Shown: positions 1-36,743 of the stretch, piece after piece
Layout: each line of letters begins with the position of its first letter
Position numbering within the stretch: the first letter of the stretch is position 1
Source of the DNA: Ignavibacteriota bacterium
GTDB lineage: Bacteria > Bacteroidota > Ignavibacteria > UBA10030 > SZUA-254
Direction: 5' to 3'
Length of the DNA stretch: 36,743 nucleotides
Assembly (NCBI GenBank): GCA_016209795.1
Contig: JACQVI010000070.1
Coordinates: forward strand, 1 to 36,743
The notes under the pieces: model-generated
What the model saw: only the letters and a program-made list of their open reading frames with translations
Databases searched by the model: none
Told to the model about the DNA's origin: nothing
Translations under genes and position numbers: made by a program

Positions 1-22
1 ATAAATAAATGGAGGATAAAAA

Positions 23-64
23 GTGTCAATCTGCCCATTACACTGTGGCAAGAGGGAATTGGCA
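23..64. repeat. Hairpin repeat, copy 1
   Basis: First of three copies of a structured intergenic repeat (others near 1457 and 30814). The ends form an outer stem (TGTCAAT against ATTGGCA, with one G-T pair). An inner stem, TGCC against GGCA, encloses a core with TTACACTG. The inner stem differs from the other copies but still pairs. Confidence 0.6.
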
Positions 65-186
65 GGCATGCCGTCCTGAGGCTAGAGACAAAGAAGAATT
101 TCTGTTTGCGCATCCTTCATACAATACCTACACATTTGCAACTTACAATATTGTAAGTTACAATAGTGTAGAAAATTTGAAAAACC

Positions 187-396
187 ATGCACAATCCCCC
201 TATACACGACAAAATCGCTTTTGGTGAGACATTCTCGAATCGCGAATCGGAACGGAAACGACTCTCTGGTAACATCGCGTCTCGCATCAAACAATCGCTG
301 GTCAGCAAGGAGATCATCGATATTACCCCGCAGCGTATGGAATTCATCGACCCTCTATTCAAGTTGTGGTTCTCCACTGTGTATATGAAACAGTAG
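187..396 (+). pseudogene. C-terminal fragment of an archaeal-type AAA ATPase (probable remnant)
   Basis: A 69-codon open frame ending in IDPLFKLWF. This resembles the C-terminal end of archaeal-type, transposon-like ATPases, where a winged-helix segment is followed by a DPLF-x-LW motif. There is no P-loop or any other ATPase part upstream within the window, so only the tail is left. It sits in the decayed island just before hicBA. The family is suggested by one short motif only. A chance open frame cannot be excluded. Confidence 0.4.
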
Positions 397-466
397 TTAC
401 ACGTTTGATGATGAGACATATTCCGCATAAGAAGCCGGCGATTGGGAATGCGGTGAAAGGAACACC

Positions 467-613
467 ATGAACCCAAAAGAACAGAAATTCTTTGACGCAC
501 TCAGGGAATTGGAACCTCTTATCGAGCAAGCAAAGAAAGTTGCACCAGACCTAGAATTACCCGTTATAAAGATCTCGTTTCTCCAAAGTGGCAAGGAAAT
601 TTTTTGTTTCTGA
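467..613 (+). pseudogene. Broken gene fragment, copy 1 of a direct repeat around hicBA
   Basis: A 48-codon frame begins with ATG after a GAAAGG ribosome site. It contains IEQAKKVAPDLEL and stops at 613. A one-base shift restores a frame continuing as FFVSDEVIVRRMNV. The same two halves, again out of frame, occur downstream of hicA at 1264-1420. The LAKKFFVSDDVTVRR-like end resembles the C-terminus of ImmA/IrrE metallopeptidases, but this is weak. What is clear is that it is one of two related, frame-disrupted copies flanking hicBA. Confidence 0.45.
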
Positions 614-765
614 TGAAGTGATTGTACGAAGGATGAATGTGTTAAGAAATTGTTAAGGAATATTTCCGTTTGCATCTCTGATTTGTTATATTTGATACTT
701 GTTAGGACATAACTCGATTTTATTGAAAGAAAAAATTAACAACTAAACGATCATCATTAACAAGT

Positions 766-782
766 GTAGCTTTCATTGCTAC
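766..782. promoter_or_regulatory. Small inverted repeat before hicB
   Basis: GTAGC and GCTAC are separated by seven bases, directly upstream of the GAGGAG ribosome site of hicB. It could be an operator for autoregulation of the toxin-antitoxin pair or a leader hairpin. Short stems like this also occur by chance. Confidence 0.25.
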
Positions 783-793
783 GAGGAGATCAC

Positions 794-1033
794 ATGAAAC
801 AGATAAAAATTATTATAGAACGTCACGAAGATGGATATGTAGGATATCCCTTAGGATTTGCACGAGGGGCAATTGTAGGACAAGGTGATACCTACGCGGA
901 AGCGCTCAAAGACACCGAAAGTGCCATCAGATTTTTTATTAAGCATTACGGAAAGAAAAAATTTTTTGAGCATTTGGAAGGCGACGCACCAACCCTCGAA
1001 GCATACATTGCCGAAACAAGCGTGGCAATATGA
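794..1033 (+). CDS. hicB: HicB-family antitoxin
   Basis: A 79-residue protein that should bind and neutralise the HicA RNase encoded next. The first 50 residues show the HicB partial RNase H-like fold: a beta strand (KIIIERHEDGYVGYP), a glycine-rich turn with GQGDTYAEAL, and a helix with IRFFI. It ends soon after this domain, so it lacks the C-terminal DNA-binding domain of longer HicB proteins and may not repress its own promoter. The ATG at 794 is chosen because GAGGAG lies seven bases upstream; an in-frame ATG at 776 has no such site. Its stop overlaps the hicA start (ATGA). The HicB-first order is common for this family. Confidence 0.85.
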   Translation: MKQIKIIIERHEDGYVGYPLGFARGAIVGQGDTYAEALKDTESAIRFFIKHYGKKKFFEHLEGDAPTLEAYIAETSVAI

Positions 1034-1263
1034 AGTTCCCCGTTGACGCGGCGCAGAAAGATGTACTTAGAGCTTTTCAAAACTTAGGATTTTCTGTTGT
1101 GCGAAGAGGAAACCATATAATCATGGAGCGAAAAAATAGCGACGGTTCTGTTACTCCATTAGTGCTACCGAATCATCGCACCATCAAAAGCAGCACATTG
1201 AGATCTGTATTAACACAGGCGGGGATTGAGCGTAACGAATTCCTTGACGCTTTTTACGATTAA
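1030..1263 (+). CDS. hicA: HicA-family mRNA interferase toxin
   Basis: A 77-residue protein with the double-stranded RNA-binding-like HicA fold. It carries an N-terminal helix (LRAFQNLGFSVVRR), the GNH motif with the catalytic histidine, a beta hairpin (IIMER...TPLVLPNH) and the conserved KSSTLRSVLTQAGI helix. HicA toxins cleave mRNA and are held inactive by HicB. Translation is coupled to hicB through an ATGA overlap. All key parts are present, so the toxin looks intact. The pair stands alone in a decayed region between two copies of a broken gene, which suggests mobile origin and selfish maintenance. Confidence 0.88.
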   Translation: MKFPVDAAQKDVLRAFQNLGFSVVRRGNHIIMERKNSDGSVTPLVLPNHRTIKSSTLRSVLTQAGIERNEFLDAFYD

Positions 1264-1420
1264 CCCATTATTGAGAAAGCGGAGAAAATAGCGCCTGACC
1301 TCGAGCTTGAGGAAATTAAAGAACTTGTTTCTCCATAGCTTGCAAAAAAGTTTTTTCGTATCCGATGACGTGACTGTACGACGGATGGATGCCGAGGGAA
1401 TTTCACCGATACAGGAATGA
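1264..1420 (+). pseudogene. Broken gene fragment, copy 2 of the direct repeat around hicBA
   Basis: Directly after the hicA stop an open frame reads PIIEKAEKIAPDLELEEIK, then a stop. A neighbouring frame continues FFVSDDVTVRRMDAEGISPI and ends at a TGA. It is homologous in sequence and order to 467-650 upstream of hicB, and both copies break at a similar place. It looks like the end of an older gene, perhaps ImmA/IrrE-like. No ribosome site or start codon is visible. Confidence 0.45.
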
Positions 1421-1456
1421 CTCGATACGAGCGATGAATCAGATGGAAAACAGAAA

Positions 1457-1499
1457 GTGTCAATCTTCACTTTACACTGCGGCAAGTAGGAATTGACAA
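1457..1499. repeat. Hairpin repeat, copy 2
   Basis: Second copy, same orientation as copy 1. The outer stem TGTCAAT/ATTGACA pairs perfectly. An inner stem CACTT/AAGT closes a loop with TACACTG. Copies 1 and 2 bracket the ATPase fragment, hicBA and the broken gene copies. The stretch 1500-1640 holds nothing else recognisable. Confidence 0.65.
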
Positions 1500-1640
1500 C
1501 TCGTGGGAACACGAAAGCTGGGACTTGGCCAGATAAGTAAGCGCTAATCTAAATCTGATTCCGAGGCAATCTGGGATTTCCACTGGAGGCACAGTCTGAC
1601 GCTGTAGGATATTACCCAGTACTTATTCAATCCCTAATCA

Positions 1641-1922
1641 TCATATTCGAAATCGTTCCGCCCGAATGTTATACTTCTTCATCAGCGCGTGAAAATTTTG
1701 TCTCGTCATCTTCGATGCTTTTGCAGCGGCAGTCACATTCCCGCGATGTTTGCTAAGTTGATCGACAAGGAATTGTTCTTCAAACAAGTTCAAGATATGT
1801 TCACGAGAAGTACTGAAGACTGGACTGATAATTGGCAGAGCGTCGTTTCTTTTGGCTGACTCTCCTAGTTTATCCTTGATTGTCTCGGGTAGGATAATAT
1901 CTCCTCTCATCAACATCACTGC
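1641..1922 (-). pseudogene. C-terminal remnant of an NtrC-family sigma-54 regulator
   Basis: Only about 93 codons remain: the end of the AAA+ linker and the Fis-type helix-turn-helix (GNVTAAAKASKMTRQNFHAL). They align without gaps to the end of the intact regulator at 16066-17481. Homology stops abruptly at codon GCA near 1922, where the frame is preceded by TGA. Receiver and ATPase domains are absent. A block of 83 bases (1669-1751) is identical to 16094-16176 even at synonymous sites, while sequence just upstream is diverged. It follows operon A as the intact kinase/regulator pair follows operon B, so it looks like what is left of operon A's own two-component system. If still translated it would be a bare DNA-binding domain. 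Confidence 0.8.
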
Positions 1923-1974
1923 TCATTATTGTACCGCACGAAACCGAAAGATTCTACCCCCGATGAATCAACAC

Positions 1975-2427
1975 CTAAGGAGATTTCTCCTCAATCTCTT
2001 GAGCCAGCCGTTTCTTTGACAACGTGTGAATGTAGAGTATCACGTTTCCTATCTCATCCTTGTTGAGTATATCCTTCCACCTCGGCATCTCAGGGGACTT
2101 GCTTACTGAAGCTCCACCGTTGCTGATGACATTAAAGAGATATTCATCGGATAGGCTCACCATATAAACACTGTCCGTATGATTCGCCGGCGGTGGATTC
2201 AGCGTGTAACTGTGGATTCCATCCCCTTCACCAGTGGTTCCGTGGCAGCCTGCACAGTAGCGTTGATACAATCGTTCACCGATAGCTTCTTGCCGTCGTG
2301 GACTGATTTCAGGAATCTGAGATTGTATCTTATCATCCGCCTGACATCCTACAAGTAGGAGAAGGCTGAAGATGGATAGCGGGCGGCAGATGGCAGATTG
2401 CAGTGTCTGTGAGATGCAAGTCATCAA
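1975..2427 (-). CDS. Monohaem c-type cytochrome lipoprotein (operon A)
   Basis: A 150-residue exported cytochrome c. A hydrophobic stretch ending LLLVGC looks like a lipobox, so the protein should be anchored to a membrane and face the periplasm. The haem site is CAGCH (about residue 58), followed by GTTGEGDG and a likely axial Met in SPEMPRW. Class I monohaem cytochromes shuttle electrons; here it probably serves the octahaem protein and the Rieske/cytochrome b core. It is the last gene of operon A and overlaps the octahaem gene by ATGA. The paralogue at 20972 has the same layout (haem, GEGDG, DSIYM/DSVYM-x-LSDE, MPxW). Confidence 0.88.
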   Translation of the reverse strand: MMTCISQTLQSAICRPLSIFSLLLLVGCQADDKIQSQIPEISPRRQEAIGERLYQRYCAGCHGTTGEGDGIHSYTLNPPPANHTDSVYMVSLSDEYLFNVISNGGASVSKSPEMPRWKDILNKDEIGNVILYIHTLSKKRLAQEIEEKSP

Positions 2428-4904
2428 TAACTCAAAAGATATTTCGTGATCAGTAAAGCTTCCTCATCAGACAAATTTAGAACAGGTTCAAGTGCGGCTG
2501 GGTCGAGTGCTTGAGGATTCTTGATCCACCGGAATATCCATCCAGCAGTTCTTCGTTCACGGATGTTCATATCGGTTGAGACTAACTCCGGACCCATTGT
2601 TCCTCCTTCGTAGTTAATTTGATGACATGATTGGCAGCGATACTTTTCGTAATACAGCTTTCGGCCTTTCTCAGTGTCTTCTTTGGAAATCTTTACATCC
2701 TTTAAGAAGTCTGAAGCAATGTCATTGTTTATCAGGACGGTTTTCATATAATTCGCGATGATATCAATCTCTTGTTCAGGAAGATTGAACTTCGGCATTC
2801 GCTCGACCAGCGTCGGTCGAAGAGTAGTTGGATTGCGGAAAAATTCTTTCAACCACTCTGCATTTGCTCTGCTGCCTTCATAAGAGAGATCAGGTGCTAA
2901 TGTGCCGCCCCTACTGTTAATTTTGTGACATGTCAGGCAATTTAATTCAGAAACGAGTCTGCCGAATTCACCTGGAGGAGTATAATTGCTTTCTGGTTGC
3001 CTGCTTCGAACAAACGGCTCAGGAGGATGTTCCTCAGTAAATCCCAAAAGGATTGTTGAAAGTGATTGAGCTTCACGGAGATTGAAACTGAAATCCGGCA
3101 TTTTTAATTGAATTCTCTCAGTCGAAAAAATTCTCGGATTCTGCAACTTGGTAACAACCCAGGCTTCCTTCATTCGAGGAATATCAATAACATCCCCAAA
3201 ATCAAAATTCTCAATTGGCTTGTCACCGAAGAAGGTCAAATCAGCGCCAACTTTTCCACCAACAGCTTCTTGCCCTACAGGGTCGTGGCATCCGAGACAA
3301 CCATAGTCGATAACAAGTTTTTCTCCACGCTTCACTTCGTCTGAAGAGCGAACCAGTACCATCTGTTCATCAGTATCTGTTGTCTCCGTGAGGCTTAAAA
3401 GGTAACTGACGATTAACTGGATTTCTTTATCTGTGAAGCGATATTGAGGCATCTTGGTATTGGGCTGATACGCACGTGGGTTTTTGATCCAGGCAAACAG
3501 CCATTCCGGACGTACTTTCTGTGCGACCTTGATGAGATCGGGAGCCAACGTACCGCCGGTTCCGTCAAGTGAATGGCAGCTAACACAGCGAGCGTAACCA
3601 AATAACTCTTTTCCTTTCTCAATCATCTCTTGAGTTGCTATCCTGAAACTGGGTTGTGAGGGAGATCGTTGTGTTAAACTCTTCTCAAGAAGATATGCCC
3701 TGATTGCTCGTGCTTCCTCTTCCGTGAAATGGAAGTTCGGCATCTTTGTTCTTGGGAGATATTCTTTTGGATTGAGTATCCATTTCAGCAGCCAGCTTGG
3801 CTTGACTTTTACTGCGATGTGATTCAAGGGCGGACCAATATTTGGCACTTTCACATAGCCTTCCACATTATGACAACCGAGACATCCCGAACTCTCAAAC
3901 AATTTTCTTCCATCGGTTAACGTTGGCGCTTCTGGAAAGTCAACTGCTTGATGGCATTTTCCACACAAGCGCTCCCGAACACCTTCCCCAAGTAATGGAT
4001 TGGGCCAAAACTCGGCGGCACCATGTGCTGCCCGTGCAGTGAGAGCAACACCTTGACCACCATGACAAGGCGTACACCCGAATTTTTCAACTGGGTGATA
4101 ATCGATGATGTACGAGTGTCTGGTAAACGGTTGCTTCTCGTTCTCAAATCCTTGTTGGTCGATACCTAAGTGACAAGTCATACAGCGTTCAACTCGGGCA
4201 ATGCGCCCGCCGAAATTATCGTAATCAAAATTTTCTAAAACAACTTGCTTCACTTCGATTGCTCTCTTTTTGACGGCTTCAACTTTCCGCTGCCATGCGG
4301 CAATATCTGCCCTCATCGCCATCAAACTATCTTTTAATTTTTCAACTCTCTCTCCAACCGCTCGTACTTTCACCTCGAGACTGTGTCGTTTTTTCTGGAC
4401 CAGAGCAATTTCACGCTCCAGAGTCGCTTTCTCCTGCTCAAGTCGATCCAAACGTAATTTCTCCTTATCTGCCGGTTTTTTCTTATGAACAGCAGTTTTA
4501 TACAGGTAGTACACTTCGTCAGATTCGCTTCGAGTGAATTGAAGTTGTTGGGAAAGTTCTGAAAGATGGAGCTGCACTTTTCCTAATTCGCTTGCTGCTT
4601 GCCAGTACTCTTCGTTCTGAAGCGCTGCCTCTGCAATGCGCAATTCCAGCTCAACGGCTGCATATCTCCCCTGAACTTCTGGTGTGTGAAACTCTTCCTC
4701 TGCCCCATGAAGTCCTTGTTCGGCTTTTGCTAATTCCAGTTGGTGAAACTCTTTCTGATGCTTTTTCCACGGTCGGCGAACCCATGTTTCATCGATGACT
4801 GCCCAGACGGTCGAGAATGCAAGTAATCCTGCGGCACAGACATAGATCAATCCGTATGATCTGATCTCAACAGGAATCGACCGACGTTTTTCCAGAATCT
4901 TCAT
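2424..4904 (-). CDS. Octahaem c-type cytochrome with N-terminal coiled coil (operon A)
   Basis: An 826-residue protein with one membrane anchor (residues 18-37), a charged heptad-rich region (about 45-220) likely to be coiled coil, then eight CXXCH sites at Cys 241, 277, 314, 341, 440, 536, 656 and 757. The first three lie in a compact module with HGGQG. The last five sit in cytochrome c-like modules with a W-x-NP-x-MPxF pattern giving Met ligands near 388, 485, 602 and 703. The fifth module reads LEPVLN and lacks that Met. It probably carries electrons between the Rieske/cytochrome b core and soluble carriers. The operon B homologue (22008) has the same eight haems but no coiled coil. The start directly abuts the ferredoxin stop. 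Confidence 0.88.
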   Translation of the reverse strand: MKILEKRRSIPVEIRSYGLIYVCAAGLLAFSTVWAVIDETWVRRPWKKHQKEFHQLELAKAEQGLHGAEEEFHTPEVQGRYAAVELELRIAEAALQNEEYWQAASELGKVQLHLSELSQQLQFTRSESDEVYYLYKTAVHKKKPADKEKLRLDRLEQEKATLEREIALVQKKRHSLEVKVRAVGERVEKLKDSLMAMRADIAAWQRKVEAVKKRAIEVKQVVLENFDYDNFGGRIARVERCMTCHLGIDQQGFENEKQPFTRHSYIIDYHPVEKFGCTPCHGGQGVALTARAAHGAAEFWPNPLLGEGVRERLCGKCHQAVDFPEAPTLTDGRKLFESSGCLGCHNVEGYVKVPNIGPPLNHIAVKVKPSWLLKWILNPKEYLPRTKMPNFHFTEEEARAIRAYLLEKSLTQRSPSQPSFRIATQEMIEKGKELFGYARCVSCHSLDGTGGTLAPDLIKVAQKVRPEWLFAWIKNPRAYQPNTKMPQYRFTDKEIQLIVSYLLSLTETTDTDEQMVLVRSSDEVKRGEKLVIDYGCLGCHDPVGQEAVGGKVGADLTFFGDKPIENFDFGDVIDIPRMKEAWVVTKLQNPRIFSTERIQLKMPDFSFNLREAQSLSTILLGFTEEHPPEPFVRSRQPESNYTPPGEFGRLVSELNCLTCHKINSRGGTLAPDLSYEGSRANAEWLKEFFRNPTTLRPTLVERMPKFNLPEQEIDIIANYMKTVLINNDIASDFLKDVKISKEDTEKGRKLYYEKYRCQSCHQINYEGGTMGPELVSTDMNIRERRTAGWIFRWIKNPQALDPAALEPVLNLSDEEALLITKYLLSY

Positions 4905-5183
4905 CTATCGTTCCCTTGGTACCATCACAATACATTCCCACGGGCACTCCTTTACACACAGTGTACAGCCAGTGCAAGGCTCTTCAATCACACGACACAC
5001 ATTTGCCTGAAGCTCCAGGTTGGGATTAGGAAGAACGACGATGCAATCAACTGGGCAGAACTCAATACACACTTCACAACCTGTGCATGTTTCTTCGTCG
5101 ATGAGTGCAATAAGTTTCGATTTTTTCTTGATAACGGTGCGCTGCTGTGATTGCGCCGCCTGTGTACTCTCACTTCCCATCAT
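4905..5183 (-). CDS. 2x[4Fe-4S] ferredoxin subunit (operon A)
   Basis: A 92-residue protein with two classic cluster motifs, C33-x2-C36-x2-C39-x3-C43 and C70-x2-C73-x2-C76-x3-C80, plus additional cysteines 47, 63 and 84. There is no signal peptide, so it should work on the cytoplasmic side. It overlaps the cytochrome b subunit IV gene by ATGA and abuts the octahaem gene, which points to a subunit or docking partner of the Rieske/cytochrome b complex. In operon B the ferredoxin role is instead carried by the C-terminal domains of a large FAD protein (26323). It may link a cytoplasmic low-potential pool to the quinone site; this is inference. Confidence 0.85.
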   Translation of the reverse strand: MMGSESTQAAQSQQRTVIKKKSKLIALIDEETCTGCEVCIEFCPVDCIVVLPNPNLELQANVCRVIEEPCTGCTLCVKECPWECIVMVPRER

Positions 5184-6037
5184 ATATTAAACCAAGGTGT
5201 TACCCACACATATTTGATGTTGAAAAAGATTCTAAGAAACATTTTCATCGGCAGTGCCGTCATCGTCAAGAATAAAAAAGCGATGATGACGTACCGCAGC
5301 AGACCTAAATTCTTCATGAGCTCTGCATGTTTCTTTTTCAGGTAGAGATAGAAGAAAACTCCAAGAGAATAGTATCCGAGCACTACCCCACCTCCAAAGA
5401 CCGATGACCAAAAGTAGGATCGAATACCAAAGAGATACGGAAGATCAACATTGGTTATGGCAACGATCCGATGCACATCCCACTCCTCCCACGGATAAAA
5501 GAAATACCAGCCTGGTCCTCGAAAAAACGTTCCGATAATGATGAGAGCAACCCAGAGCAAATAACCAAAACTGAAAATGAGGATCGCAGCCCTCCGCTGA
5601 CGAAAACTGTAATAGCCTGTTCCTTTTGGATTGAGATCAAGATATGGAATCGCCATAAGGCCGATAATGATGAATGTTGGCAGAACCACACCAGCAATCC
5701 AGGGATCGAAATAGACCAACATTTCTTGTAAGCCAAGAAAATACCATGGAGCCTTTGCAGGATTTGGTGTTTTGCTGGGATTAGCAAGTTCTTCGAGCGG
5801 TGCATCAATTGTAATTGACCAAACGGTCAAGATGACCATGATCAGAAGAGTTGCCAAAAACTCGATGCGTGTCAGATAGGGCCAGCAGTGGACTTTGTCG
5901 ATATTTCTGTTGACACCATACTTGTCATTTTTAACTGCTTGGCTGATACCGAGCCAATAGTAAAACAAGACAAGCAGCAGCATTCCAGCGATGGGAATGT
6001 TGTCTGGGCGTGTCAAGATGTGAAAGAACTGTTCCAT
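5180..6037 (-). CDS. Cytochrome b subunit IV-like (C-terminal half of cytochrome b), operon A
   Basis: A 285-residue integral membrane protein with about seven hydrophobic segments. After the first helix comes DAPLEELANPSKTPNPAK followed by APWYFLGLQE, the quinol-site loop of split cytochrome b proteins; the PEWY-equivalent position reads APWY. A second motif, GTFFRGPGW, follows. The pair of this gene and cytochrome b at 6467 makes a b6f-like split core. It is longer than the operon B paralogue (232 residues), with additional C-terminal membrane segments. A DoxX-family gene separates it from cytochrome b in this operon only. It overlaps the ferredoxin gene by ATGA. Confidence 0.9.
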   Translation of the reverse strand: MEQFFHILTRPDNIPIAGMLLLVLFYYWLGISQAVKNDKYGVNRNIDKVHCWPYLTRIEFLATLLIMVILTVWSITIDAPLEELANPSKTPNPAKAPWYFLGLQEMLVYFDPWIAGVVLPTFIIIGLMAIPYLDLNPKGTGYYSFRQRRAAILIFSFGYLLWVALIIIGTFFRGPGWYFFYPWEEWDVHRIVAITNVDLPYLFGIRSYFWSSVFGGGVVLGYYSLGVFFYLYLKKKHAELMKNLGLLRYVIIAFLFLTMTALPMKMFLRIFFNIKYVWVTPWFNI

Positions 6038-6049
6038 GGTCCAAAAACT

Positions 6050-6436
6050 TCATTGCAAACTCAGTGGCCACGGACATGAAAGCGCCAGCATCATCAACAC
6101 TGCACCGACAAGTGCAAGGTTCTTTGTGAAGTTAACCATCTCCATCATCTTGATCTGTGCATCTTCGACTTTCCAGAAATTGTGCATTGTGAATGAGACG
6201 GGAATCAGGGATGTAATGAGTAGTAGAATGCCAATATCGGGATAGACACCTGTCATGATACTCAAACCACCGAGCAAGAGCATGAAGCCTGTAACTACAA
6301 CGGCTGCTGATGGGAATGGCACTCCCTTCATTTTCGTATAATCCTTCATCATAGTAAAACGGAGAAAATGATTGAGTCCATTGAAGATGAAATAGCCGCC
6401 AAAGATTATTCTTCCGATGAGAAATAGTATCTCCAT
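6050..6436 (-). CDS. DoxX-family membrane protein
   Basis: A 128-residue protein with four predicted membrane helices. The N-terminus (IGRIIFGGYFIFNGLNHF) is the hallmark of DoxX-like proteins. Named after a thiosulfate:quinone oxidoreductase subunit, the family is broad and members often have other or unknown roles. It is wedged between the two halves of cytochrome b, with a good AAAGGA ribosome site, so it is made together with the complex. An assembly factor or an additional membrane subunit are both possible. Operon B has no counterpart. Confidence 0.8.
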   Translation of the reverse strand: MEILFLIGRIIFGGYFIFNGLNHFLRFTMMKDYTKMKGVPFPSAAVVVTGFMLLLGGLSIMTGVYPDIGILLLITSLIPVSFTMHNFWKVEDAQIKMMEMVNFTKNLALVGAVLMMLALSCPWPLSLQ

Positions 6437-6466
6437 ACGATTTTCCTTTCTTTGATACGGTGAGCT

Positions 6467-7234
6467 TTATTCGTGTTCAGGCGGACGAGAAATTCCACCA
6501 TCTTTCCTTACTCTCCAGAAATGCACAATCATAAAAGCCACGGCTAAAAGTGGCAAAGCGATACAATGTAAAACATAAAACCGCAATAGTGCAGGGGGTC
6601 CAACTTGTGTTCCGCCTAAGAGAAGAAATCGGATGTCGTTGTCAGCTTTCATTCCAAGTTCCGTGCCAAAAGGACCTTCATGACCAAGAAATGGCGTTGC
6701 TCGTGCCATATTAGTTCCAACGGTAATTGCCCACATGGCAAGTTGATCCCACGGTAAAAGATACCCCGTGAATGAAAGGAGAAGAGTCAAGACGAGCAGC
6801 ATAACTCCGACAACCCAATTGAATTCTCTTGGCGGTTTATATGACCCTGTCAGAAAAACACGCAGCATGTGAAGCCAGACGGTAATCACCATCAGATGTG
6901 CAGCCCATCGATGCATATTGCGGAGGAACATCCCGAACGGAACATCATGCTCGAGATACTTTATGTCTGCATACGCATATTCAGCCGTTGGGCGATAGTA
7001 GAACATGAGGATCACACCCGTCACAGTAAGAACGATGAACAAGAGAAAGGTAATGCCGCCCATCCCCCACGTGAAGCGGATGTCTGTGGCGTGTCGCCAT
7101 ACCGAGGTAGGATGCAGATGCAGAAAAACATTGCTTACAATCTGATGCATCCGGTTTGGTTTGGTATCCTTGTAACCGTGCCGAAATACCGACCGATATA
7201 TTTGTGACCGTTTAATTTTTTCCCAAGTGCTCAT
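6467..7234 (-). CDS. Cytochrome b, b6-type N-terminal half (operon A)
   Basis: 255 residues with four core membrane helices carrying two b haems. The ligands are His108 and His122 (14 apart) in helix B and His223 and His238 (15 apart) in helix D; the 15-residue spacing is the b6-type signature. Other conserved pieces are [29 protein letters not shown] and [10 protein letters not shown]. The protein forms the quinone-oxidising/reducing core with subunit IV and the Rieske protein. The ATG at 7234 is preferred because it overlaps the Rieske stop as ATGA; a start at 7267 would intrude 37 bases into that gene. Confidence 0.93.
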
Positions 7235-7788
7235 ATCTTTTTCAGAAATGACCCCGGCTTCCCCCACTCACCTCTTTCATACAGGAACTTCACACTCTTG
7301 TCTACGACCAGCTCACCATTTTCATTGAGCGTGATTTTTACTCGTTCAAGAGGACGAGGTGCCGGTCCTTCAAAGTTTATACCACTTAGATGAAAGCCAC
7401 TGCCATGGCAGGGGCACTTGAATTTATTTTCCGTCTCTAACCATCTGGGCGTACATCCTAAGTGCGTGCACACTGCCGACAATGCATAGAATCCCTCTTC
7501 CTCATGCACGACCCAAACTTGTTTTGATTTCAAGTACTTACTGCTGACTTCACCGAGAGCATATTCATCAGGGAAACCAGCCTTAAATACAGGAGCAGAT
7601 TCAAAGAGAACCCGTGGAAAGAAAAAACGAATTGTGCTAAGGATTGAAATTCCTAAAAAAACAAAAAAGGCAATCCACCCGGAAAGAGAAAGGAGATCAC
7701 GACGTGTGATCCACAATCCTCGTGTCTTGTCAACTGCGATCTCCTTCCGAAGAGGAGTAGTATGTTGCAACTCTTCTGTGTTTGCCAT
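7231..7788 (-). CDS. Rieske iron-sulfur protein (operon A)
   Basis: 185 residues: a twin-arginine-like stretch (ITRRDLLSL) before one membrane helix (about 37-56), then a Rieske domain with C107-T-H109-LGC112 and C125-P-C127-H128 holding a [2Fe-2S] cluster, and GPAPRPL after it. It would take electrons from quinol at the outer face of the membrane. The ATG at 7788 is preferred over an in-frame GTG at 7821. It sits upstream of cytochrome b, with an ATGA overlap. Compared with the operon B homologue it has a C-terminal extension ending in a run of Lys. Confidence 0.93.
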
Positions 7789-7839
7789 AATTTCTCGCAA
7801 GAAAAATATAGCTCGGAACACGTGTTCATGATCATATGG

Positions 7840-7866
7840 TTACTAATTCACTAATTATCCATCAAG
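7840..7866. repeat. AT-rich heptad spacer shared with operon B
   Basis: On the minus strand this reads GATGGATAATTAGTGAATTAGTA, a seven-base periodic unit (ATTAGTG/A). Nearly the same string lies at 28935-28959 in operon B, but between different genes. It belongs to a set of short periodic spacers in this window. Confidence 0.5.
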
Positions 7867-7890
7867 GACACTTATGTTCCAGGCATATCT

Positions 7891-8490
7891 TCACTCGTCT
7901 AAAAAGAAGTCAACGGTCACACTCCCTTCTTGCTGTATATTGATCTTTGAATTCTTTGACTTAAATTTCGGATGCCAAACAACGAGTGTGTATTCCCCGG
8001 TTGGCACGTCCGCAATCCGATACGTACCCTTCTTATCAGCCATTGTGAAATATGGATTCTGCAAAACGAGAATGAAGGCTGACATTTCAGCGTGGACATT
8101 ACACAGCAGTGAGACAACACCGGTTTTCTCGAAAGTGACTCTCTTCGTAATACCAGCAGGGTACGTTCCAAGGTTGAATTTCTTCGTCTTGGATGGTGAA
8201 AAGACGTTGTGGCGCGTCGAATCGCTATTGGGGAAGTCCACAGTTGATCCGGCAAGTACCGGCAACACATGCGGCACAAAGGTCATCCGTATCTGATCCA
8301 TGACGGGATTTTTGGCGGGCGGAGGAAATGATCTTTCCTCAACTTTTTCGATATACATCAGCGTGTATTCAATATTTTTCCCGCCAAGAACTTTCACAGT
8401 ACCTTTGATATTGCCAGCGTTTACAATACAAGGCAGACATAAAATTATTCCACCCAGGATGACAGCATACATGGCAACCTTTAATCTCAT
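7891..8490 (-). CDS. Periplasmic cupredoxin-like copper protein (operon A)
   Basis: 199 residues with a signal peptide (cleavage near NAG, residue 26). A cupredoxin-like domain has all four type 1 copper ligands: His94 in RHNVFSP, then Cys130, His133 and Met136 in CNVHAEM. A short beta-sandwich tail (GTYRIADVPTGEYTLVVWHP) resembles carboxypeptidase-regulatory domains. Such proteins are often annotated as methylamine utilisation proteins, but no methylamine genes are here. Lying between the outer-membrane haem-porin and the Rieske genes, it is a good candidate for the periplasmic electron carrier between them. It is paralogous to 28261. Confidence 0.85.
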   Translation of the reverse strand: MRLKVAMYAVILGGIILCLPCIVNAGNIKGTVKVLGGKNIEYTLMYIEKVEERSFPPPAKNPVMDQIRMTFVPHVLPVLAGSTVDFPNSDSTRHNVFSPSKTKKFNLGTYPAGITKRVTFEKTGVVSLLCNVHAEMSAFILVLQNPYFTMADKKGTYRIADVPTGEYTLVVWHPKFKSKNSKINIQQEGSVTVDFFLDE

Positions 8491-8505
8491 GATCTCAACT
8501 TTCGT

Positions 8506-9891
8506 TTAGAATACAATCATTGAGTTGACTCGGAACTGTCTGAATGCTCTTTTTTCGCTTGGGTCAACTTCAGCACCACCGATCGTTCGCTTTTCATCGA
8601 TTCGAAATCTGCCCTCGACCGTGAACCGAATATTCGCACGGTAGAGTATGGTGATGTTGGGATTGATTTCCCAGTACTTATCACGATCGTCATCTCCTAA
8701 CTTCGATTGCGCATGATTTACACGAAGCACACCAATGAGCCACGGATAGAAAATGTAATCGACTTCGCCAAAATAGGCGGTGTGCTTGAGCTTCTTGGTG
8801 TCTCCGAAAGCATTCTCGTCATCACCAAAGATCACACCTCCCGTTAGTTCTAACCGATCGTACCCGCCGCGCAGATCAATGCCGAAGCGGTTGAAGTTAT
8901 TACCCCAACTCTTCGTGGTTGTAGTGGTTTTGATTTTGAATTTTGTCGGATCACCACCGCTGCCCGCTGTATCGACGGTCTGTGTTGTCGTGCTTGTAGA
9001 CTTACCGAAATGACCGTTATAGGCATAGACACCAAAAGTAACCGCATTGTCTACCCAGTTGTCGGTCTCTTTGAGTTCAGCATCTGCGCCAGAGCCATCC
9101 AGCCCCATTCCTCCAATCTTATAGGCAACTCGCCCAAAGGCATCTTTTTGATCTTTGAACGGTGTGGTTTTCCCTTCACCGTTAACAATACCGACGGCAT
9201 ATTCAAAGTTGCTTCCGAAGATACCGTTGATCTCAATGCCAGCCTGGTTATCTCGTGGACGCCAATCACCTGAAGCTCGATAATCGATTGTAATTGGACG
9301 GTCAAGAGTAATACGGTTTGCTTGCATGTAGCCGCTGGTGATGCCGGGCTCGAACCGACCCACCTTGATGTTCAATGCATCCTTTGGGCCGATGATGTCG
9401 TTGAACTGAAAGAAAAATCGCTGCATCCCAACTGCGTTTTGGCCGCCCTCGAAGAAGATCCATTCCCCAAATAGTCCAACATCATTTCCGAAAGCGCCGC
9501 CGAACAGGAGTTCAAGTTCATGCGGCATATCGAATCCAATTTTTTGACCGTCGGGTTTCAATGGATCATATGTGAGACGATTATGCACATACACCGCAAT
9601 GGGGAGGTTTGGGGGAATGACGCCGGGCCAAACAGCATCCGGGAACATTTCTTTCCATCCCTCAGCTCCCAAACTGACCGGCTCTTCCTTGATCAATTGG
9701 GCATCTCCTTTCGGCAGAACAAAACCATTCCGCCGAAATGCTTCACCAAAAGCATTGCGTTTCGGAATTGCGATATGACAGGTCGTGCAGCTTGTTTTGT
9801 ACTTGCGTGCAAATGCCGGGATACCATAGCTCTCATCCGGCACAATTAAAAGCACGACCGCAGCAAGTAAAACAGTAAGAAAGGTTTTCAT
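8506..9891 (-). CDS. Outer-membrane porin with N-terminal c-haem (Cyc2-like), operon A
   Basis: 461 residues: signal peptide (to about 23), then IPAFARKYKTSCTTCH with one haem site (C35, C38, H39), a P-x3-AFGEAFRRNGF continuation, and a long beta-strand-rich region ending in Phe, as in outer-membrane barrels. The order FAR-x4-CxxCH-x4-P-x4-FG-x2-F-x2-NG matches the pattern I recall for Cyc2, the fused cytochrome-porin of iron oxidisers, though similar proteins also occur in bacteria not known to oxidise iron. A Thr-rich loop (TTTTTKS) is peculiar to this copy. GGAGAG before the ATG at 9891 decides the start. It would move electrons across the outer membrane. Confidence 0.85.
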   Translation of the reverse strand: MKTFLTVLLAAVVLLIVPDESYGIPAFARKYKTSCTTCHIAIPKRNAFGEAFRRNGFVLPKGDAQLIKEEPVSLGAEGWKEMFPDAVWPGVIPPNLPIAVYVHNRLTYDPLKPDGQKIGFDMPHELELLFGGAFGNDVGLFGEWIFFEGGQNAVGMQRFFFQFNDIIGPKDALNIKVGRFEPGITSGYMQANRITLDRPITIDYRASGDWRPRDNQAGIEINGIFGSNFEYAVGIVNGEGKTTPFKDQKDAFGRVAYKIGGMGLDGSGADAELKETDNWVDNAVTFGVYAYNGHFGKSTSTTTQTVDTAGSGGDPTKFKIKTTTTTKSWGNNFNRFGIDLRGGYDRLELTGGVIFGDDENAFGDTKKLKHTAYFGEVDYIFYPWLIGVLRVNHAQSKLGDDDRDKYWEINPNITILYRANIRFTVEGRFRIDEKRTIGGAEVDPSEKRAFRQFRVNSMIVF

Positions 9892-9900
9892 ACAACTCTC

Positions 9901-9913
9901 CATATAAGTTTGT
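9901..9913 (-). promoter_or_regulatory. Leader motif shared by both haem-porin genes
   Basis: ACAAACTTATATG stands just upstream of the haem-porin in operon A and again at 30267-30279 in operon B, although the surrounding bases differ. It may be a conserved 5' leader or simply retained ancestry. Confidence 0.35.
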
Positions 9914-9969
9914 GAATAATGTGAGTTAGATTAGAATAGATTTACACAAAATTTTTAAACAGTATTTTT

Positions 9970-10398
9970 TCACTGCTGATCAAGAACCTTCTTTTTAGAA
10001 TACCGTATTTTCTGTAAACTCAGAACAGCTTTTATGGTACGTTTTATGACCCGTAGTTCTATAGGTTTTGTCAACACTCCGTTAATACCGAGAGACTTGA
10101 GCCTCTGTTCAACTGCATCATCAATCTGATTGCTGACAATGATAATTGGAAGGTGTGGTAGTTTGTGTCGAAGAGTGGTTAGAAAACGCAGTCCAGATTC
10201 GTTATGTCCATTGAGGTGAATTTCCGAGATCACAAGCTCAATTCGATGACGATGTATCATCCTCAATGCATCCTCAGCCCCGCCTCTGGCGGGGCTGCAT
10301 ACGAGTGGACGATAGCCCCCTCCAGTCAGGGAAATACGAAATGCTGCGAGAATGTTTTTGTCGTTATCTATGACAAGAATTCTTGGCTTTGCTTTCAT
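9970..10398 (-). CDS. Degenerate receiver-only response regulator (operon A)
   Basis: 142 residues, a lone receiver domain without output domain. The switch Ser (S89) and Lys (K111) are present, but the phospho-acceptor Asp is Glu (E59 in LVISEIHL) and one of the two metal-binding acidic residues is Asn (N12 in IDNDK). It should therefore not be phosphorylated normally and may be locked or act as a binding partner. It is the first gene of operon A, and its operon B counterpart (30295) has an intact site. The ATG at 10398 is preferred over a TTG at 10431. Neither has a strong ribosome site. Confidence 0.85.
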   Translation of the reverse strand: MKAKPRILVIDNDKNILAAFRISLTGGGYRPLVCSPARGGAEDALRMIHRHRIELVISEIHLNGHNESGLRFLTTLRHKLPHLPIIIVSNQIDDAVEQRLKSLGINGVLTKPIELRVIKRTIKAVLSLQKIRYSKKKVLDQQ

Positions 10399-10413
10399 CA
10401 CAGACGATAACCA

Positions 10414-10430
10414 AGTCAATCTGTATGCCA
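10414..10430 (-). promoter_or_regulatory. Candidate sigma-54 promoter for operon A
   Basis: On the minus strand TGGCATA, four bases, then TTGAC: the spacing of the -24/-12 consensus (TGGCACG-N4-TTGC) is exact, with A replacing the final C. Transcription would start only about six bases before the ATG at 10398, which is unusually close and lowers confidence. Confidence 0.35.
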
Positions 10431-10502
10431 AAAACTGAAAATGAAAAAATCTGGATTTTGGAAGGAATCAGATTGGTTGGATACTTCTTAAATCAGATCC
10501 AC

Positions 10503-10542
10503 TGTCACCCGCGAGGTGACGTATGCAACCGCCTGGGTGACA
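10503..10542. promoter_or_regulatory. GTCACC/GGTGAC inverted repeats upstream of operon A
   Basis: TGTCACCC (10503-10510) pairs with GGTGAC (10515-10520) and also, fully, with GGGTGACA (10535-10542). It lies roughly 75-130 bases upstream of the candidate promoter, where NtrC-type activators bind. It could alternatively be a hairpin ending the upstream propeller gene. No U-tract is visible. Confidence 0.4.
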
Positions 10543-10687
10543 CTTAGTTCTTCTCCCAAAGGGATGGATTCCCAAAAAACTTTTCAAACTGCTGAAGATG
10601 TTCACTGTGTGCTTTATTAAGTTCGAGTGTAGTGATCGAGACTCCTTCACTCGAAGATAAAAACTACCGGAGCTAATCGACTCTTGT

Positions 10688-12067
10688 CTACTGAACAATT
10701 GCCAAACCCGCCGCAAAGGCACCTACCTCAATTCGCTTAATAACACGATGCGTCGATGCGTCAATAACGGCAACAATCCCTGGCTTTTTACTTCCTTGGG
10801 TTGGATGATGAGGCGGATCGCCGAGCGCTTCGGTGTTGCGGCAAGAAACATAAACATAATTTCCATCTCCGCTCACCTTGATGCCGTGAGGCTCAACTCC
10901 AACGTTTTCAATTGTAGTGAGGATGCTTCGATCGGAGGTTCGAATGACGCTGACCGAGTTAGATCTCAAGTTTGCGACGTAAAGCCGTGAGTTGTCCGGC
11001 GTAATATCGACCGCAAGGGGTTCCTGCCCAACCCGAATCGAATCAACCACCTTCATCGAATCTCGATCAATGACTCGGATTTCATTCGACTTGGAACAAC
11101 TGATGTAGATATACTTGTCGTCTCTCGACGGTTCAACGTAATATGGCTGAAACCGTGGTGCACCTGTTGGAATCGGAGGAACATCATCGGCAAGTGGAAT
11201 CATGCTGGTTGAGAGGTCGGCAAGTGAAAGAACAAGAATGTTGTCCGAGCCGTAGCCTGTCACGTAAATCATTGTTCCATCTCGTGAGCGATGCATGCCG
11301 TGTGCCATGCGAAGACCTGGGTGAGTGATTGGCGGACTGATGAGCGTCATTGTCCGTGTATCAATCATCCGTATAGAACTTTGCGTAGGACTAAATTGCG
11401 CAACAAATGCCGTGTCACCGCTTGAAGTGAGTGCAACCTCGGATGGCGAAACAATACCAGCCACCTCTCCAACAAGCGCATTATCGCTGACGCGATATTT
11501 CAGAACTTTTCCAGCGCCAATGAGGCACACATAGTAAAACTGTTTTTGACGATCCACAGCGATGCTGTGAGGTGCGTGGGGAGGCTGTGTAAAAACATTC
11601 GGGACTCCAGCCTGGACATATCTCGCAATTAAGTTCGTTGCAATATCAATCACGCAAACCAAATCCTCTGCTTGATTTGTTACCAGTACCTTTCCTTTCA
11701 GATGGACTGTGAAAGGAACTGCACCAAAATCATTAGGTACTCCTTCATTAATCCAACGTATCAGAGTTTGTACTTGCTCAGGAGGGAGATTAAATCCTGG
11801 ACGAGGCATATGCGGTGTGGAAACGGGCGCAACGAGTGTATCAGTATTTAAATGGAACACTAAGTGACTTTTTGATGCCTTGAACGCAACAACTACGGAA
11901 CCGTGTGGTCCGCTAGCAATGAGATCTTCCCATGACTGAAGAGAGAATTGTTCTTCTCCATGAAGGATTTTGTACAGTGCGACTTTGTTACGTTGATCTT
12001 CACTTGAACCAACATGACATCCACTCACTGCACATCCGCTGTTGAAGATACTCTGGATATGTCCCAA
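10688..12067 (-). CDS. Cytochrome c domain plus YncE-like beta-propeller (probably the 3' part of a frameshifted gene)
   Basis: 459 residues starting from TTG. Near the N-terminus is a CX4CH haem site (C12, C17, H18 in GCAVSGCHVG), typical of planctomycete/Bacteroidota-type cytochrome domains, with a possible Met ligand in HMPRPGF. The rest is a beta-propeller of about seven blades with repeated YVAN/YVSC and VIDR/VIDA turns, like YncE. There is no signal peptide although c-haem attachment needs export. The preceding lipoprotein ORF overlaps by 43 bases in another frame, and losing one base near 12067 would fuse them (VINYGHIQSIF). A stop lies two codons upstream in this frame. Most likely one secreted lipoprotein gene. 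Confidence 0.7.
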   Translation of the reverse strand: MGHIQSIFNSGCAVSGCHVGSSEDQRNKVALYKILHGEEQFSLQSWEDLIASGPHGSVVVAFKASKSHLVFHLNTDTLVAPVSTPHMPRPGFNLPPEQVQTLIRWINEGVPNDFGAVPFTVHLKGKVLVTNQAEDLVCVIDIATNLIARYVQAGVPNVFTQPPHAPHSIAVDRQKQFYYVCLIGAGKVLKYRVSDNALVGEVAGIVSPSEVALTSSGDTAFVAQFSPTQSSIRMIDTRTMTLISPPITHPGLRMAHGMHRSRDGTMIYVTGYGSDNILVLSLADLSTSMIPLADDVPPIPTGAPRFQPYYVEPSRDDKYIYISCSKSNEIRVIDRDSMKVVDSIRVGQEPLAVDITPDNSRLYVANLRSNSVSVIRTSDRSILTTIENVGVEPHGIKVSGDGNYVYVSCRNTEALGDPPHHPTQGSKKPGIVAVIDASTHRVIKRIEVGAFAAGLAIVQ

Positions 12068-12483
12068 TAGTTAATGACCGAGATTGTACTATAATCGAAG
12101 GGTCGTCCGAGCACTACATTCGTTGGTAGACCAGGACTTCGGAGATTGATCGATACCTGCTCAATCGGGATCAATCGATAATAATGCAGAGTCCCATTTG
12201 TCACAGCGGTATCCACAAACTCAGTCGCTGTTGCAGAAAGAGTTGCATACAGCAAACTGGGAGATGGTGTAAAGTCCCTATCATCACTCCGATGGATCTC
12301 TATTTCAGCAAGGATTCCGTTCTCCGGCTCAGTCCATCCTAATGTGACCGAGTTGTTTCCATTGATTGCGAAAAGACTTGCGATGTGGAATTCATGATCA
12401 TCGTCATGCACATCGGTACCCGAATCCTTGCATCCTTGAGCAAGGAAGACTAAGAGAATGAACAAAAATTTTCTGCTCTTCAT
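12025..12483 (-). CDS. FN3-domain lipoprotein (probably the 5' part of a frameshifted gene)
   Basis: 152 residues with a signal peptide and lipobox (VFLAQGC at about residues 12-18), then a fibronectin type III domain (SVTLGWTEPENG ... YYRLIPIE). After LGRPFDYSTISVINY the frame changes into WDISRVSS, which looks like out-of-frame reading, and stops at 12025. The neighbouring frame at the same place encodes GHIQSIFNSGCAVSGCH, the usual opening of a CX4CH cytochrome domain. FN3, haem and propeller would together form one outer-membrane-anchored protein of roughly 600 residues. It follows the NtrC gene by 37 bases and is probably co-transcribed with the kinase pair. Confidence 0.7.
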   Translation of the reverse strand: MKSRKFLFILLVFLAQGCKDSGTDVHDDDHEFHIASLFAINGNNSVTLGWTEPENGILAEIEIHRSDDRDFTPSPSLLYATLSATATEFVDTAVTNGTLHYYRLIPIEQVSINLRSPGLPTNVVLGRPFDYSTISVINYWDISRVSSTADVQ

Positions 12484-12520
12484 AGATCAAACCATGATGC
12501 TTGCTAATTAGACATGACCG

Positions 12521-13921
12521 TTATTTGTGGAATCGACCCGTGTTTATCTTGTGACGCTTGATCATACGGTGAAGACTTTGACGCTGGATATGGGCAAGCT
12601 TTGCTGCTTCAGTGATGTTGCCACCGGTTTCAGCAAGAAGTCGTTCGAGGAATTGCTTTTCAAATTTTTCAAGAATCTCCTGCCGCGCCTTTCTAAGATC
12701 AAATGTGGTGATAGGAAGTTCAATAGCAGGAGAAAAAAAGTCCACACTTGTAAGAATTTCTCCCAATGTATCTGCGGTCAACACATCTCCTTTATTGACA
12801 ATCATAGCACGTTCAATGATATTCTCTAATTCCCGAACGTTGCCTGGGAAATGATAGGCTATGAGCTTCCTCATAACTTGCGGTTCAATTGCTCTGATAT
12901 TTTTCCCTAATTTTGCATTATACTTGGCAGCAAAATGATCTATAAGCAAAGGTAAATCCTCTTTCCGTTCACGCAGCGGCGGAAGGTGAATAACGAGCAC
13001 GTTGATTCGATAATAGAGGTCCTCACGAAATTGTCCTTGCTTGACCGCTTCTTCTAAATTTCGGTTTGTTGCGACGATAAAGCGCGCATGCACTTTTATG
13101 ACTTCATTGCCTCCAAGACGCTCGAACTCACGCTCCTGCAAGAGACGCAACAGTTTCGCTTGCAGTTTGGGTGTTAATTCGCTGATTTCATCAAAAAAAA
13201 TTGTGCCCTTGCCTGCTAATTCGAGTTTGCCAACTTTCCTCTCCGTAGCACCGGTGAAGGCACCCTTTTCATGACCGAAGAGTTCGCTTTCCAGTAAATC
13301 AGAGGGCAACACGGTGCAGTTCACAGCGATGAAAGGTTCTGATGCGTTTTGTCCACTGTTGTGAATAATCCTTGCTGCAAGTTCCTTACCTGTGCCACTT
13401 TCACCCTGTACAAGAACAGTGGTGGAATTCGGCGTTGTTGTAACAGCACCGATCGTTTTGTAAACTTGCTGCATCACAGCAGAGTTGCCAATGAGTGTAG
13501 AAGGCTGAAATGTGGTTTCACGTGCAAGACGAAGACCAGCAATTTCTCTTTTTAGTTGGGTCGTTTCTAAGGCACGCCGAACAAGCAACCGCAGTCTGTC
13601 GGCATCCAATGGCTTCGTGATGTATTCGTACGCACCAAGCTGTACCGCTTTAATTGCGGTATCCATCGTTCCATAGCCTGTCATCACAATGACAGGAACG
13701 TCGCTCTGTTCTCTCAGTTTCTTTATTACCTCAAGTCCGCTGATATCAGGCATGGTGATATCCAAGAATACGACATCTGGTTGCTCCCTTGTGAAAACCT
13801 CAATTCCTTGCTTGCCAGTACTGGCGTCCGCAAGAGCATAACCATTTTTCTCAAAAGTCAACCGGATTGCATAAAGGATATCCGGGTCATCATCTACAAT
13901 CAGAATTTTTTCTCGCTTCAC
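12521..13921 (-). CDS. NtrC-family sigma-54-dependent response regulator 1
   Basis: 466 residues. A receiver domain (1-120) has acidic residues DDD and phospho-acceptor D54 (FLDITMP). An AAA+ domain carries Walker A GESGTGKE, the sigma-54 contact loop GAFTGA, Walker B GTIFFDE and GNVRELEN. A C-terminal Fis-type helix-turn-helix ends the protein (GNITEAAKLAHIQRQSLHRM). All activator residues are intact, so it should drive sigma-54 promoters when phosphorylated by the kinase encoded upstream. The GTG start overlaps the kinase stop (GTGA), so the two are translationally coupled. Confidence 0.93.
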   Translation of the reverse strand: MKREKILIVDDDPDILYAIRLTFEKNGYALADASTGKQGIEVFTREQPDVVFLDITMPDISGLEVIKKLREQSDVPVIVMTGYGTMDTAIKAVQLGAYEYITKPLDADRLRLLVRRALETTQLKREIAGLRLARETTFQPSTLIGNSAVMQQVYKTIGAVTTTPNSTTVLVQGESGTGKELAARIIHNSGQNASEPFIAVNCTVLPSDLLESELFGHEKGAFTGATERKVGKLELAGKGTIFFDEISELTPKLQAKLLRLLQEREFERLGGNEVIKVHARFIVATNRNLEEAVKQGQFREDLYYRINVLVIHLPPLRERKEDLPLLIDHFAAKYNAKLGKNIRAIEPQVMRKLIAYHFPGNVRELENIIERAMIVNKGDVLTADTLGEILTSVDFFSPAIELPITTFDLRKARQEILEKFEKQFLERLLAETGGNITEAAKLAHIQRQSLHRMIKRHKINTGRFHK

Positions 13922-15864
13922 TGCTGCCTCGGCTCTATAGGTAAAAGGATTCTGAACTTGCTGCCGGCTCCTTCTTGACTCTCGACGTCAATAATTCCTC
14001 CATGTTCCTGCACGACACGGCGTGCCATCGTCAATCCCAGACCAGTTCCTTCAGTCTTTGTCGTAAAAAATGGATCGAAGACTCGGCTGACATGATCGGA
14101 AGGGATACCACAGCCATTATCAGTGATCACAATGGTGATCGCCTTCGCCCCTTTTTGCAATTCGATGTGATTCTCACCAGTCGCACGTCGTTCAACTTCC
14201 ATGTCTTCATCGTAAAAGGGATTACCATCGAGAGACTGCCGAAGTGTCTGTGGGAGTGCTACAGCCTTGGTTTCCATGCTGACTATACCAGAGTCTTCTT
14301 CTACGGCGTCGATAGCATTGAACAATAAATTGACGATAACTTCCTTAAGATAAGCTGCGTCGATTGGAATCTTTGGGAGCGGTGAATGAAAACGTTCACG
14401 CAGCTGGATGCGCTTCCGTTCACATCTGTGTCTGGCAAGAACAACACTTTCCTGAACGACCTGATTGATGTCTTGCAGACTGAGATGCATTTGTCGTGGT
14501 TTTGCAAAACTGAGAAGATCGGAGACCATACTCTCCAACCTACGCAGGGCATTTAATGCAACCTTCATTGATTCTTTTTCTTTCGTTCGCCTCGATTTGA
14601 AAGAGTCCCAGAAGTGCTGCAGAATCAGCTTAATAGAGGTAAGCGAGTTACGTACTTCATGTGCAATTACGGCTGCAAGTTGACCCACGGCGGTGGCTCG
14701 CTCAGCTCTCACAAGTTGATCCTGGAGTCGCTTTCGCTGCGTGACATCGGTGATGATCTCGACAACTCCATCCACCTGTCCATTCCGCCTAATGGGGACT
14801 GAGACGTGCTCAAGACTTTGATCGTTATTTGCATGTCTGTGCAAACAGCTTTCGATACGTCCAGAAAGCAGAGCCTTACGAGATGGACATTCCTCTCGCA
14901 GCATCCCAAACCCAGTACACAGGGTACATGGCCTCCCCACCACCTCACTAACAACCTGACCTGTGATGGTGCTGTACGTTGCGCTTACAGATTGGACACA
15001 CAAATTTTTATCTAGCAAAATCAAAGCACTTGGGACATTGTTGAGAATCACCTCTAACTTACTTTTTTCTTCCTCAAGCTCCTGTGTCCGATGCTTCACC
15101 ATCAATTCTAATTTTTCACGGATTGACCGTTCCAGTTCCTCCTTCAATTTTCGTTCGGCAGCAAGGAGCTTATCACCGCGGCGGGTGATGACGTACACAA
15201 CACCAATATGACCGAATATCACAAGTGTAAAGAAGAAGATGATGAGAGTGCGCAAGGATCGGACCTGGCTATAGATGTTCGTGACATCCTGATAGATTTC
15301 AAACGAACCCACGATTTCACCTTGCGTTTGCAAATCTGGGCTCAATTCCTTCAGTGGAATGTATGTTTCTAAGAAATCAACCGGATGAACGTCGTAGGTG
15401 ATGTCTGGTGGTTCGTGCGCAAGTTCAAGACTGGAAACAAGTTCGCCTTGTAATGCCTGCAAGAGTTTGAGATTATTTGGGGTAGATTGACCGATAATTT
15501 CAGGAGTAGTGCTGTAGATGAGCACTGTGCTCTTGTTGAAAATATTAATCTTTGTTACTTCGAGGTGGGCGAGAAATCTGCGTGCAATCCCGTCAAGAAC
15601 AGAAAACTGTGCGGAATCGCGTACATCATACGTCTCTGGTGTTTTCCCGTATACATGGAAGAAATGTTGGTACAACTCATGGTTAAGATTTCTTGCAATC
15701 GAAACTGAATACCGTTCGGCTGCATCAAGAAGATACTCTTTTCCAATCTCATAGAATAAGAAACCACTCACACCCACAAGAATGACGATAGCAAGAACGT
15801 ATTTCAGGTAGAAATAGCGGGAGAGACTGAAGACATTGTCAGATGATCTTGTTTTGAGATTCAT
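13918..15864 (-). CDS. Membrane sensor histidine kinase 1 with Cys-rich PAS domain
   Basis: 648 residues. Two membrane helices (21-40 and 206-226) enclose a periplasmic sensor of about 165 residues. A coiled linker follows, then a PAS domain (270-380) with C313-x2-C316, Cys326 and Cys340. HisKA has the phospho-acceptor His402 (AHEVRNSLTS). An ATPase domain shows NLLFNAIDAV, DNGCGIP and GTGLGL. The Cys cluster could sense redox state or bind metal, which would fit a respiratory switch, but this is inference. The partner regulator follows directly. About 200 bases separate it from the next gene upstream. Confidence 0.92.
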   Translation of the reverse strand: MNLKTRSSDNVFSLSRYFYLKYVLAIVILVGVSGFLFYEIGKEYLLDAAERYSVSIARNLNHELYQHFFHVYGKTPETYDVRDSAQFSVLDGIARRFLAHLEVTKINIFNKSTVLIYSTTPEIIGQSTPNNLKLLQALQGELVSSLELAHEPPDITYDVHPVDFLETYIPLKELSPDLQTQGEIVGSFEIYQDVTNIYSQVRSLRTLIIFFFTLVIFGHIGVVYVITRRGDKLLAAERKLKEELERSIREKLELMVKHRTQELEEEKSKLEVILNNVPSALILLDKNLCVQSVSATYSTITGQVVSEVVGRPCTLCTGFGMLREECPSRKALLSGRIESCLHRHANNDQSLEHVSVPIRRNGQVDGVVEIITDVTQRKRLQDQLVRAERATAVGQLAAVIAHEVRNSLTSIKLILQHFWDSFKSRRTKEKESMKVALNALRRLESMVSDLLSFAKPRQMHLSLQDINQVVQESVVLARHRCERKRIQLRERFHSPLPKIPIDAAYLKEVIVNLLFNAIDAVEEDSGIVSMETKAVALPQTLRQSLDGNPFYDEDMEVERRATGENHIELQKGAKAITIVITDNGCGIPSDHVSRVFDPFFTTKTEGTGLGLTMARRVVQEHGGIIDVESQEGAGSKFRILLPIEPRQQ

Positions 15865-15912
15865 GATAATAACTCAGCACTTCTTACTTAAGGTATCCAA
15901 AGGATATCACAC

Positions 15913-16075
15913 TTGCAATTTGAGATAACTGAAAAACAATTGAAGGACTTATTGAAAAATTGTGAATCACAGAAGATTGAGCACGATGCATGTTGGCATA
16001 CCAAATGGCAGGCGAATCCGGAGATGCCGTGTGATCCTGCCACTGTGCTCATAAAGAACAAATCACTATCTCCGA
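15913..16075 (+). other. Possible plus-strand gene fragment between the two kinase operons
   Basis: From a TTG at 15913 an open frame has protein-like composition for about 55 codons (EITEKQLKDLLKNCESQ, then HDACWHTKWQANP). It then runs antisense into the regulator at 16066. No ribosome site is seen and I do not recognise it. It may be a remnant, or chance. Confidence 0.2.
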
Positions 16076-17481
16076 AATCCTTCTGCCCGGATATTATACT
16101 TCTTCATCAGCGCGTGAAAATTTTGTCTCGTCATCTTCGATGCTTTTGCAGCGGCAGTCACATTCCCGCGATGTTTACTCAACTGCTCAACAAGGAACTG
16201 TTTCTCAAACGAGTTCATGATATGCTCACGGGATTTGCTGAAAACTGGGCTGATGATCGGAAGGGTATGAGGTCCTTTCACTGAAGTTTCAAGTTTATCT
16301 CTTATCGTTTCAGCAATGATGACATCTCCTTTGGTCAGCATCACTGCTCGCTCAATGAGGTTTTCAAGTTCTCTCACATTCCCCGGATACGAGTAGGATT
16401 GGAGCAAAGACATTGCATCGTCCGAAAATCCTTTTACAGCTTTCTTCAGATGATCGTTGTACTTTGACAAGAAATAGTTTGCAAGAAGTGGAATGTCCTC
16501 CTTCCGTTCACGTAAAGGAGGAAGGTGAGTCGTGACAACATTCAATCGGTAAAACAAGTCTTCTCTGAAATTTCCCTTTTTCACTTCATGGTCAATGTCT
16601 CGATTCGTCGCAGCGATGAATCGTCCTTCTGCGTGGATGGCAGTGTTTCCACCGAGTCGTTCAAAGTCTCTTTCCTGAAGAACACGAAGCAACTTTTGCT
16701 GTAAGTTCGGAGAGAGGTTAACAATTTCATCGAGGAAAATTGTCCCTTTTCCTGCAATCTCAAATTTACCAAGTTTACGATCAGCAGCGCCAGTAAACGC
16801 TCCTTTTTCGTATCCGAAAAGTTCCGATTCCAACAACGACTCCGGTAACGTAGTACAATTGATACCGACAAACGGTTCCTTAGCATTTGCGCTGTTAGCA
16901 TGAATCGCTCTCGCAACAAGCTCTTTTCCCGTTCCGCTCTCTCCAGTAATCAACACTGAAGTATGATTCGGTGTCGTTGAGATCGAACCGATAAGCTTGT
17001 AAACTTCTTGCATCTTTGAGCCTCTACCGACCAGCTCATAACGATCGACAAAATCGGCTTTGAACGCATCCACTTCTTTTAACCCCGCTGCTCTGGTCTT
17101 TGCACTCAAGATCGCTCTTGTTGTAACCTCTCGAATCTTTTCGACATCCAACGGCTTTGTGAGATATTCGAATGCTCCGTTCTGCACCGCCTTAATGGCG
17201 GTCTGCATCGTTCCGTAACCAGTAATAATAATCACAGGGAGGAGACTCTCATGTTGCTTGATCTGCTTCAGGGCTTCAAGACCATCGAGCTTCGGCATCG
17301 TGATATCCATAAAGACAAGATCGGGAGATTTCTTTGACAGGCGATCTAAGGCTTCTTCGCCGTTCCTTGCCACGATGCACTTGTGACCATCTTTCTTCAG
17401 TACTTCTCGGAAGGCGAAGAGAATTTTCTCGTCGTCGTCAACAACCAGAACCCTCGCTGAGTTTATGTTCTTACGTTTCAT
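16066..17481 (-). CDS. NtrC-family sigma-54-dependent response regulator 2
   Basis: 471 residues from the ATG at 17481, which overlaps the kinase gene by 11 bases. The receiver domain has phospho-acceptor D59 (FMDITMP). The AAA+ domain shows GESGTGKE, GAFTGA, GTIFLDE and NVRELENL. A Fis-type DNA-binding domain (GNVTAAAKASKMTRQNFHAL) closes it. All sigma-54 activator motifs are intact. Its C-terminal 90 residues are nearly the same as the orphan fragment after operon A (1641), with 83 identical bases. It lies downstream of operon B together with its kinase, so it is a likely activator of one or both respiratory operons. Confidence 0.93.
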   Translation of the reverse strand: MKRKNINSARVLVVDDDEKILFAFREVLKKDGHKCIVARNGEEALDRLSKKSPDLVFMDITMPKLDGLEALKQIKQHESLLPVIIITGYGTMQTAIKAVQNGAFEYLTKPLDVEKIREVTTRAILSAKTRAAGLKEVDAFKADFVDRYELVGRGSKMQEVYKLIGSISTTPNHTSVLITGESGTGKELVARAIHANSANAKEPFVGINCTTLPESLLESELFGYEKGAFTGAADRKLGKFEIAGKGTIFLDEIVNLSPNLQQKLLRVLQERDFERLGGNTAIHAEGRFIAATNRDIDHEVKKGNFREDLFYRLNVVTTHLPPLRERKEDIPLLANYFLSKYNDHLKKAVKGFSDDAMSLLQSYSYPGNVRELENLIERAVMLTKGDVIIAETIRDKLETSVKGPHTLPIISPVFSKSREHIMNSFEKQFLVEQLSKHRGNVTAAAKASKMTRQNFHALMKKYNIRAEGFRR

Positions 17482-19924
17482 GGTCAAGAGGTAAGTAGAA
17501 TTTGACTGTCGTTCCTTTTCCTAAGGTACTGCTCACTGCGACAATTCCCCCATGAGCGTTCACCGTTCGCTTCACCATTGGTAAGCCAAGCCCAGTACCG
17601 TTAGTTTTTGTTGTAAAGAACGGATCAAAAATTCGAGAAAGAGTTTGTCGCTCGATTCCACAACCGTTGTCGTTGATTTCTACAACAGCACAATCAGTAC
17701 CTTTCCGCAGGACAATTTCTGCTCCGTATAGGTTTGAATCGTCCATCCTCTTGCTATCTGTCATGCCAAAGTCTCGCAATGTCTTTCGGAGACATTCTCG
17801 CTTGGTAAGGACCTGGATTTCACTTCGGTTCAACTTTCGACCATCGTTATTGACGGCGTGAGCAGCATTGATTAACACGTTCATGATTGCTTCCTTCATG
17901 TGCGATTCGTCAATAAGGAAAGGAGGTAACTCTGAATCGAGCATCTTCTTGACGGCTATATTCTGTTTCGATATCTGCGGCTGAGCAAAGACTAAACTCT
18001 CCACAATGATGTTATTCAATGATTTGACTTGAAACTCCATCGGTTTGGGGCGGGCAAAGTTGAGCAACTCTGCAACAATATTCTCCATCTGCTCGATAGA
18101 GTTCAGTGCTACATCAAGCGATTTTCTTTCTGAGCGATTCAAATTCTCCGACTCGTTATGAAGCTGCAGAATCATCTTGATCGAAGTAAGAGAGTTTCTG
18201 AATTCATGGGCTATGATTGCCGACATCTCGCCTGCCGCTGCCAGCCGTTCAGTTTGGACAAGATTCTTTTCAAATCTCTTGCGCTCTGTTACATCGGTAA
18301 TAATCTCAAGGATTGAGTCAAGGTCACCATTTTCATTCATCGGTATCGCAATGTGTTCAACGAATCGTTCTCCAGATTTGTCATCGCACGTTTGATCAAT
18401 ATGACTTTCGATCTTTCTTGAGGCCATCGCCCTTCTGCAGACGCACTCTCGACAAAATCCACCCTTGAAAAACACTGCCCGGCAGTCTTTTCCCTTCACA
18501 TCCTCAAAACGACGACCTGTGATGGTAGAAAAGGCAGCGCTGGCACTCCGGATTTGAAAATCTTTATCCAATAAAACTATAGCACTTGGCACATGATCAA
18601 GGATAGCCTGGAGCTTCGTCTTTTCTTCATTCAACTCGTAAGTTCGCTTTCTCACCATCTCCTCGAGCTTCGTCCGATGCTGCTGGATCTCTTTTTCGTG
18701 CGATTCAAGGGAGGAAGCCATAGCATTGAATTGCCCGGCAAGTTTTTCAATTTCATCATGCGTTTCCACATGAAGTCGGTGACCGTAATTCCCTTTCGAG
18801 ATAATTTCTGCACCATGATGTAACTCGGCGATAGGCTTGGTAAATTGTCGTGTTGCCAATAAACCTAAACCAATGGCAACAATAAGAAACACACCAAGAA
18901 AACTTGAAAACGTCAAGGCAAAGGAACGTACCGGTCCCAGAACGAAACCTTTGGGAACACTTTCGAAGACAAAAAATGGCATCGCAAAACCAGGCGTGAC
19001 TTTTCCACTACTAGTCGTGGAGAACAGTGGACCATAGGAGACAATCTCATCAACTCCTTCGGCAAGAGTGCCCTCGTTCCCCGAAAGAATTGCATTAACA
19101 GTAGAAACTGGATAGTCATGTTGAAGATTATCCTCTTCACGTGATGCTAACAGTCTGTTCCAATCCTTTTTCTTTTCAGAATGATAAAGATAATGACCAT
19201 CGCTGTTGACAAGAACAACCTTTCCCTGCACTTCTAGATGACGTTTTGCTTCGATCGCACGGAAGAGATTCTTTGCAAATACATTGGCGATGAGAATCCC
19301 CACTCGATCTTTTGATCCAATAAGCGGAATCGCAAAACTCATCACGGGAATTCTTCTATTCGGTTTATCCACAAGCTCGCTTGTGGCAAACGTAATTTGA
19401 TCTCTTGTTAAACGATCAATAAGGAGAAAATAAAATGACTCACATCCATGTCGCAGCTCATTTGCCCTCACCACCCGAAAAGTTGTACCTGTGTCGGTAA
19501 CATCCAATGCCTCGATCCGAATTAGTTCATCTCCATCGCTGTCTACTATTCTGATTTGATAATAGATCTCTTTTGTTCGAGCAAAGGCTAAAATTTCAGA
19601 TTGAAGTTGCTGGAGTAGCGATTTGTTCTGGTCGGACGATGTCCGCTCCAGTACCGTGATAAATCTCTCAAGCAGAGATGAATGTCGCAGAACGTGGAGG
19701 TCACTTTCAATGCTACTTAGAAAGTTCGCAGTATGTTCCCGAATGGTATGTACGTCATGAGTGAGGTTTTCTAAAGCAATCTTCTCCATCATGTTGACAT
19801 TTGAGAAGATGCTGTGAAGACCCACTAAGAGAAGGGGAATTATCGAAAGGCCAACAAAGGCAATAATAAGCTTACTTCGAATGGAAAGCCATGGTAAAAG
19901 TTTATCAATCAAGAACCTAGGCAT
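17471..19924 (-). CDS. Membrane sensor histidine kinase 2 (Cache, HAMP, PAS)
   Basis: 817 residues. A membrane helix at about 18-38 is followed by a roughly 290-residue periplasmic region with Cache-like features, a second helix (SFLGVFLIVAIGLGLLA), and a HAMP domain (TKPIAELHHGAEIISKGNYG). A PAS domain follows with four closely placed Cys (DCRAVFFKGGFCRECVC). HisKA contains AHEFRNSLTS, and the ATPase domain NVLINAAHAV, DNGCGI and GTGLGL. Both kinases of this window have Cys-bearing PAS domains, but with different spacing. It is the first gene of a kinase/regulator pair with a candidate sigma-54 promoter about 50 bases upstream, hence possible autoregulation. Confidence 0.92.
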   Translation of the reverse strand: MPRFLIDKLLPWLSIRSKLIIAFVGLSIIPLLLVGLHSIFSNVNMMEKIALENLTHDVHTIREHTANFLSSIESDLHVLRHSSLLERFITVLERTSSDQNKSLLQQLQSEILAFARTKEIYYQIRIVDSDGDELIRIEALDVTDTGTTFRVVRANELRHGCESFYFLLIDRLTRDQITFATSELVDKPNRRIPVMSFAIPLIGSKDRVGILIANVFAKNLFRAIEAKRHLEVQGKVVLVNSDGHYLYHSEKKKDWNRLLASREEDNLQHDYPVSTVNAILSGNEGTLAEGVDEIVSYGPLFSTTSSGKVTPGFAMPFFVFESVPKGFVLGPVRSFALTFSSFLGVFLIVAIGLGLLATRQFTKPIAELHHGAEIISKGNYGHRLHVETHDEIEKLAGQFNAMASSLESHEKEIQQHRTKLEEMVRKRTYELNEEKTKLQAILDHVPSAIVLLDKDFQIRSASAAFSTITGRRFEDVKGKDCRAVFFKGGFCRECVCRRAMASRKIESHIDQTCDDKSGERFVEHIAIPMNENGDLDSILEIITDVTERKRFEKNLVQTERLAAAGEMSAIIAHEFRNSLTSIKMILQLHNESENLNRSERKSLDVALNSIEQMENIVAELLNFARPKPMEFQVKSLNNIIVESLVFAQPQISKQNIAVKKMLDSELPPFLIDESHMKEAIMNVLINAAHAVNNDGRKLNRSEIQVLTKRECLRKTLRDFGMTDSKRMDDSNLYGAEIVLRKGTDCAVVEINDNGCGIERQTLSRIFDPFFTTKTNGTGLGLPMVKRTVNAHGGIVAVSSTLGKGTTVKFYLPLDHET

Positions 19925-19973
19925 TGGCTTTTATCAATATTAGGTTTTTGGGAGCGCTTTGATACTATTAAAT

Positions 19974-19990
19974 AGCCAATATTCATGCCA
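19974..19990 (-). promoter_or_regulatory. Candidate sigma-54 promoter for kinase 2
   Basis: Minus strand: TGGCATG, four bases, TTGGC. Spacing fits the -24/-12 consensus and six of seven -24 positions match. Predicted start would be about 40 bases before the kinase ATG. Confidence 0.4.
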
Positions 19991-20313
19991 GACTTATCGG
20001 GCAATTCAGGGATAGCAGCTGGGGATTGTTCTATCAGATAACGTGAATTAACAATTTGTGTGTGTGATTACAAGCAATACCTATCAAGTATGAGAAAATA
20101 AATAAATCAGATTTTCACATCTGAAAATCGTCTCATCGTTGTCAATCATATATCAATGACAGTAGGTTTTCCCTACGACAAAAGAATTTCTGCAACAAGC
20201 GAATTCTGATTCATCGTTAGCTCAGAGACCCTAAGTGAGATTATTTTTAAAGACCATACTAAATTCGGCACTTCCCGGTTTAAAAATGCGTATGAGTGTG
20301 GGCACTGTCTCAG

Positions 20314-20550
20314 TCAAATAAGAGCGAGGAGATGCTTCTTTTCGTTTGTTTTTTCGTGCGGTGCGAAGTCGGCGAAATTCTTTCCGAATAGTGCGTGGTG
20401 AGCCTCAACCATATTCTTTACGGACAACACACGGCAGGCTTCCCGACTGTATCTGGGTGGGAGATACCCACGCCAAAACAGGGAGAACAAGGCAAGGCGG
20501 GCTCTCTTGCGTTTGATGGAACTTGTTAGGACTCTTAGTAATCGCATCAA
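20314..20550 (-). other. Unrecognised 78-codon ORF in a 1 kb gap
   Basis: A basic, Arg/Lys-rich frame starting with two Met codons and ending KTNEKKHLLALI. I do not recognise it and see no ribosome site. It may be the remnant of a mobile gene or a chance frame. The surrounding gap 19925-20971 otherwise holds the candidate promoter at 19974, an inverted repeat at 20717-20756 and the terminator at 20891. Confidence 0.2.
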
Positions 20551-20716
20551 GAGGACTGCCTTTTCTATTATGATGGTATGTGCATAAACCGCCCTAAAAC
20601 TGGGTGAACGGTCAAAATGGTGGCTTGAGTGCTATTTTGAGATCAGATTCCACCGTTTGAATTTATTCCATGCTTGGGATAAATGTAAGTCATTTAAAAA
20701 TAAGGGAGATGGTAAT

Positions 20717-20756
20717 TAATTCCATGATAAAAGTGATTAATCAAAGTATGGAATTA
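20717..20756. repeat. Inverted repeat TAATTCCAT / ATGGAATTA
   Basis: A perfect nine-base inverted repeat with a 22-base spacer that contains the palindrome GATTAATC. It lies in the long gap between operon B and kinase 2. It could be a regulator site. No protein is tied to it. Confidence 0.35.
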
Positions 20757-20890
20757 CTTAATTTGCCAGTATGACTCCTCTAACGGAAAACACGAATCAA
20801 CGGACATCATCGAGAACAGCCATGCACATTAAGTGATGAACTATGTTTTCAGACTTTCTATCATGTGCATCGTCTGCCCCCGCTACTTGA

Positions 20891-20924
20891 AAAAAACCCA
20901 ATCATTAACGTGATTGGGTTTTTT
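20891..20924 (-). terminator. Strong intrinsic terminator after operon B
   Basis: AAAAAACCCAATCA and TGATTGGGTTTTTT form a perfect 14-base stem with a six-base loop and T-runs on both strands, 48 bases after the stop of the last operon B gene. It should work in both directions. Confidence 0.9.
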
Positions 20925-20971
20925 GTTCTTCGGAACTGCAAGAATAAATCTAAAATAAATTGGAAGGCAAG

Positions 20972-21394
20972 TCACTCTGAATAACTGAATCTACGAATGT
21001 ATGACACAACATACTTTATTTCCTCTCTTTTTAACCTCCCTCCCCAAGTAGGCATAAGCATCGACCGGTTAACACCCCTTCCGCCCTGACTGATCGTTTC
21101 GACAATTCTTTCATCGCTCAGGGCGCTCATGTAGATGGAGTCCGTAAAGTTTCTGGGTTTCGGATCCAAATTAAATGCATTAAATCCATCACCTTTTCCT
21201 TCTTCACCATGGCACACCGCACAATACTTTTTATAGAGTTGTCTGCCTTGTCGCTCCTCGTAAGTAAGCGATTTGCTCGAGTCGCTTCCAGATGTCTGTT
21301 TCAGTGAAGTTGAATTCCTCCCTGAGCAGCAGATCAAACTCAACGACAATAAGATTGCCGGCAATATTTTAAAGTTTCGAAAACTAAAAAACAT
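20972..21394 (-). CDS. Monohaem c-type cytochrome lipoprotein (operon B)
   Basis: 140 residues with a signal peptide ending in a lipobox-like LSLICC, a haem site CAVCH (about residue 59) followed by GEEGKGDG, and a likely Met ligand in SMLMPTW. It is paralogous to 1975 in operon A, and both are the last genes of their operons. It should be a membrane-tethered periplasmic electron carrier for the octahaem protein. It is separated from the octahaem gene by a cNMP-binding protein gene, unlike in operon A where the two overlap. Confidence 0.88.
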   Translation of the reverse strand: MFFSFRNFKILPAILLSLSLICCSGRNSTSLKQTSGSDSSKSLTYEERQGRQLYKKYCAVCHGEEGKGDGFNAFNLDPKPRNFTDSIYMSALSDERIVETISQGGRGVNRSMLMPTWGGRLKREEIKYVVSYIRRFSYSE

Positions 21395-21452
21395 TTATTT
21401 CATCTTCCTGAATTGGATGCTTACGCAACAAATTTGGTCCTTCACGTTTTTC

Positions 21453-21932
21453 TTAAAATGACGGTACATTAAGTTCAATCTCTCTCACAAGCAGACCTTG
21501 AATCCGATTCATGCGGCTGCCAATAACTTTGGCCAAGTTCCCCATTAAGATATACCCCAGATGATGCTTTTTAGCACACACGGAAAGCACGTCTTCTCCT
21601 CTCATCTGCATTAACTCACTGTCTTCATCACAATATGCCGACAAAGTCAACTTTTGATGGGGCCTAACTAGGGCAGACCAGCCGAAAACACCTCCTGCCC
21701 CAATAATATCTACACCAATTTCCTCATCAGCATGGAGAACGGAAATCTGAAAACTAAGATGCACTTTGCCTGACCCCACAATGTAGAAATCCTCAGCACT
21801 GTCTCCCCGGCTGAAAATTTTCTCATTTTTTTTAAGTTTCACAATCTTGATTATTGTTGAAAGTTGTCTTAATTCCTTTGGTGTGAGCCCAGCGAAAAAG
21901 TTTATCTCACACAGCATCTTAGCATCAATCAT
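21453..21932 (-). CDS. Single-domain cyclic-nucleotide-binding (CRP-like) protein
   Basis: 159 residues with the cNMP-binding beta-roll: FFAGLTPKELRQL, then KKNEKIFSRGDSAEDFYIVGSG, and FGWSALVRP in place of the usual phosphate-binding cassette. A C-terminal helix follows, but there is no helix-turn-helix, so it should not bind DNA by itself. It lies inside operon B between two cytochrome genes, with a GAAAGG ribosome site, suggesting a sensor or regulatory subunit acting on the respiratory complex or on a partner protein. Operon A lacks it. The FGWSAL variant of the binding loop leaves its ligand uncertain. Confidence 0.8.
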   Translation of the reverse strand: MIDAKMLCEINFFAGLTPKELRQLSTIIKIVKLKKNEKIFSRGDSAEDFYIVGSGKVHLSFQISVLHADEEIGVDIIGAGGVFGWSALVRPHQKLTLSAYCDEDSELMQMRGEDVLSVCAKKHHLGYILMGNLAKVIGSRMNRIQGLLVREIELNVPSF

Positions 21933-22007
21933 TTTCTATCCTTTCATTTACGACTTTCTGGTATATCTGCTATTGATGATTTGGAGTGAATACCATGTGA
22001 CTTTCTT

Positions 22008-23951
22008 TCACTCAAGCGTCATAAGATACGCTGTTAGCGCCTCTGCCTCCTCGTCCGATAAATTATTGTTAGGCTCAATTGATTCTGGCTTAAATGCTTG
22101 CGGGTTTTTCAGCCAGTGAAAAATCCAACCGGCTTTGAGACGAGAACCAAGGTTGTCGAGCGCCGGCCCGACGTACCCACCCTTGAGTTTGATTTGGTGA
22201 CATGCCTGACAGCCGTACTTCTCGAAGTATAGAATCTTTCCTTTTGCGATTTTGGTCTCGTCGATCTTGATGTCACGCTCCAGACTATCTGCGAGAAATA
22301 CCTGCTCCATATAATCAACTAACACTTTGCTCTCTCTCTCTGATAAAAACAGATTCGGCATCCGTTCGGTTAAGATTGGTCGAAGTGAATACGGGACTTT
22401 GAAGTATTTTTCAATCCATTTTCTCTGAGCCTGGCTTGCTTCGAGTGTCAGATCCGTTGCCACCGATCTTCCCTGACCGAACATGGTATGACAGCCAAAA
22501 CAGGCCAAATCATCCACCAGCTTACCAAAATCTCCTTGAGGTTTAAACGTGCTTGATGGTTTAGGATAGATTTTGAATTCCTCGGGCACTGCGTCACTGA
22601 TGTTGCCAAGTAATGCGACTGCTATGGACTGTGCTTCTTCATCACTGAATTCATAGTTTGGCATTTTCATCGAACTCGAGAAGACACGGGGAGCTTTTAA
22701 TTTGGTGAAGAGATATGAAGGAAGCGACTGCTCAATGTTCGACTTGCCGAAATCGATCTCATAGAGTTTCTTGCTGCCGATGAAGGTGAGTTCCGGTGCC
22801 ATCTCTTCTGCCTTCTTCATTCCGCCAAGTTCATGACATCCGCTGCAATTGTATTTTTTGAATAGTGCCAAACCCTTTTCGTAGTACGCTGGATCAGGAG
22901 TATGAGGGGGTGTAGTGCCTTCTTCACCTTCTGTGAATTCACTTTGCATGTAAGCAACGACTCCTGCAAGTTCAGTTTCATTGAAATGATACCTCGGCAT
23001 CTCAACACCAGGTTGAAGACGTTTAGGATTCTTGATATAGTTATACAACCACTTCACGTCGACCTTATTAGCAACCTTACCCAGATCAGTTGCCACGTAT
23101 CCACCTTTCCCGTTAATAAGATGACAACTAATACAGCGTGCTTCACGAAATCGAATCGAGCCAAGTTCAATCAACCTTTCTCTCTGTGCATCAGGTGAAT
23201 TCATGAGCAGAGTCGGGAGTGGATCTAACATAGCCCCTTTAGGAAACGTTTTAAATGTCATCAAAAAATCAGCGAGGATGTTTGCTTCGTCATCCAATAG
23301 AAGAAAGTTCGGCATTTTTGTCTTTAAGAAGTACTCTTTTGGATTTTTCAGCCAATTCACTAACCACATGCGGTTCACCTTCGCACCTATCCCATCCAAG
23401 CTTGGCACCCATTGCTTTGGTAACCCATCGATCTTATGGCAGCCCACACAGTTGGTTTCTTCAATAAGTTTTCGACCCGAGGTGAGAATCGGCGCTTGAG
23501 GAACCTGATTTTCTTTATGACATTTGGCGCACGAGGCTTCCATGTATTCACGAGGAAAGATAGGTCTATCCCAATACTTGACTTTACCAATCGATTCTTT
23601 GAACGTTGTTGAAAGACCCTGACCTTCGTGGCACATTGTGCAGCCAAACTCTTCAAAGTCGTGGTAGATGTGTGGATGGATGCGAAATGGCTGCTCAGCT
23701 TCTTGAAGCGCCTTTTCTTTCAGACCAAGATGACATGTTACACAGCGGTCGATTCTGTCGAGCTTTCTTACCCAGAGCTGCTTGATGCCGATTTCGGCAG
23801 GCTTAATGCGTTGTGGTAATTCCTTGATGAGATCATTGAATTTGTATTGATACCATTTCCACTCTCGGAAAAAATCTTTCAAGGGAGAGATGGCAAGCAC
23901 AACAAGAAAGACAATACTGGAGGCGGCAAAATATATTCTAAGTTTACCCAT
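22008..23951 (-). CDS. Octahaem c-type cytochrome without coiled coil (operon B)
   Basis: 647 residues with an N-terminal membrane anchor (about 7-22) and eight CXXCH sites at Cys 70, 104, 141, 168, 273, 369, 484 and 581. The layout equals the operon A protein: a triple-haem N-terminal module with CHEGQGLS, then five cytochrome c-like modules with W-x-KNP-x-MPxF patterns (Met near 213, 318, 430 and 531). Again the last module lacks Met at the expected place (EPNNNLS). The roughly 180-residue coiled coil of the A version is absent, which accounts for the length difference. Likely the main electron-transfer subunit attached to the Rieske/cytochrome b core. Confidence 0.9.
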   Translation of the reverse strand: MGKLRIYFAASSIVFLVVLAISPLKDFFREWKWYQYKFNDLIKELPQRIKPAEIGIKQLWVRKLDRIDRCVTCHLGLKEKALQEAEQPFRIHPHIYHDFEEFGCTMCHEGQGLSTTFKESIGKVKYWDRPIFPREYMEASCAKCHKENQVPQAPILTSGRKLIEETNCVGCHKIDGLPKQWVPSLDGIGAKVNRMWLVNWLKNPKEYFLKTKMPNFLLLDDEANILADFLMTFKTFPKGAMLDPLPTLLMNSPDAQRERLIELGSIRFREARCISCHLINGKGGYVATDLGKVANKVDVKWLYNYIKNPKRLQPGVEMPRYHFNETELAGVVAYMQSEFTEGEEGTTPPHTPDPAYYEKGLALFKKYNCSGCHELGGMKKAEEMAPELTFIGSKKLYEIDFGKSNIEQSLPSYLFTKLKAPRVFSSSMKMPNYEFSDEEAQSIAVALLGNISDAVPEEFKIYPKPSSTFKPQGDFGKLVDDLACFGCHTMFGQGRSVATDLTLEASQAQRKWIEKYFKVPYSLRPILTERMPNLFLSERESKVLVDYMEQVFLADSLERDIKIDETKIAKGKILYFEKYGCQACHQIKLKGGYVGPALDNLGSRLKAGWIFHWLKNPQAFKPESIEPNNNLSDEEAEALTAYLMTLE

Positions 23952-23953
23952 TA

Positions 23954-23984
23954 TGTCTTACAATCCGAAATCTGAAATCCGCAA
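23954..23984. repeat. Heptanucleotide GATTNNN spacer 1
   Basis: On the minus strand: GATTGCG, GATTTCA, GATTTCG, GATTGTA, four units of exactly seven bases, filling the gap between cytochrome b subunit IV and the octahaem gene. Confidence 0.6.
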
Positions 23985-24683
23985 TCAGTAGATTCCTTCC
24001 CAGGGCCACGTCCAACTCCATTCTGGACCTCGGAACATTGTGCCGATAGCTGTTAAGATGACGACAATAATGACAAACCACGTCATGATCCACCACGAAA
24101 GTGGTCGAGTGTCAAGCCAACTGACGAAACCAACTTCTTTCTTTGAGAAATACGGAATGAGCATACATGCGGTCACAATCAATGTTGGAATGAGCATAGC
24201 ATATACCTTGAACATTAAAAGGATAAAGGATACCATAGCCATGACAATGATAAGCACAAGGAACGTTTGCTTCCTGTGTTCCTTCCAAAGCCCTTCCCGC
24301 TTGATGTTTATTCGAAAGTATGGGATTACTATTAAAGCAATGACAGCAAGGGCAGGAAGAATTACACCGCCAACGACAGGTGGAAAATAATGCAGCAGCT
24401 CCTGCAGGCCAAGAAAATACCACGGGGCTTTCGCAGGGTTCGGTGTGTGTTCAGGGTTTGCAATCCATTCGAGTGGAGCGTCAACGAGCAGTGAGACGAT
24501 GGCGAGAACGATAACCATGATCTCGAAGGCAATAATTTCTATTATCACGAGGTTCGGAAACGTCATCACCATCTCGTCATCGGCCTTTTTTACCCTGGCA
24601 GCCGTTCGACCCTTAATGAACGCTATCCGTTTTGGAACTTTCTTGACATCAACAGATTCTTCAACTTTGAAATCTTTGTCCAT
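23985..24683 (-). CDS. Cytochrome b subunit IV-like (operon B)
   Basis: 232 residues. A charged cytoplasmic N-terminus (about 45 residues) precedes the first helix, then DAPLEWIANPEHTPNPAK and APWYFLGLQELLHYF, the quinol-site loop with APWY where b6f proteins have PEWY. Further helices lead to GTMFRGPEW near the C-terminus. It completes the split cytochrome b with 24724. It is shorter than the A paralogue, lacking the C-terminal helices beyond FRGP. The upstream gap contains a GATTNNN spacer. Confidence 0.9.
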   Translation of the reverse strand: MDKDFKVEESVDVKKVPKRIAFIKGRTAARVKKADDEMVMTFPNLVIIEIIAFEIMVIVLAIVSLLVDAPLEWIANPEHTPNPAKAPWYFLGLQELLHYFPPVVGGVILPALAVIALIVIPYFRINIKREGLWKEHRKQTFLVLIIVMAMVSFILLMFKVYAMLIPTLIVTACMLIPYFSKKEVGFVSWLDTRPLSWWIMTWFVIIVVILTAIGTMFRGPEWSWTWPWEGIY

Positions 24684-24687
24684 TGTT

Positions 24688-24717
24688 CAATCTGCAATCT
24701 GAAATCGGCAATCTAAA
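24688..24717. repeat. Heptanucleotide GATTNNN spacer 2
   Basis: Minus strand: GATTGCC, GATTTCA, GATTGCA, GATTGAA, four seven-base units between cytochrome b and subunit IV. It matches the spacer at 23954 in unit and copy number but not base for base. Confidence 0.6.
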
Positions 24718-24723
24718 ATTATC

Positions 24724-25434
24724 TTACACTCCACCATCTTTTCGCACTCTCCAAAAATGGATTCCCATCAATACTGTTGCAACAACAGGAATGATGAAGC
24801 AATGGAGAACATAGAACCGCACGAGTGCATTTTCACCAACAATATTTCCACCGAGCAGGAGGAAGGAAATCTTCTCTCCCAGTCCAAAGGGTATTGCTCG
24901 CACCATATTTGTTACGACGGAAATTCCCCAGAACGAGAGTTGATCCCACGGCAGGAGATACCCCGTGTAACTCAAGAGAATCGTAAGAACGAGAAGAATG
25001 ACACCGATAAGCCAATTGAATTCTTTTGGAGGACGGTAGGAACCGGTATAGAAAACTCGCAGCATGTGAAAAAACACAACTGCTACCATTGCATGAGCCG
25101 CCCATCGGTGCATATTGCGCAGGAATTGTCCGGATGAAACCACGAACTGCAAGTCTTTCATGTCCGTATAAGCTTGAGGGACGGATGGACGGTAGTAGAG
25201 CATCAGCAGCGCACCGGTGACTGTGAGGACGATGAACAATCCAAATGAAAGTCCACCAAGTCCCCACGTGTATGTAAATCGGACAGAGCGTTTCCGCACT
25301 TTGGTTGGGTGGACATGCAGGAAGAAATTATAGAAAATCGTTTCAGCACGAGTGCGATCGGATTCCGGCAATCCATGACGGAACATCGAGCGCCAGACTT
25401 GGGACTGAAAAAACTGTTCAAACATTTTCATCAT
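24724..25434 (-). CDS. Cytochrome b, b6-type N-terminal half (operon B)
   Basis: 236 residues. Haem b ligands are His109 and His123 (14 apart) and His211 and His226 (15 apart, b6-type). Shared motifs are [29 protein letters not shown] and [10 protein letters not shown]. It is shorter than the A paralogue because the loop before helix D is trimmed. The ATG at 25434 is chosen over a TTG at 25440. The start lies two bases after the stop of the Cys-repeat protein, so translation is coupled. It is the core of the quinone-reactive complex with 23985 and 25808. Confidence 0.93.
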
Positions 25435-25436
25435 CT

Positions 25437-25796
25437 TCAATCACCGAAAGCTTCTACGATTCTATCTGATTCGAAGTGTACTCCTTCGATGGTTTCAACG
25501 ATCAATGGGAAGTAGCGGTCAAGCCCACAGTCAAGGTTGGAGCGAAATGAGCACTTGCCATCCGGTGATTGATGCTTACAGAACACACAGACATTCTTTC
25601 TCAATGCTTCAACGTACGGCTCGATTCTGTCACTGTGTACCGAAAGGACTGTATCAACAATTCGAGGAAAATGATACTTCAACCCACACGCATCTTCCCC
25701 AGTTAATCGGCAATTGCCATAACCATCACTATCGATGCAATTCAAGCACACTCTTTGTTGCACCGCCTGCCAGTATTGTTCTAATGACTGTTGCAT
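25437..25796 (-). CDS. Tandem-repeat Cys protein of the Rieske/cytochrome b operon
   Basis: 119 residues built from two copies of one unit: C-x2-C-x8-C-x7-CGL-x2-Y-x-FP-x-IV-(D/E)T, at Cys 17/20/29/37 and Cys 70/73/82/90. Four Cys per unit suggests two bound metal ions or Fe-S clusters. There is no signal peptide or membrane helix, so it is probably cytoplasmic. It stands between the Rieske and cytochrome b genes with a good AGGAG site, and is absent from operon A. I do not recognise the family. It may be a small redox or zinc subunit that docks the FAD protein to the membrane complex, which is inference. Confidence 0.85.
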
Positions 25797-25807
25797 GTTT
25801 ATACTCC

Positions 25808-26326
25808 TTACACTTTCAAAATTATGTCTTCGCCAACCGGTGATCCCCTGTCGACAACGAGCTGCCCTTGCTCATCCAACATCATGGAAAATCTCGGCAA
25901 TGGTTTTGGCGCAGGACCATCAACAACCTTTCCATCCTTATCGAACTTACTGCCATGACAGGGACAGGCTATGATGCCATCTTCCGACTTCCAGTTTGCG
26001 ATGCAGCCAAGATGTGTGCAAATAGCGGAGAGGGCATAGAAATATCCTTCCTTCGCCCTCATAATAAAGACCTTCTGCTCTTTGTTGAGTGTGACTGAGC
26101 CTGGTGGATAGTTCTCTGGTAAACCAGCTTTAAATTTTAATGAAGGTTCAAGCAAGACATTGGGTGAAAGAAATTGTGCAGTCAAAACGACACTCCCGAC
26201 TGTGGCGATGCCAATAGCTCCACTACCAAGGATTTCAAGAAAGTAGCGACGGGAGAGAAGTTCAGTTTCTTTCTTTTCTTTTTTGGATTCATCGTCATAA
26301 TTTTTCCCTTCTGAATCACCAATCAT
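25808..26326 (-). CDS. Rieske iron-sulfur protein (operon B)
   Basis: 172 residues: a charged N-terminus, one membrane helix (about 33-51) preceded by SRRYFLE, and a Rieske domain with C103-T-H105-LGC108 and C121-P-C123-H124, followed by DGPAPKPL. The ATG at 26326 overlaps the stop of the FAD oxidoreductase gene (ATGA). A longer frame to 26416 exists but would overlap that gene by about 90 bases. It should take electrons from quinol, or give them to quinone in reverse operation, on the outer membrane face. Confidence 0.93.
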   Translation of the reverse strand: MIGDSEGKNYDDESKKEKKETELLSRRYFLEILGSGAIGIATVGSVVLTAQFLSPNVLLEPSLKFKAGLPENYPPGSVTLNKEQKVFIMRAKEGYFYALSAICTHLGCIANWKSEDGIIACPCHGSKFDKDGKVVDGPAPKPLPRFSMMLDEQGQLVVDRGSPVGEDIILKV

Positions 26327-28209
26327 AAAACAGGCATAGTCTCCGAAACGGTGTATCCCTCCATGGTAATGCATCCGACGGGACAGCGCATCGCACATAA
26401 GCCGCAGCGGATGCAAACGTTTTCATCTTTGATCATAACAGCACCAAGAGACGTTTCTGTTTCCCCTGTAAGAACAACATCATATTCTTTTTCAAGTTCT
26501 TCAATCATTGATTGATCGGCATCGACCCGATCGAGTGCAACAAGCTCAATACAGGTCTCAGGGCAAATATCCACACATCCACCGCAGAGAATGCACTCCG
26601 TTCCGGCTTCTTCGCCCTTTGGCTCAAAGATTGTATTAACCCAGCAGTGGAGACAACGAGACGCTTCCTCACGAGCTTGTGCTTCCGTGTATCCAAGTTC
26701 GACCTGTGCCACTCCAATGCGCCGGTCAATTGCGAGTGTTGGAATGGGAACACGTTGTTTCTTCTCGTAGCCCCACTCACGGTTGTAGTGTTTCTTAGCG
26801 TACACAATGATTTCAACATCACGATCACCGAACTCCAGCTCGATTCCCTCCACATCTTTTCCCATGAGATATCGATGAATAGATTGTGCGGCTTTCTTTC
26901 CGTTGGCTATAGCGTCGATGGCGTTACGAGGACCGAACGAAACATCTCCGCCTGCAAAGATGCCGGGTGCAGTTGTGGCAAGTGTTTGTGGGTCAACTTT
27001 GATAGTGTTGCGTGGAGTGATCTCAATTCCATCTTCAGGTCGAATCCACGACAAATCGGATGTCTGTCCGATTGCCATAATAACTGTATCGGCTTCCATT
27101 CTCTTCTCTGTTGCTGGAGCAAATTTGGGGTTGAATCGACCTTGCTCATCGAAAACTGAAACACAGTCAATTGTCTCAAAGCCCATAACCTTGCCATCTC
27201 TCCCGAGGATTCTGCTGGGACCTTTTCGGGGATGGATTTGAATGCGTTCCTCAAACGCCTCCTCGATTTCCTCCTTCGAAGCAGGCATCTCGTGCCAGTC
27301 TTCGAGACAGACCATGTGGACTTCTTTTGCACCAAAACGGACAGCCGAACGGGCGACGTCGAGTGCTTCGGCAACTTCGGTCACATGACCGACTTCAACT
27401 TTTTCCTGTCGTGCAGCCGTTCGAGCGACATCAATCGCTACGTTCCCACCACCGATCACGATGACTTTATTTCCTAACTCTACTCGATAGCCAAGATTGA
27501 CATTCAGGAGAAAATCAACTGCTCGAAACACACCATCCAACTCAACTCCTTCAATCCGTAAGTCACGACTCTTGTGAGCACCGATTGCGATGAAGAAGGC
27601 ACGATAACCTTGCTTTTTGAGATCGCCGATTGTAAAATCACGACCGATGGCAGAGTTCAGTGTAAGTTCAACTCCGAGGCTGAGGATAGCGTTGACCTCA
27701 AGCCGGATCAGTTCACGAGGGAGACGGTACTCCGGAACTCCGAGTCTTAGCATTCCTCCAGCAACGGACTGTGCTTCAAACACCGTTACTTCATAGCCAA
27801 GCAGAGCAAGATCGTGAGCGCACGATAATCCGGCTGGACCAGCACCGATAACGGCAATTTTGATTCCATTCTTTCGGACTGTCTTTCCAAAGACCTCTTT
27901 CAGCTTTTCGAGATCAAGCATACTTTCGACGCCGTAGCGTTCACACACGAATCGCTTCAGCGCACGGATGGCAATGGGTTGATCAAGCTTTCCACGCCGG
28001 CATGCAGGCTCACAGAGGGCAGCACAGATACGACCGCAAATTGACGCAAATGGGTTTGGACGACGAGCAACGTGGTAGGCTTCTCTGTACCGACCTTCTT
28101 CGATCAGCGCAACATATCGCCCTGCTTCCGTATGCACGGGACATGCTGCCATGCAAGGAAAGTTGGAATCAAGCCACTCGAGATTAACAAATTCAAGTTG
28201 TTTCGCCAT
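26323..28209 (-). CDS. GltD-like FAD/NAD(P) oxidoreductase with N- and C-terminal Fe-S domains
   Basis: 628 residues. N-terminal Cys motifs (C19, C23, C58, C62, C66, C70) match the Fe-S domain of glutamate synthase small-subunit-like proteins. An FAD site is seen at 122-127 (GAGPAG) and a pyridine-nucleotide site at 253-256 (GGGNVA). Two C-terminal [4Fe-4S] motifs begin at C539 and C599. About 24 additional residues separate ARTAARQ (after the nucleotide site) from the FGAKEVHMV strand. No glutamate synthase large subunit is near. Its place before the Rieske gene suggests a cytoplasmic NAD(P)(H)-reactive arm of the complex. NAD(P) oxidoreductase-like subunits have been described with anammox Rieske/cytochrome b complexes, from memory. 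Direction of electron flow cannot be read from sequence. Confidence 0.9.
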   Translation of the reverse strand: MAKQLEFVNLEWLDSNFPCMAACPVHTEAGRYVALIEEGRYREAYHVARRPNPFASICGRICAALCEPACRRGKLDQPIAIRALKRFVCERYGVESMLDLEKLKEVFGKTVRKNGIKIAVIGAGPAGLSCAHDLALLGYEVTVFEAQSVAGGMLRLGVPEYRLPRELIRLEVNAILSLGVELTLNSAIGRDFTIGDLKKQGYRAFFIAIGAHKSRDLRIEGVELDGVFRAVDFLLNVNLGYRVELGNKVIVIGGGNVAIDVARTAARQEKVEVGHVTEVAEALDVARSAVRFGAKEVHMVCLEDWHEMPASKEEIEEAFEERIQIHPRKGPSRILGRDGKVMGFETIDCVSVFDEQGRFNPKFAPATEKRMEADTVIMAIGQTSDLSWIRPEDGIEITPRNTIKVDPQTLATTAPGIFAGGDVSFGPRNAIDAIANGKKAAQSIHRYLMGKDVEGIELEFGDRDVEIIVYAKKHYNREWGYEKKQRVPIPTLAIDRRIGVAQVELGYTEAQAREEASRCLHCWVNTIFEPKGEEAGTECILCGGCVDICPETCIELVALDRVDADQSMIEELEKEYDVVLTGETETSLGAVMIKDENVCIRCGLCAMRCPVGCITMEGYTVSETMPVL

Positions 28210-28260
28210 AGGAGCACTGCTATGTCACTTTCTGAATGTGCAGCATGACGCGATAGCGAG

Positions 28261-28854
28261 TCACTTCTTTATCTCGAAATTCGCTTCAACTTCTCCTGAT
28301 TCAGATACCGTGACTTCCTTTGAATCACCCTTGAGCTTCTCATGCCAGATCTTCAGGGTATACTTCCCGGACGGCACATTCTTTATTGAATAACTACCAT
28401 CTTTAGCACTGACGGCATAATACGGTGTTTCAAGAACAAGGATGTACGCCTCCATCTCGGGATGGACATTGCACAGCATCACTGCGTTACAACCCGGGTT
28501 TTTGAACGTGTATGAACGAGTCTGCCCTGTGGGCCAGGTACCGAGATTGAATTTTTCTGCACATTGATTTGGCGAAAAGACATTATGCATAACATTGTCA
28601 CTGTTCAAATACTTCACAGTCGTGCCTGCAACGATGGGAAGTACGTGAGGGATAAAGACGAGATTCTTTTGATCCATAACTACTGGTTCTTTGGGCGGTT
28701 CGAACTTTTTACCCGAAATCGAGTCGATATAGATAACAGCATCGCCGCTGTGCTTTGCTCCTTTGGCTTTCACTTTCCCTTTGATGTCACCTGCGTAAGA
28801 ACCACTCGCCAGACAAACAGATAGACCGAGTAATACCATGAAAAAGTGTTTCAT
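28261..28854 (-). CDS. Periplasmic cupredoxin-like copper protein (operon B)
   Basis: 197 residues, signal peptide (cleavage near SYAG, residue 21), then a cupredoxin-like domain with His90 (MHNVFSP), Cys128, His131 and Met134 (CNVHPEM), all four expected type 1 copper ligands. It ends with a short beta domain (GSYSIKNVPSGKYTLKIWHE). Two additional Cys (98 and 122), absent from the A paralogue, could form a disulfide. Likely carries electrons between the haem-porin encoded just before it and the inner-membrane complex. GAAAGG precedes the ATG. Confidence 0.85.
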   Translation of the reverse strand: MKHFFMVLLGLSVCLASGSYAGDIKGKVKAKGAKHSGDAVIYIDSISGKKFEPPKEPVVMDQKNLVFIPHVLPIVAGTTVKYLNSDNVMHNVFSPNQCAEKFNLGTWPTGQTRSYTFKNPGCNAVMLCNVHPEMEAYILVLETPYYAVSAKDGSYSIKNVPSGKYTLKIWHEKLKGDSKEVTVSESGEVEANFEIKK

Positions 28855-28882
28855 ATGAATTTCCTTTCAAAAACATTCACAT

Positions 28883-28914
28883 ATTGATAACATAACCCAT
28901 TGATAACATAACCC
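28883..28914. repeat. 16-base perfect tandem duplication
   Basis: ATTGATAACATAACCC occurs twice back to back, just upstream of the cupredoxin gene. It is probably a slippage product in an untranslated gap. Confidence 0.8.
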
Positions 28915-28934
28915 GAGGAAGCAAACGTACGATG

Positions 28935-28959
28935 TACTAATTCACTAATTTTATCCATC
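28935..28959. repeat. AT-rich heptad spacer, operon B copy
   Basis: Minus strand GATGGATAAAATTAGTGAATTAGTA, matching the spacer at 7840 apart from a two-base length change. Here it lies between cupredoxin and haem-porin rather than between Rieske and cupredoxin. Confidence 0.5.
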
Positions 28960-29003
28960 GGAGAAAAACTACTTCCCCGGGTTTTTCAACTACAAAGTAT
29001 GCA

Positions 29004-30254
29004 CTAAATCCCGAAATTCATTTGGAGAACAAACGTATCATTGTTCTTGTTTGCTTCATCTAAAAACTTTTTGAATTCAAGAATGAACTTGATGTTTGCG
29101 CGAGCCATAAATGTAATTCCAGGAATGACAGCATTCACCGGCTTCACAGCATCGATGTCCGTGTCCTTATCTTCCCACTCATAACGTACAAGTCCTATCA
29201 GCCATGGATATAACACATAATTCCCCTGCACATAATACGCCATTGACTTTCTGTCCGTGAGATTGGGGATTTTTGAATTCATCAGCATCAGCGCACCGTT
29301 AGCGATGAACCTGTCATACCAGAAATCTAAATCGCCACCGAACAGTGTAAAATCTTCATCGTCTGCACCGGTTTTCGACGCTGTTCCTTTGTAGAAATAT
29401 CCACCGAGGGTCAGTGAATTATCAATGTAGAATTCAGACTTCTCACTTGCCCCTGCTTCGGCACCGCCAATTTCACCAAGCCCACCGATCTTGTACGTTG
29501 CCTTTCCGTAGAAATCTTTTTGAGGATTCATGTCTGTCAATCCTTGTCCATTCACAATACCGAAGCGATAGGTGAATCCACCACGCTCATCAGCGCCATT
29601 GCCAGCACCCCAGACCTCGAGTCCCACGTGGTCATCGCGAAAGCGCCAGCCGTTGCGGCTTCTGAAGCTTGCCATGTTGTAGTGGTTTCTTGTCAGTCGT
29701 GAGTGGGTCGGTGTCGGGTCGGCATGGACCATTCCAGCACGAATGTGGAACGCCGGACTGTAGTCGAATTGCAAAGCGAAGGGGAATGCGATTTCGGTTT
29801 CATTGTCTTCATTCTCGACCTCTATCTCACCGAAAAACGAAAAATCCTCACCCATCGTCCCACCGTATAGCACTTCAATCTCATGAGGTATCTCCAGACT
29901 CCACTTAACATCACTGATTGCAGCATACTCGATGCGGCCGATTGCCCAGATTGCCAGCGGTGAGGTTCCGGGAATATCGCTTGGCCAAATTGCGTCCGGC
30001 CATACTTTCTTGTATGCCTCAGATCCCAAACTCACCGGTTCTTCCTTTGTCATTTCGGGGTCAGTTCCTGCAGGATAGCGATAACCATTGTTCTTAAACG
30101 CCTTTCCAAAGCCATTGAGCATCGGTGCAGCATAATGACACGTGCTGCAGCTTGTCTTATACTTCCGAGAAAACGATGGGATGCCCCAGCTTTGCTCGTT
30201 GAAGAACATGAGCAGGCAACCGATCATTATGAAACCGTTGACCAAATATTTCAT
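29004..30254 (-). CDS. Outer-membrane porin with N-terminal c-haem (Cyc2-like), operon B
   Basis: 416 residues: signal peptide (to about 24), IPSFSRKYKTSCSTCH with haem at C36/C39/H40, P-x-LNGFGKAFKNNGY, then a conserved KEEPVSLGSEAYKKVWPDAIWP-type segment shared with the A paralogue, and a beta-strand-rich barrel ending ...MNFGI. The N-terminal pattern matches the fused cytochrome-porin (Cyc2) class better than the A copy does, because LNGFG-x2-FK-x2-GY is kept. It probably passes electrons through the outer membrane; the electron partner outside is unknown. GAAAGG lies eight bases before the ATG. Confidence 0.85.
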   Translation of the reverse strand: MKYLVNGFIMIGCLLMFFNEQSWGIPSFSRKYKTSCSTCHYAAPMLNGFGKAFKNNGYRYPAGTDPEMTKEEPVSLGSEAYKKVWPDAIWPSDIPGTSPLAIWAIGRIEYAAISDVKWSLEIPHEIEVLYGGTMGEDFSFFGEIEVENEDNETEIAFPFALQFDYSPAFHIRAGMVHADPTPTHSRLTRNHYNMASFRSRNGWRFRDDHVGLEVWGAGNGADERGGFTYRFGIVNGQGLTDMNPQKDFYGKATYKIGGLGEIGGAEAGASEKSEFYIDNSLTLGGYFYKGTASKTGADDEDFTLFGGDLDFWYDRFIANGALMLMNSKIPNLTDRKSMAYYVQGNYVLYPWLIGLVRYEWEDKDTDIDAVKPVNAVIPGITFMARANIKFILEFKKFLDEANKNNDTFVLQMNFGI

Positions 30255-30266
30255 ATTTTAACCTTT

Positions 30267-30279
30267 CATATAAGTTTGT
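30267..30279 (-). promoter_or_regulatory. Leader motif shared by both haem-porin genes (operon B copy)
   Basis: ACAAACTTATATG is repeated here as at 9901, 12 bases upstream of the haem-porin ATG. Confidence 0.35.
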
Positions 30280-30294
30280 TAAATGTTGAGTGAT

Positions 30295-30687
30295 TTATAC
30301 TTTTATTCTTTGTTCCATCTGACATTGCTTCAGACATATTGATATTGCTCCTCGAAGTTTTTCAATATCCAAGGGTTTCAAGAAAAAGAAATCTGCGCCA
30401 AACGCCTTAACATCCTTCTCATTGACGAGGTCGGGATACCCGGTAATGACAATGATTCGAAGGTTAGGAAACATGCGTTTCGCTTCCATCAAAAGAGTAA
30501 CACCCGATTGAGCTTTAAGTCTGACATCTGCTATGAGGAGATCCACATGATGCTGTCCGAGGTGCTCCATAGCTTCTTCTGCACTTGACGCTGTGATCAT
30601 TCCATAGCGTTCCTTCCTCAAGAAATCCCGGAAGGCAGAGAGAATATTTTCATCGTCATCAACGACTAAGATTTTTGGCTGATGCAA
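30295..30687 (-). CDS. Receiver-only response regulator (operon B)
   Basis: 130 residues, a single receiver domain. All phosphorylation residues are present: acidic DDD (10-12), acceptor D54 (LLIADVRL), Thr in VITGY and Lys in FLKPLD. The start is a TTG; AGGAG seven bases upstream supports it. It is first in operon B, as its degenerate paralogue (9970) is in operon A. It may take phosphate from one of the kinases and act as a phosphate sink or a switch on a protein partner, since it has no DNA-binding domain. Confidence 0.9.
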   Translation of the reverse strand: MHQPKILVVDDDENILSAFRDFLRKERYGMITASSAEEAMEHLGQHHVDLLIADVRLKAQSGVTLLMEAKRMFPNLRIIVITGYPDLVNEKDVKAFGADFFFLKPLDIEKLRGAISICLKQCQMEQRIKV

Positions 30688-30718
30688 CGTTAACTCCTAT
30701 ATTTCTTGCTCTATTAAA

Positions 30719-30734
30719 ATCAACAACCGTACCA
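30719..30734 (-). promoter_or_regulatory. Candidate sigma-54 promoter for operon B
   Basis: Minus strand TGGTACG, four bases, TTGAT. This differs from TGGCACG-N4-TTGCW at two positions with exact spacing. It predicts a start near 30708, leaving a 20-base leader that contains the AGGAG of the receiver gene. It is the best of the three candidates here. Confidence 0.55.
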
Positions 30735-30813
30735 CAGGACGAAAGATCAAAAAGGCTTAAAATGAAACAGATTGGACGAGTTAGGAAGCGGTTAAACGGA
30801 TGAAAAGCAGAAA

Positions 30814-30856
30814 GTGTCAATCTTCACTTTACACTGTGACAAGTGGGGATTGGCAC
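30814..30856. repeat. Hairpin repeat, copy 3
   Basis: Outer stem GTGTCAATC/GATTGGCAC and inner stem CACTT/AAGTG enclose TACACTGTGAC. It lies about 80-140 bases upstream of the operon B promoter candidate. Copies 1 and 2 lie far away around hicBA. Confidence 0.65.
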
Positions 30857-30879
30857 TTCGAACTCCCAGTCTTGGAAGA

Positions 30880-30893
30880 AGCCTGCGAAGGCT
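30880..30893. terminator. Small hairpin after dsrE (possible weak terminator)
   Basis: AGCCT-GCGA-AGGCT is a perfect five-base stem about 55 bases after the dsrE stop. It is followed on the minus strand by TCTTCC rather than a clean U-run, so termination is uncertain. Confidence 0.3.
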
Positions 30894-30946
30894 CCAGGCT
30901 AAAGTTTTTTGTCTCCAATGATGATGAGGATGGGTAATGGTATAGA

Positions 30947-31300
30947 CTAGAAAGCAGTAACTTTGTCGGTGCTAACTATCCATTGTGCAAGGTCACTCAT
31001 ATTACTGATTTCGACACCTTCAATGAGTTTCAACTCTCGTACTCCACGAGCGTCAATACAGCTTCCACACGCTTTCACTTTTCCTCCTTTTGCGATCACT
31101 GATTTCAGCATTCGCTCGATGTTGTAGTAGCCTTGCGGAGTAATTTGGTTAGGCAGCGCACAACCCACGGCGTCAGCCATCAGAAATACTTGGACTTCAA
31201 CAGATGCGTGTTCTTTCTGCAAGGTCATTGCCAACCGGAGTGCATTGTAGGCTTTCTCGGTTCCGTATGGAGCGTCGTTGATCAGAAAGAGAATTTTCAT
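30947..31300 (-). CDS. DsrE-family protein
   Basis: 117 residues with the DsrE/YchN-like fold: an N-terminal strand (KILFLINDAPYGTEKAYNALRLA), VQVFLMADAVGCAL, and a later KACGSC with two Cys. DsrE-like proteins act in sulfur relay or as small homo-oligomers of unknown role. The CGSC pair could carry persulfide, but no dsr genes are seen. AAAGGAAA precedes the ATG. It lies between operon B and the export cassette. A diverged, internally shortened relative lies at 35919 on the other side of the cassette. Confidence 0.85.
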   Translation of the reverse strand: MKILFLINDAPYGTEKAYNALRLAMTLQKEHASVEVQVFLMADAVGCALPNQITPQGYYNIERMLKSVIAKGGKVKACGSCIDARGVRELKLIEGVEISNMSDLAQWIVSTDKVTAF

Positions 31301-31396
31301 TGTTCATTTTCCTTTAGGTTGATGTGTGCGCTGAAGACCGATGAGGGACCGTCTCTATTATGATGAATGATGTGGGGGCATTGGGCATCTAATTCG

Positions 31397-32680
31397 TTAA
31401 AACTCATATCTCAATTGAATATAAACATTATCATTTTTGTCGAGCTGCCCGAACTGGCTCCAGCTTTCACCCCCGCCAAACACATTTGCGCCAAGTGCCG
31501 TCCAGATATGATCTGAAAAATTATATTTCATCTCTGGATTCAACAGATAATCGCCCGCTGAAGGACTGTGGAAGGAAAAGATGGAGAGCATAACCGTCTG
31601 GTGCATCAAGAATTGAGTGAATCGGCTGGCAACAAGTTGATACAATCTATCTTCCTTTGGAAACCCGGGAGGTAAATTGCTTTCATATGCAGAATAGTCG
31701 TGCGTATATTCTCCATAATACTGAAAGCCCAGAGTAAAGTCCTCCCACAACTGTCTCTGATACCCAACTAAGAATCTTGTCTGGGAATTGGGAAGCAGTG
31801 GGTCGGCCCCGCCTCTATCCTGCCTGGAATCATAATAACCTGCCTCCAAACTCAAAACTCCCCCCAAGCTGCGTCCCTGCAAACTTGCACCGTAAACCGA
31901 CAGCTCTGGGTAGAAGAGAGTGAGTTTCGTCGGCATCGTTGGATGATCCGGCATCATCCAGGGTTGCCTGAAGAATCCTTTGTAAAAATAGAGCGAGGCG
32001 TCGAAGCCTGCGACCTCAAAGTATGACCGAACTGCCAATTCAGTATTTCTGAGATTTGTCGTTGGTTCCTTTTCTTCCCGGCTTGTGTGGCCGGGCAGGG
32101 GATCAAACAACCAGAACCTGCTTTGCTGAGGGAAGGTATTTGGCTCAAAAAACGGTATAACGATGAACTCGAGCGAGGTGAAACCTGGATAAATACCTAT
32201 CTTGACCCCATCTGTCCCTTTCTTTAAATACTCCAGCGGTCTACCTGAAAAGAATGCTTCGTAATCCTTTGGAAACACGTCATTGATGAAAATCAAATCC
32301 CCCAGTCCCCAGGTGATGATTTGTCTGCCAACTCTGAGATCCCATAGGCTGGAGGAGTAATCGACATAGCCTTCCCGCAATTCCATTTCGGCATCGTTGT
32401 CGATGTGGTCATAGAATACATCGCCTTTGGCATACGATCGAAGTGCTGCAATCGAGGCATCGAGCTTCAATTGAAATCTCTCCTCGGCCCACTTAAAATC
32501 ACCGTTGTCGGGATTTGGCGAGGAGAGATTCAAAGAGTGATTTCCCTGCCAAAAACCATGCATCGAAATATTTGTTTCCTGAGCAATTGAAATTTGAGCA
32601 CCCCAGAAAACAGAAAGCAACAAAGCGGACCAATGAGGGGCTGGCCTTTGTAACTGAACTACCCTGCCTTCAGAAGTCAT
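31397..32680 (-). CDS. Outer-membrane beta-barrel, DUF1302-like, of an MMPL export cassette
   Basis: 427 residues with an N-terminal hydrophobic signal (ALLLSVFWGAQISIAQ) and a strand-rich body ending in Phe. The block DLRVGRQIITWGLGDLIFINDVFP resembles the DUF1302 type of outer-membrane proteins encoded next to MMPL/RND exporters. The ATG at 32680 is chosen because GGAGG lies five bases upstream; in-frame ATGs at 32683 and 32701 are less well placed. It is the last gene of a three-gene cassette with 32717 and 33520. Confidence 0.75.
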   Translation of the reverse strand: MTSEGRVVQLQRPAPHWSALLLSVFWGAQISIAQETNISMHGFWQGNHSLNLSSPNPDNGDFKWAEERFQLKLDASIAALRSYAKGDVFYDHIDNDAEMELREGYVDYSSSLWDLRVGRQIITWGLGDLIFINDVFPKDYEAFFSGRPLEYLKKGTDGVKIGIYPGFTSLEFIVIPFFEPNTFPQQSRFWLFDPLPGHTSREEKEPTTNLRNTELAVRSYFEVAGFDASLYFYKGFFRQPWMMPDHPTMPTKLTLFYPELSVYGASLQGRSLGGVLSLEAGYYDSRQDRGGADPLLPNSQTRFLVGYQRQLWEDFTLGFQYYGEYTHDYSAYESNLPPGFPKEDRLYQLVASRFTQFLMHQTVMLSIFSFHSPSAGDYLLNPEMKYNFSDHIWTALGANVFGGGESWSQFGQLDKNDNVYIQLRYEF

Positions 32681-32716
32681 CATTCCCTCCACAAATGTCA
32701 TACGTCAGCTCATCGC

Positions 32717-33505
32717 TCATTCAATCCACTTCTTTGGAGGTTGCCGCAAATATCTTTCTGAGAAAAGGTTGTCCTCGATGCCAATGTTGTAATCCGTTTT
32801 TGCAAAGATCACTTCCGTCGTGTGCCCACTTTGGAGGTTTTTCATGGTTCGCTTGGTGATGGTCGGAAGTCCCTTGATGTCCGTTATCTCATCGGCAGTG
32901 AAGACCTTGTACAACTCACCTTTCTTGTCGTAGTATTCTTCTTTGACAGGAAGAAAATGGATTTTGTCAATCCATGAAATTTTGTAGCTGTAATCAACAT
33001 CAGCGGCTTTCGGCGTGCTCTTCACGACATAGCAATCGTTTGTGCCGAGCTTTTCCTCCTTGACGATGGCGTGTGTATCATCCTCCAAATCTCTTCCCGA
33101 GACGTCCTCATACGTGAAATCAGAGCCGACAAAGCTTGAACTTTTATCCCGCGCCGCAATCCTTCTCACCATGTTGATTGCCAGCACAAAGAGCCATCGA
33201 TCATCGTCCTTCGCCGGATACTTGTTGACCATGAAGGCCATATCCCTCACGTCAGCGGGCTGAAAAAAATAGATGAAATACTTCTGGCTGCCGCCGACTT
33301 CGCCGTAGTTCTTTCTCAGCATGGTCATTTCCCTTACTCGTTTCTGACCTCCCTTGCTAATGAGCGTCATCATGACCCGTGCTTTAAAATCCTTGCCTGC
33401 GTAGAGGAAAGCTGCCTGTGATTTTTTCACAACCTCCTCGGCTGTCGCAGCAAAAGCATGCAAGGGTAAAAGCAGCGCCAACACCAGTAACAGAGACGTT
33501 CTCAT
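32717..33505 (-). CDS. Periplasmic LolA-like (outer-membrane lipoprotein-sorting) protein of the export cassette
   Basis: 262 residues with a clear signal peptide (LLLVLALLLPLHAFA), then the LolA-like half-barrel: KSQAAFLYAGKDFKARVMMTL, the YFFQPADVRDMAFMV segment and SYKISWIDKIHFLPVKEEYYD. Proteins of this type accompany MMPL exporters and are thought to ferry lipids or other hydrophobic cargo across the periplasm. The ATG at 33505 is preferred since AAAGGAG lies just before it; an ATG at 33523 would overlap the transporter stop (ATGA). Confidence 0.85.
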   Translation of the reverse strand: MRTSLLLVLALLLPLHAFAATAEEVVKKSQAAFLYAGKDFKARVMMTLISKGGQKRVREMTMLRKNYGEVGGSQKYFIYFFQPADVRDMAFMVNKYPAKDDDRWLFVLAINMVRRIAARDKSSSFVGSDFTYEDVSGRDLEDDTHAIVKEEKLGTNDCYVVKSTPKAADVDYSYKISWIDKIHFLPVKEEYYDKKGELYKVFTADEITDIKGLPTITKRTMKNLQSGHTTEVIFAKTDYNIGIEDNLFSERYLRQPPKKWIE

Positions 33506-33519
33506 AGAAATAGCTCCTT

Positions 33520-35883
33520 TCATATTTGATTTTGTGTTATCGCGTTCTTCTTAAAGAGCCAATCCTTCATCAAGGTAATCAAGGCTGGCACGTAGATAAT
33601 GGTCAAGATTGAGCTGAGCATCATCATGCTCACAATAAACGCCCCGACGGTGATATAAGGCGTCAGAGAGGCAAACATCATCACCGAGAATGCCGAGGCA
33701 AACAGCACGGCGTTGCGCATGATTCCCTTGCCCGGACGTGCAGCAGTCCACAATAAAGATTCAGTGATGAGTTCAGAGTTTGGGGTACATGGTGCAGGGC
33801 TTTGACCGCTGAACACCGGCTGTAGGCTGTCCACGATTCGTTGTTTGAACCTGCTAATGAAGTGAATGGCAAAATCCACCGCCATGCCGAGAGAAAGGCA
33901 GGAAAGAACAGATATCGGCATGTCAAAGTCTTTGCCAATAAATCCTAGGCCTCCATAGATGAGCAGTATGGTGAAAAGGAGAGGAATGGAGCCAAGGATC
34001 GCCCATTTAACGGAACGAAAGTTGAAGACAAGAATGACAAAAACCACAATCAATGCCAGGATAAAACCACGGAGCATGTCATACAGGACTTCATCATTCC
34101 ACACGAGATTGAAATAAGCGATTCCCGCCGGTTTCAATTCCATGGAGATGGGATGATTCTTTTTGAATTCATCCACCGACTTGTTGATCTCTCTCATTGC
34201 CTGCGCATCCCAGGTCTTGAGCTGAACCCATATATTCGCCTTCTGAAATGGGTAATCAACTAAATTGTCCAAGTCGGAGGGTTTGGCAGACATGGAAAAC
34301 ATGAATAGATACTGGCCGATTTCCTCTTGTGTCTTCGGCACAACTTCATATTGCGGATCATCGTCATGCAAGACTTTGCTGACTCTCTTTACAATGTCGA
34401 CAACAGAAACGGTTTTACCCACCACGGAAAGTTTTTCGAGATGTCGCTGCAGAGCTTCAATGTATCGCATCGCCTCGGGGGTTTTAATGAAATCAGCCTC
34501 CTCGGCGGTCGCCACGAGATAACCAAGCGAGGTGCCGCCGAGTGCTTGATTCATCACCCTGTCTGCCGTCCTCACCTCGCTGTCATATTTGAACCACTCG
34601 ACCATGTTGTTATTGACGTTGATTTTTGTGGTTCCGATAATCGCGACGATAACCAACACGAGACTCACCAACACAGTGGCCTTTGGCTTCTGGGCGCCAA
34701 AACCACCCAGCGCTTTAAGAAGTCGGGCGGACCGGCTCAATCCAATATCCTCCCTCGCCGCAGCTTTTTCTATCTTTTCTTCTTTTATAAACGTAAGTAT
34801 GGCGGGGAGGAAGCTGAAGCTCAAAAGTCTCAAAACGATTGTTCCGAAAGCCACCAGACCGCCAAATACTTTGACCGGGATGATGTGCATGAGCAGTAAA
34901 ACCGCAAAGCCTGCTGCGGTCGCCAGCGCCGTGTAGCGCACCGGGCGACTTACCGCCTCCATGGTCTCGAGGATGGCAAGCTTCTTGTTTTTCTTCTCCC
35001 GGTATCTGAAATAGTATTCGTTGAAAATGTGAATGCTGTCCGTGGCGATTGCCATGAGAAAGACGGGACTCATGGAGCTCATGATGTGAATGGGGAAGCC
35101 GAGGCCGATGAGCAATCCCACCGACCAGGTGATGCTGATCATCGCCACCGTCATCATCGAGATCGATAACGAGAGATTTCGGAACATCAGATAGATGGCG
35201 AGGAACATGATCATTCCTGAAATTGGCGAGAACACCGCCATGAGCTTGAACATGTCGGCCCCGAAGGTATCCCTTGCCACGGGATCGCCGGCGATGTAGT
35301 AGCTCTCTGACCCGCCTTCCTTGTTAACGATTTCTCGCATGCGGTCCGCGATCTCTTTGCCGTTGGCGCCTTTTTCGAGCGGAACATAAATGGCCGTGGT
35401 CTTGCTATCCCGCGAAATGATGCGGTTGACAAAAAGTGGATTTTCGAAGAGCGTCTTCCGCAGAGCATTTATCTCTTCGTCCGTCTGTGGCACGTCGGTC
35501 ATGAGTGGCGCAACTTTCAAAACCCCTGCCTCTGCAGAAACATTGGTAATGGTTGGGAAACTATTGACGTCCCGCCACGCCACGCCGTTGATTTTGAGAA
35601 TCTCATCGGTGATGCGGATGATCTTCCCAAGACTCTCCTTATTCAGAATCCCATTTTCATTGACGATGCCGACGACGATCATATCCTCATAGAGGCTGAA
35701 CGTCTTCTCCACTTCGTCATTCCAGACTCTCACGTCTGAGGTCGCGGGAAGCATGTTCTTGGGATTCGTATCGGTCTTCATCTTCGGGATTTGCGTGGCG
35801 AATGCGAGGGTGAAGATGATCGCCAGCGATACGATTAACTTGGGGTGATTGACTGAAAATTCGACAAGAGAAACCTTTCGCAT
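33520..35883 (-). CDS. MMPL/RND-family exporter
   Basis: 787 residues, about twelve membrane helices in two homologous halves, each with a large periplasmic loop between helix 1 and helix 2. The first half has MSSMSPVFLMAIATDSIHIFNEYYF and the second LSCLSLGMAVDFAIHFISRF, the usual GxxxDY-like core of RND/MMPL proton-driven pumps, here with D in both. It probably exports a hydrophobic compound such as a lipid. A short low-complexity loop (SLQPVFSGQSPAPCTPNS) follows the second core helix. GAGG precedes the ATG at 35883; upstream in-frame TTG and ATG are alternatives. By eye it is more GC-rich than the cytochrome operons. Confidence 0.88.
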   Translation of the reverse strand: MRKVSLVEFSVNHPKLIVSLAIIFTLAFATQIPKMKTDTNPKNMLPATSDVRVWNDEVEKTFSLYEDMIVVGIVNENGILNKESLGKIIRITDEILKINGVAWRDVNSFPTITNVSAEAGVLKVAPLMTDVPQTDEEINALRKTLFENPLFVNRIISRDSKTTAIYVPLEKGANGKEIADRMREIVNKEGGSESYYIAGDPVARDTFGADMFKLMAVFSPISGMIMFLAIYLMFRNLSLSISMMTVAMISITWSVGLLIGLGFPIHIMSSMSPVFLMAIATDSIHIFNEYYFRYREKKNKKLAILETMEAVSRPVRYTALATAAGFAVLLLMHIIPVKVFGGLVAFGTIVLRLLSFSFLPAILTFIKEEKIEKAAAREDIGLSRSARLLKALGGFGAQKPKATVLVSLVLVIVAIIGTTKINVNNNMVEWFKYDSEVRTADRVMNQALGGTSLGYLVATAEEADFIKTPEAMRYIEALQRHLEKLSVVGKTVSVVDIVKRVSKVLHDDDPQYEVVPKTQEEIGQYLFMFSMSAKPSDLDNLVDYPFQKANIWVQLKTWDAQAMREINKSVDEFKKNHPISMELKPAGIAYFNLVWNDEVLYDMLRGFILALIVVFVILVFNFRSVKWAILGSIPLLFTILLIYGGLGFIGKDFDMPISVLSCLSLGMAVDFAIHFISRFKQRIVDSLQPVFSGQSPAPCTPNSELITESLLWTAARPGKGIMRNAVLFASAFSVMMFASLTPYITVGAFIVSMMMLSSILTIIYVPALITLMKDWLFKKNAITQNQI

Positions 35884-35918
35884 ATCCATCCTCAAAATAT
35901 TCAATTGGGAACCTTATT

Positions 35919-36110
35919 TTAATGCGCGTGAGGTTCGATAAACACATCACGCATTAGATCGCACGCGCTTTGCTTGCCGCCTTTGCCAAGAACGGATTCC
36001 ACCATTTGGAAGACGCGATGATCCTCTTGAAGGGTCGTTGCCGACCGCAGTGCATTGTACGCTTTCTCGGTTCCGTATGGTGCATCATTGATGAGAAGTA
36101 GAATGTTCAT
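35919..36110 (-). CDS. Shortened DsrE-like protein (likely decaying paralogue)
   Basis: 63 residues. The first 33 match the DsrE protein at 30947 almost residue for residue (ILLLINDAPYGTEKAYNAL), then about 25 central residues are missing. The sequence resumes as QMVESVLGKGGKQSACD, where the paralogue has RMLKSVIAKGGKVKACGSC. Only one of the two Cys is kept and the tail is unrelated. The frame stays open, so the deletion was in frame. AAAGGA before the ATG at 36110 supports translation. A complete fold is unlikely. The start at 36134 would run into the upstream gene. Confidence 0.55.
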   Translation of the reverse strand: MNILLLINDAPYGTEKAYNALRSATTLQEDHRVFQMVESVLGKGGKQSACDLMRDVFIEPHAH

Positions 36111-36126
36111 TGGTTTTCCTTTACTG

Positions 36127-36732
36127 TTATTCATTTACCCTGAGGATAACTTTACGCTCAAAATAATTTCCGACCATGCCATCCTTTGCTTTCCCTTTGA
36201 CGGACTCACCTTTCGTAAGCATCACCTGCATCTGAAGTTCAGCATCCTTCGCATCGTCAAGCGGTTGAACGGTCATTGGCAGCATAGTCACTTTCGCACC
36301 TTCGAACCCTTGCACCTTATCACCGACCAATCTGCAAGACATTTGGAGATTCACAGACCACCCCGGCGCAAACTTCGAAAGAGAGTTTGTCTTAACCCTT
36401 GTTGAGTCAACATACGTCCAGGCATTTCTGTACGGAGTGGGTGTGTCGTCATCTTTTGTTCGACCAATCACCGTGAGAACAGTTTTCTGCTGTCCGCGTT
36501 TTACTTCAAGGAGAAACGAACCATCCGACTGGCGGAGTGACTTCATTGTCTCTTTGTCAAGGACATCGATGATCGTCCTCTTCTCATCGGTCCATGGACC
36601 GTTATTCGCATGGCAGCTCATGCATGATTTTGCTTTTCCTAAAATACCAACTGCCGGCGGATAAGCAAAAACCTCCTGCGAGAGATTTACCATGACTATG
36701 ATTGTGCTGAGAATAAATAAAATTCTTTTCAT
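36127..36732 (-). CDS. Periplasmic monohaem c-type cytochrome of unknown family
   Basis: 201 residues with a signal peptide (LSTIIVMVNLSQEVFA, cleavage before YPPAVG) and one haem motif, CMSCH at about residues 37-41, followed by ANNGPWTDEKR. The remainder is beta-rich and ends VILRVNE. I do not recognise the second domain. GGAG seven bases before the ATG is at the very edge of the window. It lies upstream of the DsrE fragment and may be a further periplasmic electron carrier or sensor linked to the neighbouring respiratory genes. Confidence 0.75.
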   Translation of the reverse strand: MKRILFILSTIIVMVNLSQEVFAYPPAVGILGKAKSCMSCHANNGPWTDEKRTIIDVLDKETMKSLRQSDGSFLLEVKRGQQKTVLTVIGRTKDDDTPTPYRNAWTYVDSTRVKTNSLSKFAPGWSVNLQMSCRLVGDKVQGFEGAKVTMLPMTVQPLDDAKDAELQMQVMLTKGESVKGKAKDGMVGNYFERKVILRVNE

Positions 36733-36743
36733 TTATGTACTCC

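What the first reader, a model, noticed from the sequence alone, without database searches (positions are those of the whole stretch)
26323..28209. NAD(P)-type flavoprotein built into a Rieske/cytochrome b operon
A GltD-like protein with FAD, dinucleotide and several Fe-S sites overlaps the Rieske gene (ATGA) and has no glutamate synthase partner. This suggests a complex able to couple quinone/cytochrome chemistry to NAD(P)(H), perhaps by reverse electron transport or bifurcation. Operon A has only a small ferredoxin at the equivalent functional place, so the two complexes may run uphill and downhill routes.
Basis: partly seen in the sequence, partly recalled or inferred. Interest (0 to 1): 0.8.

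Follow-up and report, generated by a model that had tools for sequence, protein, structure and literature searches.

The report
NAD-linked flavoprotein in Rieske/cytochrome-b complex operon
A bacterium carries a membrane electron-transfer complex of the cytochrome b6f type with an extra cytoplasmic protein that should exchange electrons with NAD(H); similar complexes were proposed for anammox bacteria, but here they turn up as a separate, NAD-type version in at least 11 bacterial phyla, next to different respiratory partners.

Summary
ORF 26323-28209 (-, 628 aa) is a GltD/Nfn/DsrL-type FAD/NAD(P)/Fe-S flavoprotein whose stop overlaps the Rieske start (ATGA); no convincing glutamate synthase large subunit was found in the genome. 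Order of genes: Cyc2-like cytochrome-porin, copper-protein-like protein, flavoprotein, Rieske, cytochrome b, subunit IV, octaheme cytochrome c. The pairing is not local: 71 of the 80 best homologues from other genomes have a Rieske gene within 1.5 kb (11 named phyla), and five of the rest lie on truncated contigs. In the trees it groups with these, not with free-standing GltD/Nfn proteins. The kind is known: Kuenenia Kuste4569-4574 and Kustd1480-1485, proposed to make NAD(P)H by bifurcation; I recovered both and matched published residue numbers. The window protein is a different variant: no NADP-binding YRR motif (CLE instead; Glu303 in 86/86 of its clade), an insert in the NAD domain, and a cytochrome b without the heme-cN cysteine. 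Of the 80 loci, 21 have a Cyc2-like porin and 11 others NosZ; none both. Best reading: cytoplasmic NAD(H) module of a menaquinol-bifurcating complex. Subunit status is likely; direction of electron flow is untested.

The parts
26323..28209 (-). FAD/NAD(P)/Fe-S flavoprotein, 628 aa: N-terminal Fe-S domain (Cys 19,23,58,62,66,70; Lys85), FAD domain, NAD domain with an insert after GGGNVA and CLED in place of YRR, C-terminal 2x[4Fe-4S] domain
25808..26326 (-). Rieske Fe-S protein, 172 aa, start overlaps the flavoprotein stop (ATGA); cluster motifs CTHLGC / CPCHGSKF (Ser present, Phe instead of Tyr, as in Kustd1480)
   Evidence: comparison with PMC12954380
25437..25796 (-). 119-aa protein with two CxxC...C...C repeats; among the loci searched only in L093 and, more weakly, L095
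24724..25440 (-). b6-type cytochrome b; His42 in FLHVHP aligns with Kuste4571 His43 / Kustd1481 His62; no cysteine for covalent heme cN
23985..24683 (-). subunit IV-like protein, 5 hydrophobic segments, APWYF at the quinol site
22008..23951 (-). octaheme cytochrome c with an N-terminal hydrophobic anchor
21453..21932 (-). cyclic-nucleotide-binding-domain protein, possible regulator
20972..21394 (-). monoheme cytochrome c
28261..28854 (-). secreted protein with weak plastocyanin-type (Copper-bind, below cut-off) and carboxypeptidase-regulatory-like matches; a similar gene lies in 25 of 80 homologous loci
29004..30254 (-). Cyc2-like fused monoheme cytochrome-porin (PSFSRKY + CSTCH + PML; 16 predicted strands)
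   Evidence: motif from PMC8406198
4905..5183 (-). operon A (comparison): 92-aa 2x[4Fe-4S] ferredoxin, candidate cytoplasmic electron partner of the second complex
2424..4904 (-). operon A (comparison): octaheme cytochrome c with an N-terminus like that of the Kuenenia L166 protein
5180..7821 (-). operon A (comparison): subunit IV (5180-6037), DoxX-like (6050-6436), cytochrome b (6467-7267), Rieske (7231-7821)
8506..9903 (-). operon A (comparison): second Cyc2-like cytochrome-porin, passes the PXFAR[QK][TY] motif

Best explanation
The protein is the cytoplasmic (N-side) NAD(H)-reacting subunit of a b6f-like Rieske/cytochrome b complex with an octaheme cytochrome c on the outer side. Proposed working: menaquinol is oxidised at the outer quinol site; one electron goes to the Rieske centre, the octaheme cytochrome and a periplasmic partner; the other goes through the b hemes, possibly a further heme held by cytochrome b His42, and the flavoprotein's Fe-S clusters to FAD, which reduces NAD+. 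Shown here: gene anatomy, conserved synteny, clade membership and the NAD-type signature. Inferred: physical complex, extra heme, electron path, and NAD+ reduction as the main direction. That it is a subunit of the complex I put at about 0.85; the whole mechanism at the figure below.
For: Rieske within 1.5 kb in 71 of 80 database homologues and in 8 of 8 phylum homologues; the exceptions are five truncated contigs (L099, L101, L112, L114, L124), one locus with a broken flavoprotein frame but an adjacent Rieske (L093), and three with Rieske/b genes further off in the locus (L086, L097, L098). In the careful tree the window clade (37 rows) is separated from GltD, Nfn and the Kuenenia proteins at 100/98. 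ATGA overlap. NAD signature: position 303 is Glu in 86/86 clade members and Arg in 21/23 outgroup proteins; NfnB Y310-R311-R312 hold the NADP phosphate, and DsrL enzymes without YRR prefer or require NAD(H) (PMC7596348). The His thought to bind an extra heme in the anammox models is at the same place, and Arg608 matches Kustd1483 Arg550. For Kuste4569-4574 the paper reports co-migration of all subunits, citing earlier work.
Against: No biochemistry for this clade. The cytochrome b lacks the heme-cN cysteine that both Kuenenia proteins have, so the published electron path cannot apply unchanged. The extra-heme His also occurs in complexes without a flavoprotein (operon A, core operons), so it is not specific evidence. 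If a Cyc2-like porin (Cyc2 about +208 mV, PMC8406198) were the only high-potential partner, bifurcation from menaquinol would be near break-even without a proton motive force (my arithmetic). NuoD homologues on two contigs suggest complex I, so NADH can be handled otherwise. My AlphaFold model of the flavoprotein was poor (mean pLDDT 55.7) and was not used.
Confidence: 0.5

Rival explanations
1. Same complex, opposite direction: NADH donates electrons through FAD, Fe-S clusters and the b hemes to menaquinone and/or the c-type cytochromes, i.e. an NADH:quinone/cytochrome c oxidoreductase serving respiration to N2O, O2 or an extracellular acceptor.
For: NAD(H)-type signature. Clade members lie beside NosZ (15 loci) or CcoN-like oxidase genes (5 loci), acceptors normally fed by NADH-driven chains. 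Geothrix carries the operon with a cytochrome-porin. DsrL enzymes work in both directions in vitro (PMC7596348).
Against: NADH oxidation by this route would waste energy where complex I exists (argument made for Kuenenia in PMC12954380; NuoD homologues present here). The Rieske Ser/Phe pair matches Kustd1480, whose measured potential is high.
Confidence: 0.3
2. Reverse electron transport: the Cyc2-like porin brings in electrons from outside (for example Fe(II)), the octaheme cytochrome passes them to the Rieske/b complex run backwards, and proton motive force lifts them to NAD+.
For: Cyc2-like cytochrome-porin upstream in the window and relatives; 21 of 80 database loci have one by a relaxed motif.
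Against: The function of distant (Cluster 3) Cyc2 homologues is described as most uncertain (PMC8406198). RuBisCO was not found in this genome; the ATP citrate lyase search had no working control, so a need for reverse transport is not shown. The NosZ-linked members have no such porin beside them.
Confidence: 0.15
3. The flavoprotein is an independent soluble enzyme (GltD-, Nfn- or DsrL-like) that merely sits in the operon.
For: Family-level similarity to NfnB and GltD; DsrL and the KGOR-linked protein L012 show that the architecture works with other partners.
Against: Pairing conserved across 11 named phyla while other neighbours change; no glutamate synthase large subunit found; separate clade.
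Confidence: 0.05

Closest known systems
Kuenenia stuttgartiensis Kustd1480-1485 (Rieske/cytochrome b complex with putative NAD(P) oxidoreductase Kustd1483)
   Same: Rieske, b6-like cytochrome b, five-helix subunit IV, octaheme cytochrome c and a flavoprotein; Rieske Ser/Phe pair; extra-heme His; flavoprotein Arg550/Arg608.
   Different: Kustd1483 is 566 aa with YRR and no insert, and lies between cytochrome b and subunit IV; the cytochrome b has the heme-cN cysteine; it falls outside the window clade. Window operon A resembles this complex but has a ferredoxin and no flavoprotein gene.
Kuenenia Kuste4569-4574
   Same: Order Rieske, flavoprotein, cytochrome b, subunit IV, multiheme cytochrome; subunit co-migration reported (PMC12954380).
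   Different: YRR and no insert in Kuste4570, hexaheme plus HAO-like octaheme cytochromes, Rieske Ser/Tyr pair, outside the window clade.
DsrL-1 (NAD(H):acceptor oxidoreductase of sulfur oxidisers)
   Same: Same domain order; no YRR; DsrL-1A also has an insertion of about 32 aa in the NAD(P) site (PMC7596348).
   Different: Partner is DsrAB, not a Rieske/b complex. No DsrL sequence was in my tree, so the relationship is untested.
NfnB / GltD family
   Same: Fer4_20 plus Pyr_redox_2 core.
   Different: Most outgroup rows lack the C-terminal two-cluster domain; YRR present, no NAD-domain insert, separate part of the tree.

Membership tests
Rieske/cytochrome b complex with NAD(P) oxidoreductase subunit (anammox type) | flavoprotein gene next to Rieske, b6-like cytochrome b, subunit IV and multiheme cytochrome c | tested here: met
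Rieske/cytochrome b complex with NAD(P) oxidoreductase subunit (anammox type) | flavoprotein orthologous to Kuste4570 or Kustd1483 | tested here: inconclusive
   Both lie outside the window clade (100/98), but one clade of all Rieske/b-linked forms is not rejected, p-AU 0.069
Rieske/cytochrome b complex with NAD(P) oxidoreductase subunit (anammox type) | heme cN cysteine in cytochrome b | tested here: not met
   Gly at the aligned position in both window proteins, Cys in both Kuenenia proteins
Rieske/cytochrome b complex with NAD(P) oxidoreductase subunit (anammox type) | subunits form one complex | not testable with these tools
   no multimer prediction or biochemistry available
Glutamate synthase small subunit (GltD) / NfnB | large-subunit or NfnA partner, YRR, core without C-terminal ferredoxin domain | tested here: not met
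   no partner gene recognised in the window
DsrL-1 | dsrAB partner and DsrL domain order | tested here: inconclusive
   Domain order matches; the genome was not searched for dsrAB and no DsrL sequence was in the tree
Cyc2 (gene 29004-30254) | PXFAR[QK][TY] motif, CXXCH, 16-strand porin, at least 365 aa | tested here: inconclusive
   PSFSRKY differs by one residue; CSTCH, 16 predicted strands and porin fold matches are met; the counterparts in L034 and at window 8506-9903 pass the motif
NCBIfam PRK12771 | score above curated cut-off | tested here: not met
   440.5 against 516 bits

The most novel reading that the evidence does not exclude
A widespread, unrecognised class of respiratory complex that joins NAD(H) chemistry to a Rieske/cytochrome b core, present in at least 11 bacterial phyla and attached to exchangeable partners (N2O reductase, heme-copper oxidase, or a Cyc2-like outer-membrane cytochrome-porin), so that NADH can be made directly from menaquinol.
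Probability: 0.4. Interest if true: 0.8.

Novelty: new variant of a known kind. Interest (0 to 1): 0.58.

Why it matters
The anammox proposal that a Rieske/cytochrome b complex can make NAD(P)H is still unproven and rests on organisms that are hard to work with. If the same device exists in many phyla, including Geothrix and Anaeromyxobacter, it can be tested in more accessible strains. The NAD-type signature predicts a different cofactor from that of the two Kuenenia proteins, which a simple assay can test.

Tried and rejected
AlphaFold of the flavoprotein with 9 sequences: mean pLDDT 55.7, not used. Search for DsrL in genomes of the phylum: the regions fetched showed no recognisable DsrL, so DsrL could not be placed in the tree. 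Plasmid tblastn: only matches under 60% identity (33-36% for the top five), not followed. Genome searches for NosZ and ATP citrate lyase: no hit, but the controls did not ring either, so absence is not shown. Extra-heme His as a marker of flavoprotein-linked complexes: rejected, also present in operon A and core operons. Promoter scan: 20 found against 17.2 expected, uninformative; one 10-of-12 match lies just upstream of the gene that starts at 30254. Paper searches for earlier reports of NAD-linked Rieske/b complexes outside anammox found none in the open library; I read only parts of five papers and subscription journals were not searchable, so novelty claims are limited to that.

Full report
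1. ORF 26323-28209 (-) encodes 628 aa with an N-terminal Fe-S domain (Fer4_20), a Pyr_redox_2 core and a C-terminal ferredoxin-like domain. Its stop codon overlaps the Rieske start as ATGA. No glutamate synthase large subunit is in the window, and the genome-wide search gave only a short 26.9-bit partial hit.

2. Surroundings. On the minus strand the order is: response regulator (30295-30687), Cyc2-like cytochrome-porin (29004-30254), secreted copper-protein-like protein (28261-28854), flavoprotein, Rieske, 119-aa Cys-rich protein, cytochrome b, subunit IV, octaheme cytochrome c, cNMP-binding protein, monoheme cytochrome c. Three relatives of the same order or family (L034, L214, L215) keep the block from porin to octaheme cytochrome. 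The 119-aa protein was seen only in the window and L093, with a weaker match in L095.

3. Not a local accident. The genome-contig scan kept 80 loci by protein similarity alone. 71 have a Rieske gene within 1.5 kb on the same strand, 70 a cytochrome b within 3.5 kb, 57 a cytochrome with four or more hemes within 5.5 kb. The nine others are L086, L097 and L098 (Rieske/b genes further off), L093 (flavoprotein frame broken, Rieske adjacent) and five truncated contigs, L099, L101, L112, L114 and L124. 70 of the 80 records carry a phylum name, 14 phyla in all, Acidobacteriota the largest (38); Chloroflexota, Eiseniibacteriota and Calditrichota are represented only by truncated loci, so the pairing itself is seen in 11 named phyla.

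4. Partner classes. Counting the 8 phylum loci too, 15 loci carry NosZ, 5 a CcoN-like oxidase and 22 a Cyc2-like cytochrome-porin (relaxed motif), and no locus carries both NosZ and the porin. Three more (L094, L099, L115) show weaker oxidase-like genes beside them (COX1 confirmed for L115).

5. Trees. In the 136-row quick tree the window sits in an 84-row clade, 79 of them Rieske-adjacent by my automatic label; 23 rows without Rieske (GltD- and Nfn-like, KGOR-linked and longer forms) group apart. In a careful 57-row tree with the NAD-domain insert left out, the window clade of 37 is separated at 100/98, and Kustd1483 and Kuste4570 fall outside it. One origin of all Rieske/b-linked forms costs 11.2 log units and is not rejected (p-AU 0.069). 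A window-type complex also occurs in a Scalindua genome (L071), so anammox bacteria can have this type too.

6. Check of the reference complexes. L166 and L212 come from one unnamed 4.41 Mb genome. Published residue numbers match: Ser114/Phe116, His62, Arg266/Lys267, Arg550 for Kustd1480-1485; His43, Arg247, Arg511 for Kuste4569-4574, and a Ser/Tyr pair offset by six, which I put down to the start codon chosen. I therefore treat them as the Kuenenia loci.

7. Cofactor sites. NfnB holds the NADP phosphate with YRR, and DsrL enzymes lacking YRR prefer or require NAD(H) (PMC7596348). At the aligned place the window clade has mostly (C/S)LE: Glu303 in 86/86, against Arg in 21/23 outgroup proteins; both Kuenenia proteins have YRR. 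Some other anammox-order proteins outside the window clade also have LE, so the motif has changed more than once. The span from Gly255 to Met308 has median 55 residues in the clade and 30 in outgroups; the extra residues follow the GGGNVA motif. DsrL-1A has a comparable insertion. Mapping NfnB ligands as listed in PMC7596348 onto the window (my reading): proximal cluster Cys23, Cys62, Cys66 with Lys85 where NfnB has Glu117, which agrees with the anammox paper's remark on a cluster with three cysteines and a nearby lysine; distal cluster Cys19, Cys70 and perhaps Cys58. The C-terminal domain has eight cysteines for two clusters, plus Cys519, Cys522 and Cys553.

8. The membrane part. Cytochrome b is b6-like. 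His42 matches the His proposed to bind an extra heme in the anammox models, but it is also present in operon A and in core operons without a flavoprotein. The cysteine that would bind heme cN is absent in both window cytochromes b and present in both Kuenenia proteins. Subunit IV has five hydrophobic segments by a crude scale, as do the Kuenenia proteins.

9. Operon A. Kuenenia L166 proteins score 412 bits (cytochrome b), 389 (octaheme protein) and 327 (subunit IV) against operon A, but operon A has a DoxX-like gene between cytochrome b and subunit IV and a ferredoxin after subunit IV. In two relatives (L209, L210) a ferredoxin-like ORF lies just upstream of the Rieske gene of a core operon; in L209 and L211 an oxidase-like gene follows that operon. 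A further cytochrome b of this type is on contig C21 of the same genome.

10. The porin. The window gene 29004-30254 has CSTCH, PSFSRKY (one residue off the Cyc2 motif) and 16 predicted strands with porin matches. It is a Cyc2-like protein of unproven function.

11. Mechanism. I favour menaquinol bifurcation with NAD+ reduction (0.5). With potentials quoted in PMC12954380 (menaquinone -70 mV, NAD(P) -320 mV), a partner near +208 mV leaves about 28 mV in hand, while N2O or O2 would leave far more. This fits best for the NosZ- and oxidase-linked members and is weakest for the porin-linked ones, including the window. NADH oxidation (0.3) and pmf-driven reverse transport (0.15) remain open.

Noticed in passing
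29004-30254 and 8506-9903: Two Cyc2-like fused cytochrome-porin genes, one upstream of each Rieske/b operon; the second passes the published motif, the first misses by one residue.
   Followed up: partly
25437-25796: 119-aa protein with two CxxC...C...C repeats between Rieske and cytochrome b, absent from the L034, L214 and L215 operons.
   Followed up: partly
6689-6873 / 24886-25070 and 5709-5808 / 24385-24484: Operons A and B share 70-74% identical DNA in cytochrome b and subunit IV, so they look like diverged duplicates.
   Followed up: no
1636-1924 / 16061-16349: 289-nt direct repeat, 80% identical.
   Followed up: no
31209-31302 / 36019-36112: 94-nt repeat, 82% identical; one copy covers the start of the small gene 30947-31300.
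   Followed up: no
L208 (contig C21, 4542 bases): A third Rieske/cytochrome b operon of the same genome, with a cytochrome b 77% identical to operon A's.
   Followed up: partly
L165 and L172: About 700-aa flavoproteins of two anammox-order genomes with CLES in place of YRR, no recognised Rieske gene near, and extra C-terminal sequence in L165.
   Followed up: no
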